From positions 1 through 50,189 of IMG/VR virus record IMGVR_UViG_3300032265_003847: a stretch of DNA of 50,189 bases, one strand, 5' to 3'. The notes beneath the pieces are model-generated. The model saw only the letters and a program-made list of their open reading frames with translations. It did no database searches and had not been told where the DNA came from. Shown here one piece after another: positions 1-50,189 of this stretch (position 1 is the first letter of the stretch; each line of letters begins with the position of its first letter). This DNA comes from a virus. The translations under genes and the position numbers were made by a program.

Positions 1-2330
1 AAATAAAGTTCCTCCGCTTCTTATTGCAACAGCATGTGTTGCTCCAGAACTAATACTAGTCCAACTACTACTTCCTATTTGAACAGGACTTGATTTGTTT
101 ACTGTGGTTCCATCTCCAAGAATTCCAGAAGTATTTGCTCCCCAAGTAAATAAAGTTCCTCCACTTCTTATCGCAACAGCATGATTTCCTATTCCAGCAC
201 TAACGTTCGTCCAGCTACTACTTCCTATTTGAACAGGACTTGATTTATTTACTGTTGTGTTATCTCCAAGCTGTCCGGAGCTATTTAGCCCCCAAGCAAA
301 CAATAAATTATCACTTCTTATCGCAACAGCATGTGATACTCCAGCACTAACGCTAGTCCAACTACTACTTCCTATTTGCACAGGACTTGATTTATTTACT
401 GTTGTTCCATCTCCAAGACCCGGCGATACCCCAGAAGCATTATTGCCCCAAGCAAATAACAAATTGTCACTTCTTATTGCAAAACTAGATCCTCCAGCAC
501 TAATACTAGTCCAACTACTACTTCCTATTTGCACAGGACTTGATTTATTTACTGTTGTTCCGTCGCCAAGTTGCCCTAAATTATTTGGTCCCCAAGTAAA
601 TAAAGTGCCTCCACTTCTTATTGCTGCAACTGCTGCTGCTCTGATGCTGACACTGGTCCAGCTACTACTTCCTATTTGAATAGGACTTGATCTAGATATT
701 GTTGTTCCGTCTCCAAGAATTCCAGAAGTATTTGCTCCCCAAGTAAATAATAAATTATCACTCCTTATGGCTAAGGTAGCACCTCCTGCGGCATTAATTA
801 TTGTCCAACTATCGCTTCCAACAAAATCTGGGAAGGATGGTCCTAAATTATTTACCTGACCGTATGTACTATTTCCCCAAGCAAATAAAATATTATCACT
901 TCTTGCTGCGATAGTGTGATTGCCGCCAGAACTAATACCAGTCCAACTACTACTTCCTATCTGTACTGGACTAGATTTATTTATAAAAGTGTAATCTCCA
1001 AGTTGCCCAGAACTATTTAATCCCCAAGAGAATAAGGCTCCTCCGCTTCTTATCGCAACAGCATGGGTTGCTCCAGCACTAACGCTAGTCCAACTACTAT
1101 TTCCTATTTGAACAGGACTTGATTTATTTACTGTGGTCCCGTCGCCAAGTTGACCGGAGCTATTCAATCCCCATGTAAATAATAAATTATCACTTCTTAT
1201 TGCCAATGTGTGATCTATTCCATTGCTTACATTGATCCACACATTATTTCCAACCTCACAAGGAATATTCAAGCTTCTGTCTACTTGTCCATATTTACTA
1301 TCTCCCCAGGCAAATAACAAATTATCACTTCTTATAGCAGAATTATGAGCAGAGCCAGCATCAACGCTAGTCCAACTATTACTTCCTATTTGCACAGGAC
1401 TTGATTTATTTATAAAAGTAGAATCGCCAATTTGTCCAGAACTGTTTAGTCCCCACGCAAACAATAAATTATCACTTCTTATTGCAACAACATGGGTTGC
1501 TCCAGCACTAACACTAGTCCAACTGCTACTTCCTATTTGCACAGGGCTTGATTTGTTTACTGTGGTTCCATCTCCAAGTTGTCCTTGAGTATTTCCACCC
1601 CAGGCAAATAATAAATTATTACTATTTATAGCGGCTGTATGGCTGTTTCCAGCACTCACACTTACCCAACTATTATTATCGATAGGAGTCGGTTCAATTG
1701 TAGTTAAATTTACCTGTCCGTATCTGCTATCTCCCCATGCAAATAATAAATTATCGCTTCTTATAGCTGCTGAGTGGTATGCTCCGGCACTAACGCTGGT
1801 CCAACTGCTGCTTCCTATCTGAACAGGACTTGATTTGTTTACAAAAGTATAATCCCCCAGTTGTCCTAAACTATTGCCTCCCCATGCGAATAATTTATTG
1901 TCATTTCTAACCGCTAGTGTGTGAGATCTCCCAGCACTAACATTAATCCAGCTATTACTGTCTATAGGGACTGGTATAATTGTGTGAGTATTTACTTGCC
2001 CGTAATTACTATTCCCCCAAGCAAACAATAAATTATTACTTTGTATGGCGGAGCTATGAGAGCTTCCAGCACTTACACTGGTCCAACTATTGCTTCCTAT
2101 TTGGACCGGACTTGATTTGCTTATAAAAGTAGAGTCTCCAAGTTGTCCAGAACTATTGAGTCCCCAAGCAAATAATTTATAATCGTTTCTTACAGCCAAC
2201 GTGTGCAATCCGCCAGAACTAATGCTAACCCAGCTATTGCTTCCTATGATGTTTGGGGAAATGTCATTAATATATTTTTCCAACACTCCGTATTTGCCGC
2301 TATCTCCCCACCCGTACAAAAGATTTGCCG
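1..2330. repeat. Long tandem repeat array (~150-bp unit) coding for RCC1 repeats
   Basis: A unit of about 135-156 bp recurs about 16 times. Blocks such as cctatttgaacaggacttga and gcaaataataaattatcact return almost unchanged roughly every 150 bp. Two unit classes are mixed: a long one carrying the SSPVQIG segment and a shorter one reading YGQVN. High DNA identity between units, not only protein similarity, suggests recent expansion or gene conversion. Confidence 0.85.
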
Positions 2331-2379
2331 TGCTTGTAGCCGTTCCTGCTCGTAGTAATAATGATTCAAATAAAAGCAT
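1..2379 (-). CDS. RCC1-repeat (beta-propeller) protein, 3' end outside window
   Basis: An open reading frame of 793 codons starts at ATG 2377-2379 and is still open at base 1, so the C-terminus is missing. After about 20 residues it consists of some 16 tandem repeats of 45-52 residues of the form FAWG-x-NSSGQLGD-x-T, then SSPVQIGSSSWTSVSAG, then H-x-x-AIRSDNLL. This is the RCC1 / alpha-tubulin-suppressor repeat, which folds into seven-bladed propellers; 16 repeats would give more than two. There is no signal peptide and no clear Shine-Dalgarno. It lies 55 bases downstream of the glycan cassette on the same strand and may be its last gene. Phage RCC1-repeat proteins are probably surface or adhesion proteins; that role is inference. 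It is absent from simple complete-ORF searches because no stop lies in the window. Confidence 0.85.
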   Translation of the reverse strand, partial: MLLFESLLLRAGTATSTANLLYGWGDSGKYGVLEKYINDISPNIIGSNSWVSISSGGLHTLAVRNDYKLFAWGLNSSGQLGDSTFISKSSPVQIGSNSWTSVSAGSSHSSAIQSNNLLFAWGNSNYGQVNTHTIIPVPIDSNSWINVSAGRSHTLAVRNDNKLFAWGGNSLGQLGDYTFVNKSSPVQIGSSSWTSVSAGAYHSAAIRSDNLLFAWGDSRYGQVNLTTIEPTPIDNNSWVSVSAGNSHTAAINSNNLLFAWGGNTQGQLGDGTTVNKSSPVQIGSSSWTSVSAGATHVVAIRSDNLLFAWGLNSSGQIGDSTFINKSSPVQIGSNSWTSVDAGSAHNSAIRSDNLLFAWGDSKYGQVDRSLNIPCEVGNNVWINVSNGIDHTLAIRSDNLLFTWGLNSSGQLGDGTTVNKSSPVQIGNSSWTSVSAGATHAVAIRSGGALFSWGLNSSGQLGDYTFINKSSPVQIGSSSWTGISSGGNHTIAARSDNILFAWGNSTYGQVNNLGPSFPDFVGSDSWTIINAAGGATLAIRSDNLLFTWGANTSGILGDGTTISRSSPIQIGSSSWTSVSIRAAAVAAIRSGGTLFTWGPNNLGQLGDGTTVNKSSPVQIGSSSWTSISAGGSSFAIRSDNLLFAWGNNASGVSPGLGDGTTVNKSSPVQIGSSSWTSVSAGVSHAVAIRSDNLLFAWGLNSSGQLGDNTTVNKSSPVQIGSSSWTNVSAGIGNHAVAIRSGGTLFTWGANTSGILGDGTTVNKSSPVQIGSSSWTSISSGATHAVAIRSGGTLF

Positions 2380-2434
2380 TTTTTTTATTCTGTTTTAGAC
2401 AAAATATTTAGTATTTTGCCCATCTAAAATAAAA

Positions 2435-3043
2435 TTATTTTATTAGATTCTTAATTAAATCTTGGCATCTGCCTGGTTTATGGACCTTTACAAATATGTT
2501 GGTAGCTTCAACAACATTACTCATAGTATTTAATTTTATATTAAATTCTTTGCTTCCGAGCATGCCTTCATTTAATAAATCTTGCCAATAATTAACAACA
2601 TTAAATGTATAATCAAGAACTTCCAGGTCCATATCATTAAATATACCGAATGTTGCATCGCTAAGCTTTCCTAAAGTTTCAAAATTGACTTTTTGGTCAA
2701 ACATTCTAAATGTTTTTGGAGTTAAAGTTCTAATGTGTGTATAGTCATCATAAAAAAGATCGCATCTATGATGAGGAACAACGATACTCCATTCTGCTTG
2801 ATCTGAGCTTATTCTATACATTTCTTTAAGAATAGCAGTGAACTTTCTAGGGGATTCTCCCAGATGTTCTAAAATATTATTTGCAGTTATTTTATCAAAA
2901 AAATTATCTTCCCAAGGATAAGGAGTGTTTTCTAAATCTACAACTTCATCTGGGTTGCACCTGGGACTCATATCTACATTCCAGTGATCATTTAATTTAG
3001 CAAACCCACAACCCATGTTCAATTTCTTATGTTCTGGTGTCAT
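2435..3043 (-). CDS. Class I SAM-dependent methyltransferase (Methyltransf_11-like)
   Basis: The 202-residue product begins with a SAM-binding motif I (LNMGCGFAKL, residues 8-17). An acidic VDM follows as the end of beta-2, then the VVDLEN segment, and NILEHL (residues 56-61) as the post-motif found in Methyltransf_11 enzymes. Its start codon overlaps the stop of the upstream glycosyltransferase (ATGA), so the two are probably translationally coupled. The substrate cannot be read from the sequence; position at the end of a glycosyltransferase series suggests methylation of a sugar or sugar-bearing protein. Confidence 0.8.
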   Translation of the reverse strand: MTPEHKKLNMGCGFAKLNDHWNVDMSPRCNPDEVVDLENTPYPWEDNFFDKITANNILEHLGESPRKFTAILKEMYRISSDQAEWSIVVPHHRCDLFYDDYTHIRTLTPKTFRMFDQKVNFETLGKLSDATFGIFNDMDLEVLDYTFNVVNYWQDLLNEGMLGSKEFNIKLNTMSNVVEATNIFVKVHKPGRCQDLIKNLIK

Positions 3044-3843
3044 TCTTTTTGTTCCTTATACATGTTAAATAATTCTTGCCAATCTTTTACAAAAAAACTA
3101 ATATCTTTTTGACATCCAAGATGAACAGCCAAGGTTCCTAAAGGCATAAGCATTATGACTTCTGATTTTTGCCAAACATTACTTATGGTATTTCCTTCCC
3201 AAGCTCCTTGCTCTGTTCCTATTTTGTCTAACTTATCAAATTCTTCACTATATTTCTTGATCAAGCTTACAGGAACCATAAAACTTTCATGAGTAAACCA
3301 TGTTGTTCTATAATATCGGTCTGGTCCTGGCAACACCACGCATTTATCAACATATGTGCTATTAAACATATTTTGAGGATGGTAATACATTTGATTGAAA
3401 TCTTGTGGGAAAAGACCAATAATATTTCTTGGAAACAATTGTGAAAAATATTCCCAAGATTCTATCATTTTGAATATGCTATCAGGATAATGCAAATAAT
3501 CATCTTCAACCAAATAAACCAAATCTTCATCAGGTAAATTTTTTATATATTCATATTGAACTTTTACCGAATATCTTGATTTTTGCTTTGGATTAAGATT
3601 GTCTTCATCTCTAGGTTCTAGAAAATTAAAAGTAGCTTTTGGAGCTATTTCTTTTAGTTTATTTCTAGTTTCTTCTGTGCTGTTATCGTCAATTATATGA
3701 AGTTGAAATTTAGATATTTCTGGGTTTTCTATAGATTGAACTAGACTTTTTACGCATGCATAAATGCATTCGTCTTTAGGAACTATCCTATCTCCTTGAA
3801 TACTTTTTTTATCACAAGTTCTTAGTACTATATTTAATTTCAT
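3040..3843 (-). CDS. Glycosyltransferase-like protein (GT2/GT-A-like)
   Basis: The start is taken at the ATG overlapping the sulfotransferase stop (ATGA) rather than at an in-frame TTG 15 bases upstream, giving 267 residues. The N-terminus has the GT-A pattern: a first strand LNIVLRTCD, then LHIIDDNST (the nucleotide-binding DD), and later LVYLVEDDYLHYPD with an EDD that fits the metal-binding acidic motif. It resembles the N-terminal half of the two-domain gene at 5680-7098 (LQIIDDHS, VYFAQDDYMH), suggesting duplication within the cassette. Donor and acceptor are unknown. Confidence 0.7.
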   Translation of the reverse strand: MKLNIVLRTCDKKSIQGDRIVPKDECIYACVKSLVQSIENPEISKFQLHIIDDNSTEETRNKLKEIAPKATFNFLEPRDEDNLNPKQKSRYSVKVQYEYIKNLPDEDLVYLVEDDYLHYPDSIFKMIESWEYFSQLFPRNIIGLFPQDFNQMYYHPQNMFNSTYVDKCVVLPGPDRYYRTTWFTHESFMVPVSLIKKYSEEFDKLDKIGTEQGAWEGNTISNVWQKSEVIMLMPLGTLAVHLGCQKDISFFVKDWQELFNMYKEQKE

Positions 3844-4634
3844 ATCCACGCATCCCAAAAAATTTCTCTATTATACTGTTCGAACAAATTCAAACCAAGA
3901 TATTCAACGCAATTAACAGTGGTTTTATCTAATTTTGGTTTGATTTTATGAAGCCCAGGTAAACTATGACTCAAATCATTGTATTTTTCATTTTGTTCTA
4001 TGTGCTCATAGTCATGATCAAAACTTGGCAATTCAAAAAATTCATAAATACGCTTTGTTTGACTTTTCGGACTATTGCAAAATCTATTATAATCAATAAA
4101 TAACAATCTGTCTAAGTATCCCATTGTTATAGCATCTTTCATCATAGCGTGAGCTATTCCAAGAGGTCCGGCTGGTCCTGCATAATATAAGCATCTTCCT
4201 GCTATTGTAGCTCCATCTGCTCCCATTTCGGCTGGAAGCAAATGCATAGGATTATTTTTTCTAAGCTTTTCAAAGCTAGAAAGTATTTCTGCTGGGTTTC
4301 TTACTGGGCACAGTATCTTTACTTTCTCCCCCAGAACAGCTTCTAATAAAGGAATTCGGCTAATCCACATTCGGTCTTTATCAAAAATAATCGGCTTGTC
4401 TGTTCCTTCGTGATAGTTTTGTAAAATGCCACGTAAAACATTAGCCTTTGCTTTTTCATTAGAAAATTCTTTGTTGGCTTCGACATTATCCCAATTTGAA
4501 TATATGCTATTAAAGCAAACGGCTAATGAACTAACTGGCTCTGCATGAACTTGCGGATTTTGTCTCAAGATACATTGAATCATAGTAGATCCTGATCTTG
4601 GAAGTCCTGCGACAAAATACATTTTCTTCTTCAT
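3840..4634 (-). CDS. Sulfotransferase (PAPS-dependent family)
   Basis: The 264-residue product opens with FVAGLPRSGSTMIQ (residues 7-20), the 5'-phosphosulfate-binding loop of sulfotransferases. A typical 3'-phosphate-binding strand follows further on (ILCPVRNPAEILSS). The family moves sulfate from PAPS to hydroxyls of sugars or proteins. The start overlaps the upstream stop as TAATG. Within a glycosyltransferase series the likely acceptor is a phage-made glycan or tyrosine/sugar on a virion protein; this is inference. Sulfotransferases are uncommon in phages. Confidence 0.8.
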   Translation of the reverse strand: MKKKMYFVAGLPRSGSTMIQCILRQNPQVHAEPVSSLAVCFNSIYSNWDNVEANKEFSNEKAKANVLRGILQNYHEGTDKPIIFDKDRMWISRIPLLEAVLGEKVKILCPVRNPAEILSSFEKLRKNNPMHLLPAEMGADGATIAGRCLYYAGPAGPLGIAHAMMKDAITMGYLDRLLFIDYNRFCNSPKSQTKRIYEFFELPSFDHDYEHIEQNEKYNDLSHSLPGLHKIKPKLDKTTVNCVEYLGLNLFEQYNREIFWDAWI

Positions 4635-5674
4635 TAATTTTCCTTTTTTAAATTAAATTTTTCTACTAAACAATTTTCAACTTCTTCAAAAGTTTCGTCC
4701 CAATTGCTGAATTGTTTTTGTCTGAATACTCTAGTGGTTTCAGGATACCATGGACTATGTTGATCTCCACAAGCCCAAACATGATATGGAAGTATTGGAA
4801 CAATTACCCATGTTGGAAGACCCATTGCAGCACTAAGATGTGCTACGCTTGTACAGCTAGTAATCAATAGGTCAAGATTCATAAGGGCAGCACAGGTATC
4901 TTCCCAACTTATTAATATATGTTGCAAGTCATTTATACCCTCGGGCAATTCTCTTGTATCTGTGTCTCTTTGAAAACTATACAGGCTTATTTGATCTTTA
5001 TACTTAGAAAGATTTATTAATTTTTCTGGTGGAAATATTCTAAATTGCTGGTGTTCGAATAATGGACTTCCGCTCCATCTTATTCCTATTTTTGGCTTAT
5101 CTCCTTTTATTATTTCTTTCCACAAAGGTATGCTTAATGGATTTGCAAATATGTAAGGTTCTCTAGGCAGCGTTTCAAATGTGTGACCAAAAATCCAACT
5201 TGTGCTAAATCCAGGTATCCAGTAATCGTGTCTTGTTGATGATACTTGACGAATAGTAATACATTCACTAACTCCGGGACACCTAGAAAATATGCCATGA
5301 AGTCTAGGATCACAGCATAATATGCATTTTGCTCCTCTTTTAACAATTTCTTTGGCTGATCTTGCATAAATCATCTGATCGCCAAAACCACCTTCTAAAT
5401 TTATTATAACAACTTTGTTTTCAAGACTGTCTTCTTGATTCCATATTGGTTTTTTAGACGCAATCTTGCTATCTCCATAAACATTTAAAAACCTTCCACA
5501 TTCAAGATTTTTAAAACCACCTTGCAAGTCGCCTTGATTTATTAAAAACCAACCTCTGTTAAAACAGTGTCTATAATCATTAGGGTTATCTGCTTCCATT
5601 TTTTCGCTCAATTTCCAAGCCTCCTCAAATCTTCCTCGTATCATTAAATTTAATTGTTGGTCTATCGGGTGCAT
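4634..5674 (-). CDS. TPR-linked GT9-like glycosyltransferase
   Basis: In this 346-residue protein, residues 1-60 form a tetratricopeptide-like region (GRFEEAWKLSEKMEADNP, then HCFNRGWFLINQGDLQGGF). The remainder resembles GT-B transferases of the GT9 / TPR-transferase type. Recognisable parts are an NLEGGFGDQMIYARSAKEI strand-loop-helix, KIGIRWSGSP, and a C-terminal donor-site block TSCTSVAHLSAAMGLPTWV followed by SPWYP. There is no Shine-Dalgarno, and the gap to the upstream stop is 5 bases. The sugar is unknown. Confidence 0.7.
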   Translation of the reverse strand: MHPIDQQLNLMIRGRFEEAWKLSEKMEADNPNDYRHCFNRGWFLINQGDLQGGFKNLECGRFLNVYGDSKIASKKPIWNQEDSLENKVVIINLEGGFGDQMIYARSAKEIVKRGAKCILCCDPRLHGIFSRCPGVSECITIRQVSSTRHDYWIPGFSTSWIFGHTFETLPREPYIFANPLSIPLWKEIIKGDKPKIGIRWSGSPLFEHQQFRIFPPEKLINLSKYKDQISLYSFQRDTDTRELPEGINDLQHILISWEDTCAALMNLDLLITSCTSVAHLSAAMGLPTWVIVPILPYHVWACGDQHSPWYPETTRVFRQKQFSNWDETFEEVENCLVEKFNLKKEN

Positions 5675-5679
5675 ATTTA

Positions 5680-7098
5680 TTAAAGTAAATAACTAGAAAT
5701 TTTACTTCCATAATAGGATTCTAAACTCTTTTCTATAAGAGTACAATTTTCTAAATTTCCTAAAACTGCGACTATATCAAAATTAACTGTATAGACCTTA
5801 TTTGAAAATTTACAAAAGTCTAAAACTTGCTTCATAAGCTTTGGAGTAAACCCAATTTTATGCATCATTCCATTCACTCCAGATTTAGTAAATTCTCTAT
5901 GCCCGTATATAATGTCTAAACTTGTTATAGGTCCGCAAGGACTTTCATATAAAGTTTCATTTATATCATTTTTAATATAATCTGCTGTTTTAACTAAATT
6001 TGGAACCATAATAATTCCAACTCCGTCATCTTTTAATATTCTTTTAATTTCTGAAAACGCAACTGGAAGTTCGTGCCAAAAAATATGTTCAATAATATGA
6101 CTAGCCCAAACGCTATCCAAGCTTTTTGAAGGAATGTTACTCATATCTGTTACACTTGCTACTATATCTGGATTTGATTCTTTACAAATATCTAATTTTA
6201 TTTCTTTATAATTTTTAAAATAATCAAATTCTAATTTTGCTTTGTTTGCTCCAATATTTAAAAACTTTTTATCATTTTCTTCAAACAAACTTTCAACATT
6301 GTTTTCTTTATCTCCTAAAGAGTCCCAAAGCGGAATATAATCTACAAACGGATCTTTTTCTGTTTCATATTGCATATGAAAAGCGAGGCTTGGAATTGGA
6401 CTAAACAAACAATATTCTCTTTGTTGAAAAAGTTTATTTATAGTGTCGTCTTCCATTTTATTATCTATTTTATGACAGCCCATAGCATAAAATAAATCAA
6501 ATTCTTTATTTAAAACAGAATGGTGAACCATAAAAGAAAATGCTGTGGCGTAGTTTTGTCTCCAATGTCTTTTTTTGCCATGTACAATTCTCACAGGATG
6601 TAGATTTACATCTGCGTATCTGTACGGGTCATTGAATGGATATATGCATAGAGGTTTATCTAATTTAGCAGACCATTGGTAGAAAAATTCTACCATTTCC
6701 TCTATTGCATTTGCTTCATGCATATAATCATCTTGAGCAAAATAGACTAATTCTTTTCCATAATCTCTTCCATATTGATAGCAGGCTAGCATGCTTGCAG
6801 ATATTCCATTTTTATTTAAATTTGTAAGACCAACTTTAAAAAGACATTTATCTATATCTTTTTTTAATAATTTTAAATAATCTTCATCACTATGATCATC
6901 AATTATTTGAAGTTCAATTTCAAAATTTGGAGCGACTTTATAAAAATTATTTAAAGTGTTGATTAAACTTCGGACGCATCTTTTTGAAGTCTCTAGCTTA
7001 CTCGCACCTGTATATCTTTTCTGTTCTGAAGATACATAGCCTTCATAAACATGATTATCGCCTTTTGAATGAGTTTGCAAAACAACTAATAAATTCAT
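5680..7098 (-). CDS. Bifunctional glycosyltransferase (GT-A) - SAM methyltransferase
   Basis: This 472-residue protein has two domains. Residues 1-265 are GT-A-like: LQIIDDHSDE near 64-73 and YFAQDDYMH near 119-127 as the acidic metal motif. Residues 275-440 are a methyltransferase: FLNIGANKAKL (279-289), LDICKES, and a WASHIIEHI segment typical of Methyltransf_11. Fusion suggests that transfer and methylation act on the same glycan. The start overlaps the preceding stop (ATGA). Substrates are unknown. Confidence 0.72.
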   Translation of the reverse strand: MNLLVVLQTHSKGDNHVYEGYVSSEQKRYTGASKLETSKRCVRSLINTLNNFYKVAPNFEIELQIIDDHSDEDYLKLLKKDIDKCLFKVGLTNLNKNGISASMLACYQYGRDYGKELVYFAQDDYMHEANAIEEMVEFFYQWSAKLDKPLCIYPFNDPYRYADVNLHPVRIVHGKKRHWRQNYATAFSFMVHHSVLNKEFDLFYAMGCHKIDNKMEDDTINKLFQQREYCLFSPIPSLAFHMQYETEKDPFVDYIPLWDSLGDKENNVESLFEENDKKFLNIGANKAKLEFDYFKNYKEIKLDICKESNPDIVASVTDMSNIPSKSLDSVWASHIIEHIFWHELPVAFSEIKRILKDDGVGIIMVPNLVKTADYIKNDINETLYESPCGPITSLDIIYGHREFTKSGVNGMMHKIGFTPKLMKQVLDFCKFSNKVYTVNFDIVAVLGNLENCTLIEKSLESYYGSKISSYLL

Positions 7099-8345
7099 AT
7101 TTTCTCAAAAATTAATAAGGTGTTTCTGAACCAATAACAATCATCTTCAATCACACTTCTTGCATTAGATGTTTCGCTAGATAAAAATTTAAAACTTTTT
7201 TGCTCTAAAATGGTTATTACTTCTTTATTTTCTAAACAATTAACGTGACCATGTCCAGGCTGATCTGGCACAGCCCAAGATAATATAAGATATTTTTTAC
7301 AATTATTTGAAATATTATTTATGTAAACATCCATGTATTGTAGTGGAATATGTTCTCCAACTTCTAATGATATAATATTTCCTTTTATAGGCAAATCAAT
7401 AGGAATTGTTAGATCATGTTTTTTAATATCTTCAAAAACTTTTTTATCAGGAATTTCTGCTTCGTATCCGGTTAATTTATCGAATCCATTTTCTTTTAAT
7501 TTTTCCAGATAATTTCCAAGTCCACATCCAAAATCATAAATTTGCACATCTATTTGATTTTTACTTTTTAGAAAATTGTAAATCCAACATGCCAACTCTG
7601 GACTGTGTGCGTGATGATCATGAGCAGTCTTTCCATTCCAATAACCGGTATCTGATATATCGGTTACTTTTATATTATCAATTCTTGTTGTTTTATAGTT
7701 GTGTTCTGCTCTTTTTTCTATAGTTGTTTCGCTTTGTCCGTCAAAAGCATAACCTCCAGCTTGATGCATTGGAAAAATATCGGCTCTTATAAACTTATCG
7801 GCAGATGTGTGCAATCCATATTTTATTGCGTGTGATAATAGATTTTTTGCTACTGCCGGATCTATTGCGTATGCATGAGTTCTTAATATAAAATGATTAT
7901 TAGGACCATCTGTTCCGTGTGGAGGTGTTGGATACATTTTCCAACCATTAACTTGTTCAGCACATCCCAAATAAGAAATAGAATTATACATTCCATGGTT
8001 TAAGTAAGGCTGAACCATGACAGCGTCATGCTCTAGAATTACTATTGGCTTGTCTATTAGCGTACACTTTGCCCAAAGACTTATATGAGATAATAAACAA
8101 CAAACTTCTTGTTTTGTTAGATGGTGATTAGTTATTTTAATCATATCCATAATTAAATTATGGCTACTTGGAAATATTATTTCTTCTCCTGTGCCGTCGT
8201 AAGCATCCCATAATTCGAAGGGCATCCCTACTTTTTCACAACTTTCACAACATCTTTTTGCTAAATTTTCAGATAGTTCATGATTTTTAATTCTTATTAT
8301 ATAAGCTTTGTCTACTGATGTGTCATATGTGTAGAACAATCCCAT
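7095..8345 (-). CDS. Bifunctional GT25-like glycosyltransferase - methyltransferase
   Basis: This is a 416-residue protein. Residues 10-210 follow the GT25 (LPS/procollagen-type) layout: AYIIRIKNHELSENLAKRC, then FELWDAYDG, LLSHISLW and VILEHDAVM, where EHD (105-107) is the acidic motif, and later THAYAIDPAVAKNL. Residues 262-416 are a class I methyltransferase with IYDFGCGLGNYLE (267-279) and an LEVGEHIP segment. It is the second glycosyltransferase-methyltransferase fusion in a row. The start lies one base after the upstream stop. Confidence 0.72.
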   Translation of the reverse strand: MGLFYTYDTSVDKAYIIRIKNHELSENLAKRCCESCEKVGMPFELWDAYDGTGEEIIFPSSHNLIMDMIKITNHHLTKQEVCCLLSHISLWAKCTLIDKPIVILEHDAVMVQPYLNHGMYNSISYLGCAEQVNGWKMYPTPPHGTDGPNNHFILRTHAYAIDPAVAKNLLSHAIKYGLHTSADKFIRADIFPMHQAGGYAFDGQSETTIEKRAEHNYKTTRIDNIKVTDISDTGYWNGKTAHDHHAHSPELACWIYNFLKSKNQIDVQIYDFGCGLGNYLEKLKENGFDKLTGYEAEIPDKKVFEDIKKHDLTIPIDLPIKGNIISLEVGEHIPLQYMDVYINNISNNCKKYLILSWAVPDQPGHGHVNCLENKEVITILEQKSFKFLSSETSNARSVIEDDCYWFRNTLLIFEKI

Positions 8346-8346
8346 T

Positions 8347-9129
8347 TCAAAATCCTAAATTTTTACTTCTTACAAAATTTAAATCATAAGTTGTATGCCC
8401 GATATCACAATCTTTATTAAATGGTTTTTCATAAGGAGCACACATTCTCCAATGATCGCCCCATTTTTTATGCAAATATTCAATATTGCTATTGTTACTA
8501 AAATCTAACTTTTCTTTTAAACCAGGTTCAGACTTTTGAGTCTGACTTCCTTCTTTGTAATATTCGTTTTTATTTCCAAGTCCATGATAATAATTAGAAT
8601 TTAATTGAGTTATTTTTTTAATTGGCTTGTTAACAAATCTCATGATGTAATCACTATCTTCTGTGTATGCGGGATACAAATTTTCATCAAACAGTCCATA
8701 ATTTTGGACTACAAAATCTCTCATTAAAAATAAATCCCAACTTCCAATATTAAAATCTCCACTATGACCATGGACCATACCAACCTCAGAATCATTCTCT
8801 ATAGAATTAACCATCTCGTTTAAAAAGCCAATACTAAATGCAATATCATCATTGCAAATAATCCAATAAGGAGATTTCATATAACATTTTATAATTAAAT
8901 TCCAAGCACCCCCTACGCCAATATTGGCAGGCATATGACAAACAGTTATTTTGTCAACAAATTTATGTTTTAATTTACATAAATTATCTAATTCTTCATT
9001 TAATTCTCCTCTACCATTATTATTTATAATTATAAAATTTTCTGTTGGGTAATCTATACTCATTAATAGTCTGTTGACCCAATAAGAGCTATTGACTACT
9101 GCTGTTCCTATAACAGGTATCTTATTCAT
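8347..9129 (-). CDS. Family 2-like glycosyltransferase
   Basis: The 260-residue product fits the GT-A fold of family 2. It has an N-terminal strand IPVIGTAVVNSSYWVNRLL, IIINNNGRGE as the nucleotide-binding turn, NIGVGGAWNLIIK (the ANxGxxxAxN-type helix), and YWIICNDDIAFSIGF, whose NDD is the metal-binding motif. A later acidic cluster (AYTEDSDYIMR) fits the catalytic base region. It overlaps the upstream gene by 8 bases and has an upstream GAGGA ribosome-binding site. Confidence 0.78.
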   Translation of the reverse strand: MNKIPVIGTAVVNSSYWVNRLLMSIDYPTENFIIINNNGRGELNEELDNLCKLKHKFVDKITVCHMPANIGVGGAWNLIIKCYMKSPYWIICNDDIAFSIGFLNEMVNSIENDSEVGMVHGHSGDFNIGSWDLFLMRDFVVQNYGLFDENLYPAYTEDSDYIMRFVNKPIKKITQLNSNYYHGLGNKNEYYKEGSQTQKSEPGLKEKLDFSNNSNIEYLHKKWGDHWRMCAPYEKPFNKDCDIGHTTYDLNFVRSKNLGF

Positions 9130-10063
9130 TTTCTGTCCTCATATTTGATTTTTCTTTTTCTAATTTTGGGTCATTTACATCTATTGCATTTTCACAAAAT
9201 TTACATAAATCGAAACAAGAAAGAGGCTTTGGAATTAACTCTTCATATTCCTGGGTGAATAGATTGCCAAGGATGTGTTTCAATCCATAATCCATACAAC
9301 ATAAAGAAACATCTCCATTTGGCAATAAAACATTGTGATACAATCTTTCTTCGCAATTACAAGTCATAGATTTTTCACCATGATATATGGATTTAAATTT
9401 ATTTTTTAAGTTTATTAATTCGGGTTTTAGTATTGCTTCTCCCAACAAATTTCCCCCTCGACTCCACATATATTCAGCGGCGTTATGGTCGGGAGTTTCA
9501 AATATGTGTTTTATTTGATTATTAACATTTGGACCCATGCTCATGGTGCTAAAAAATTGGATCTCATGCATAACTGATTTAAAATATTCTAAAACTTCTA
9601 AGTATTTTTTAGATATAGGATGCTTAGCTAAATATTCATCATCAGGAAGATGTAAAACAAAACCACCATTAGGATTTCCAGCATAAGGAATATTTTTAAT
9701 TTTTTCTACATCTTCTGTATTCATTCCTATTCCTGTTGTAAAAGCAGATATAGGGTGCCCTTTTTCATGAGCATATAAAAGCATATCAGAACAATGTTTA
9801 TTCAGCCAAGGTTCAGTAAATCCTGCAAATGTTATTCTTATCTCTTTTGGTATCTTATCTAATAAGATTTTAAAATTATCTAAACTTAGATATCTTTCGC
9901 CTTGATAAACTTTTTGAAGTGTTTTTTGTGGGCAAAAAACACAGTCTACTATGCATCCTTGCTTAGGAACACAGGTTGTAATCTCCATTGTAGGAGCTAT
10001 TGAGAACTTATATTTTGGTAAATATACGTTTGGAAATACTTTTATTTTATTTTTAAAATCCAT
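9122..10063 (-). CDS. Radical SAM enzyme with Cys-rich C-terminal region
   Basis: The 313-residue product has a cluster motif C-x3-C-x2-C at residues 37-44 (GCIVDCVFCPQ) that would hold the SAM-cleaving 4Fe-4S cluster, after a strand MEITTCVP. A GFTEPWLNK segment follows, as in the GGEP region of the family. The C-terminal third has more cysteines (TCNCEE, SLCCMDYG, CFDLCKFC) around NVLLPNGDVSLCC, resembling the SPASM auxiliary-cluster region of peptide- or sugar-modifying enzymes. The reaction is unknown; placed among glycosyltransferases it may modify a sugar or a protein acceptor. Confidence 0.8.
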   Translation of the reverse strand: MDFKNKIKVFPNVYLPKYKFSIAPTMEITTCVPKQGCIVDCVFCPQKTLQKVYQGERYLSLDNFKILLDKIPKEIRITFAGFTEPWLNKHCSDMLLYAHEKGHPISAFTTGIGMNTEDVEKIKNIPYAGNPNGGFVLHLPDDEYLAKHPISKKYLEVLEYFKSVMHEIQFFSTMSMGPNVNNQIKHIFETPDHNAAEYMWSRGGNLLGEAILKPELINLKNKFKSIYHGEKSMTCNCEERLYHNVLLPNGDVSLCCMDYGLKHILGNLFTQEYEELIPKPLSCFDLCKFCENAIDVNDPKLEKEKSNMRTENE

Positions 10064-10077
10064 ATTAAAATTCTCGA

Positions 10078-11427
10078 TTAATTAAAGAAATACATATGAA
10101 ACAGTCTGCTCGATGGTATGTCCCATCCAAAATATGCTGATGGGGCATGAATCATCCCCCCATCAAATATAACTAGTCTGTTGTAAACATTCCCTACAGT
10201 ATCAACCATTTCGTATGGTGTGCCATCTAAAAATGTTTTTTGATTAAAACATTGCACAATATCAGGATGAGAGTTGTGTCTAACTCCTGTTTTTTTGTGA
10301 GCATAAAAACTTGTGCCAGATTCATATGGAGCGTTTGGAGTTAAATAGACCATGCCAGCCCAAAGTGTTTTTCCGTTTTCTTCATCGCAATGATAAACAA
10401 GTGGAGTTCCAGCTTTGCATGTCTGAAACCTTCCATTCATTGATTGCTCTTCCCATCTAATAATTTTTCTACCTATTATTTCTTCAAATCTCTCTTTTAC
10501 ACCTTCGAAGAAAAATTGTTTTCTTGTCCTCATTCCAAGGTAGCCTTGGTCATCAAAGTACCATTGCTGAAGAGCAAAATCTCTAACTGAGTCTGGATCT
10601 TCATAAAAGTTATCTACAACAAAAAGTCTTTTATCTAAATTGGATTTAATTTTAAATTTATTTGTATTTATCGAGCCCCAGTTTTCATTGGGACTATTGT
10701 CAACATAATATTCATTATTCATCTTTATTCCTTCATTGTTAACATAAATCATTATACAAGAATAATAATCAATAAACCAGTCTGTCCATAAATTTTGTTT
10801 AATATCAATATTGTCCATGCTATAAACATTTAAGTTTTTATCTGGTATCTTGGCTAAAAAATTATCTCTAAAATTTCTAAATTTATTCTTTAGTTCAAGA
10901 TTGTGAAAATGCCATTCACCTGCAATTTTTTTAACATTGTTAAAAATCCAACTTAAATTATTATCATCAAAAAAATAATACTCACCACCTTCACAGTCAA
11001 TCTTAAGAAAGTCTATTTTTTCTATGTTATAGTCTTTTAACAAACTATTAAAAGTAATACCATTCACGCTACAATTAATTGACCACATATCCATAGAGTC
11101 AGGATTGTAAATTCCTTTCCAATCAACAATTCCATTTTTTTCTAAAAGACCTGCGTTTATACATGTGATGTTTTTAAAGTTTAAATTTTTATTTAATACT
11201 TTAAATAAATCTACGTGTGGTTCTAAACAAAATATATGTTTTGGTTTTTTATCTAAAACAGAAAAAGAAAAAGGTCCAACACTAGCACCTATATCGACAA
11301 CAACATCATTCTCTTCAACTGTAAAGAATTTTTCATAAACTTTATCTGTGAGAATTTCTTTTTTAACAGTTGATAAAAATTCTTGATTTTTTTCTAGTAG
11401 TCCCCAATCAAAATTATTATTTAACAT
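10078..11427 (-). CDS. Fusion of FkbM-type methyltransferase and 2OG-Fe(II) dioxygenase domain
   Basis: This 449-residue protein has two parts. Residues 1-225 are an FkbM-like methyltransferase: VVDIGASVGPFSFS (43-56), CLEPHVDLF, and FLKIDCEGGEYYFF (140-153). Residues 265-449 match the 2-oxoglutarate/iron dioxygenase layout: LFVVDNFYEDPDSVRDFALQ, then YHCDEEN with His346 and Asp348, an AGTSFY-like strand, and GGMIHAPSAY with His427 followed by Arg441. These give the HxD...H facial triad and the 2OG-binding arginine. The family includes prolyl and other hydroxylases. The gene has a 64-base upstream spacer and a weak AGG site, so a separate promoter is possible. Confidence 0.72.
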   Translation of the reverse strand: MLNNNFDWGLLEKNQEFLSTVKKEILTDKVYEKFFTVEENDVVVDIGASVGPFSFSVLDKKPKHIFCLEPHVDLFKVLNKNLNFKNITCINAGLLEKNGIVDWKGIYNPDSMDMWSINCSVNGITFNSLLKDYNIEKIDFLKIDCEGGEYYFFDDNNLSWIFNNVKKIAGEWHFHNLELKNKFRNFRDNFLAKIPDKNLNVYSMDNIDIKQNLWTDWFIDYYSCIMIYVNNEGIKMNNEYYVDNSPNENWGSINTNKFKIKSNLDKRLFVVDNFYEDPDSVRDFALQQWYFDDQGYLGMRTRKQFFFEGVKERFEEIIGRKIIRWEEQSMNGRFQTCKAGTPLVYHCDEENGKTLWAGMVYLTPNAPYESGTSFYAHKKTGVRHNSHPDIVQCFNQKTFLDGTPYEMVDTVGNVYNRLVIFDGGMIHAPSAYFGWDIPSSRLFHMYFFN

Positions 11428-11491
11428 TTTAAACGCCTGTTCCTAACGTCACTGCTGATATTTTATCATAGTGCAAATTTTATCAGAAATG

Positions 11492-12679
11492 CTAGTCTAT
11501 TTTTAAATCCCATGTTCTAATATACTCTGTTTTGTATAACATTTTTTCGTTTGGTTTGATTTCTGGGAAGGAGGTTTCGTCTTTTGTTATTATAAAATTA
11601 AAATTATATGAATCATCTTTAATAAACTCACAATAAAATTCTCCTATTAATTTCTCTTTATTTACAGATTCATAAAAACGAGTTTCATCAAAAGTTATTT
11701 TAATTTTAAACAAACCTTTATTAAATTGTATTTTTTCTAATTTATAATTTATTATATCTAAAAATTGAGATTTTATATCTTTGTCTATGTCAAAAAATAT
11801 AATTTCTTTATTAATATTTTTAATAATATTTTTAATAGATTTTATTGTGTTTTCTATCACCTCTGCATCACTTAAATATACTTTCCATGTATGGTGTTTA
11901 TGTGCATCATAATCTGGCTCTTTTCTAAAGGAGTCAGGAGCGTTTTCTCTAGCACCATTATCTGTTATCCTACTTGAAAAGAATGGACCAACTCCATAGC
12001 ATTCACTTAAATTTAACATTGTTACATTTTTTAATTTTGATAATATACTTAATACGGATTGATCATGTCTATGGGCTAAGAATTCACTTGATTGCTCTAA
12101 GTCATCTTCATCATTAACAAGATTGTAATTATTTTCTATGACTAATTCTAACCACTCTTTAACAAAATTGATTGTGAACTCAGATTTTTTACAAATAAAA
12201 ACACCAGCTTCAATTTGTCCAGAATTTAAAAATTCTTCATTATTATCAAGATTAAATCTTTTAAGAACTCTCATTTTTTGAAGTTTTTTTTCTTGATACC
12301 ATGGAGGATCTCCTTGACAACAAAAAGTAATAACAGGTTTATCACTACTATTTAATATATTTAGATACTCTGCAAGTCTATCTTCTTTATGATTTAGAAT
12401 AGATCCTCCAGAGTCAATATAAAATAAAAAATCTCCTTCATCAATCTTAGACAATTGATTTAGTATTATGTAGGGCTTCCATATCCAATAGCCCCAACCT
12501 CTAGAATTATTAACAAAATTTTTATGTTCATCTAAAAATTCTTTTATTGTATCAGGTGAATGAATAATAATATCGTCAAACCAATTAGTTGATTCTGCCT
12601 CCTTTCTGAGTCTTAATTTTTGATATTTATAAAGTATATCATCTCCAAAAGAAATTAAATGTTTTTTCATTTTTTGCAT
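11492..12679 (-). CDS. Predicted capsule-type glycosyltransferase (WKP motif)
   Basis: With the first ATG as start (an in-frame TTG lies 18 bases upstream), the product is 395 residues. Residues 55-110 contain GWGYWIWKPYIIL and GDFLFYIDSGG, the WxWKP and acidic DSG pattern seen in bacterial glycosyltransferase-like proteins of capsule and LPS clusters. The later AGVFICKKSE and HRHDQSVLSIL fit the acceptor half. Residues 270-395 show no family I recognise. Donor sugar is unknown. Confidence 0.6.
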   Translation of the reverse strand: MQKMKKHLISFGDDILYKYQKLRLRKEAESTNWFDDIIIHSPDTIKEFLDEHKNFVNNSRGWGYWIWKPYIILNQLSKIDEGDFLFYIDSGGSILNHKEDRLAEYLNILNSSDKPVITFCCQGDPPWYQEKKLQKMRVLKRFNLDNNEEFLNSGQIEAGVFICKKSEFTINFVKEWLELVIENNYNLVNDEDDLEQSSEFLAHRHDQSVLSILSKLKNVTMLNLSECYGVGPFFSSRITDNGARENAPDSFRKEPDYDAHKHHTWKVYLSDAEVIENTIKSIKNIIKNINKEIIFFDIDKDIKSQFLDIINYKLEKIQFNKGLFKIKITFDETRFYESVNKEKLIGEFYCEFIKDDSYNFNFIITKDETSFPEIKPNEKMLYKTEYIRTWDLKID

Positions 12680-12687
12680 TGTAATTT

Positions 12688-13362
12688 TCACTTCCAATCA
12701 AAATCAGGCTTATATCCATTCATTATATTAAAATTATAGCCACTGTGGTATGCCAAAACTTCTGAGTTAGAAAAAAGAGCGTTAGTTTCAAATGTTGTAT
12801 TTTCTTTTATATCTTGAACATTCAATCTTTTGTCTGCGTATGTAATCTTATCTTTTAAAACATGATTCAAAACGCATTGATCATAATATTTTTCTTTATA
12901 ACTATAAAAATTATTGCATGCTTCATCAAAATATTTTTTTGAATTTCTTGAAACCACAAAGAATCCACTATTAAAATATGTTCCAGGTTTCATATTATAT
13001 TCTAATTCTAGCTCTTTGACTTCTCTTGCATAAGATCTATCTTTGACAAAGTACATTTTGTCAGGATCTGGGCAATATTCAAATATATTAAAAGGTCTAA
13101 CTGGTCTCCAATCTGCATCGAAATAAACTATTCTATCAAGATCTGGGTATATATCGAAAATAAATAACTTTACTGTGGCGGCTCGAATGCTATTTAACCA
13201 ATGATCTTTCTTAAACCCTAAATGATAGTGATTGTTGTCTATAATCCTAACTTCTAAATTTAAATATTTTTTTACAAAATCTCCTGACCATTGGGCAAAT
13301 TTATAAAAATCTTCATATATTCCAGGAGGATTTATACCGACTGTTACTGCTGCTGTTTTCAT
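12688..13362 (-). CDS. GT8-like glycosyltransferase
   Basis: The 224-residue product has the GT8 (glycogenin / LPS galactosyltransferase) signatures: RAATVKLFIFDIYPDLDRIVYFDADWRP, in which DAD is the DxD metal site, and later YFNSGFFVVSR. The first lines (MKTAAVTVGINPPGIYEDF) form the opening beta strand. A late AYHSGYN may carry the third metal ligand. A 9-base spacer separates it from the upstream gene. A second GT8-like gene lies at 36410-37096. Confidence 0.75.
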   Translation of the reverse strand: MKTAAVTVGINPPGIYEDFYKFAQWSGDFVKKYLNLEVRIIDNNHYHLGFKKDHWLNSIRAATVKLFIFDIYPDLDRIVYFDADWRPVRPFNIFEYCPDPDKMYFVKDRSYAREVKELELEYNMKPGTYFNSGFFVVSRNSKKYFDEACNNFYSYKEKYYDQCVLNHVLKDKITYADKRLNVQDIKENTTFETNALFSNSEVLAYHSGYNFNIMNGYKPDFDWK

Positions 13363-13371
13363 ATGATTATC

Positions 13372-14550
13372 TTATTTTTTACTTTCAAAAAAAGTTAAAT
13401 TATTAATAACAGAAACTCTAAACTCTTCTTTCATATTATAATTATTTAATAGATCTTTAAAAATGTCCTGAGACTCTTTGCATAAACCGCACCACCAACT
13501 ACTAACAGCTTTTTGAAATAATAAGGCATAATTTCCAGAATAACCAACATCTGTATTCAATGGTTCCGAATTTAAGTCAGCAAGATTGTGTCCTAAAGAT
13601 GCTATTGTATAGCATTCTTGCCAACTTCCATCTTTATTTTCTTTTTCATAAAATCTACTTAAAAGATAATATGCTTCTGGTCTTTTTGGAAGAATAGCTA
13701 AAGCGTGAAGCAACAATCCTTTAACTGTAAAATTCCTACAGCCTTGTTTTTCAAAACATAGAGCTGATCTTAGTAAACACTCGTATTGAATAAGTTCATC
13801 TGATGTTCTTTCTGCTGCCCTGAGATAGTAGGAGACTGCACTCGCTGTTTGTCCCATCGATTCATAATAACTGCCTAAATTATAGTTTTTATTATAATTT
13901 TCAGGATCTTCAACATAATCATAAATTAGTTTGTTGAACATAATATCTTGTAATATGTCTACAAACTCAGGATTTAATTTAAATTTAGATAAAAAAGAAT
14001 TAACAGAAATTAAATTGAGCCATTCAATTTTAAATTTAACAAAATTTTCCCAAGTTAAATTTAATTTACTTGGTAGTAGCTCTTGAGATCCTTTTTTAAT
14101 AATTCCGCAGCCATAGTCTGTATCTATTACAAACATTTCTAAATCAGCCCTAGTCTGTCTTAAATTTACAAACGCTTTCCAACAATCCCCATTCCAAATA
14201 CCTCCCCTATAAGGAATTGTTTGATGCTCTTCTTTTTCTGGGTTCATGTCATGACATATGATATATCCGCCATCATTTAAAAATAATAAAGAATTTATAA
14301 TATCTCTGCTCACCTGGTCAGCGTGATGCAAACCATCAATTAAAATAACATCAAATTTTTCTTTATTTTCTTTAAAAAAATCATCTGATGTCTTGTGAAC
14401 AGTAGCCTTGGAACTTAAGTCGGGATCTACTCCAACTTTATTTTCACAAATTACACTCTTAAAATTGTATCCTTCATAAACTCCAATTTCTAAGTAATTT
14501 TTTGCATTTATTTTTTTAATTATAAAGTTAATTAATTCAGATTTATTCAT
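13372..14550 (-). CDS. Class I methyltransferase with C-terminal TPR-like region
   Basis: The start is set at the ATG that overlaps the upstream stop by 8 bases and follows AGAGGA; a longer in-frame reading exists. The product is 392 residues. Residues 15-180 form a Methyltransf_24-like domain: NYLEIGVYEGYNF (motif I), VGVDPDLSS, FDVILIDGLHHADQV and GGYIICHDMN. Residues 210-392 look helical and TPR-like (YNLGSYYESMGQTASAVSYYLRAAE, AYYLLSRFYEKENK). Similar methyltransferase-TPR proteins occur in bacterial glycan clusters. The target is not evident. Confidence 0.7.
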   Translation of the reverse strand: MNKSELINFIIKKINAKNYLEIGVYEGYNFKSVICENKVGVDPDLSSKATVHKTSDDFFKENKEKFDVILIDGLHHADQVSRDIINSLLFLNDGGYIICHDMNPEKEEHQTIPYRGGIWNGDCWKAFVNLRQTRADLEMFVIDTDYGCGIIKKGSQELLPSKLNLTWENFVKFKIEWLNLISVNSFLSKFKLNPEFVDILQDIMFNKLIYDYVEDPENYNKNYNLGSYYESMGQTASAVSYYLRAAERTSDELIQYECLLRSALCFEKQGCRNFTVKGLLLHALAILPKRPEAYYLLSRFYEKENKDGSWQECYTIASLGHNLADLNSEPLNTDVGYSGNYALLFQKAVSSWWCGLCKESQDIFKDLLNNYNMKEEFRVSVINNLTFFESKK

Positions 14551-15499
14551 TGTTTTCCTCTGGTAGGAGAAAGTTTTGAATTTTTTTATTTTCAAATATT
14601 TCTCTTGGCAATTTTTCTATTGGGTATTTTTTAATTAGTATGTTTCCTCTTCCAAGAACATCTTTTGTTTCTCCTTCTCTAGGTTGGTAGGAGAATATGA
14701 ATTCTTCTGTTTCTTTTTGAGATAAAGGATACATATTAGCAGACCAATTACTAGATATTTCTTTTATTAATTTTTCATCATTTATTTTTAAATGATCTAA
14801 TACGGGAGCAAGTGTTATTTCTGGATTAATTGTATCATAGTAATGGCTAAAAGATTTATATTTATTTAATCTGTTCGTGTTACTGCCCATCCAAGAAAAA
14901 TGCCAACCAGATTCTAACATATTATCATCTTCTAATATAAAAATATCTTGGTATTCTATTTTATTAAGATTAAATGCTCTAGACTCTCTTATTTCATTAA
15001 TAGAATAATTATTTAAATGTCTTTTCAAACAAAAGAATGGACTAGTCCAAAGTTTAGAGTTGCCGTTTTCTTCACATGTTTCTAAGTCTGCTCTGTACGT
15101 GAGAAAGGCTAAAGGAACTCTGAGGATGTTATTTGGATTTTTTTTTATAAAATTAACATATGTTAGAATTAATTGTGGATTAATAATCTCATCACAATCA
15201 GCCATAAAGCAAATATCATCTTCTTTTATAAGGTTTTTTGCAGCATTTCTTTGAGTTGTTTCTCTTTCCCATGAATTTCCGTTATCATGAATGGATAGGT
15301 CTACTTCTACTACGGTAATCTTACTGAAAGAGACATTCAACTCTTCTAGAGTCCTTTTGCATGTAAATTCTTTAAATTCTCCCGAGTGGGTTCTATTTGC
15401 ATCACATATTATAAATTTATCTACATGATCATAGAGCATTTTCATTCTAAGTTCTAATAATTCTTTTTCATTAAAATATAAAAAAACGTCTACTATCAT
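14543..15499 (-). CDS. GT17-family N-acetylglucosaminyltransferase-like protein
   Basis: The 318-residue product follows the GT17 pattern (family of beta-1,4-mannosyl-glycoprotein GlcNAc-transferase). It has MIVDVFLYFNEKELLELRMK, DHVDKFIICDANRTHSGEFK, then QRNAAKNLIKEDDICFMADCDEIINP, with DCDE as the acidic site, and SGWHFSWMG near residue 225. The start overlaps the upstream stop by ATGA. GT17 is a rare family in phages and here extends the GlcNAc theme of the window. The acceptor is unknown. Confidence 0.78.
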   Translation of the reverse strand: MIVDVFLYFNEKELLELRMKMLYDHVDKFIICDANRTHSGEFKEFTCKRTLEELNVSFSKITVVEVDLSIHDNGNSWERETTQRNAAKNLIKEDDICFMADCDEIINPQLILTYVNFIKKNPNNILRVPLAFLTYRADLETCEENGNSKLWTSPFFCLKRHLNNYSINEIRESRAFNLNKIEYQDIFILEDDNMLESGWHFSWMGSNTNRLNKYKSFSHYYDTINPEITLAPVLDHLKINDEKLIKEISSNWSANMYPLSQKETEEFIFSYQPREGETKDVLGRGNILIKKYPIEKLPREIFENKKIQNFLLPEENNE

Positions 15500-16458
15500 G
15501 ATAAAAACACTTCCTTAAATTTTTCTATAACATTTTTAGGAGAAAACATATCATTAAGATAATAAGTATCAAATGGATTGTTTTTTTCTATGTTTATTAG
15601 AATATCTAAAAGATCATTTTCATCCTTAAACTTATAACAATTATTATTCAAATAAACAAAATGATTTCTTCCTCCTAAAAAGTGAGAATTCTGTAACTGC
15701 TCATTATCATAGGTGATAATTTGTTTGTTTTTACAAGCAAATTCTAAAACAGCCAAACCAAACGTCTCTCCATAACTTCTAGCGTGGAGCATGGCATCAC
15801 AAGTATTTATAAATTCCACTTTTTTATCTAGATCTATTATAGGGTCTATAAATAGACATCTGTCATGGCTATAAAAAACTTCAGTATTAGCAAATAAAAA
15901 ATAAATATTTGATCTTTTTTCTATTGTTTTTTTAACACAGCTTTTAACAAATTCTAAATCAAAAGTATCATATCCTCCATATCTTCCAATTACAATCGAA
16001 TCTTTTGGTATAAATAATTCTTCTCTTAAATTTTTATCATGGTTTGGTAGATTGATCATATGTGGAACATATGGAATTTTGTTATTTTTAAACAACGTCA
16101 TATATTTTGAAACATATGCGTAAACATCACCATGGTAATTTATTGGATCACAAAAGAACACAGCATGTATTAAATTTCTGCAGTTTTGAAATTGTGTTCC
16201 ATCATTTAATCCAAACTTAATTGCATAAAAATTTTTTATATCTCTGGTGTCTATAATTTTTTGAACTTCGGACTTATCAGTATAATTAACAACTTCAAAT
16301 TGATCATTAAATTTATTTAATATTGTTTTGTTTTTAATATTTTTTACAACTATTATCGGCTTAATATTTAAAAACTCTCTACAATAATAAGCATAATCAT
16401 ACAGTGCTACCGAAGTCCCCCTTTCATTTAATTCATTTTCATGAAATATCATTTCCAT
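15496..16458 (-). CDS. GT4-like (GT-B fold) glycosyltransferase
   Basis: The 320-residue product carries the C-terminal GT4 donor-binding block: CDAMLHARSYGETFGLAVLEFACKN, with the E-x7-E arrangement around FGL. A VIGRYGGYDTFD segment precedes it, as at the domain junction. The N-terminus has NERGTSVALYDYAYYC, a glycine-rich entry loop. The first ATG overlaps the upstream stop by 10 bases; a second ATG 6 bases later would give the ATGA overlap common in this operon and may be the true start. Confidence 0.75.
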   Translation of the reverse strand: MEMIFHENELNERGTSVALYDYAYYCREFLNIKPIIVVKNIKNKTILNKFNDQFEVVNYTDKSEVQKIIDTRDIKNFYAIKFGLNDGTQFQNCRNLIHAVFFCDPINYHGDVYAYVSKYMTLFKNNKIPYVPHMINLPNHDKNLREELFIPKDSIVIGRYGGYDTFDLEFVKSCVKKTIEKRSNIYFLFANTEVFYSHDRCLFIDPIIDLDKKVEFINTCDAMLHARSYGETFGLAVLEFACKNKQIITYDNEQLQNSHFLGGRNHFVYLNNNCYKFKDENDLLDILINIEKNNPFDTYYLNDMFSPKNVIEKFKEVFLS

Positions 16459-17426
16459 ATAAAATTTTCTATAACACTCTCTGGAACTTTTAAAAGATAT
16501 GAAGCGTTATCTTGAAATCCAAATGTCATTAAAAAATAATCATCTTTTTTAGTCATGCCAATACAAAATTCAACATGTGCATTCATAAAATCAAAATCTT
16601 CTGAGTATTTCACTATGTTAAAATTTTTATCCCAAAATATAAATCTATGCCTATAAACAGCATCTTTTCTTCCTACTTCGCTATTAAAAAGATTTACTTC
16701 ATGTGTCACAGCTAAATATCCATTTTTCCAAGACAATATCTGAGATCCGCCTCTTAAATCCCTTGGAAGAGGAACAAAACTGCTCAATCTAACTGATTCA
16801 CAAGTTTTATTGTTAATATCAACTTTTACAACCTCTGTTGGATTTGACCACTTAATATAATGGTACGGTAAATCTAAAAAAGGCATCCAATTTTTTTCAC
16901 AATAAGAATTAGGATTATTAGGAGCAGGAATTCTAAATCGAGATGTTTCTTTAACACTATTTTCGGTGACTACGATTTCAGATAACTCCATTCTTCCTTC
17001 ACCGTTTGTTGTGGTATCTCTTCTGACTCCTGAGATGTATAATTTATTTTCCCATTGAAAAATTCTTGCATCTTCAAGACCAACAAAGTCCCACATAGGT
17101 AAATAAGTATCAAAAACTGAAGTGTCTATCTTATTAAATCTTTTTATTTTAAACTGGTCGTCTAATTCACAATAATAATTGGTTGTTCTTAGATGCATAT
17201 CTTGTTCAGGATGCACGTATGTTAATGGTCCAAATTGATGTTGAAATAATTTTGCTTCTGAGTGATAGAATGTATAATTTACATGTCTAATTACACAAAT
17301 TATTTTATTATCTAAAATAGAAATAGAAGGGTTCATCAATCCGGTGCCATTTGTAAGCTCGGATGGTATAATCAAAGGGTGTATTGATCCACCGTTTTTA
17401 ATAGCAAGTTTAGCAAAGTTATTCAT
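16449..17426 (-). CDS. Predicted five-bladed beta-propeller (GH130/GH43-like) protein, first gene of glycan cassette
   Basis: The 325-residue product is rich in short beta strands and Trp/Tyr. The segment MWDFVGLEDARIFQWENKLYISGVR resembles the EDxRI region of GH130 mannoside phosphorylases and related propellers. Other blade-like parts are NPSISILDNKIICVIRH and HVEFCIGMTKKDDYFLMTFG. Catalytic residues cannot be assigned with confidence, so it may be a sugar-binding or glycan-processing protein rather than an active phosphorylase. It is first behind a predicted promoter and divergent from the nucleotidyltransferase. Confidence 0.55.
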   Translation of the reverse strand: MNNFAKLAIKNGGSIHPLIIPSELTNGTGLMNPSISILDNKIICVIRHVNYTFYHSEAKLFQHQFGPLTYVHPEQDMHLRTTNYYCELDDQFKIKRFNKIDTSVFDTYLPMWDFVGLEDARIFQWENKLYISGVRRDTTTNGEGRMELSEIVVTENSVKETSRFRIPAPNNPNSYCEKNWMPFLDLPYHYIKWSNPTEVVKVDINNKTCESVRLSSFVPLPRDLRGGSQILSWKNGYLAVTHEVNLFNSEVGRKDAVYRHRFIFWDKNFNIVKYSEDFDFMNAHVEFCIGMTKKDDYFLMTFGFQDNASYLLKVPESVIENFIWK

Positions 17427-17448
17427 TGTTTTTTTTAAATACTAAACT

Positions 17449-17477
17449 AGTATAGTTTAAATAGAAGATAAATTCAA
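17449..17477 (-). promoter_or_regulatory. Predicted sigma-70-like promoter of the glycan cassette
   Basis: On the minus strand TTGAAT (17472-17477) and TATACT (17449-17454) are separated by exactly 17 bases, 23 bases before the ATG of the first cassette gene. The -35 box abuts the start codon of the divergent nucleotidyltransferase gene. The pattern fits a host RNA polymerase promoter; no experiment is implied. Confidence 0.5.
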
Positions 17478-18221
17478 ATGATCAAAAAAGGCGTAATACT
17501 AGCTGGTGGAAAGGGTAGCAGAATGCTACCTGTTACAAACAATATTAATAAACACTTACTTCCTGTTTATTCTAATTTTGGGGCTATTCCTATGATATAT
17601 TATCCTATATTTACTTTAGTCAAAAGTGGGCTAAAAGACATATTGATAATATCTTCAAAAGAACACTGTGGAAAAATAATTGAAAACTTAGGCGATGGAA
17701 CAGAATTTGAAGCAAATTTTACATATAAAATTCAAGATTTATCAAGAAAGGAACCTGGAATTGCTAGTGCTCTAGATTTATGTAAAAATTTTACAGAAAA
17801 AGATTCCTTTGCAGTTATACTTGGAGACAATTTTTTTGAGGATAGTTTTGAAACTGAGTTTCAAAAGTTTTGTGGTTTAAGCAAAGCGGCAATTTTTACA
17901 AAAGAAACAAATAATGCAAATCAATTTGGAGTTTATAGCAACGGTTTTATAGAAGAAAAACCAAAAGTTCCAAAAAGCAATTTAGCTGTAACTGGTTTAT
18001 ACTTATACACAAATCATGTCTATGAGGTAATTAAAAACATTAAACCAAGTGATCGTGGAGAATTAGAGATAACTGATGTTAATAATTTCTATTGTAGTCA
18101 AAAATCTTGTGGTGTTTTTAAAACAAATGGATTCTGGAGCGACATGGGCACCCCAGAATCCATTTGTAATACACAAAATTTTATAATTAAAAATAATTAT
18201 AAAATTTTCAATCACGCTTAG
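17478..18221 (+). CDS. Sugar-1-phosphate nucleotidyltransferase (RmlA-like)
   Basis: The 247-residue product starts with KGVILAGGKGSRMLPVT (residues 4-20), the nucleotide-binding signature of glucose-1-phosphate thymidylyl/uridylyltransferases. HLLPVYSNFGAIPMIYYPI follows (sugar-phosphate region), then FAVILGDNFFEDSF with the metal-binding aspartate, a GVYSNGFIEEKPK segment and NGFWSDMGTPESI near the end. It is shorter than usual RmlA (about 290), lacking part of the C-terminal helices. It would make an activated sugar (dTDP- or UDP-type) for the divergent transferase series. It converges with and overlaps the macro-domain gene by 14 bases. Confidence 0.85.
   Translation: MIKKGVILAGGKGSRMLPVTNNINKHLLPVYSNFGAIPMIYYPIFTLVKSGLKDILIISSKEHCGKIIENLGDGTEFEANFTYKIQDLSRKEPGIASALDLCKNFTEKDSFAVILGDNFFEDSFETEFQKFCGLSKAAIFTKETNNANQFGVYSNGFIEEKPKVPKSNLAVTGLYLYTNHVYEVIKNIKPSDRGELEITDVNNFYCSQKSCGVFKTNGFWSDMGTPESICNTQNFIIKNNYKIFNHA
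18123..18167. repeat. Perfect 15-bp inverted repeat inside the nucleotidyltransferase gene
   Basis: Arms acaaatggattctgg (18123-18137) and ccagaatccatttgt (18153-18167) are exact reverse complements around a 15-base loop. The arms encode the conserved TNGFWS...PESICN region, so the symmetry is kept within functional coding sequence. Confidence 0.9.
18175..18208. terminator. AT-only 15-bp perfect hairpin between convergent genes
   Basis: Arms aaaattttataatta (18175-18189) and taattataaaatttt (18194-18208) are perfect complements with a 4-base aaaa loop. The hairpin lies at the 3' end of the nucleotidyltransferase gene and ends at the stop of the convergent macro-domain gene. It could stop transcription from both sides, though it lacks G-C pairs, so terminator strength is uncertain. 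Confidence 0.5.
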
Positions 18222-18720
18222 GCGAATAAACAAAAGTCGTAAAATCTACCCATATATCGTCTATTAAGTCTGATATAAAGTTCCAATTTCCTCCAGCATA
18301 GCCGCATCCAAATTTAGGTGCGTGTATTTCTATTTTTTTAGAATCAATTTCAGAACAACTATTTCTTATATAGGTCCCTACTCCAGCCATACATTTTACT
18401 AAAGATAAATAGTTAATTTGTCTTTTTGATCGCTTAGAATTAGAATTCTGTGCTATCATGTTGACGAACACAACATTTCTTTTTCCCGTTTCAACTTTTA
18501 TAAACTGGTTTTCTCCAAGTTTATATGTAGCTAACATTTCATAATTTGCCTTAACTATGGGATAGTTTTTCTCCACAGCACTAGCGAATCCGGAATTAAA
18601 TTTTCCAGAATTGTCAACAACATGTGGAACTAAAATATCTGAAGTATGTTTTTTTATACTTTCAAATAAATCGCCATGAACAAGTCTATAGGATACGCTG
18701 TTGTACAAATCATTTTTCAT
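18208..18720 (-). CDS. Macro-domain protein (ADP-ribose-binding type)
   Basis: The 170-residue product fits the macro-domain outline: YRLVHGDLFESI, ILVPHVVDNSGKFNSGFASAVEKNYP (the nucleotide-binding loop with NSG), an NMIAQ strand, RQINYLSLVKCM, and APKFGCGYAGGNWNFISDLI as the glycine-rich second loop. Such proteins bind or remove ADP-ribose (for example ADP-ribose-1''-phosphate or ADP-ribosylated bases and proteins). A good site (TGGAGT) precedes the ATG, and a promoter-like element lies upstream. In a phage it could counter ADP-ribosylation-based defence or act in NAD metabolism; this is inference. Confidence 0.75.
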   Translation of the reverse strand: MKNDLYNSVSYRLVHGDLFESIKKHTSDILVPHVVDNSGKFNSGFASAVEKNYPIVKANYEMLATYKLGENQFIKVETGKRNVVFVNMIAQNSNSKRSKRQINYLSLVKCMAGVGTYIRNSCSEIDSKKIEIHAPKFGCGYAGGNWNFISDLIDDIWVDFTTFVYSPKRD

Positions 18721-18741
18721 TTTTAAACTCCAGTAAAGTGT

Positions 18742-18769
18742 ATTGTAGCAAATTTGCCGTTGTTTTCAA
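18742..18769 (-). promoter_or_regulatory. Predicted promoter of the macro-domain gene
   Basis: On the minus strand TTGAAA (18764-18769) and TACAAT (18742-18747) have a 16-base spacer, 21 bases upstream of the start codon. The same 10-mer ctacaataca occurs in the opposite orientation at 18789-18798, 8 bases before the protease start on the plus strand. The divergent genes may therefore share an element type. The plus-strand copy has no clear -35. Confidence 0.45.
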
Positions 18770-18806
18770 CACCGTATTTTTTGATTATCTACAATACATA
18801 CTCTGT

Positions 18807-20591
18807 ATGAGTAATATTAAAAATAAAATAGAAGAACTATATAAAAACACACCAGAAAATGTATCCGTAGTTTCATATGGATACAAAATTAAAAACAATA
18901 AAAAAACAAATGAAAAGTGTATAATTTTTGGTGTTAAAAAAAAGAAAAATAAATCAGATCTTAAAGATGATGAAATTTTGCCATCACAAATTACAATAGA
19001 AAATAAACAAATAAATACAGATATAATAGAGATCCCTGACTTTAAAGCAAATGCATGCTACAATTATTCCCCAATTGTTGGAGAGCCTATAGGTTCAGGC
19101 AATCCTATTGATATAATTAAGCAACATAGAATCAAACAAAGACCAATAAAAGGAGGGGTATCAACGACAAATATAACAAGAAATGAAAATTTGTCTACTT
19201 ATTCTGCCGGAACTCTGGGTTTAATTGTTATAGATTCTATTGATGGGCGATTAGTTGGCTTAACAAATAATCATGTTTATACTTCAAATCCTTTTATAGC
19301 AAGTGATAGATATTTAGGCACATCGGGAGAAAATGTTTATCAGAACATAACATCCCAGCCATCAGATCTTGATGGTGGAGTTATAGAAACAGATGAAATA
19401 GGAAAAGTTAAAAGATATTTTCCTTTAAATTTAAACACATCAAACAAAATAGATGCAGCAATAACAACACTTAACACAATAGACGTAGACTCTTATAAGG
19501 TTTTAGGTCTTTTTGAAGCCTATTTATATTTAGATTTTGCAACAACAGAAGAAATTGATAATTTATTAGCTTATAATCATCCAGTTTTTAAAGCAGGAAG
19601 AACAACAGGTCCAATAGGCTACCCCCTTTCTTTTCCAAATGGAAATAATGATTGCAGAGTATCGGTAGATCAAATAAACGTATCTGCTTCTGTTGGTGGT
19701 TATTATAACAACAATGAAGAAAACACAGTAGATTTTGAAGATTGTATAATATTTTCATATGAAAACAATCAGCCGGGGGTCTCAATTCCTGGGGATAGCG
19801 GCAGTGTGTTAATTTCTTCTATTAATGGTTCATTTAAAATAATAGGATTGTGTTTTGCAGGAACACCTGTAAGCGATCCTATTAATTCAGGAACAGATGG
19901 CGTTCTTGGTATAGCAAATAGAATAGATAAGGTGGCAGAGTTTTTAGAAATACAACCATGGACCTTAGACAGAACTGTTAAGTTAAATTCAGAAGATCCG
20001 TCATGCAAAATAGTTGTTGCCGGCTTATCTTCTGAGCCGTTTATTTATTTTAATGGAAAAAAATATTATCAAGTAGGGACTACAAACGAAAAAGCTAGTA
20101 ACACAGATTGTTTATCAACAGCCATTCCAACTCCTACAGCCACTCCTACAGCCACTCCTACAGCCACTCCTACAGCCACTCCTACAGCCACTCCTACAGC
20201 CACTCCTACAGCCACTCCTACAGCCACTCCTACAGGAACTCCTACAGGAACTCCTACAGGAACTCCAACCCCAACACCTACAGAAGAAAACATATTTACC
20301 ATAAATCAACATCCTGTTAACAGGACCTGTTGCAGCGGTAACTTTAATGTAACTTTTGAAAGCTCTAAAGTTATTAATAATGTAGTTGTAAAGCTTCAGT
20401 ATAGTACTAATTTTGGATCTACTTGGAATGATCACAGTTCAGAAACAGGTATAAGTCTTTCTGGACCTGGTGATGAGCACATCACTACACTTGGAATTAC
20501 AGGTAATATTAACACAACAATAAGATTTGTTATTAGCGGTCCATATGCAGTAACACTAACAAGCAATTCAGCAGGATTTATAATAATTTAA
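18807..20591 (+). CDS. Trypsin-like serine protease with Thr-Pro linker and C-terminal Ig-like domain
   Basis: The ATG at 18807 is chosen because the upstream in-frame stretch overlaps the divergent macro-domain gene. The product is 594 residues. Residues 130-385 form a chymotrypsin-fold peptidase with His156 (GLTNNHVY), Asp216 (NKIDAAIT) and Ser331 (PGDSGSVL). Residues 440-487 are a linker of TPTA units, then GTPT. Residues 490-594 look like a beta-sandwich ([20 protein letters not shown]). There is no signal peptide. The protease may process virion proteins or be carried on the particle; the linker-plus-sandwich layout matches the other Thr-Pro proteins of the window and favours a structural location. 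Confidence 0.8.
20133..20264 (+). repeat. 12-bp tandem repeat array coding for the TPTA/TPTG linker
   Basis: Eight exact copies of cctacagccact (20133-20228) are followed by three exact copies of cctacaggaact (20229-20264). Unit length is a multiple of three, so copy-number change alters linker length without breaking the frame. Identity at synonymous positions indicates recent slippage or recombination. Confidence 0.95.
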
Positions 20592-20602
20592 AATTATAAT
20601 AA

Positions 20603-23600
20603 TTATTGTTCTATAGAATAGTCAGGATTTTCTTCGTCCATTTCAGATTCATAATCTTGAATTTCTAATCCATATTTTTCTATATCTTCTTTATCTGGTT
20701 CTGGTAAATCTTGAGCTTCAGGAGTTTGACCTTCTGGTTGCTGCTGTCCTTGTTCAGGCGTTTCTGGAGATTCGGAAGCTTCTGGTGATTCGGGCACATC
20801 TTGTGGAGCCTCAAGATTTGCAGATGGTCCTCCTGGCTCAGATCCTAAACTAGTTTCCGAATCTTCTTCCTCACTTCCGGGGATTCCAATTCCTAACAGT
20901 TGTGGGTTTTGTGAAAGAACCTGTGCCCTTAGTTCTTCAAGTTTTTGAATCTTTAATCTACCAAGCATCTCTTCTGTCTCTTCTTTGTTATATTTCATGC
21001 AATTTATATAAATGTCGTAATCAGACATTAATATGCTACTCTTTAGCTGTGTTGCGACACTTAATCTTGCATTTATTACATCTATTCTGCTGAGCTCTCT
21101 CCAATCACTTGGGCTCGTCATTTTTATTTTAAGATCTTTATATAGTTCAGGTGGATATCCTCTAAGAACAAGATGCCTTTCTGCTAATTCATATAATCCA
21201 TCCTCAAAAGCAGACTGAAGTCTTTCTATCATTCTTGCAAACTTAACATCTTGAGAACTTAAACTGACCTTTGTTATGTTAATATCTTCTCCGCTAAAGT
21301 AATTTTTTGGAAAATTAAGACTAACGAATAATTTATTCCTGAAATAAACAGCATCATCGATTTCGCCCAACGCAGAATTGTAAGTGTATACTCCACAATC
21401 ACTTAGAGCAAAAGTGTGATAATCATGGTATCGCTCTTGTAGATCTATGGTTATAGTTCCGGTATCAATTGTTTCATTTAAAAATTCTACAGAAACTATT
21501 TTATGGTTATAAAAACCACATTCATTTTTTACATGCTCTAGGTTCTCATACCCATATATTTTTATCATTCTGTTTACATGAGTTGGTTTAATTCCATCTT
21601 TTATTTTAAAAGATTTTCTTCTAACGTGTCTGTTTTTTTGAATAAATTCATTGTATAGTTCTTCGTTTGAATTTATTTCATCCAATATTTCAGAAATATT
21701 TTTTCCTAAAGAAAGAAGGTTTATAAATTTTGAAAAAATCTTTTGTGGAAAAACTATGTTGTTATTTTCATAAAATTCGTTATTTTTAAATATATAAATT
21801 TGTTTTAATTCTTTTTTCCGAATGTAGTTGGACACAAGCCTGTGCGTAAAAATCCATGTTTTTGACTTATTATCATAAACTTGTTCATATTCATTTGTAT
21901 TAGATTTTATCTTTTTATGCCTTCTGTTGAAAGCCCATAGACTATCACCAGAATTTAAATCCTTTGCTTCTATTTTCCCCTCTTTTCCTTGAACAGGAAA
22001 TTTATGGTCAGGAGTGCAAATTATTTCTTTCCCATTATCTAAAGTTATTTTTACAACTTTTGCATCCTTTCTTGTTACCCCAGCCCAAGTTATTGGACCT
22101 GGCACACATTCTCCAGTTTTTGGGTTTATACTGTATGCCCAGAGTTTTTTACCATTTTTATATTCTTTTATTATTTCCTTAAGCTCTAAATTTCTTCCAT
22201 CTAACAAGGCTATTTTTGTGTCAAGAGATAAACAAGCCCCCGGCAAAGTTTCAATTCTTGTGTTGCTTCCTGGTCTTAAAGGTAACCAGAAATCTTCATC
22301 TACCGCAGGAGCGTGCCATCTTTCATCTACTTTGTCTGCACCTTCTCCGTAACCACCAGCTACTTTTCTTTTTCTAAACTGATCTTTCATTCTGTCCATC
22401 AAGCTGTCTATTTTATGTGGAGGCAATTGACCTACATCTATATAGAAAACTCTTCTTTCTGTGGCTCTTGCCAAACGATATACAACCATACTGTCTTCCA
22501 TCAATCTTAATTGATGAGCAGGACTTCTAGCTGGTTCTATTAGACTGACACCATATGGGTAAAAAGACTTTCTATCTTCACCTATTCTAAAATGTATTAT
22601 CTGATATGGGCTGAATCTAATTGCTGTGCTTTTTTCTATTTCTTTATTGTTGGTCAAATCTATTGGATTTGTCAAAGAACTATAATCTGGACCTTCTTTA
22701 CTTTGTTGAAACTCTATAAGTCTGCCTTTAGTTGTTTCAATTCTATACATTGTTTCTACAGGGAGTGTTATTGTTTTGTACACTCCCTCTTCTGGATTTT
22801 CTGGATTTATTATCACTTCAAGAAAATGATCGCCATTAACACATAAATTCTTAAACCAATTCCATCCGTTTTTATTTAAATTTACCATGTTTCTGTTGAA
22901 AAGCATGAAATTTAATTCATTTTTAATATCATCATTTTGAGTAATAATTTTACAAATATTTCCATCATCATCTTTTTGACAATTATGAAGAACAACACTA
23001 TCTGTGCAAAAGCATTTATGCTCTTCTACACTTATATCATAAACATCTTCAGGTTCGTTGTGAACAATGCCTATTACTCTTCTATATTCTGGATTTCTTG
23101 ATAACTTTTTAAGTTCTTTTGCAGTAAATCCTGCGTTTTCTATCTTTTGTTGCAAGGCGACTGTTGTTATGCCTACGGTTTGTGCAACCTTTTTAAACAT
23201 TATTCCTTTACCAAGCATATGAAGAGCTTTATGAAGAACCTTATCTTTTTCTTCTATTTTTCCAAATCTCCACTTATCAACAAAAAGCCTTTCATTCGTC
23301 CATCCTGAGTTGTAAGTAAAAATTCTTGGAAATTGTTTCTGTTTTAATTTAGATGTATCAGGATTTACAGAAAGTCTATAAAATGCCATAAGCTCATCAC
23401 CAAGTTTTAATTTTCCTGTTTCTTCCCATTTTCCACTTTTCATTAAAACTTTATGGTCACTTGTTGCTGTATATTTGCTGCCGTCTTCAAGGACAATTGT
23501 TAGTGTTTTTTCTTTTTTTACAAATCTTGGAGCATAAGCCCAACCTAATGTATAATCTTTTGATATTTCATCAAAGCAATAAACAAGAAATTTTTCATTT

Positions 23601-23971
23601 GGTCCTTGTTCAACAAGTTCTTTTATAGTCTTAACTCCATTTGGAGTAGTAACTGGCGTAGAGGCACTTACGCAAGCTTCATCCGAAACAACTGTCATCA
23701 CTGTTTCTATTTCAGCTATATTCCTTAGTCTTTCATACTCTTTATACCTTCCAGATCTATTTGTAAGAGTGGTTATATCAATCATATCGTTTGATTGACG
23801 ATAAGCCATTAACCCTTGAGATCCTGAAGTAATATCATCTCCGCCCATTGTCTGAAGGGCGTCGGGTTGAGATACACCAGAGCCTGTTAGGCTTTTTGGA
23901 TCTTGGCTTTTTGAATAAGGATCTCTTTGAAATCCAAATGTAAATAATCTAAAATAGTCGTACCATTTCAT
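20603..23971 (-). CDS. T4 gp20-type portal protein, interrupted by two inteins
   Basis: The frame can be read from a TTG at 23998, but the first ATG (MKWYDYFRLFTFGF) is preferred, giving 1122 residues. After removal of the two inteins about 605 residues remain. The exteins carry portal features: RYKEYERLRNIAEIETVM, YGVSLIEPARSPAHQLRLMEDS, YRLARATERRVFYIDVG, DFWLPLRPGSNTRIETLPG joined to LGEIDDAVYFRNKLF, and the FSLxFPKNYF-like clip region. These match the dodecameric DNA-packaging portal of T4-like phages. The C-terminus is Pro/Glu/Gln-rich (about 110 residues). Splicing is needed for a working portal, since both inserts fall within the most conserved parts. Confidence 0.92.
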   Translation of the reverse strand: MKWYDYFRLFTFGFQRDPYSKSQDPKSLTGSGVSQPDALQTMGGDDITSGSQGLMAYRQSNDMIDITTLTNRSGRYKEYERLRNIAEIETVMTVVSDEACVSASTPVTTPNGVKTIKELVEQGPNEKFLVYCFDEISKDYTLGWAYAPRFVKKEKTLTIVLEDGSKYTATSDHKVLMKSGKWEETGKLKLGDELMAFYRLSVNPDTSKLKQKQFPRIFTYNSGWTNERLFVDKWRFGKIEEKDKVLHKALHMLGKGIMFKKVAQTVGITTVALQQKIENAGFTAKELKKLSRNPEYRRVIGIVHNEPEDVYDISVEEHKCFCTDSVVLHNCQKDDDGNICKIITQNDDIKNELNFMLFNRNMVNLNKNGWNWFKNLCVNGDHFLEVIINPENPEEGVYKTITLPVETMYRIETTKGRLIEFQQSKEGPDYSSLTNPIDLTNNKEIEKSTAIRFSPYQIIHFRIGEDRKSFYPYGVSLIEPARSPAHQLRLMEDSMVVYRLARATERRVFYIDVGQLPPHKIDSLMDRMKDQFRKRKVAGGYGEGADKVDERWHAPAVDEDFWLPLRPGSNTRIETLPGACLSLDTKIALLDGRNLELKEIIKEYKNGKKLWAYSINPKTGECVPGPITWAGVTRKDAKVVKITLDNGKEIICTPDHKFPVQGKEGKIEAKDLNSGDSLWAFNRRHKKIKSNTNEYEQVYDNKSKTWIFTHRLVSNYIRKKELKQIYIFKNNEFYENNNIVFPQKIFSKFINLLSLGKNISEILDEINSNEELYNEFIQKNRHVRRKSFKIKDGIKPTHVNRMIKIYGYENLEHVKNECGFYNHKIVSVEFLNETIDTGTITIDLQERYHDYHTFALSDCGVYTYNSALGEIDDAVYFRNKLFVSLNFPKNYFSGEDINITKVSLSSQDVKFARMIERLQSAFEDGLYELAERHLVLRGYPPELYKDLKIKMTSPSDWRELSRIDVINARLSVATQLKSSILMSDYDIYINCMKYNKEETEEMLGRLKIQKLEELRAQVLSQNPQLLGIGIPGSEEEDSETSLGSEPGGPSANLEAPQDVPESPEASESPETPEQGQQQPEGQTPEAQDLPEPDKEDIEKYGLEIQDYESEMDEENPDYSIEQ
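21377..22234 (-). other. Intein 2 of portal (286 residues), Tyr-Asn C-terminus
   Basis: The insert starts with Cys (CLSLDTKIALLDG) directly after LPGA. Block B is ICTPDHKFPVQ (TxxH), and the insert ends GVYTYN before the +1 Ser of SALGEIDD. The penultimate residue is Tyr, not the usual His. Between blocks B and F about 140 residues include THRLVSNYIRKKEL and many Asn/Lys, resembling a worn HNH-type homing endonuclease region without a clear active site. Block F reads YHDYHTFALSDCG. Confidence 0.88.
22982..23674 (-). other. Intein 1 of portal (231 residues) with helix-turn-helix insert
   Basis: It starts with Cys after SDEA (CVSASTPVTTPNG, block A). Block B is YTATSDHKVLM (TxxH), and block F/G is VYDISVEEHKCFCTDSVVLHN followed by the +1 Cys of the extein. 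The inserted middle part has MFKKVAQTVGITTVALQQKIENAG, a helix-turn-helix-like stretch, and no LAGLIDADG or HNH motif. It is therefore a near-mini intein, probably splicing-competent. Confidence 0.88.
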
Positions 23972-24031
23972 AATGTTATAGTAGTTATTAAATTCCAAGC
24001 TTTTTTTTTAAATTTTTACTTATTTATTATA

Positions 24032-24250
24032 ATGAAAACACAAGAAGATTGTTTTTTTTACGTAGGTTCTACTTCCCAAGACGAAGAAGAAAGAATTTTG
24101 GCAAGGTGTTTAAACTGCCAAAAAGAAGAAGATGGGGGGTGGTTTTGGGAAGGATCTAAAAAAGGATATAGTCCCTATGATGTAAGCTGCAATGTATGTG
24201 GAAAGTTTATTTATAAATATGAAAAAGAAAATACAGAAGAAAACAGTTAA
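24032..24250 (+). CDS. Small zinc-ribbon-like protein
   Basis: The 72-residue product contains two Cys pairs, ARCLNCQKEEDGGW and VSCNVCGKFIY, spaced as a zinc ribbon (C-x2-C, about 28 residues, C-x2-C). It has an acidic C-terminus. It is divergent from the portal gene, with the start codons about 60 bases apart, and overlaps the next gene by 32 bases. No Shine-Dalgarno is visible; ttattata precedes the ATG. The function is unknown. Confidence 0.75.
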   Translation: MKTQEDCFFYVGSTSQDEEERILARCLNCQKEEDGGWFWEGSKKGYSPYDVSCNVCGKFIYKYEKENTEENS

Positions 24251-24971
24251 AAAACTGCCTAAGCAGGATATAATTTCAGAATTTCCTGAAGATTACAAAG
24301 ATTTAATATATTGCGAACCATTTTGTGGATGTTGTAGTGTTTTTTTAAAAAAAGAACCTTCAAGAATAAATGTTCTAAACGATTCTAATTTAGGAATTTA
24401 TACACTTATAAAGACTCTTCAAAATAATGAAAATCATTTCTTTAATAAATTAAAAAAAATAAAACTTAATAAATCTATATTTAAAAAAGAAATAGATAAA
24501 AAAAGTTTTAAAAATGAAAATGAACATGCAATAAATCAATATATTATCCACAGAATGAGCAGGGCAGGTCTTTGTAAAACATACAGTTGGTCTGTTTCTA
24601 AAAAAAATCAAGGAGATCTTTGTTCTTGGAATACTAATATTGACAGTTTGCAAAAAATTTCAGAAAAGCTTTACGGAGTTTTTCTTTATAATAAATCTCC
24701 ACGAGAAATAGTAGAAAATTTTAACTGTCATGATGTTTTGTTGTATTGTAACATGCCTTGCTATTGTGGAAATAAGTCTATAAAGACAGCTTATAAGACT
24801 GATATGGATGAAAAAGATCACACAGAGTTCTCAAAGCTGTTGTTAAAATTCAGTGGAAAAGTTGTTGTTCACAACCTAGATTCAAGTTTGTATAAAAAAC
24901 TATATAATAATTTTAATAAGAAAAAAATAATAAATAAAAATAAAACAGAATATATTTGGAAAAATTTCTAA
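24219..24971 (+). CDS. Dam-like (D12 class) adenine methyltransferase relative, catalytic motif degenerate
   Basis: The ATG at 24219 is used; another lies 27 bases upstream. In the 250-residue product, residues 22-55 match the SAM-binding start of D12 adenine methyltransferases: FPEDYKDLIYCEPFCGCCSVFL followed by NVLNDSN. The late part (AYKTDMDEKDHTEFSKLLLKFSGKVVVHNLDSSLY) fits the region after the active site. The expected DPPY is replaced by NMPCY (residues 178-182), and the motif I FxGxG reads FCGCC. Enzyme activity is therefore doubtful; it may be a DNA-binding relic or altered-specificity enzyme. Confidence 0.65.
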   Translation: MKKKIQKKTVKKLPKQDIISEFPEDYKDLIYCEPFCGCCSVFLKKEPSRINVLNDSNLGIYTLIKTLQNNENHFFNKLKKIKLNKSIFKKEIDKKSFKNENEHAINQYIIHRMSRAGLCKTYSWSVSKKNQGDLCSWNTNIDSLQKISEKLYGVFLYNKSPREIVENFNCHDVLLYCNMPCYCGNKSIKTAYKTDMDEKDHTEFSKLLLKFSGKVVVHNLDSSLYKKLYNNFNKKKIINKNKTEYIWKNF

Positions 24972-24981
24972 TATATATTTT

Positions 24982-25194
24982 ATGAATTTTAAAGAATTTA
25001 TTGAAGGCATGGATGCGAGCATGGTTGGTGATTTATCACAAACATTCTCTAATTCAGATGGCGATTTTGAAAAAAGCGGCATTACAAGCAAATATTTCAC
25101 AAGAAAGCTATCCCCAGATACTTCATCATTTAACCCAGAGAAAATATATGGAAAAAAGTTTCAAGCATTATATAGAAAAAAAAGAAAAAAATAA
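24982..25194 (+). CDS. Small phage protein of unknown function (70 aa)
   Basis: The product reads MNFKEFIEGMDASMVGDLSQ and ends in a basic tail (YRKKRKK). The N-terminal M-x-F-K-x-F-hydrophobic start resembles many short T4-like phage virion proteins, such as the one at 31588, which starts MDFKTYLE. The start lies 10 bases after the upstream gene, preceded by atatatatttt. It overlaps the next gene by 47 bases in another frame. Function is unknown. Confidence 0.65.
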   Translation: MNFKEFIEGMDASMVGDLSQTFSNSDGDFEKSGITSKYFTRKLSPDTSSFNPEKIYGKKFQALYRKKRKK

Positions 25195-25417
25195 TATTAT
25201 AGACACAGGATATAATGTTAGTGACAGTTTCTGGGAGGATTTTCTCTTGGTGTTAAACAATGGCGGAGGTCTATCTGATCTTTTGGGTGTTTCTCGTGGA
25301 AAGGTTTCTACTTGGAACAAAAAAATAAACGAAGCAATAAAAGATTATAAAAATAGAAAAACAGATTTAAAAGTTAATAAAAAGAATAAAATAATAAAAA
25401 CCGGTTTTTCTAAATAA
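25148..25417 (+). CDS. Small helix-turn-helix-like protein
   Basis: The start is set at ATG 25148, because residues upstream in this frame run through the previous gene and look non-coding. The product is 89 residues. The stretch FLLVLNNGGGLSDLLGVSRGKVSTWNKKINEAIKDY looks like a helix-turn-helix with its recognition helix, followed by a very basic tail. It could bind DNA as a regulator. It converges with the structural gene at 25421, only 3 bases away. Confidence 0.6.
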   Translation: MEKSFKHYIEKKEKNNIIDTGYNVSDSFWEDFLLVLNNGGGLSDLLGVSRGKVSTWNKKINEAIKDYKNRKTDLKVNKKNKIIKTGFSK

Positions 25418-25420
25418 TTT

Positions 25421-27205
25421 TTAGCAGTGTGGATAGCCGCTGGTGGCGTACGATGTTAGTACAACTTTTCCATTATTTGAAGACCAATTTGGAAAAGTTG
25501 TATAAAATAGTATATCTTCTTTATTTGGACAGCAGTTTACTCCAAGACTCGTACAGTTGGATTCTAGACGAAAGCTTCTTCTGTTTGCTGCGGAGCACCA
25601 AGTTGCTCCATACACGCAAGCAACTAATCCATCAGGCATATCTAAATGTCCAACTGCGAATTCTACAGAATTTATCGAGATAAAGAAATCCCATCCACTT
25701 ACATTTCCATTGGCGGGTTCTCCCCAATTTTTTGAAAAATCTTCTGGGTATATGACTAATGTAATTTTCTGATGAGCATTGGCTCCGGTCCAAGTTATTG
25801 TAGTTGAACCATTTGAACCATTTAATTCATAGATCCTGGGAGGAGTGAAAGGGGCATCGGCATCTCCAGACAATGTTATAAATAAAGGACCAGTAGATGT
25901 TGGAGTTGGAGTTGGCGTTGGAGTACCAGTTGGACCCGGTGTTTGTGTAGGAGTTGCAGTAGGGGTCTTTGTAGGGGTAGCAGTTTGAGTTGCTGTGGGT
26001 GGATATGTAAATCCTATTGGAGTTTCTGTAGGTGTTAAGGTTGGGGTTTGCGTGGGTGTAGAAGTAGGAGTTGGGCTTGGAGTTGGGCTTGGAGTTGGAG
26101 TAATCACAGCAACGTCTCCATCTGCCGATATGTTTATTGAAAAGCCATCATTATCAGTAGGAATTGTATTTGGTAAAACTGTTCTTTCAATCCACATTGA
26201 AATTGTATCTTTTGGATAAAAATTATCTACTGTAAAGCTATTGGTAGAATCTACAAATGTTATGCTAGGTTTAGTGAATTTGCTAGGTGTTATTAAGTCT
26301 TCTTTGTTCAAAGGAGATCCATTTTGACCCGGTGTAATCATTGTCGTCACGCCAGCCGTAATTAAAGCCGGGTGTGGAGCTATAAATATTGATCCTCTTC
26401 TATGTCTTTGATTATACATTGTTAATGTATATGATTCTGATGTTGGTGTGTGTGATGAAGATATTGTTGTGTTAAAAAGCCGGCTAATATTCTTGATTTT
26501 ATTTCTAATTTCAATTGATTGTTCTGATATAGTATTTTTCCAATAAATTGTTTGACTTTCATTTTCATATGTAAAAATAAACTTTTTATCATCACCTTCC
26601 GATGGTCTAGTTGGGTAATTAAACGTAATTGTTTGTATGTCTGGAAGTCCATCGAGAATCTTTTGAGAAACTAAGCCTCCACTTATATACGATCCTACTC
26701 CCGTGCTCGTTACAGTAAATTCATATATACTGTAGCCATCATTGTCTTCATTTATATAGGATATTTCTTGGACACTACCATTAAATTTATATGATGAAGG
26801 ATTTATGTTTATTATACTTACAATTTCTCCTTTTACTATTGGTTTTTGTTTAGTTTTATATTTATAAGTAACTTTGCTTCCATTGCCAATAGCGTTTATT
26901 ATAGATCCAGATAGTGTCTCTATATTGACTCCATCAAATCCAAATTTAATTGTAGAAGGAAAGTATTCTGTTACACTGATATTGAAATTGGTATAAACAT
27001 TGGTTGAACTATTGTTGTATATATTAACACATCTATAATCTACAATTCCACTAATGGTTTGTTCTTTGTTTATATTATCAAATAATTTATCTGTTGTGAT
27101 TAGTGATGAAGATTCTCCTCCAAGAGACGCGGCAGGTCCAGTCTGGGAAATACCCGTAGGTCCTTTAGAATAATAAAAAAGTATGTCTGATTCGTTTATA
27201 GCCAT
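25421..27205 (-). CDS. Thr-Pro-linker virion-type structural protein
   Basis: The 594-residue product has an N-terminal region ([11 protein letters not shown]...SLGGE, then [22 protein letters not shown]) that recalls a domain found in tail-associated proteins of large marine myoviruses. A beta-rich middle follows, then a linker of about 75 residues made of [11 protein letters not shown]-type repeats. The last domain (residues 450-594) has [18 protein letters not shown] and six cysteines, plausibly a carbohydrate-binding beta-sandwich. There is no transmembrane segment. The function is inferred as a surface decoration or fibre protein. Confidence 0.65.
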
Positions 27206-27254
27206 TTTAAATACCTAACATTATATAGAATCACGAAAAAATAAATAAGTTGTC

Positions 27255-27282
27255 TTGAAAAATTTTTAAAAGACATTACAAT
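27255..27282 (+). promoter_or_regulatory. Predicted promoter ahead of a small gene
   Basis: TTGAAA (27255-27260) and TACAAT (27277-27282) have a 16-base spacer, the same boxes and spacing as at 18742-18769. It faces the 52-residue reading frame at 27318, in an otherwise empty 260-base gap. Confidence 0.5.
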
Positions 27283-27317
27283 CAACAAATCTTAAACTTT
27301 CAAAAAAAGGTGATAAA

Positions 27318-27476
27318 TTGAAAATAAATAATTTTTGGTGTTTAAAATCAAAAGAGAAAATTATTCTTAAAATTCTAGAGTCCTGTCATAGGAGCAACGT
27401 AAAAATAGAAAATATGAATTTTAACGAATTAATAGAAGCTCTTAAATCTCCAATTAGAAACACCTCAGGAATATGA
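27318..27476 (+). CDS. Small hypothetical protein (52 aa, TTG start)
   Basis: This short frame starts at TTG behind a strong aaaggtgat site and a promoter-like element. It reads LKINNFWCLKSKEKIILKIL, and ends NELIEALKSPIRNTSGI. Its 3' end overlaps the convergent subtilisin-like gene by 12 bases. No family is recognised. Charge and helix content fit a small host-interaction protein. The support is the signals around it, not homology. Confidence 0.5.
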   Translation: MKINNFWCLKSKEKIILKILESCHRSNVKIENMNFNELIEALKSPIRNTSGI

Positions 27477-28406
27477 ATCGAGCCAAGACTCAAAATGACT
27501 TGGATCTATTATTCCAAAACCTTCAAAAAATTTATTTTTTGAAAATTCAGGATTTTTTAATGAAATAGTATGCTTTTTAAGCACTTTTCTATAATCCTCG
27601 TCATTTTCTAGTTTTATATTTAGATTATTGTTTCTTACGCAGCTTAGCAGGAGTGCAGCACACCCAACAGCAAATGGATTGCTCATGCTTGTTCCACTCA
27701 TATAAGCATACCAATTATTAGGAACTGTGCTAAAGATTTTAACACCTGGAGCTAAAAAATCTAAATCTTCTCCAGTAGAGCTAAAATATGCTCTTTCAAA
27801 ATTTTCATCTATCGCTCCTATTCCTATAGTTTCAGGATAGTTTGCGGGATAAAAAATCTCATGAGTTTTGCCTGCGTTCCCTGCTGCACAAAAAGTAATA
27901 GATTTCTTACTTAAAGCATAAACAATTGCTTTTCTTATAGACTCTATTTTATTTGGGGATCCAAGACTCATAGTTATAATGTCTGCTCCTTGGTCCGCAG
28001 CCCAACGGATAGCTTTTTCTATATTTTCTGGCGTTCCGTTTCCTTCGTTATCCATAGCTTTTATTGGTATTACTTTTGATTTAGGGGCAATCCCAACCAT
28101 ACCGATGTCATTATTTTCTGCACAAATTATACCTGCAACATGACTTCCGTGACCAACATCATCCATGGGGTCTTTTTTAGGTTCAACAAAATTTTTACCT
28201 TGTAATAAATTATTTTTTAAATCTATGTGATTAAGATCACACCCTGTATCTATTACTGCAATTTTTACATCCTCTCCTTGACTAATTTTCCATTTATCAG
28301 GAAGATTAAATTTTAATAACTGCCATCCTGCCGCTTGTTTTGCTTCTTGCAAAGAAAGAACATCTTCTCTTGTATATGGTAATAAGCCACATTTATTTTT
28401 AGGCAT
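27465..28406 (-). CDS. Subtilisin-like serine protease (S8 family)
   Basis: The 313-residue product has the complete triad: Asp53 (IAVIDTGCDLNHIDL), His86 (DVGHGSHVAGII) and Ser240 (SGTSMSNPFAVG), plus the oxyanion Asn177 (CAAGNAG). The N-terminal 40 residues are short and have no signal peptide or long propeptide, pointing to cytoplasmic action. The start overlaps the small membrane-protein gene by 8 bases and has AAAGGA upstream. Phage subtilases are unusual; a role in virion maturation or in cleaving host proteins is inference. Confidence 0.9.
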   Translation of the reverse strand: MPKNKCGLLPYTREDVLSLQEAKQAAGWQLLKFNLPDKWKISQGEDVKIAVIDTGCDLNHIDLKNNLLQGKNFVEPKKDPMDDVGHGSHVAGIICAENNDIGMVGIAPKSKVIPIKAMDNEGNGTPENIEKAIRWAADQGADIITMSLGSPNKIESIRKAIVYALSKKSITFCAAGNAGKTHEIFYPANYPETIGIGAIDENFERAYFSSTGEDLDFLAPGVKIFSTVPNNWYAYMSGTSMSNPFAVGCAALLLSCVRNNNLNIKLENDEDYRKVLKKHTISLKNPEFSKNKFFEGFGIIDPSHFESWLDSYS

Positions 28407-28746
28407 AATTGGATTCCTTTCTCCATATTCCTCTATTATATTTATTAACTATGAAGTCAATTAATTTGGATATTACTATTTGTATGACTATAAATCTTAT
28501 TAATAAATCAAATGGCTTTAAGTATATTGGAAGATTTTTGCTTATAACTTCAGCATAAATGCCATAAATTATTAAAATAACAGCAGATTTTTTATCTTCA
28601 CCATTAGCAGGAATTTTTTCTAAAAAAACTATGCTATCATCTACACAATTTAAAATAAAATCAAAACATTCATTTAAATTTTTTGATTCCTGATCTTTAA
28701 AAACAACAAGATATTTTTCTGTTAATTCTTTTTTAATGTTCTCCAT
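28399..28746 (-). CDS. Small putative membrane protein, coupled to the subtilisin-like gene
   Basis: The 115-residue product has hydrophobic stretches SAVILIIYGIYAEVI and FDLLIRFIVIQIVISKLIDFIV, the latter long enough for one membrane helix, with a basic NKYNRGIWRKE end. Its stop overlaps the protease start, so the two are probably translated together. Its opposite number at 38440, which is MscL-like, has a similar end, but homology here is not clear. Function is unknown. Confidence 0.6.
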   Translation of the reverse strand: MENIKKELTEKYLVVFKDQESKNLNECFDFILNCVDDSIVFLEKIPANGEDKKSAVILIIYGIYAEVISKNLPIYLKPFDLLIRFIVIQIVISKLIDFIVNKYNRGIWRKESNYA

Positions 28747-28795
28747 AAGATTATATATAAATGTATAAATTTAAATAGGAAAAAGAAAAGATAAA

Positions 28796-30334
28796 ATGCC
28801 AGATCCAACACTTACTCCTACGCCAACACCGACAATAAACCCAGAATGCAACTCTCCTTGCTTTAATATTAATTTGACTAAAACAAGTGTTAATACTTGG
28901 CAAGGAATTTATAACGATAATATAATAACATTTTTATTCAATGAAAATGATCTTATTATTAGTAATGAAGATGGAATAGAGTTTTGGAATAAAACAATAT
29001 CTAACTGGAAAAATTCTATAGTCGATGGAATTTTAACTTTACCTTATTGTCAAAATATAAAAATTGGAGGTTTCTGCGATTCTCAAATAAGGAAGTGTGC
29101 AGAAATATCAGATCAAGGTTTTATTTTAGGTGGTCAAAACGGAAAGAAAAGAAGATACAACTGGAGTGCTTCTAATGGCTTCTATTATGATGATAACAGT
29201 CCTGTTGTGAAAAGTCCTTGGACTATAAATGGAAATACTCTAAGAATAGATTTTGAAGATGATAGTAATTGTAAAAAATATAACTCTTTCACACAAACCT
29301 CTAGCTGTAGATTATTTTATAATTTAGATTCAAATACTGAAATAACTATAAATTGGACTGGAAAAGGGGAGGTCCAAGATGCTTGTTATGATATAATGAA
29401 TCTTAAAATAAATGGTTCTTTAGTAGCTTTTGCTCATGCACCTGGCGGAGGAAAAGGCTGTGCTGGTGTGGGTAATATAGTCTCATCTGTAGCTCCTCCA
29501 TATACAACAACATTAAGTAAAGGCTTTAACATAGTAGAATTATCAGTAACAACTAAAGATCCACTTTATCATTCTGGTTCGTATTATGAATTTACTATAA
29601 ATCCATTCTCTTGCTGTGATTGTAATCTTAAAATACTTAATGCAATAGAAAAACAAACTCTTGAAGATGGAAGTAAAGTATATGAAATAAGTGTAGAAAA
29701 AAACAATGGAAATTGTTGCAACATAGAATATAAACTATCAAATGGAGAGTGGACAAGTATTCCAAGCGAAAATTTAGATTGCTCTCAGTTAGTTGCTGAT
29801 GGTAAAATTTTAGTTACTATGCTACAAAGTTGGATAGACTGTAATGCTACACCTCCACCTACAACAACAGCAACACCCACTCTAACACCAACACCAACCT
29901 ATTGTTTTATAAATTGTAATTTAGATACATGGATCTTTTCTAGTTCGGGAGGGGGAGGGGGAGGAAAAATACAAGGATTAACGTCCGGTGCCATACGTTA
30001 TAATCAAGGATGGACTTCTAGTGGTGGACTCAATGCTTATTGGTTGCTCGGTGGCTCCAACAGCACCCCAAGAGGGGTTACTTTCCAAAACGGAGGCTTA
30101 GGCGGCACTTTATATCCTGGAAATAATATCCCTTTTATTTTAGGAGAAGAAGTTTTAATTTATGATTGGACAGAGCCTGTGTTGATAGATGACCCGCTAA
30201 CTCTCGACGTCGATCCTGCGGCATGTTTTTTAAACGGAAAATACTATATATCGGCATTTAAACCTGAGGGAGATTTATACAATTTTTATGATTTAGTTCT
30301 TTGTTGTTTAACTCCCACTCCCACGCCAACATAA
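28796..30334 (+). CDS. Thr-Pro-linker structural protein with Cys-rich beta domains
   Basis: The 512-residue product starts MPDPTLTPTPTPTINPE, so the linker is at its very N-terminus. Several Cys-rich modules follow (CNSPCFNINLTKTSVNTWQG, CCDCNLKILNAIEKQ, NCCNIEYKLSNGEWTSI). A second linker PPPTTTATPTLTPTPT lies near residue 360, then a Gly-rich segment SSSGGGGGGKIQG, and the chain ends in LTPTPTPT. There is no known enzyme motif. The linker at both ends suggests modular shuffling of virion surface domains. An AGGAAAAAG region precedes the ATG. Confidence 0.62.
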   Translation: MPDPTLTPTPTPTINPECNSPCFNINLTKTSVNTWQGIYNDNIITFLFNENDLIISNEDGIEFWNKTISNWKNSIVDGILTLPYCQNIKIGGFCDSQIRKCAEISDQGFILGGQNGKKRRYNWSASNGFYYDDNSPVVKSPWTINGNTLRIDFEDDSNCKKYNSFTQTSSCRLFYNLDSNTEITINWTGKGEVQDACYDIMNLKINGSLVAFAHAPGGGKGCAGVGNIVSSVAPPYTTTLSKGFNIVELSVTTKDPLYHSGSYYEFTINPFSCCDCNLKILNAIEKQTLEDGSKVYEISVEKNNGNCCNIEYKLSNGEWTSIPSENLDCSQLVADGKILVTMLQSWIDCNATPPPTTTATPTLTPTPTYCFINCNLDTWIFSSSGGGGGGKIQGLTSGAIRYNQGWTSSGGLNAYWLLGGSNSTPRGVTFQNGGLGGTLYPGNNIPFILGEEVLIYDWTEPVLIDDPLTLDVDPAACFLNGKYYISAFKPEGDLYNFYDLVLCCLTPTPTPT

Positions 30335-30387
30335 AATATTTGAAAAAATAATATATACTATAGATCTTTATTACAGAGGAGGTAAAA

Positions 30388-31515
30388 ATGATCAACAATC
30401 TATTTATTGCTGGCAGGGATTATGGGTATGGGTATGACGCCTATTATATTGCAAGAAGGGACGAGTCTATTAGCTTTCCTTCAAATTCTGCTATTGTTCG
30501 TTCCTTAAATCAAAATGCATCAGACTATACAGTTAAAACAGTGCCTATGAATGTATCTAAAAAGGTAAAAGGCACACTAAAATCTTATGCTCTAACACCT
30601 TCGGGATATTTAATTAAAGTGGCTGAACATTTGATTTCAACTCACGTTAAAGCAAACGAAGTTAGCATTGGGGATGATGTTTATACATACACAATGCTAA
30701 GTCTCAATCAAGGAGAGTCAATAATTCCAACAATTGTTCCTGGAACTTTAACTGGAACTATATACAACAACGATGATATTGCTATCCAAACTTTCACAGT
30801 AAGCTTGGAGTCTTCAACTTTAAGTTTAGTTGATATAGGATCTCCAGAAATAAAAGTTAATTCAGGAAGCTATGTAAACAATACTCTAAGTCTTTCTTGG
30901 AGTGACTCAACAACAAATAGCTATGTTATCGTTACTTATAAATATGAAAACCCAGATGCAGTATCGGTAACAACATCAAATTTGCCTGTATTCAACTATA
31001 GAAAGCCGGTAGTTAATGAAAATCATATAAATGATCCGTTGGAATCAATGATAACAACTTTTACACTTGAAAATAACCCTATAATCAACGGGTCTGTTAG
31101 CGGGGTTATATATGCTGGAGATAGGGTAGTTCAAACATTCACAATAGAAATAGATAACACAAGTTTAAATTTAAAAAATATTAACATAACAGGTGGCACC
31201 TATGTTGATAGTGGCACATTAGATTTTTTAACAGGAGAACTATCTCTTACTTGGCACGAAACAAGCGAAGGAGACACCAGTGTTGATATAAGTTATCTTT
31301 ATGGTTATGATTTTGTTTCTATTACTGGAATGAGCACTATCGATACCAAATATATTAAAATTATGTCAACATTAAAATGTAAACATCAAAATTCTTATAC
31401 AAATGTTAGCAGTAAACTTTTTTACACCAGATGTAGATCTTTTCAAACCTTGTGTTCTTCAACCAGCAGTGGCTATGTTCCAGCTATAACCATTTGTTCA
31501 GAAAATTTATTTTGA
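30388..31515 (+). CDS. Beta-rich virion protein with two internal repeats
   Basis: The 375-residue product follows a strong AGAGGAGGT ribosome site. Residues 115-190 and 215-310 are two copies of one unit (GTLTGTIYNNDDIAIQTFTV and GSVSGVIYAGDRVVQTFTI, each ending in a SLSW or SLTW strand and Y-x-Y). This is an Ig-like arrangement seen in phage baseplate and head-decoration proteins. The C-terminus is Cys-containing (CRSFQTLCSS). It is followed by a strong terminator. Confidence 0.6.
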   Translation: MINNLFIAGRDYGYGYDAYYIARRDESISFPSNSAIVRSLNQNASDYTVKTVPMNVSKKVKGTLKSYALTPSGYLIKVAEHLISTHVKANEVSIGDDVYTYTMLSLNQGESIIPTIVPGTLTGTIYNNDDIAIQTFTVSLESSTLSLVDIGSPEIKVNSGSYVNNTLSLSWSDSTTNSYVIVTYKYENPDAVSVTTSNLPVFNYRKPVVNENHINDPLESMITTFTLENNPIINGSVSGVIYAGDRVVQTFTIEIDNTSLNLKNINITGGTYVDSGTLDFLTGELSLTWHETSEGDTSVDISYLYGYDFVSITGMSTIDTKYIKIMSTLKCKHQNSYTNVSSKLFYTRCRSFQTLCSSTSSGYVPAITICSENLF

Positions 31516-31541
31516 ATAAATTAAAATAATAAAAATTATTT

Positions 31542-31580
31542 ATCAGCTGTCAGTTAAAACTGACGGCTGATTTTCTATAT
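31542..31580 (+). terminator. Rho-independent terminator
   Basis: Arms atcagctgtcagt and actgacggctgat (one G-U pair) form a stem of at least 12 bp with a short ttaa-type loop, directly followed by ttttctatat. It sits 27 bases after the structural gene stop and before two short genes. Confidence 0.88.
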
Positions 31581-31587
31581 AGTTATT

Positions 31588-31746
31588 ATGGACTTTAAAA
31601 CCTATCTAGAAATCAATGAGCCAAGAGATGGAATGAAATCAAGATGGAGCATTAAGTATAAAAAGTCTATAAATTGTAGTAATCCGAAAGGATTTTCTCA
31701 AAAAAATTATTGTAAAAGAAAAAAGCGGGGCGGAAAATATAAATAG
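31588..31746 (+). CDS. Small basic protein with SNPKGFSQ motif (52 aa)
   Basis: This short frame starts MDFKTYLEINEPRDGMKSRW, then INCSNPKGFSQKNYCKRKKRG. The C-x-NPKGFSQ-x-x-x-C element recurs, as I recall, in short proteins and structural-protein tails of T4-like marine phages, where its role is unknown. The N-terminal M-x-F-K-x-(F/Y)-L pattern is shared with the gene at 24982. It sits between a terminator and csrA. There is no good Shine-Dalgarno. Confidence 0.65.
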   Translation: MDFKTYLEINEPRDGMKSRWSIKYKKSINCSNPKGFSQKNYCKRKKRGGKYK

Positions 31747-31797
31747 ATAATTTTTACTACACTATTTTTGGCAAGGAACTTTTAGAAAGGAAACTAT

Positions 31798-31974
31798 ATG
31801 CTAGTGTTGAGTAGGAAGAAAGACGAGACTATTATTTTAAAAACCTCTAACAACGAGGTCATACAAATTACAATTGTTAAGATTGACAATAAAAATAAAG
31901 TCCGAATAGGAATAGATGCACCCAGAGAAATTTCAGTTGTAAGATCTGAATTGCTTGCAAAAGAAATTGGCTAA
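31798..31974 (+). CDS. csrA: CsrA-family RNA-binding translational regulator
   Basis: This 58-residue protein is too short for most ORF cut-offs. MLVLSRKKDETIIL is the CsrA N-terminal signature with the RNA-contacting Leu4 and Arg6. The chain continues IQITIVKIDNKNKVRIGIDAP and REISVVRSEL, with the second RNA-contacting arginine of the family. AGAAAGGAAAC provides a good ribosome site. CsrA dimers bind GGA-containing leaders and change host translation and carbon metabolism. A phage copy could retune host mRNAs or phage messengers; several genes here have AGGA leaders that could be bound. It converges with the gene at 31980, 5 bases away. Confidence 0.93.
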   Translation: MLVLSRKKDETIILKTSNNEVIQITIVKIDNKNKVRIGIDAPREISVVRSELLAKEIG

Positions 31975-31979
31975 AATTT

Positions 31980-33497
31980 TTAGCTTCCAAACCAAACAAC
32001 TTTTAGATAACCGCATGGTTGTATGTGGTCTAATGTTCTGCATCCATAATCTCCAGGATTGATGCAGCTACAATTTGGATTATATCCTCCCGGACCTGCA
32101 CCATCATCTCCTATTCTTTTCTTATTAACAACATAGGCTCCAGCACAATTAACTGCATCTAATTCTATTAGAAATTCATATTGATTTCCTATAGTTGGAG
32201 TTATTCCAAAATAATTCAAAAGACTTTCCGGTGTGAACGTCACTTCATATGTGTTATCAGGAGCACTTACCCAACTCCAACCAGACGGAGTAGACTCTAC
32301 AACTACGGGTCCAACTGTGCCTCCATCTTCTGGTAGGTATGTTGCCCATACAATAGCAGATATTTTAGAAGAATCAGCATCTGCTGGTATTTGTGGAGTA
32401 TATGTTACTGTGATGTGTTGCCAATTAAACTCACAATTTGGCGGGTTAATGCATGGACCATAGAATGTTATGTGATTTATACTAAGTATATTTTCAGGAA
32501 TGGATGTTGGGTTAGGTAAACCAAGATCTATAGTCACACTTAAATTTTCACATATAGGACCTAAAACTTCTCTGCTATCTCCGCATACTAACATTATATT
32601 TGTTACAGTGGGCGTTGGCGTTACAGTAGGTGTTGCAGTTGCGGTGGGTGTTGCAGTTGCGGTGGGTGTTGCAGTAGGAGGATATGTAAATCCTGGGGGT
32701 GTTACAGATACTGTTGGTGTGGGTGTGGGTGTAGGGGTTTTTGTGGGTGTGGGTGTGGGCGTAGAGGTTTTTGTTGGCGTGGGTGTAGGTGATGCTGTGG
32801 GAGTAGGAGATGGCGTCGGAAGAATATATAAAGGCCAACCTATACTTCTTCCTGTTCTCGAATGAAAATCAGTATTATTTGCGTATACTGGAAAATCTCC
32901 AGAATAAAATATGTAAGATTTACCTGGCACTAGATATTTTAGTGATGAAAGAGGACTGTTTGGTTTCCAAGTAACAAAACCATATTGTGATGTAGGATGC
33001 TCACCACTAATTTGTTTTATAAAACTTAATGCTCCTCCGCCGACAGCAGTGTTATGATCTTGTTGAATCATTTCATTAACTAGTGGTATGAACTGATTGG
33101 TTATGTGTAATGACTGATCTCCTCTAAATAGTGCTATTTGAATTTTTTTTATTATATATTTATAATAAGGTAACGCAACAGTTTCTGTATAGAGGGTATA
33201 TGGAATCGCTGACTGTACACTATACAGCCATATTCCATGTGCTTTTTTATCTCGATCTGCAGATGGATCAAAATCTCCATCTGTTGGCTTTAATGTTTTA
33301 AGTGACTGAAGAGCATTACCACCGGCTGCATAAACTTCATAATTCCAAGTTTTCCAAACTGCTTCTTGGCTGTTTAGATTCGGAGGACCACTGGTTCCAG
33401 CCATACTAATAATATTTGCTACAGGAAAATTTCCTGAAGTTATTTCTTTTTCTGATTCGAAATATTCTAAAAGTTTAGTAACTCTATCTATATTCAT
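31980..33497 (-). CDS. Thr-Pro-linker structural protein
   Basis: In the 505-residue product, residues 1-225 are an unrecognised globular domain ([20 protein letters not shown]...[19 protein letters not shown]). A linker of about 70 residues follows ([20 protein letters not shown] and further TATPT repeats). The remaining 200 residues are beta-rich with paired Cys ([30 protein letters not shown]). There is no signal peptide. It is probably a surface or fibre protein. On the opposite strand the linker gives misleading VGVGVG frames. Confidence 0.6.
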
Positions 33498-33551
33498 TTT
33501 TTTCCCGGTACTAGATGTATAGTTTTTAACATAAAATTAAGACGATCATTT

Positions 33552-33579
33552 TTAACATAAAAATACTATATTATATAAT
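33552..33579 (+). promoter_or_regulatory. Predicted promoter of the GlcNAc-transferase gene
   Basis: TTAACA (33552-33557), 16 bases, TATAAT (33574-33579), followed by a GGAG site 12 bases before the ATG. It lies in the divergent gap between the structural gene at 33497 and the transferase at 33600. Confidence 0.5.
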
Positions 33580-33599
33580 AAATGGAGCATAATTAAATT

Positions 33600-34847
33600 A
33601 TGAAAAATTCGATATTTGTTCAAATAGCAGCATATAGAGATAATCAGCTGGTTCCGACTCTTAAAGATATGATCAATAATGCAAAAAATCCAGAAAATTT
33701 GAAAATTTGCATAGCTTGGCAACATTCAAAAGATGATTCTTGGGATAATTTAGATGAATTTAAAGATGATGAAAGATTTACAATAATAGATGTAGATTAT
33801 AAAGATAGTCTTGGCGTTTGTTGGGCAAGAAATCTTGTTCAAACAAAATATAATAACGAAGAGTACACTTTACAAATTGACAGCCACCACAGATTCGTTA
33901 AAGACTGGGATGCTGAATGTATCTCTATGCTGGATGTTCTTAAGAAAAAAGGACATAAAAAACCTCTTTTAACATCATATGTTCCAAGCTTTGATCCAGA
34001 AAACGATCCTGCTGGCAGAACAAATGTTCCATGGCAGATGAATTTTGATAGATTTATCCCAGAAGGAGCTGTGTTCTTTTTACCAGGAAGTATTCCTAAT
34101 TGGGAAAATTTAAAAGAACCTGTTCCTGCTAGGTTCTATAGTGCTCATTTCTGTTTTGCTTCTGGGGATTTTTGCAAAGAAGTTCCTCATGATCCTAATT
34201 ATTATTTTCACGGAGAAGAAATAAGCATAGCAGCAAGAGCATACACATGTGGTTATGATTTATTTCATCCTCATAAAATAGTTTGTTGGCATGAATACAC
34301 TAGAAAAGGCAGAACTAAACAGTGGGATGATGATAAAAGTTGGCACGAAAAAAATACAAATTGCCATTTAAGAAATAGAAAACTTTTTGAAATGGACGGA
34401 GAAAAAAAAGATATAGATTTTGGAGTTTATGATTTTGGCAAAGAAAGAACTCTAGGAGACTATGAGCGATATGCTGGAATAAATTTTAAATTAAGAGCTA
34501 TCCAGAAATACACATTAGATAATCTTTATCCTCCAAATCCTAAAATAGATGATGAAAAAGAATATTTAGACTCTTTCTTAAAAATATTTAAGCATTGCAT
34601 TGATATACAGCATAGTCAATTAAAACATGACAATTATGATTTTTGGGTTGTTTCTTTTGAGCTAGAAGATGGAACAGTTATCAATAGAAAAGATGCACAA
34701 GAATCTGAAGTTAAATCTATAATGAGTGATCCTAGTTATTGTAAAATTTGGAGAGAATTTCTCTGTGATCAAAAACCTGAAAAGTGGGTTGTTTGGACCC
34801 ACACAAAAGATGGAGAATGGAGAGAAAGATATGAGGGAAAGCTTTAA
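33600..34847 (+). CDS. GlcNAc-transferase of the Skp1/GlcNAc_T family
   Basis: The 415-residue product fits the GlcNAc_T family (PF11397). It has IFVQIAAYRDNQLVPTLKDM at the start, NLKICIAWQHSKDD, the DSLGVCWARNLVQ helix, then EEYTLQIDSHHRFVKDWD, with DSH as the metal site, PLLTSYVPSF, and FYSAHFCFASGDFCKEVPHD...HGEEISIAARAY. In Dictyostelium this family adds GlcNAc to hydroxyproline of Skp1; bacterial and phage members are uncharacterised. Its late part (300-415) is a helical extension. It is one of the key links to the Thr-Pro proteins, but its real acceptor is not known. Confidence 0.8.
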   Translation: MKNSIFVQIAAYRDNQLVPTLKDMINNAKNPENLKICIAWQHSKDDSWDNLDEFKDDERFTIIDVDYKDSLGVCWARNLVQTKYNNEEYTLQIDSHHRFVKDWDAECISMLDVLKKKGHKKPLLTSYVPSFDPENDPAGRTNVPWQMNFDRFIPEGAVFFLPGSIPNWENLKEPVPARFYSAHFCFASGDFCKEVPHDPNYYFHGEEISIAARAYTCGYDLFHPHKIVCWHEYTRKGRTKQWDDDKSWHEKNTNCHLRNRKLFEMDGEKKDIDFGVYDFGKERTLGDYERYAGINFKLRAIQKYTLDNLYPPNPKIDDEKEYLDSFLKIFKHCIDIQHSQLKHDNYDFWVVSFELEDGTVINRKDAQESEVKSIMSDPSYCKIWREFLCDQKPEKWVVWTHTKDGEWRERYEGKL

Positions 34848-35266
34848 TCTTTAATCCACTTTAAAAATTTATCAGAAGATTTATAACCTGAAATTCTTTT
34901 AATAACTTTTTCGTTTTTATTTATTACAATGAGTTGTGGTAGTTCTCTAACATTGTATTTTTCTTTTAGATCTTTATTTTTATCTACATCTACATGTAGT
35001 ACTATAAAGTTTTTTAATAAATATTCTTTAACTTCTTTGTTTTCAAAAGTATTATTTTTCATCATAACACAATATTTGCACCAATCGGCTCCAAAATAAA
35101 TAAATATATTGTTATCCGTATCCTTGGATAGATCAATAGCATCCTCATAACTTTCAGCCATCCCAGGACCAATCTTTACTATAGATATAATTTCATCTGC
35201 TGGTGTGATGACGCTTGGGGAGCAGAGTCCTAAACAAGCACAAAATACAAATATAACGTTTTTCAT
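34844..35266 (-). CDS. Secreted thioredoxin-like protein
   Basis: The 140-residue product starts with a short hydrophobic leader (MKNVIFVFCACLGLCSPSVI) that looks like a signal peptide, possibly ending near a cysteine. The thioredoxin fold follows: FIYFGADWCKYCVMMKNNTF with the redox WCKYC, and VRELPQLIVINKNEK with the cis-proline. It belongs to the Thioredoxin_7/DsbD-gamma-like group. A strong AAGGAGGT site precedes the ATG. It may act in the periplasm on disulfides; many Cys-rich phage proteins are nearby, though these are cytoplasm-assembled. Confidence 0.82.
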   Translation of the reverse strand: MKNVIFVFCACLGLCSPSVITPADEIISIVKIGPGMAESYEDAIDLSKDTDNNIFIYFGADWCKYCVMMKNNTFENKEVKEYLLKNFIVLHVDVDKNKDLKEKYNVRELPQLIVINKNEKVIKRISGYKSSDKFLKWIKD

Positions 35267-35331
35267 ATATACCTCCTTGATATAAAAACTTTACTATATT
35301 ATTTAGTGCCCTTGTTAATAAATTTTATTAT

Positions 35332-36339
35332 TTATGAAGTAAAATTGCAATTTTTATGCAAGTTCTCAAGATTTTTGGTATTTGTGTAAGTGCAGCAACT
35401 TGCCAAACTACCTTTGATGTCTTGAGCAACATATTTTATGGATCCTTTGTATGGAACAAAACCTTCTTTTCCTTCAGAAGTTCTATATTTTTTTAATCCT
35501 CCAAAATACTTTTTATTGGCAGACTCACTGCTCATGCCGTAAAATTTAATTGATTTTTTATTTCCATTTTCATCAAAATGCCAATCTCCTTCACTTTCGT
35601 CACATCCACCGAAAATACTTCCTGCCATGACAAGATGGCTACCGGCTCCTAAAGCCTTACAAATATCAGCAGGCATTTTACACCCCCCATCAGAACAACA
35701 AAGAGCATTTAATTCATTTGCAGCCTGTCCACATTCTAAAGCAACGCTAAATTGCTTATAACCCACACCGGCTTTATTTTTAGTATCACAAAATCCACCA
35801 TTTGCGATACCACACTTTGCTATGTCTGCTCCTGCTTTTATTATATTCTCTACTCCTTCTGGAGTGCATACATTGCCTGCCATTATAATGGCAGGAGGAA
35901 ACATATCTCTTACTATCTTTACAACATCCAGAAATTTATACATATAAGCATTTGCTGCATCTATACAAATCTTTGGAGGTGTTTTGAAAGTCTCAAATAT
36001 AAATTTGAGACGCTCTATTTCTTCTTCAAATTTAGATGAACCTATTGTAACAAAACAATATTCACTTTCTGGCTCTCTTAAAAAGTTATACAATTCACTT
36101 CGATCAATAAATTTATGAAGTGCAACCCATATTTTCTCTGAGTGTAGAGCTTTTGCGATTCCTATTTGTCCTGTCGTGTCCATATTTGCAACACAAACAG
36201 GAATTCCAGAAAATCTACTTCTGCTGTGTTTGCAAATATAGCTTACTTGTAGATTAACTTCTTCTCTGCTAGACAACTCGCTTGGTCTAGGTGTTATGTG
36301 AACATCTTCAAAACCAAGTTTTCCGCTAATTATTTTCAT
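35332..36339 (-). CDS. guaC: GMP reductase / IMPDH-family enzyme
   Basis: The 335-residue product matches GMP reductase: FEDVHITPRPSELSSR at the N-terminus, PVCVANMDTTGQIGIAKAL, ICIDAANAY, MAGNVCTPEGVENIIKAGAD, then GGFCDTKNKAGVGYKQ with catalytic Cys184 and the following Thr. LCCSDGGCKMPADICKALGAG and the flap FYGMSSESANKK...YRTSEGKEGFVPYKG complete the fold. There is no CBS domain, as expected for GuaC rather than IMPDH. It would convert GMP to IMP with NADPH, feeding adenine nucleotide supply in an AT-rich phage. It is the first gene of the minus-strand pair 36339-34844. Confidence 0.88.
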   Translation of the reverse strand: MKIISGKLGFEDVHITPRPSELSSREEVNLQVSYICKHSRSRFSGIPVCVANMDTTGQIGIAKALHSEKIWVALHKFIDRSELYNFLREPESEYCFVTIGSSKFEEEIERLKFIFETFKTPPKICIDAANAYMYKFLDVVKIVRDMFPPAIIMAGNVCTPEGVENIIKAGADIAKCGIANGGFCDTKNKAGVGYKQFSVALECGQAANELNALCCSDGGCKMPADICKALGAGSHLVMAGSIFGGCDESEGDWHFDENGNKKSIKFYGMSSESANKKYFGGLKKYRTSEGKEGFVPYKGSIKYVAQDIKGSLASCCTYTNTKNLENLHKNCNFTS

Positions 36340-36350
36340 TTTACGCTACC

Positions 36351-36399
36351 TTGTTTAATGAATACTCTTTGATTATAATCAAAAGACACTTAGAAACAA
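36351..36399. promoter_or_regulatory. Symmetric divergent promoter with palindromic -10
   Basis: A perfect 16-base palindrome tttgattataatcaaa (36368-36383) holds TATAAT on both strands. Plus strand: TTGTTT (36351-36356), 17 bases, TATAAT (36374-36379). Minus strand: TTGTTT (36394-36399), 16 bases, TATAAT (36372-36377). The two promoters would serve the GT8-like gene (right) and the GMP reductase gene (left). The palindrome could also be an operator. Confidence 0.5.
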
Positions 36400-36409
36400 A
36401 CGAATTTTT

Positions 36410-37096
36410 ATGGAAAAAATAGTTGTTTATATTTTAAATAATAATACTTTTTATCTAAAGATGGCGATTAACAGTATTTCAATGCTACGAAAGCATAACA
36501 ACAAAATAAAAATTTTGTGTTTAGCAACAGAGGCTATAAAAATTCCAGAAAATTTAAATGTAGAAATAAAAATTATTAAAAATATTGATGAAAATTATTT
36601 TCCATCAAATAAAACACATTTACTAAATGTGGAACATTCTTCTGTTTTGTATCTTGATTGTGATACATTTATTTTTGATGATATTAAAAAAATATTTAAT
36701 AATTGTTCAAAAGATTTTTATGGAAATGAAAATAATTGGACATATAGTTTAGGTTTTAATAAATTCAAACCTTTTAATAGTGGAGTTTTATTGTTTAATA
36801 ACTATTCTCATAAAAAAATCTATGAAGACTTTAAATTTAAATTAATAAATTTTAAAAAATTTTATCCTGATGTTTGTGATTGGATGGATAATATAAAAAA
36901 TCACTGGGTGCGTGATGAATTTTTATTAAGCAGTGTGGTTTATGAAGATAAAATATCTTGTGATTTTTTTGAAAAAAAATATGTAAAAATTACAGAAAAA
37001 TCACAAGATTTTAAAGACACTATTGTTTTTCACAGTTTTGCAAGTAATTGGAACATAATTAATAATTCACTAAATCAAGCCCCTGGCGGTGAATAG
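36410..37096 (+). CDS. GT8-like glycosyltransferase
   Basis: The 228-residue product has a GT8 outline: VVYILNNNTFYLKMAINSI, SVLYLDCDTFIFDDIKKIF with DCD as the DxD metal motif, and KPFNSGVLLFNNYSHKK. A late VFHSFASNWN may carry the third ligand. It is the second GT8-like protein of the window and lies outside the main cassette. It converges with and overlaps the patatin gene by 27 bases. No ribosome site is evident. Confidence 0.7.
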   Translation: MEKIVVYILNNNTFYLKMAINSISMLRKHNNKIKILCLATEAIKIPENLNVEIKIIKNIDENYFPSNKTHLLNVEHSSVLYLDCDTFIFDDIKKIFNNCSKDFYGNENNWTYSLGFNKFKPFNSGVLLFNNYSHKKIYEDFKFKLINFKKFYPDVCDWMDNIKNHWVRDEFLLSSVVYEDKISCDFFEKKYVKITEKSQDFKDTIVFHSFASNWNIINNSLNQAPGGE

Positions 37097-37915
37097 CTTT
37101 TTGATTCCTTTTTTATCATATTTATTATATTCTTTCTTTCCATACTCTACACCATATTTACATTTATCAAAGCGAATAGAATCAAAAGCGAGATCTTTTG
37201 GCTCCACTAAGTGTATATTGACATTTTTATAATATGGATCATTTTCGTTTTTAATTGCTTCATTAATATCTCTTGTCATTATCTCATAAAGACTTATATC
37301 TATGGCTCTAAAAGCCATTTGAGCAGGCTTTAAAAAACCCTTTGGTCCTTCCCAATAATTTAAAGCAAGAGGTCTTCCCATAATTAAATATATCTCATTG
37401 CATCCCATGTCAATACATTGTTTTAAAGGAGCAAGTTGACGACTCCCCGCATCTACCCATCCATCGACGTCTTGTACCAATCCCGTTATTGCGACACTTC
37501 CTAAAACACTATTTTTAAAATCTTCTTTTGATACTTGCATGTTTGAAACATACTGCATCTCACCGGTTTTTATATTCATTTTTGATACAACACTCTCACA
37601 AACAGGTTCGTTTTCCATTGCTTTTTCAACTATTTTTTTCATTGGTCTTTGATTCATCAATCCAGTTTTATTCCAAAAAAAGTAATTAACACCAAAAACA
37701 TCAAAAACACCTGAGATATTTGACCACAGTTCAGCTAGTCCTTCTGCTCCTAAATAAGCGTAGCTGGCAGAGCATATACTGCCGCTTGATATTCCTATTG
37801 TTAAGTCCGGCTTTATCTTTTTTTTATACAAGGAGTATGCTATTCCCGCCTGAACACTTCCTCTAGCTCCTTCGCCTGTGAAACAGAAGCCGACTTTTTT
37901 ATTTTTTTTCATCAT
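37070..37915 (-). CDS. Patatin-like phospholipase
   Basis: The 281-residue product has the patatin signatures: CFTGEGARGSVQAGIAYSL (oxyanion loop), LTIGISSGSICSASY with nucleophile Ser43 (GxSxG), and GWVDAGSRQLAP with Asp155 (DAG). These form the Ser-Asp dyad. ATGATG follows AAGGAATA, so the second ATG (37912) is equally likely as start. Patatin lipases cleave acyl chains of phospholipids; in a phage this could help membrane remodelling or lysis, or be delivered as an effector. It is coupled to the upstream gene (TAATG). Confidence 0.85.
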   Translation of the reverse strand: MMKKNKKVGFCFTGEGARGSVQAGIAYSLYKKKIKPDLTIGISSGSICSASYAYLGAEGLAELWSNISGVFDVFGVNYFFWNKTGLMNQRPMKKIVEKAMENEPVCESVVSKMNIKTGEMQYVSNMQVSKEDFKNSVLGSVAITGLVQDVDGWVDAGSRQLAPLKQCIDMGCNEIYLIMGRPLALNYWEGPKGFLKPAQMAFRAIDISLYEIMTRDINEAIKNENDPYYKNVNIHLVEPKDLAFDSIRFDKCKYGVEYGKKEYNKYDKKGIKKLFTARGLI

Positions 37916-38382
37916 TATTCCTTTTTTTTAATGAATTTTGATAAAGGGGAATTGCTTTCTTTTATCTTATTTTCTTCACTAAATATAGTTAGTGTTGGAG
38001 CCTCATCTATTTTTTCGTCTTTTGAACTTTTGAAAAAATTCATTAAAAACTTCATTTGAATTTCATCTTTTTTTTTCTCTTTTTCATTTAATAATTCTTT
38101 TTCTTTTTTATCTGAGAAATATTTTTCACGTTGTTTTGGAGTTAATTTAACCCAAAGATTTTTTGCTCCAAGTAAATTTAGTTCTTTTTCTTCACTTGGT
38201 TTTAATCTCATTCCTGTTAAGTCTTGTTTATCATATAGATAATCAAAAGGTATTATTAAAATACCACCAACAGAAAGGTCTATTGCTTCGACCTTTTCTT
38301 TTTTTATTTCTATTATTTTTGCAAGTTTATTAAAACTAGACTCTATATCTAGCTCTATCAGATCACCAATACAAATTGACAT
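37915..38382 (-). CDS. Hypothetical protein with small beta N-terminus and charged C-terminus
   Basis: In the 155-residue product, residues 1-60 (MSICIGDLIELDIESSFNKL...VGGILIIPFDYL) look like a small beta-barrel. Residues 90-155 are highly charged and helical (KEKELLNEKEKKKDE). Its stop and the patatin ATG overlap, so they are probably co-translated. The promoter/start region includes a 30-bp duplication. Function is unknown. Confidence 0.6.
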   Translation of the reverse strand: MSICIGDLIELDIESSFNKLAKIIEIKKEKVEAIDLSVGGILIIPFDYLYDKQDLTGMRLKPSEEKELNLLGAKNLWVKLTPKQREKYFSDKKEKELLNEKEKKKDEIQMKFLMNFFKSSKDEKIDEAPTLTIFSEENKIKESNSPLSKFIKKKE

Positions 38383-38421
38383 TAAATTTTTATCACCAAT
38401 ACAAATTGAAATTAAATTTTT
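38362..38421. repeat. 30-bp tandem duplication over a start codon
   Basis: The unit atcaccaatacaaattgaca + ttaaattttt (38362-38391) is repeated at 38392-38421 with a single change (c to a). The change falls in the ATG of the minus-strand gene ending at 38382: the downstream copy keeps ATG, the upstream copy reads TTT. The gene's own 5' end was thus duplicated and the extra start lost. Confidence 0.9.
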
Positions 38422-38439
38422 AATAGTTTAAGAAAAACA

Positions 38440-38817
38440 ATGATTATTGTTCATGATATATATTTTATGAACAAAAGTTTTTTAGATGAAAAAATTGAAA
38501 AAACAGTAAAAGACATAATAAATGAGTACAAACAGTTTGCATTTAAAGAAGATATAAAAAAAGTTTGTTTTGCAGTAATATTAGCTAGTAGTTTTGACAA
38601 TTTTGTAAAAACTATTTCGAATAATTTGTTTATACCATTCTTTGATTTTATAATTAACAAAACAAATGGGGAATGGAGAAATTATAATCTAAAAGTAGTT
38701 TCTGGTCTAGAGTTGGGCGTGGGAAAAGCGTTAGGAGGTGTTATAGATTTTGCCATAGTGAGTTTTGTATTATTTATAATATTAAAAAAATTTTTGAATA
38801 AAGAACAAAAAAAATAA
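38440..38817 (+). CDS. MscL-like mechanosensitive channel protein
   Basis: The 125-residue product (a second ATG at 38467 would give 116) aligns by eye with MscL along its length. YKQFAFKEDIKKVCFAVILASSF corresponds to the N-terminal amphipathic helix and pore helix ([21 protein letters not shown] in E. coli). FVKTISNNLFIPFFDFIINK matches the end of TM1. GGVIDFAIVSFVLFIILKKFLNKEQKK is TM2 with the basic tail. The conserved pore glycines are partly replaced (ASSF, not GAAF). Length is close to cellular MscL. It would sit in the inner membrane and could alter osmotic release or lysis. No clear ribosome site. Confidence 0.75.
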   Translation: MIIVHDIYFMNKSFLDEKIEKTVKDIINEYKQFAFKEDIKKVCFAVILASSFDNFVKTISNNLFIPFFDFIINKTNGEWRNYNLKVVSGLELGVGKALGGVIDFAIVSFVLFIILKKFLNKEQKK

Positions 38818-38829
38818 CTCATATATTTT

Positions 38830-39645
38830 ATGATTTTTAATGAAAACAAAAATATAAAGATTTATAATGGAGATGCAATAGAAACAATAAATAATTACAT
38901 AAAAGAACAAGAAATAGATGTTGTTATAACAAGCCCTCCATATAACTTAGGTAAAAAATACTCTTCATATAATGATAAAATACCTTTTAATAATTATATA
39001 AATTGGATGAATGATTTTGGAAAAACTATTTATAAAATTTTAAAATCAGATGGATCTTTCTTTTTAAACATCGGATATCAAAATTTACAACCTTCTACAC
39101 CTTTTATTTTAGTTCAAAAATTAACTGAGTATTTTAAACTACAAAACACAATAATATGGACCAAATCCATTACTGTAAATAGTGAATCATATGGTCATTT
39201 TATACCAAACAATAGCAATCGATATTTAAACAATATTTTTGAATATGTTTTTCATTTTACAAAAGATGGATCAAAAACTATAGACAGAAATTCAATAGGA
39301 GTTCCATATAAAGATAAAAGAAATATAGAAAGATTTGAAAACAACAAAAATAAGGGCGATGTTAGATGTGGGGGAAACGTTTGGTTTATACCACACAAAA
39401 CAGTTAAGTCAAAAGAAGAAAAATTCAACCATCCAACATCCTTCCCAGATGAATTGGTAAGAAGGTGTATATTGCTGAATGGATATGATGACAACACAAA
39501 GGTTTTAGATCCTTTTATGGGAGTTGGAACAACATTAAAGGCGTGTGTTGGACTTAATATCAATGGAATAGGAATAGATGTAGATAAAAATTATTGCGAA
39601 ATTGCAAAAAACAGAATAGACACTTTGATTAATTCGGCAGATTAA
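38830..39645 (+). CDS. DNA methyltransferase (N4-cytosine / N6-adenine, TSPPY type)
   Basis: The 271-residue product has the catalytic motif VVITSPPYNLGKKY (32-45) before the SAM motif VLDPFMGVGTTLKAC...GIGIDVDKNYCEIAKNRI near the C-terminus, the beta-class order. SPPY is found in many N4-cytosine and some N6-adenine enzymes, so the base is not settled. No restriction endonuclease lies beside it, so it is an orphan enzyme, possibly for protection against host restriction. Start context is tatatatttt, no Shine-Dalgarno. Confidence 0.88.
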   Translation: MIFNENKNIKIYNGDAIETINNYIKEQEIDVVITSPPYNLGKKYSSYNDKIPFNNYINWMNDFGKTIYKILKSDGSFFLNIGYQNLQPSTPFILVQKLTEYFKLQNTIIWTKSITVNSESYGHFIPNNSNRYLNNIFEYVFHFTKDGSKTIDRNSIGVPYKDKRNIERFENNKNKGDVRCGGNVWFIPHKTVKSKEEKFNHPTSFPDELVRRCILLNGYDDNTKVLDPFMGVGTTLKACVGLNINGIGIDVDKNYCEIAKNRIDTLINSAD

Positions 39646-39662
39646 AACCATATATAAACCAT

Positions 39663-40385
39663 ATGTCAATCTGTTCCACCAAAATAAAATTTTACACCAT
39701 AGAGCTAGTATTTAAAGTTTTCATATATCCTAGTTCGTCTCACGGGAAGCTAATTGATTTTAATAATAGGCTAAAAGATAGTGGATTTTATATCTACTAT
39801 GGACCTTCTAAAACAGGATATGGAGCATTTTTACAATTTTCTCCTGGGGGTGGGACTGGTGAGGATTCTTTGTATCTCGATAGATACAATCAGGTGGTAA
39901 TAACAAGAGATTTATCGGAAAAAGTAACTGTCTATCTAAACAAAACAAAACAATTTGAATTCTATGATTATGATAAAAATGCAGTCATCTTCACAGAAAA
40001 TTTATTTTTCTTTAAAGATGATGAAGTGACAGACACAGAAGAATATAAGTATGTAGTTTCAAAAATAAACATAAATCCAAGCATATTATCTGAGTCCGAA
40101 ATAATGAATTTGGATATATTTCATGGGATCACAAATAATTGCCCAACAGGAACGCCAGAACCAACAGAGACGCCTCTTCCAACACCCACGCCAGAAGTTT
40201 GTGTGGCGTCATTTAGTGATATACCAAATGAAATATATATTTATAAAAATTGTGAAGATTTGGTTGATTTTGTTTGCACTCAGCCCACGCTAACTTCACC
40301 GCCTCCAACTCCAACCGCAACTTTACCCACACTAACTCCAACCGCAACTTTTTCAACTCCATTCCCAACCTTGGACACACATTAA
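39663..40385 (+). CDS. Thr-Pro-tailed protein with lectin-like N-terminal domain
   Basis: In the 240-residue product, residues 20-160 are beta-rich and resemble a concanavalin/LamG sandwich (VYLNKTKQFEFYDYDKN, LFFFKDDEVTDTEEY, ININPSILSESEIMNL). After GTPEPTETPLPTPTPE comes a short Cys segment, then the chain ends in a Thr-Pro run. The end looks like an unfinished linker, as in other genes here. Binding specificity is unknown. Confidence 0.55.
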   Translation: MSICSTKIKFYTIELVFKVFIYPSSSHGKLIDFNNRLKDSGFYIYYGPSKTGYGAFLQFSPGGGTGEDSLYLDRYNQVVITRDLSEKVTVYLNKTKQFEFYDYDKNAVIFTENLFFFKDDEVTDTEEYKYVVSKININPSILSESEIMNLDIFHGITNNCPTGTPEPTETPLPTPTPEVCVASFSDIPNEIYIYKNCEDLVDFVCTQPTLTSPPPTPTATLPTLTPTATFSTPFPTLDTH

Positions 40386-40393
40386 TTATGTAA

Positions 40394-40546
40394 CTATGGA
40401 GTATAAGATGGAGTAGGAAAGGTTAGCGTAAGTGTTGGAGTTGGAGTTGGAGTTGGAGTTGGGGTTGTTAATGTAGAAGTTGGTGTTGCAGATGGGATCG
40501 GCGTTTCGCCTAAACAAAAAACATTACTATAGCAATCTATTGTCAT
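40394..40546 (-). CDS. Small Thr-Pro-rich protein (50 aa)
   Basis: This short frame reads MTIDCYSNVFCLGETPIPSA, then [20 protein letters not shown], ending FPTPSYTP. It has the same linker composition as the larger structural proteins and no folded domain. No ribosome site is seen. It could be a fragment of a lost structural gene (decayed remainder) or a small linker peptide. It converges with the gene at 39663-40385. Confidence 0.4.
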   Translation of the reverse strand: MTIDCYSNVFCLGETPIPSATPTSTLTTPTPTPTPTPTLTLTFPTPSYTP

Positions 40547-40583
40547 AATATCTATATATAGTTAGATTAATTAATTTAACGTA

Positions 40584-41204
40584 TTAAACAGGTGTTGGTG
40601 TAGGCGTGGGCACAAAAGTTGGTGTAGGTGTAGGTATATAAATTCGATTTAAAGTAAATAAAACTCCATTTATAATACAATATCCTTTGTGAGTTTCTGC
40701 TGTGCTAGGATTTATTACAGATACAATAACAGTAGAACCTTCTTCTGCTCCATTTTGAGGATCTTCTATTATATGTCTTGCTCCCAAGTCATTAATAGAA
40801 ACAAACGTTTCTTGGTAATACTCACTATCATTAAATTGATTTCCGACTTTAATAGATGGAGCTTCATCTTTTAAATATAAATTAGTTGTCAATATTTCCA
40901 TACTGTTAATAAAAAACATAGAGTTTTCTGGGACAGAAAATATTTCTGTTTGACCAGAGGTTGTGAAATCTATTTCTGGGCTTCTTATTGAGGTGTTGTT
41001 TAAAAAATTTCCGTCACTATCCAATCTTATGGGAGAATATAAAGATTGAACCCCCAGTTCACTCCATGTTTTAACTCCATCGCCAACTTTTAAAATATTA
41101 TTTGTTGTTTCATATCCAAGCTCTCCAAGACTTAAAATAGGATTTGTAAACAACCATTCTTGTTCTGTTCCTCGACGTATTTTTATATTTGTTATTCTTG
41201 GCAT
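40584..41204 (-). CDS. Fibre/attachment-type protein with Thr-Pro tail
   Basis: The 206-residue product starts with TNIKIRRGTEQEWLFTNPILSLGELGYETTNNILKVGDGVKTWSEL, the repeated N-terminal module of phage tail-fibre and decoration proteins (R-x-R-G-x4-W ... GE-x-GYE ... VGDG-x-x-W). A beta-rich middle part follows, and the chain ends TPTPTFVPTPTPTPV. The ATG overlaps the preceding stop (TAATG). The tail probably continues no further, as in 28796-30334. Confidence 0.7.
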   Translation of the reverse strand: MPRITNIKIRRGTEQEWLFTNPILSLGELGYETTNNILKVGDGVKTWSELGVQSLYSPIRLDSDGNFLNNTSIRSPEIDFTTSGQTEIFSVPENSMFFINSMEILTTNLYLKDEAPSIKVGNQFNDSEYYQETFVSINDLGARHIIEDPQNGAEEGSTVIVSVINPSTAETHKGYCIINGVLFTLNRIYIPTPTPTFVPTPTPTPV

Positions 41205-41569
41205 TATGGGGTACCTCCATCAATATCACCAATCAAATTGCCTTCTAATGTAATATTGTTAACAGTTATGCTTCCATTATCAAAATTAATATTTTTACTG
41301 TTGTCGACAACTAGAACTTTTCCGGCAACCGCTGTGCCAGGTATAGCTCCGTGCAGTCTATTCAATTCTTCTACAGTGGCTAATAACCCTTCTATTTGCC
41401 CTCCAGCATAAGGTAGCTGGGTCCACGTTCTGATTCCATCTCCTAACTTGAATTTACCAGTGTCTTCTTCATATCCTGGCTCACCAGTTTCTAAAACTGG
41501 GTTTTTTTGAACCCATTTTGAAGCCAATCCTCTTTTAAATTGAATTAGTGCTATTAGGTCTTTATGCAT
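41204..41569 (-). CDS. Fibre/attachment-type short protein
   Basis: The 121-residue product begins LIALIQFKRGLASKWVQKNPVLETGEPGYEEDTGKFKLGDGIRTWTQLPY, the same module as its downstream neighbour but closer to the general consensus (KLGDGIRTW). After it comes a short repetitive beta segment (VVDNSKNINFDNGSITVNNITLEGN), a motif typical of trimeric fibres. A good AGAGGA site precedes the ATG. The pair probably forms a translationally coupled two-part fibre base. Confidence 0.75.
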   Translation of the reverse strand: MHKDLIALIQFKRGLASKWVQKNPVLETGEPGYEEDTGKFKLGDGIRTWTQLPYAGGQIEGLLATVEELNRLHGAIPGTAVAGKVLVVDNSKNINFDNGSITVNNITLEGNLIGDIDGGTP

Positions 41570-41628
41570 TTTTCCTCTTTTAAATATATATTATTTTTAT
41601 TTAAAAACAATATTAATATATATTATAT

Positions 41629-42147
41629 ATGGATTATTCATATCAATCATCTGGGAAGTTGGAGTTTTTTGGATGTCCAATAATTCTAATAAGGAGGCTT
41701 TATCCATCAAAGTTCTCTGTTGGGGAAATACTCTATATTTATAGAAAAGCCAGATTGGGAATACTAGAGAAAATTGCAGTCAAAAAAATCAATTTAAAAT
41801 TGATAGGAAATGAACCAATTTTTATTTATAAAGATACATTTAACTCTCTTTATAATGAATCAGAGTTGTGTAGATATATTGAAGCACAGCAAGAAGTTGA
41901 TAGTTTTAGACAATATATTGAAAATCTAATTTTGAGCTCTCATGGCTGTGGTGTTTCGGAATATATTGTAAATTCAATAAGTTATGGATCACCAACAAAT
42001 ATGAGAAAGGCTTTATCTAATATTAAAAATTTAATAAAAAGACTATCTTCAAATAATTTTAAAACACAATATTATGATTTTGATGTTAAAGCCAAAGATA
42101 TAATAAAAGAAATTGACAGCATTTTATTGGATGGTGGCAGAATATAA
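41629..42147 (+). CDS. Hypothetical protein (172 aa)
   Basis: The product starts MDYSYQSSGKLEFFGCPIIL, with a beta-rich first half (VGEILYIYRKARLGILEKIAVKKINLKL) and a helical second half (RKALSNIKNLIKRLSS). No known family is recognised. It is followed by a 58-residue gene on the same strand, 12 bases on. The first 90 residues look like a small SH3-like barrel. Confidence 0.6.
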   Translation: MDYSYQSSGKLEFFGCPIILIRRLYPSKFSVGEILYIYRKARLGILEKIAVKKINLKLIGNEPIFIYKDTFNSLYNESELCRYIEAQQEVDSFRQYIENLILSSHGCGVSEYIVNSISYGSPTNMRKALSNIKNLIKRLSSNNFKTQYYDFDVKAKDIIKEIDSILLDGGRI

Positions 42148-42159
42148 GAAAGGATTCTT

Positions 42160-42336
42160 ATGAGAAATGTTCCAAAAAAAATAAAAGATAAAGCAAAAAG
42201 CAATAAAGAAACTATAGAGAATGTACCATATTGCAGAGGAACCAAAAATTGCAAGGATCACCTCTTAGCATCTGCAGCTCTAAAGAATATATCTAATTAT
42301 AGAAAACGAGTTAAATTTGATGGAGGTCAAATTTAA
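42160..42336 (+). CDS. Small basic protein (58 aa)
   Basis: This short frame has a good AAAGGA site. It reads MRNVPKKIKDKAKSNKETIE, then CRGTKNCKDHLLASAALKNI, ending RVKFDGGQI. It has two cysteines in a C-x6-C arrangement. Its stop codon lies in a perfect hairpin shared with the convergent gene. Function unknown. Confidence 0.7.
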   Translation: MRNVPKKIKDKAKSNKETIENVPYCRGTKNCKDHLLASAALKNISNYRKRVKFDGGQI

Positions 42337-42339
42337 CTC
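42308..42339 (-). terminator. 13-bp perfect hairpin over two convergent stop codons
   Basis: Arms gagttaaatttga (42308-42320) and tcaaatttaactc (42327-42339) are exact complements with a 6-base loop. On the minus strand the stem is followed by GTTTTCTATAATT, a T-rich tail, so it acts best as terminator of the gene at 42338-42865. It also contains the stop of the plus-strand gene at 42334-42336. Confidence 0.7.
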
Positions 42340-42865
42340 ACTCTGAGATTATCTCAATATTTCCAGAAGGATTTTCTATTAGGAGTTTTTCTTCTTGATT
42401 TTCAATGTTTTCTTCTTTTTGACTTTCCTGATTGTCCAGATTTTGCTCCACTTTACCAGCTTGGGTAACAACATCAGGTTGATCTAATACTAGTTTTTCT
42501 TTCATTTTTTTAACCTTTTTATTTCTTTTGCTTTTTTTAGATTTTTTACTTCTTTTACTATTTATTAATTTGACTTCTTTTTTTTCTTCTTTTTTTTCTT
42601 CTTCTACTGCTACTGTATTGTTTTCTGTTTCAATTTCTTCTATTAATCTTAGTAAACAAAGAGGAGTTTTTACTAGAGACATGAAATAACTGTCTCCTTT
42701 AAATCTTTTTCTGGGTCCTATTGACTTAAAGCCTTCTAAACTTGGTTTAGGAAGAGAAAGATCGGCGTCGGTGTTGTTTTCATATAAATACAAACCGGTT
42801 CCACTCATCAAATTTTCTAATCTTTCTCTCTTTTTTTCTTTTGATTGCTTTTTTAAATATCTCAT
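42338..42865 (-). CDS. Hypothetical protein with charged low-complexity C-terminus
   Basis: In the 175-residue product, residues 20-85 look folded (LMSGTGLYLYENNTDADLSLPKPSLEGFKSIG, then KGDSYFMSLVKTPLCLLRLI). The rest is a Lys/Glu-rich disordered tail (EEKKEEKKEVKLINSKRSKK). Its middle part appears conserved enough to be functional, but I cannot name it. It ends in the hairpin at 42308-42339. The upstream gene 42879-43310 is 13 bases away on the same strand. Confidence 0.6.
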   Translation of the reverse strand: MRYLKKQSKEKKRERLENLMSGTGLYLYENNTDADLSLPKPSLEGFKSIGPRKRFKGDSYFMSLVKTPLCLLRLIEEIETENNTVAVEEEKKEEKKEVKLINSKRSKKSKKSKRNKKVKKMKEKLVLDQPDVVTQAGKVEQNLDNQESQKEENIENQEEKLLIENPSGNIEIISE

Positions 42866-42878
42866 ATAATCATAAGAG

Positions 42879-43310
42879 TTACTCTATCGGAATTATTTTA
42901 AATATTCCCGATTTTATTCTTTTTATTTCTTTTCCATCTTTTTTATAAACTTTTTTAATATTATTTAGATAATTGTATAAATTAGCAGTGGTTACATCAC
43001 AATCTTTAAACTTATCTTTAAGATTTTTAAAATTCAAAAAACTGTTTTTTTCAAACGAGTCTGTTATGTATTTTTTAATTTCGTTTGATAAATTAATATT
43101 CTTTTTAATTATTTTTTTATCATTAAAAGAATTATCTGCTATAGCTGTTGCCAAATTTTTCAAAGAAAGAAGAATTTGTTCATTATACTTTACTCTTGAT
43201 AATTGTTTGTATAAAAAGTTTTTATACGATTTTATCTTTTTATAATTTTTATAATCAGTATAAAAACTTCTATTGTCAAATGTTTTTATTTTTAAACAGT
43301 AGTTGATCAT
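42879..43310 (-). CDS. Hypothetical basic protein (143 aa)
   Basis: The product is rich in Lys and Asn with helical segments (SYKNFLYKQLSRVKYNEQILLSLKNLATAIAD) and a C-terminal part that could be a winged-helix (CDVTTANLYNYLNNIKKVYKKDGKEIKRIKSGIFKI). AAAGGAATATT precedes the ATG. No known homologue is recognised; a DNA-binding role is possible. Confidence 0.6.
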   Translation of the reverse strand: MINYCLKIKTFDNRSFYTDYKNYKKIKSYKNFLYKQLSRVKYNEQILLSLKNLATAIADNSFNDKKIIKKNINLSNEIKKYITDSFEKNSFLNFKNLKDKFKDCDVTTANLYNYLNNIKKVYKKDGKEIKRIKSGIFKIIPIE

Positions 43311-43370
43311 AATATTCCTTTAAGTTTAATAATATATCAAAAATCATTTGCATAATCAATAAATATAATT

Positions 43371-43823
43371 ATGAATAAACATATTCAAGAAACAATTGAC
43401 AGAATGAAAAGGCTTGGAGAAATGATGGCTTCAAAAACTTTTCCAAATTGCGATATTGGAGAAGATGAAGACTTAATTATTTTGAAATCAACAGAAATTC
43501 TAATAGACGGATATACGGTGATTCTTTTTTATTCGGTTTCTGACTACCCTGATCAGAAGATGAAAACTTTACAAATACACTCAAAGAATCATAATTTTTT
43601 ACCATTTAATATTGTTTGCAAAGTGGCAAAAAAATTTCTTGGAGAAAAGTACATATCATTGTTGGAAATTTTATCTGGGAATAAGAAAATATATTGTTGG
43701 ACAATAGTCTGTGACAAAAAGGATGCTCCAATAATGAATCCTTATAATGAAAATTATATAAAAAAAGAATTTGGAGACTTTAATTATTATTTAATGGAGC
43801 CCGACAAAATAAATTTTTATTGA
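43371..43823 (+). CDS. Hypothetical protein (150 aa)
   Basis: The product starts MNKHIQETIDRMKRLGEMMA and has alternating beta strands (ILIDGYTVILFYSVSDY, KIYCWTIVCDKKD) suggesting a compact alpha/beta domain. No catalytic motif is seen. Start context is aataaatataatt, no ribosome site. A promoter-like element follows its stop, so the next genes are separate. Confidence 0.6.
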   Translation: MNKHIQETIDRMKRLGEMMASKTFPNCDIGEDEDLIILKSTEILIDGYTVILFYSVSDYPDQKMKTLQIHSKNHNFLPFNIVCKVAKKFLGEKYISLLEILSGNKKIYCWTIVCDKKDAPIMNPYNENYIKKEFGDFNYYLMEPDKINFY

Positions 43824-43827
43824 GTAT

Positions 43828-43855
43828 TTGAATCAAAAAAATCTTTTGATAGAAT
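43828..43855 (+). promoter_or_regulatory. Predicted promoter of the helicase operon
   Basis: TTGAAT (43828-43833) and TAGAAT (43850-43855) with a 16-base spacer lie 45 bases before the ATG of the small gene at 43901 and upstream of the helicase gene. Confidence 0.45.
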
Positions 43856-43900
43856 GTTTTAATGGTTTTAGGAAATTTTTACTTTCTTGAGGAGAAAAAA

Positions 43901-44152
43901 ATGAAGAATCCAGAAGTTTTTATAAGAGAATACACAAACAATCTTGTTGAAGATGATCTAAAATTTCTTTTTACAAGATTATCTGATAAGTTACCTGGAG
44001 ATACTGCCGAGGCTATAGACTTCTTAGATAAGACCAGCGAATTCTCAAAATGGTTTTATTCTGCCAAGAGTTCAGATGATTTATATAATATGTTGGACAA
44101 GATAACCAAGTGTATTGAAAAAGAACACAACAAAAGATTCCAATTAATCTGA
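43901..44152 (+). CDS. Small hypothetical protein, coupled with the helicase gene
   Basis: The start is taken at 43901, 6 bases after GAGGAG; an in-frame ATG 39 bases upstream has no ribosome site. The 83-residue product reads MKNPEVFIREYTNNLVEDDL, with mostly helical, acidic sequence and no known motif. It lies 11 bases before the helicase, probably in one transcript. Confidence 0.7.
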   Translation: MKNPEVFIREYTNNLVEDDLKFLFTRLSDKLPGDTAEAIDFLDKTSEFSKWFYSAKSSDDLYNMLDKITKCIEKEHNKRFQLI

Positions 44153-44163
44153 GGAGTCTTTTA

Positions 44164-46203
44164 ATGAGCGAATTAATACAGATATCGGACAGCGAAAAAA
44201 CCGTTTCTACAAAAAAATACCCACATGCAAAATGGGATTTTGATAGTTTCAATATAGTTCAATCAACGCTTTTGGACTATTATGAAAAAGATATTAACGG
44301 AATTGTTGCTGCAAACACAAGTGCTGGTAAAACAGTATGTTCTGAACTTTTCTTAGCACACGAAATTAGGAAACGTGGAGGAAAAGGAATGATGCTCGTG
44401 CCTATTAAGGCACTGGCACAGGAAAGATATGATGATTGGACAAATAAAGATCATCATTTTAGTGATTTAAAAACCGTTATCTGTACTGGTGATTATAAAT
44501 CTTCTAAGGATGAAGATTTGAATGATGCAGATTTAATAATAATGACTTCCGAAATGCTTAACAGCAAAAGTAGGAATAAAAAAAATGAATTTATTAAATC
44601 TGTAAAAACTCTTGTTATTGATGAAAGTCATCTAATAACAACCCCCGGCAGGGGTGATCATCTTGAAGTTGGGTTAATTAATTTTTGTGAATTAAATCCA
44701 GATGCAAGAATTATTTTGCTTTCAGCAACAATGCCGAATGTAGATGAAATTGCAAATTGGATTCGTCAGTTAATGCCAAACAAAGACTGTTTTATATTAA
44801 ACAGTAAGCATCGACCTTGTCCATTAAATGTTCATTATGAAATATATGATGATGGAGCAAAAAACTATGATAAAAATGAAATGGAAAAAGTTAATAAATC
44901 TATCGATATTGTGAACTACTATCCAGACGATAAATTTATTATTTTTGTTCATACTAAAAAAACAGGAGAAAACATAAAGAACTATCTTTTAAAAGAAGGT
45001 ATAGAAACAGAGTTTCACAATGCTAATCTTGAAAAAGATAAAAGAGTGAAACTAGAAGATCGTTTTAAGAATGATCCAAAATTCAGAGTAATAGTAGCAA
45101 CTTCAACTCTTGCTTGCGGGTTAAATCTTCCTGCTCGTAGGGTAGTTGTTGCTGGCATACATCGTGGTCTGCAAGAAGTTGAAACATACAATATTATACA
45201 AATGTGTGGCAGAGCTGGGCGTCCAAGATTTGATAAAATGGGCGATGCATATATTCTATTACCAGAGTCTACCTTTGAACAACATAAAGATAGACTAAGA
45301 AAAAAAGAAAAAATAGAATCTCAATTATTAAAAAATGATTATGGTCATTATAAAGTTCTTGCTTTTCATTTAGTAAATGAAATCAATAACAAATCTATAA
45401 AGACCACAGAAGATATACATAGTTGGTATAAAAAGACTCTTTGTAGTTTTCAATCTAAAAATTTAAACACAAGTATTCTTGAAAAAACAATAGATTCTCT
45501 TGTGAAAAGAGGAATAATTTATAATTTTGAAGATCAATGGAAAACAACAATTGTTGGCAAAATATCTAGCATGTATTATTATGCTCCTTTTGATGTTGCT
45601 GATCTGAAAAATAATCTAAAAATAGTTGCTCAGAATAATCTTTTTGATAATGATTATGTTTTATCATTTTTATTGGGAAATGTAGATTCCTATAGAAGTG
45701 GAATAGTATCTAAGGCTGAAAAAGAGGAAATATCTCTGTATACCTCAAGGGTAGAGGGTCACTTAAAAGATTCTAATTTAAAAATATTTAAGACAGATCC
45801 TGTTTTTAAATATGGAAGTTGTTACTACAATCTTCTAAATGGACTAAATAGCCAAAATATGGGATCTATGCTAAGAAGTATGCAGATGGATTTTCCTAGA
45901 ACCTTGGAAGTATTGAAACAAATAAACATAATGGATCTAAAAGAAAATATAAAACAGGATCTCGACGTTTTGGGTTTAAGAATTCAAAATGGAGTTCCAA
46001 AACATCTTGTTGGACTGTGTAAGATTAAAAATATTGGTAAACAAAGAGCTAAAAAGTTATATGAATCTAATATTCGAGATGTAAACGCCATTATAAGCAC
46101 ACCATTACAAAAATTAAAAACTTTACTTAATCTAAAAGAAGATTTAGTTAAAAGTATGGTAGAAGATGCAAAAAAACTATCTGCGGAAGAAATTCTTATT
46201 TAA
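44164..46203 (+). CDS. Superfamily 2 DNA helicase, Hel308/Ski2-like
   Basis: The 679-residue product has motif I AANTSAGKTVCSE (49-61), motif Ia MLVPIKALAQERYDDW, motif II VIDESH (DESH 153-156), motif III LLSATMPN (186-192), motif IV IIFVHTKKTGEN, motif V VATSTLACGLNLPARRVV, and motif VI IIQMCGRAGRPR (345-355). The C-terminal part has the winged-helix and a helix-hairpin-helix-like stretch (LVGLCKIKNIGKQRAKKLYES). This is the layout of archaeal/eukaryotic Hel308, used on stalled forks, and rare in phages. GAGGAGTC precedes the ATG. Its stop overlaps the convergent structural gene by 27 bases. Confidence 0.9.
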   Translation: MSELIQISDSEKTVSTKKYPHAKWDFDSFNIVQSTLLDYYEKDINGIVAANTSAGKTVCSELFLAHEIRKRGGKGMMLVPIKALAQERYDDWTNKDHHFSDLKTVICTGDYKSSKDEDLNDADLIIMTSEMLNSKSRNKKNEFIKSVKTLVIDESHLITTPGRGDHLEVGLINFCELNPDARIILLSATMPNVDEIANWIRQLMPNKDCFILNSKHRPCPLNVHYEIYDDGAKNYDKNEMEKVNKSIDIVNYYPDDKFIIFVHTKKTGENIKNYLLKEGIETEFHNANLEKDKRVKLEDRFKNDPKFRVIVATSTLACGLNLPARRVVVAGIHRGLQEVETYNIIQMCGRAGRPRFDKMGDAYILLPESTFEQHKDRLRKKEKIESQLLKNDYGHYKVLAFHLVNEINNKSIKTTEDIHSWYKKTLCSFQSKNLNTSILEKTIDSLVKRGIIYNFEDQWKTTIVGKISSMYYYAPFDVADLKNNLKIVAQNNLFDNDYVLSFLLGNVDSYRSGIVSKAEKEEISLYTSRVEGHLKDSNLKIFKTDPVFKYGSCYYNLLNGLNSQNMGSMLRSMQMDFPRTLEVLKQINIMDLKENIKQDLDVLGLRIQNGVPKHLVGLCKIKNIGKQRAKKLYESNIRDVNAIISTPLQKLKTLLNLKEDLVKSMVEDAKKLSAEEILI

Positions 46204-48333
46204 AATAATTTTTAATTTATCAGTAATAGAATCTTTAACTGCTCTAACTGCGGGATGGCTCGGGCATTCGGCAGCATTATATCCAATAGGTTTCTTATAA
46301 GCAGGAGCTATTGCATTTGCAGGGACCGGGACAGGCTTACATTTGCACTCATTATAGGCTTGAACCAATAATATATCGCCATCTTTTACATTTTTATAAA
46401 AATACTCACCATATTTGTATATTAGTCCACCATTAACTCTGACTGTAAACTTTTTACAACACTTAGATGGATTTTGATTTATATTATACAAATAAATTTC
46501 CCCATCACCAACAGCTCTTAATATTTCGTTTGATAAGTATTCAATACAACACCCCCTAGTGGCTATTTGAAAGTCTATATGACATCCAGGAGCGTATGTG
46601 GGGGTAGGAGTAGGAGTTATACAAGACTCTGTTGTTATCTCCCAATTAAAAGTGCTTCCATCAGCAACATCGTTTATTTTTGCAACACCGCTGCCGGAGC
46701 TAAGTGTTCCAGATCCACATAAACTACCTACGCTGCCGGCAGATGATGTTAAGGTTAAATCAACGCAAACTCCATTAATTTTTGTTTTATGAGACATATA
46801 AATAGCCCCACCATTACCAGTGACATCTATTGTCTCTATATTGATAGTGCTCGGCTTTAAGCAATCATTTGCCCAATTTCCAGTATAATTATAACATATG
46901 GATGGATTTATTGTTATTGGATAAACACCTTCTACTTTATATGGAGAATCTGGTTTTGATCCTACGTAATTAGATATTTTTAAACATAGGTTTTCATTAG
47001 CAGGTCCTCCACCACAATATGTAGAGCAAGTTGGAGATAAACCTAAACTGGATATTTTCTGGTTATTTTGATTGATATTTTGATCAAAATCAAAATTATT
47101 GAAACTTAAAAAATTACTTGTTTTAAAAAGTGGTATTGCACATAAATCTCCATTACAATAGACATTAATGGACCAGACACAATCTTGAATAATGGAATCA
47201 AAACCTCCTGCAGGAGGAACCCCTGCAGAATATATCAGTTTAATTTGTACTTTAGTTACGCCTGCAGGTTTGCAAAAAGTTCCATAACCATAGGAGTATG
47301 GCTGGTTAGGAGGCTCCACGCCATCATTTTGTGTAAAAATAGCATTAGGATCAAAAGTTGGATTTTTTGGCTGGGTTATAGGGTATGGGGACCCTCCACC
47401 TTCAGGTAAAATCAACAATTTCCAGTTACTACAACTTCCTGTTCCACTTCCCACTGGGATGTCAACATCCCACCCAGTTCTATAATCAACTCTGATTGTT
47501 TGCTCAGCGGGATCAATTCCAGAAATAATAAGAGATTCTATATCACAAAGAGAGCTGCCTCCCACTAAACAACTTTTGTTATAAATAAAAGTTTTTATAT
47601 TACAAAGATGTTCGGTCATATCTAAGGTTGGAGTAACATTTGGAGTTGGAACAGTAGAGGTTGGAGGTAGATGTGTTATAGTTGGGGTTGGCGTTGGTGT
47701 TGGGGTGTGAGTAGGAGTAGGACATGGCGGACAAGTTCCTCCTGGGCAGTTTCCACAACAACTATCATATGTAAAGGTAAAATCACCCTCTGAACCGTAA
47801 CTAATAATTGCTATGTCACATCCATTAATCAATTTTCCATTATTGTTGCAGTAAGTTCTTATTATAAAACTTCCAGCATTACCATTATAATTTTGTTTAA
47901 CGATCTTAACATTTAGAGTATTAACTCCACCTACAATTGCATTAGGATCAAATCTTATAACGCTTATAGGATCATTAGGAGTGGACCCATGACACAAAGG
48001 AATAGAAGATTCAGAAGCTTCTAAGGTTGCTGATGGGTCTGCTATTAGAAAATAGCCGTTTTTTTCATCTTTACTAAAATCTAATTCGCTTGCTATGACC
48101 ACTCCGTTTAGGGTTACTTTTATATTATCATCCCTAGACGCATTTGTGTCACAAATTTCAATGACTATAACTCTATCTGGACAATCTGGTCTAGTATTGC
48201 AGTCATAATAAAACTTAATTCTATCCCAACACTCAGGTCTAAAGCATCCTGGGGCATTTGGGATGTCTTTAAAACTACAATCGCACCATCCACCTTTATC
48301 GCCATATTTATAAGGAGGTTTACAATATTCCAT
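46177..48333 (-). CDS. Large Cys-rich Thr-Pro-linker structural protein
   Basis: The 718-residue product begins MEYCKPPYKYGDKGGWCDCS, with several Cys clusters. The linker [20 protein letters not shown] lies near residue 210, and a second CITPTPTPTYAPGC near 570. Between them are beta modules with paired Cys (CNIKTFIYNKSCLVGGSSLC, CYNYTGNWANDC). The last 140 residues contain CCIEYLSNEILRAVGDGEIYLYNI. There is no enzyme motif or signal peptide. Probably a virion surface protein. Its start overlaps the small gene at 48320 by 14 bases. Confidence 0.6.
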   Translation of the reverse strand: MEYCKPPYKYGDKGGWCDCSFKDIPNAPGCFRPECWDRIKFYYDCNTRPDCPDRVIVIEICDTNASRDDNIKVTLNGVVIASELDFSKDEKNGYFLIADPSATLEASESSIPLCHGSTPNDPISVIRFDPNAIVGGVNTLNVKIVKQNYNGNAGSFIIRTYCNNNGKLINGCDIAIISYGSEGDFTFTYDSCCGNCPGGTCPPCPTPTHTPTPTPTPTITHLPPTSTVPTPNVTPTLDMTEHLCNIKTFIYNKSCLVGGSSLCDIESLIISGIDPAEQTIRVDYRTGWDVDIPVGSGTGSCSNWKLLILPEGGGSPYPITQPKNPTFDPNAIFTQNDGVEPPNQPYSYGYGTFCKPAGVTKVQIKLIYSAGVPPAGGFDSIIQDCVWSINVYCNGDLCAIPLFKTSNFLSFNNFDFDQNINQNNQKISSLGLSPTCSTYCGGGPANENLCLKISNYVGSKPDSPYKVEGVYPITINPSICYNYTGNWANDCLKPSTINIETIDVTGNGGAIYMSHKTKINGVCVDLTLTSSAGSVGSLCGSGTLSSGSGVAKINDVADGSTFNWEITTESCITPTPTPTYAPGCHIDFQIATRGCCIEYLSNEILRAVGDGEIYLYNINQNPSKCCKKFTVRVNGGLIYKYGEYFYKNVKDGDILLVQAYNECKCKPVPVPANAIAPAYKKPIGYNAAECPSHPAVRAVKDSITDKLKIILNKNFFRR

Positions 48334-48562
48334 TAGGGTCCTTGAAAAAATCTTCTGGATATTCCATCTTTACTACATTTTTTCCATTTTGCTGATCTTC
48401 AAACCATCTAACTTGCTCTACTGGGATATTAAGCTCTTCTAAATGACAAAAATCCTCCGGAGATACAGGCATATTTCTGTGCTCTCCTTCTATTAATATA
48501 GCGACCTTACATTCCATTTTTTTTCTATTAAATAGAAAGCAATTTTTACATTTGTGTTGCAT
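48320..48562 (-). CDS. Small protein with zinc-binding-type cysteines (80 aa)
   Basis: The product starts MQHKCKNCFLFNRKKMECKVAI and has FCHLEELNIPVEQVRWFEDQ further on. Cys5, Cys8, Cys18 and Cys39 could bind a metal. It is translationally coupled to the large Cys-rich structural gene. The function is unknown; a chaperone or assembly role for its partner is possible. Confidence 0.7.
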   Translation of the reverse strand: MQHKCKNCFLFNRKKMECKVAILIEGEHRNMPVSPEDFCHLEELNIPVEQVRWFEDQQNGKNVVKMEYPEDFFKDPNGIL

Positions 48563-48570
48563 AGTATTTT

Positions 48571-48599
48571 TTGCTAAAATTATTTTTACAACTTATAAG
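48571..48599 (+). promoter_or_regulatory. Predicted promoter of the dNMP-kinase gene
   Basis: TTGCTA (48571-48576), 17 bases, TATAAG (48594-48599) lie immediately before the ATG at 48609. This supports the downstream start choice over the longer reading from 48552. Confidence 0.4.
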
Positions 48600-48608
48600 A
48601 GTATAAAA

Positions 48609-49565
48609 ATGATAATATCAATATCTGGGCGAAAAAGTAGTGGAAAAACTATCCTTGCTAACGAAGTTGTTAAAAGAGGATTTAAAAAAATAAGCTTTGC
48701 AGACAAACTTAAAAAAGTGACCGCTGAGGTTTTGGGTTGTAGTGTTGAGGATCTTTGTCATCCTACACTAAAAGAAGAAAGACTTAGTAAGCCCATAAAT
48801 TGGCTTGAAATTAAAATAAAACTTGAATCAATATTAAATACAAAAATAAATAAAGATATAGAAAATAAAACTCTTTACAACAGAAGAGATGCCCTTCAGT
48901 TTATAGGAACGGAAGTTCTGCGAGAAGTGGACCCAGAATTTCATATAAACTCTTTAAAAGAACAAATAGAGCCAGATAAAAACTACGTTTTAGATGATAC
49001 AAGATTTTTAAATGAATTAAAAATACTTGATAGTTTAAATGCAATATGTGTTTTTGTTATAAGACCATATTATTTAAAGTATAGTAATCATAAAAGTGAA
49101 ACAGAATTAAATAGAAAAAATTTTACAAACGTAATTATAAACAATAAATCTCAAGAAAGTATTCTTAAACATTTTAATTTTTTTCTAGATAATAAAATAG
49201 ATCTAAAAAATAATATAACAAGTAGAATGGGTGGCAAATTATCAGAATTTTTTCTTACTGAAACGCCTATGTCATGTTATGTTGCAGGAATGATCTATGC
49301 TTCCTCTAAAATGGTTTTTGAAAATAATATGATGCTTTTAGCTTTAGAGAAAAATCTAGATATAGGTCAACCAGAAGATTTGGTCTCTATATACAATGAA
49401 ATTAAAACTATTGACCATCAAATATATCTAGATGATTTAAAAAGATGGAATATCATACAAGATGACAAATGTATGCACTCCTATCCGGAAATACTGAGAG
49501 ATAAAAAAGACTTGCAGGATCACTGGTTTAGTGGAATTAAACAAGGTTTAATCTCCAAAAAATGA
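48609..49565 (+). CDS. Deoxynucleoside monophosphate kinase (T4 gp1-like)
   Basis: The 318-residue reading from ATG 48609 is chosen, since the upstream 19 residues overlap the divergent gene start. The P-loop ISISGRKSSGKTIL (Gly7-Thr14) opens the chain. FADKLKKV follows, then RRDALQFIGTEVLREVDPEFH (the RRxxQxxGT segment of phage dNMP kinases), YVLDDTRFLNELKIL and VFVIRP...NHKSETEL. T4 gp1 is 241 residues; the extra C-terminal 100 (MGGKLSEFFLTETPMSCYVA) form an unrecognised domain. It would phosphorylate dNMPs for DNA synthesis. Confidence 0.8.
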   Translation: MIISISGRKSSGKTILANEVVKRGFKKISFADKLKKVTAEVLGCSVEDLCHPTLKEERLSKPINWLEIKIKLESILNTKINKDIENKTLYNRRDALQFIGTEVLREVDPEFHINSLKEQIEPDKNYVLDDTRFLNELKILDSLNAICVFVIRPYYLKYSNHKSETELNRKNFTNVIINNKSQESILKHFNFFLDNKIDLKNNITSRMGGKLSEFFLTETPMSCYVAGMIYASSKMVFENNMMLLALEKNLDIGQPEDLVSIYNEIKTIDHQIYLDDLKRWNIIQDDKCMHSYPEILRDKKDLQDHWFSGIKQGLISKK

Positions 49566-50189
49566 ATTGAAAGTTCCTTTATTTTTAGCAGCAACTTTTA
49601 ATTTTCCTATGCCTCTTTCTGTCATAACAACAAATTTCCAACCTCTATCTTGGCAATAAAGGTCACAGCTTGCCCACTTAGCATGGTTTTTTGGCAGATC
49701 TGTTTGATTGCTAGGTTTTATTTCCCAAACCTCAGTGTGACCATCTATAAAATGTATGATTAAGTCTGGATTATAGTTGTGAGCCTGACCTTCAAATAAG
49801 TACGGAACTTTAAAAGGCTCAACATCATAAGATAAAACTTCATCTATAGATTCAAGTGATTCATACACTTCACATTCATAACCACTTCTATAGTGCATCT
49901 CTCTGCCATTTTTTAAACTAACCATATAACCTTCTCTAAAATTAGGCTTTCTGGTCTTTTTCTCTCCTTTGCCATTAAAGTCTCTCCAAATAGTAGCTTT
50001 TGTTTGAGGAACTTTTGGCAAAACCTCAGTAGGATGATGAACTTTAAAATGAGTTTTTACACACCTTACAGGAAAATTGCATCTTTGTAACGGACAGACC
50101 ACATAATCTCTTCCAAGCTCATGACTATTGACTATGTGTTGCCTGTATTCTTCAGGATTTAAAATAGATATTCCACAAACAAAACAAAC
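49548..50189 (-). CDS. Zinc-finger / TnsA-like nuclease protein, 5' end outside window
   Basis: The frame is open through base 50189, so the start lies outside; an apparent GTG at 50102 is internal. The visible part opens with CFVCG...QHIVNSH (C-x2-C-x12-H-x4-H), then CPLQRC...THFKVH, two C2H2-type zinc fingers. Residues from YRSGYECEVYESLESID onward match a PD-(D/E)xK/TnsA-like nuclease: Glu in YECEVYE, NPDLIIHF and WEIKPSNQ. The T4 gp4 (gp50) head-completion protein has a comparable core (YRSSWE, PDF, EIKP, from memory), so a DNA-end-processing role at packaging is plausible. Confidence 0.75.
   Translation of the reverse strand, partial: VCFVCGISILNPEEYRQHIVNSHELGRDYVVCPLQRCNFPVRCVKTHFKVHHPTEVLPKVPQTKATIWRDFNGKGEKKTRKPNFREGYMVSLKNGREMHYRSGYECEVYESLESIDEVLSYDVEPFKVPYLFEGQAHNYNPDLIIHFIDGHTEVWEIKPSNQTDLPKNHAKWASCDLYCQDRGWKFVVMTERGIGKLKVAAKNKGTFNSFFGD

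Follow-up and report, generated by a model that had tools for sequence, protein, structure and literature searches.

The window analysed here, a 50,189-nucleotide stretch of DNA from a large T4-like phage of aquatic origin, contains a cassette of 15 closely packed genes which, according to the open reading frame listing, form a single array of consecutive minus-strand genes between positions 2435 and 17426. Intergenic gaps range from -53 to +64 bases and nine of the 14 junctions overlap, the 53-base overlap dropping to approximately 8 if the gene at 13372-14595 starts at a later in-frame ATG. The cassette encodes mostly glycosyltransferases and methyltransferases, together with a radical-SAM/SPASM enzyme and a sulfotransferase, and is the union of two recurrent modules, designated A and B, which are joined both in the window and in G016. 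The genes and features are as follows.

1-2379, minus strand: giant RCC1-repeat protein, truncated at the window edge; candidate acceptor for module B (Pfam RCC1/WD40_RLD)
2435-3043, minus strand: methyltransferase, module B (Methyltransf_11, E 0.002, under the cut-off)
3040-3858, minus strand: GT2-like glycosyltransferase (Pfam PF00535, 5e-5)
3840-4634, minus strand: sulfotransferase, module B (Pfam Sulfotransfer_3, 4e-14); directly follows the TPR-glycosyltransferase in many loci
4634-5674, minus strand: TPR plus GT9/TibC-like glycosyltransferase, core of module B (AlphaFold2, Foldseek, RCC1 adjacency)
5680-7098, minus strand: GT2-like and methyltransferase fusion (Pfam; GT2 in the N-terminal half, 6e-5)
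7095-8345, minus strand: GT25 and methyltransferase-like protein (Pfam PF01755, 7e-13)
8347-9129, minus strand: GT2 glycosyltransferase, module A (Pfam, 5e-8; 45 related loci)
9122-10063, minus strand: radical SAM/SPASM enzyme, module A (Pfam; 31 related loci)
10078-11427, minus strand: FkbM methyltransferase fused to DUF6445, module A (Pfam, NCBIfam; 57 related loci)
11492-12697, minus strand: 'WKP' protein, possible glycosyltransferase (no convincing family match)
12688-13362, minus strand: GT8 glycosyltransferase (Pfam, 1e-9)
13372-14595, minus strand: methyltransferase and TPR protein, second of the core genes in module A (Pfam; 82 related loci)
14543-15499, minus strand: GT17 glycosyltransferase (Pfam, 8e-17)
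15496-16458, minus strand: weak GT4-like glycosyltransferase (Pfam Glycos_transf_1, E 0.004, under the cut-off)
16449-17426, minus strand: GH130/GT108-like propeller, encoded by the first gene; core of module A (AlphaFold2 and Foldseek; 84 related loci)
17427-17477: divergent control region of 51 bases, containing a small dyad and, on the minus strand, a weak sigma70-like site
17478-18221, plus strand: RmlA-like sugar-1-phosphate nucleotidyltransferase (NCBIfam and PDB matches)

A preliminary description of this DNA had proposed a co-directional glycan cassette of many enzyme families near a portal gene, with overlapping starts and stops and a sugar nucleotidyltransferase gene divergent from it, and the open reading frame listing, Pfam and a relative described below bear this out. 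Among its family calls, GT17, GT25, GT8, GT2, sulfotransferase, radical SAM and methyltransferase were recovered with Pfam, while GT4 received the weak match listed above and 'WKP' found no convincing family: a PDB search with the latter protein returned just short matches to unrelated proteins, and its sole homologue among viral contigs is in the close relative. The GT9-like call at 4634-5674 drew no match in Pfam but is upheld by an AlphaFold2 model that matches GT9 enzymes. The product of 3040-3858 is a paralogue of the N-terminal half of that of 5680-7098 (28-29% identity). The divergent nucleotidyltransferase matches its NCBIfam model at 3e-57, under the equivalog cut-off, and its PDB matches are glucose-1-phosphate thymidylyltransferases; it is the sole sugar-nucleotide synthesis gene present with the cassette. 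Two DNA methyltransferase genes lie elsewhere in the window, outside the cassette.

An independent contig carries the 15 genes in identical order, at 54-95% identity, between portal and RCC1 genes, a degree of synteny that is far above chance. The core of the control region, CTATACTAGTTTAG, is kept in this relative, in which the RCC1 protein is 1752 aa long (full length in G023). No collagen-like gene is visible in the window; one is present in the relative, past the extent that matches the window. The nearest large genome, LR756511 (portal identity 51%), has no cassette genes in 49 kb around its portal gene.

The first gene of the cassette, left unclassified in the preliminary description, is predicted to encode a five-bladed propeller (AlphaFold2 pLDDT 88.9) that folds like the GH130/GT108 mannoside phosphorylases and mannosyltransferases. 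While the propeller fold is common to both, identity is just 10-14% with TM of 0.5-0.6, and searches by sequence of Pfam (including GH130), NCBIfam and PDB gave no match. Within the family, D119 of a GLEDAR motif is invariant; by sequence this motif resembles the EDPR motif of GH130, and D119 is a candidate for the catalytic Asp. Homologues occur in at least 598 viral stretches but hardly at all in 84,980 prokaryote species, and Foldseek places fold relatives in giant viruses as well. The family is common in IMG/VR yet occurs in three of 50,697 phage records, and thus marks a widespread trait that is nearly invisible in isolates.

In module A loci the propeller gene is nearly always followed by that of the methyltransferase-TPR protein, around which pair the FkbM/2OG-oxygenase, radical-SAM and GT2 genes are rearranged and fused. 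The DUF6445 part of the FkbM protein probably adopts a 2OG-Fe(II) oxygenase fold, an HxD..H motif having been seen by eye. In other phages the module sits in tail fibre blocks near collagen-like fibre genes, and its neighbours are mostly tail genes. Promoters upstream of its copies are a mixture of late and sigma70 types; given the sigma70-like ones, the idea that expression is generally late-only was rejected.

At the core of module B, the 4634-5674 product (AlphaFold2 pLDDT 90.7) has no match in Pfam, nor by sequence in PDB, while Foldseek aligns its model with WaaF, 3tov and TibC (E 6e-7 to 2e-4; TM about 0.5). By motif, an RCC1 gene lies no more than two genes away in 25 of 29 evaluable loci, or 27 when two truncated copies are counted, and the two are neighbours in 17 of 18 evaluable independent groups; RCC1 open reading frames elsewhere numbered 0 of 1029 and 5 of 1216, and a reciprocal search agreed with the pairing. 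A homologue of the 2435-3043 methyltransferase is fused to the TPR-glycosyltransferase in several phages, as is the sulfotransferase in one locus (L188). Module B and its RCC1 gene are typically preceded by tail fibre and tail-assembly-chaperone genes. HMW1C-like N-glycosylation of the RCC1 protein was considered and rejected: N-x-S/T sequons show no consistent enrichment in RCC1 proteins, and the fold matches GT9/TibC first.

Taken together, these data suggest, with a probability of roughly two in three, that the cassette is a virion-decoration operon whose enzymes, working in the cytoplasm, place sugars with methyl and sulfate groups on tail adhesins of the phage itself. Several lines of evidence lead to this reading. 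Firstly, module B shows the RCC1 pairing, the TPR-glycosyltransferase fusions and the TibC/GT9 fold. Secondly, module A lies beside tail fibre and collagen genes, and upstream of RCC1 stand genes for tail fibres and chaperones. Thirdly, an RCC1-domain protein has been found by mass spectrometry in virions of phage GAP32 (PMC5259590). Lastly, the leading enzyme is virus-restricted and membrane and export genes are lacking from the cassette.

From the observed gene content, conservation, fusions, folds and tail-gene adjacency we infer acceptors, linkage, sugars, reaction order and benefit. Specifically, cytoplasmic enzymes would build modified glycans on the long, repetitive adhesins of the tail, either ahead of assembly or in its course, adding methyl and sulfate groups and possibly employing hydroxylation or radical chemistry. 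In module B, which would act on the neighbouring RCC1-propeller protein, the TPR part of 4634 may hold that protein while the GT9/TibC-like part adds sugar to Ser/Thr, which 3840 would sulfate and 2435 methylate. Module A (16449, 13372, 10078, 9122 and 8347) would likewise modify collagen-like tail fibres. RmlA would help to supply the sugar donors, and the purpose is likely altered receptor binding or fibre shielding. Several observations count against virion decoration: N-sequons are not consistently enriched in RCC1 proteins, no collagen-like gene is seen in the window, some RCC1 phages have no annotated glycan enzymes nearby, the mixed promoters of module A imply that expression is not simply late, and the fold matches reach just TM 0.5-0.6.

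Module B resembles the bacterial autotransporter heptosyltransferase (BAHT) systems TibC/TibA and AAH/AIDA-I, in which a dedicated cytoplasmic GT9-fold enzyme stands beside a repetitive adhesin, as its gene adjoins that of the presumed acceptor, RCC1, in those 17 of 18 groups. BAHT enzymes transfer heptose from ADP-heptose onto Ser, and TibC has a conserved four-cysteine iron-binding motif. This motif is missing from the TPR-glycosyltransferase, whose sole cysteine kept throughout 25 homologues is C274; module B differs further in its N-terminal TPR domain, in an RCC1-propeller tail protein that replaces the autotransporter, and in the additional sulfotransferase and methyltransferase. In animal and mimivirus collagen, hydroxylation precedes glycosylation. 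More tentatively, and at well short of even odds, the cassette might represent a phage-specific protein-glycosylation pathway of aquatic T4-like phages with two acceptors, the RCC1 propeller served by the TPR-GT9/sulfotransferase/methyltransferase trio and collagen-like fibres hydroxylated and then glycosylated by the GH130/GT108-like propeller, 2OG-oxygenase and GT25, with acceptor and enzymes moving as exchangeable cassettes that give the fibre a chemical code that varies. In mycobacteriophages, phage glycosyltransferases are believed, or have been demonstrated, to act on structural proteins of the phage itself, namely capsid and tail tube termini, with few genes (Freeman et al., 2023, cited in PMC12619734). 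The window shares the linkage of glycosyltransferase to virion structural genes but has a cassette of 15 genes, linked to RCC1 and to collagen-like fibres, for which sulfate and methyl chemistry is predicted.

Large T4-like cyanophages and jumbo phages also carry diverse glycosyltransferases with sugar-nucleotide genes, and these LPS/capsule clusters have been read as host-surface modification, proposed to act against adsorption of rivals (PMC7824862). Such remodelling of the infected cell's O-antigen or capsule, leaving rival phages unable to adsorb, is a less likely explanation of the present cassette: RmlA and many glycosyltransferase families are present, early expression would be possible from the sigma70-like promoters that precede some copies of module A, and the host could supply flippase and polymerase. 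However, Pfam and NCBIfam identify no flippase, polymerase, ABC exporter or initiating lipid-carrier transferase among the 15 proteins, none of which has a convincing membrane segment, and the virion is favoured by the neighbours and fusions, by the close association with RCC1 and tail fibre genes, and by a leading enzyme nearly absent from cellular genomes. For these reasons, the earlier impression of a locus more like LPS or capsule than a phage operon is not supported. Less probable still is a mixed case in which module B decorates RCC1 and module A serves another end, such as a phosphorylase-type sugar reserve or free oligosaccharide; the GH130/GT108 fold serves phosphorylases too, and the link of module A to collagen-like genes is looser than that of module B to RCC1, yet the neighbours of module A are still mostly tail genes and the modules are joined in two cases. 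DNA hypermodification, a known role of some phage glycosyltransferases (cited in PMC12619734) in favour of which the two DNA methyltransferase genes might be taken, is very improbable, as Pfam detects neither hydroxymethylpyrimidine genes nor base-modifying ones in the cassette, the sulfotransferase and TPR proteins fit poorly, and the neighbours are tail rather than replication genes. Misassembly of a bacterial LPS locus with a phage, a chimerism suspected at 17.4-18 kb on account of the odd gene mix, is rejected with near certainty, the independent contig being syntenic over the entire cassette and both borders, from portal through the 15 genes to RCC1.

Glycan clusters of large phages have so far been read mostly as host-surface disguise. 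While the component enzymes are of known kinds, the conserved pairing of fibre and enzyme appears to be undescribed, no earlier paper on it having been found in a search of open-access literature. A literature match to RCC1 and glycosyltransferases in prasinoviruses was discarded, as 'RCC1' there is a culture-collection code. Were fibres indeed coated with methylated, sulfated sugars, host range, fibre stability and escape from decoys would depend, in many aquatic phages, on a post-translational code invisible from fibre sequences alone. An adhesin gene paired with dedicated enzymes points to a substrate that can be tested. The same enzymes are found again alongside tail fibre genes in dozens of phages that have not been cultivated, as well as in a few cultured phages, which makes the decoration idea testable. 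Cultured carriers of the adhesin-enzyme pairing are BUCT-ZZ01, which grows on Synechococcus elongatus PCC 7942, S-SRM01 and DSL-LC02.

Running from 17426 to 2435 on the minus strand of the window, a virus record of 50,189 bases, 15 tightly packed genes make up the 15-kb co-directional cassette reported in the preliminary description, and the divergent sugar nucleotidyltransferase noted there (17478-18221) is RmlA-like. Most of the enzyme families it named are supported by Pfam or NCBIfam, while GT4 is weak, the 'WKP' protein is without family and the GT9-like transferase is recognizable by structure only. Base composition does not differ between the cassette and the remaining window. An assembly chimera is ruled out by a close relative from another metagenome (G023, IMGVR_UViG_3300042946_001588), an independent contig that parallels the window from gene 39663 through portal, protease gene, rmlA and the 15 cassette genes (proteins 54-95% identical) to RCC1; because synteny spans portal, rmlA, all 15 genes and RCC1, the question is settled without read coverage. 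Judged by its portal (phrog_213), the virus is T4-like, and the ~51% identity of this protein to the portal of a 595-kb uncultured phage record suggests that the window is probably a piece of a large genome. The portal gene (20603-23998) carries two intein-like insertions, the second of which (residues 589-875 in the window's protein) is absent from the close relative, such that its presence differs between near kin.

We favor, at a probability of roughly two in three, a reading in which the cassette is a cytoplasmic pathway decorating the phage's own tail adhesins. Two gene groups, modules A and B, are central to it:

16449-17426, minus strand: propeller gene, first of the cassette (A)
13372-14595, minus strand: methyltransferase-TPR gene (A)
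from 10078, 9122 and 8347, minus strand: FkbM/2OG, radical SAM and GT2 genes (A)
4634-5674, minus strand: TPR-glycosyltransferase, TPR-GT (B)
3840-4634, minus strand: sulfotransferase (B)
2435-3043, minus strand: methyltransferase (B)

Searches with TPR-GT, whose model (pLDDT 90.7) matches GT9 heptosyltransferases and TibC, returned 31 loci. By motif, 25 of the 29 evaluable loci have an RCC1-repeat ORF at most two genes upstream, or 27 if two fragments cut at contig ends are included; once the loci are collapsed at 90% identity, 17 of 18 evaluable groups do (many IMG/VR contigs are related; counts are collapsed where stated). In the true exception, other large tail-like proteins occupy the RCC1 place. 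Background RCC1 ORFs are rare (0/1029 in seven long contigs; 5/1216 in the first locus set), and reciprocal searches from RCC1 found TPR-GT as neighbor in the majority of loci that hold a true RCC1 array. Genes typically run from tail fibre and tail fibre assembly chaperone through RCC1 and TPR-GT to sulfotransferase and methyltransferase; in the window the trio adjoins the RCC1 gene (1-2379), here last in transcription order. TPR-GT is fused to methyltransferase in several phages and to sulfotransferase in one.

At 32% identity or more, the best RCC1 matches among phage records come from precisely the following cultured or named phages. BUCT-ZZ01 encodes tail fibre, tail assembly chaperone, RCC1 (51% identical to that of the window) and a fused TPR-GT-methyltransferase; S-SRM01 a long tail fibre, two RCC1 proteins, TPR-GT, 2OG oxygenase, a third RCC1, sulfotransferase and glycosyltransferase; and AG-345-E08, a marine virus from a single amplified cell, RCC1, TPR-GT, RCC1, sulfotransferase, GT25-like and FkbM-like proteins in one row. 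More distant RCC1 proteins of other phages (LIBA6276, LIS04) also lie within tail or baseplate blocks, with no annotated glycan enzymes nearby. In phage GAP32, an RCC1-domain protein is a structural protein identified by mass spectrometry (PMC5259590).

The propeller protein leading module A matches no Pfam or NCBIfam family. Its AlphaFold2 model (51 homologues; pLDDT 88.9, pTM 0.89) matches, in fold comparison, GH130 beta-mannoside phosphorylases and GT108 Leishmania mannosyltransferases; the best viral matches include uncharacterised or glycosyltransferase-fused proteins from giant viruses, Pithoviruses among them, with fucosyltransferase, LicD or pyruvyl transferase domains as fusion partners. 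Relatives are encoded on at least 598 IMG/VR stretches, in 3 of 50,697 phage records and in 5 of 84,980 prokaryote species, all five on small metagenome-bin contigs. Across 84 propeller loci, 82 carry a methyltransferase-TPR homologue, usually as the next gene, behind which FkbM/2OG (57 loci), GT2 (45) and radical-SAM (31) homologues are shuffled and fused. Tail fibre and collagen-like minor tail proteins are the commonest PHROG matches upstream; tail sheath and terminase are among those downstream. On seven long contigs, one with its module A copy at the contig end, a collagen-like ORF lies nearer to module A than to typical genes (Fisher combined p 1.7e-4), and in isolate DSL-LC02 module A is flanked by collagen-like and tail fibre genes. 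This link is weaker than that between module B and RCC1.

From gene order, conservation, fusions and folds, which the analysis shows, we infer acceptors, linkage, sugar identity and purpose: the RCC1 protein would be the target of module B and collagen-like fibres that of module A, and accessory glycosyltransferases would lengthen the chains; adjacency points to such substrates rather than proving them. The data do not support N-linked modification at sequons. The scheme resembles TibC-TibA, where a dedicated cytoplasmic enzyme adjoins its adhesin, RCC1 being the presumptive acceptor here; TPR-GT lacks the cysteine motif of BAHT enzymes and is therefore not classed among them. Mycobacteriophage virion glycosylation (cited in PMC12619734) is similar in principle. 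Such clusters in cyanophages have been interpreted in a review as modifiers of host LPS or capsule (PMC7824862), and the preliminary description held the diversity of families to be more like an LPS/capsule locus than a phage operon. That role is less likely here, and the likeness is not supported, given that profile searches of the 15 proteins found no export or lipid-carrier genes and that the cassette is linked to tail genes.

Upstream of module A, late-type TAAATA motifs occur in 27 of 66 cases in sense versus 7 in antisense orientation, and sigma70-type promoters in 16 of 66 versus 1.6 expected; with two promoter kinds, module A timing is therefore not uniform. The window's own promoter site is weak. 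Between the divergent genes (17427-17477) lies a small dyad (CTAWACTAGTWTAG-like), kept in the close relative, which may be an operator.

Elsewhere in the window, seven proteins carry Thr-Pro-rich linkers, mucin-like and with up to ~36 residues of PTPTATPT repeats, which are possible O-glycan acceptors:

18624-20591, 25421-27205, 28796-30334, 31980-33497, 39663-40385, 40584-41204 and 46177-48333: Thr-Pro-rich linker genes

Beside one of these, outside the cassette, 33600-34847 encodes a PF11397 'GlcNAc' glycosyltransferase (1e-76) with relatives in three phage records only; the family includes enzymes acting on protein hydroxyproline. The product of 36410-37096 is GT8-like in appearance (YLDCDTFIF), with no Pfam match. 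The phage also encodes a subtilase (27465-28406), an IMP dehydrogenase/GMP reductase-type protein (35332-36339) and a patatin-like protein (37070-37915).
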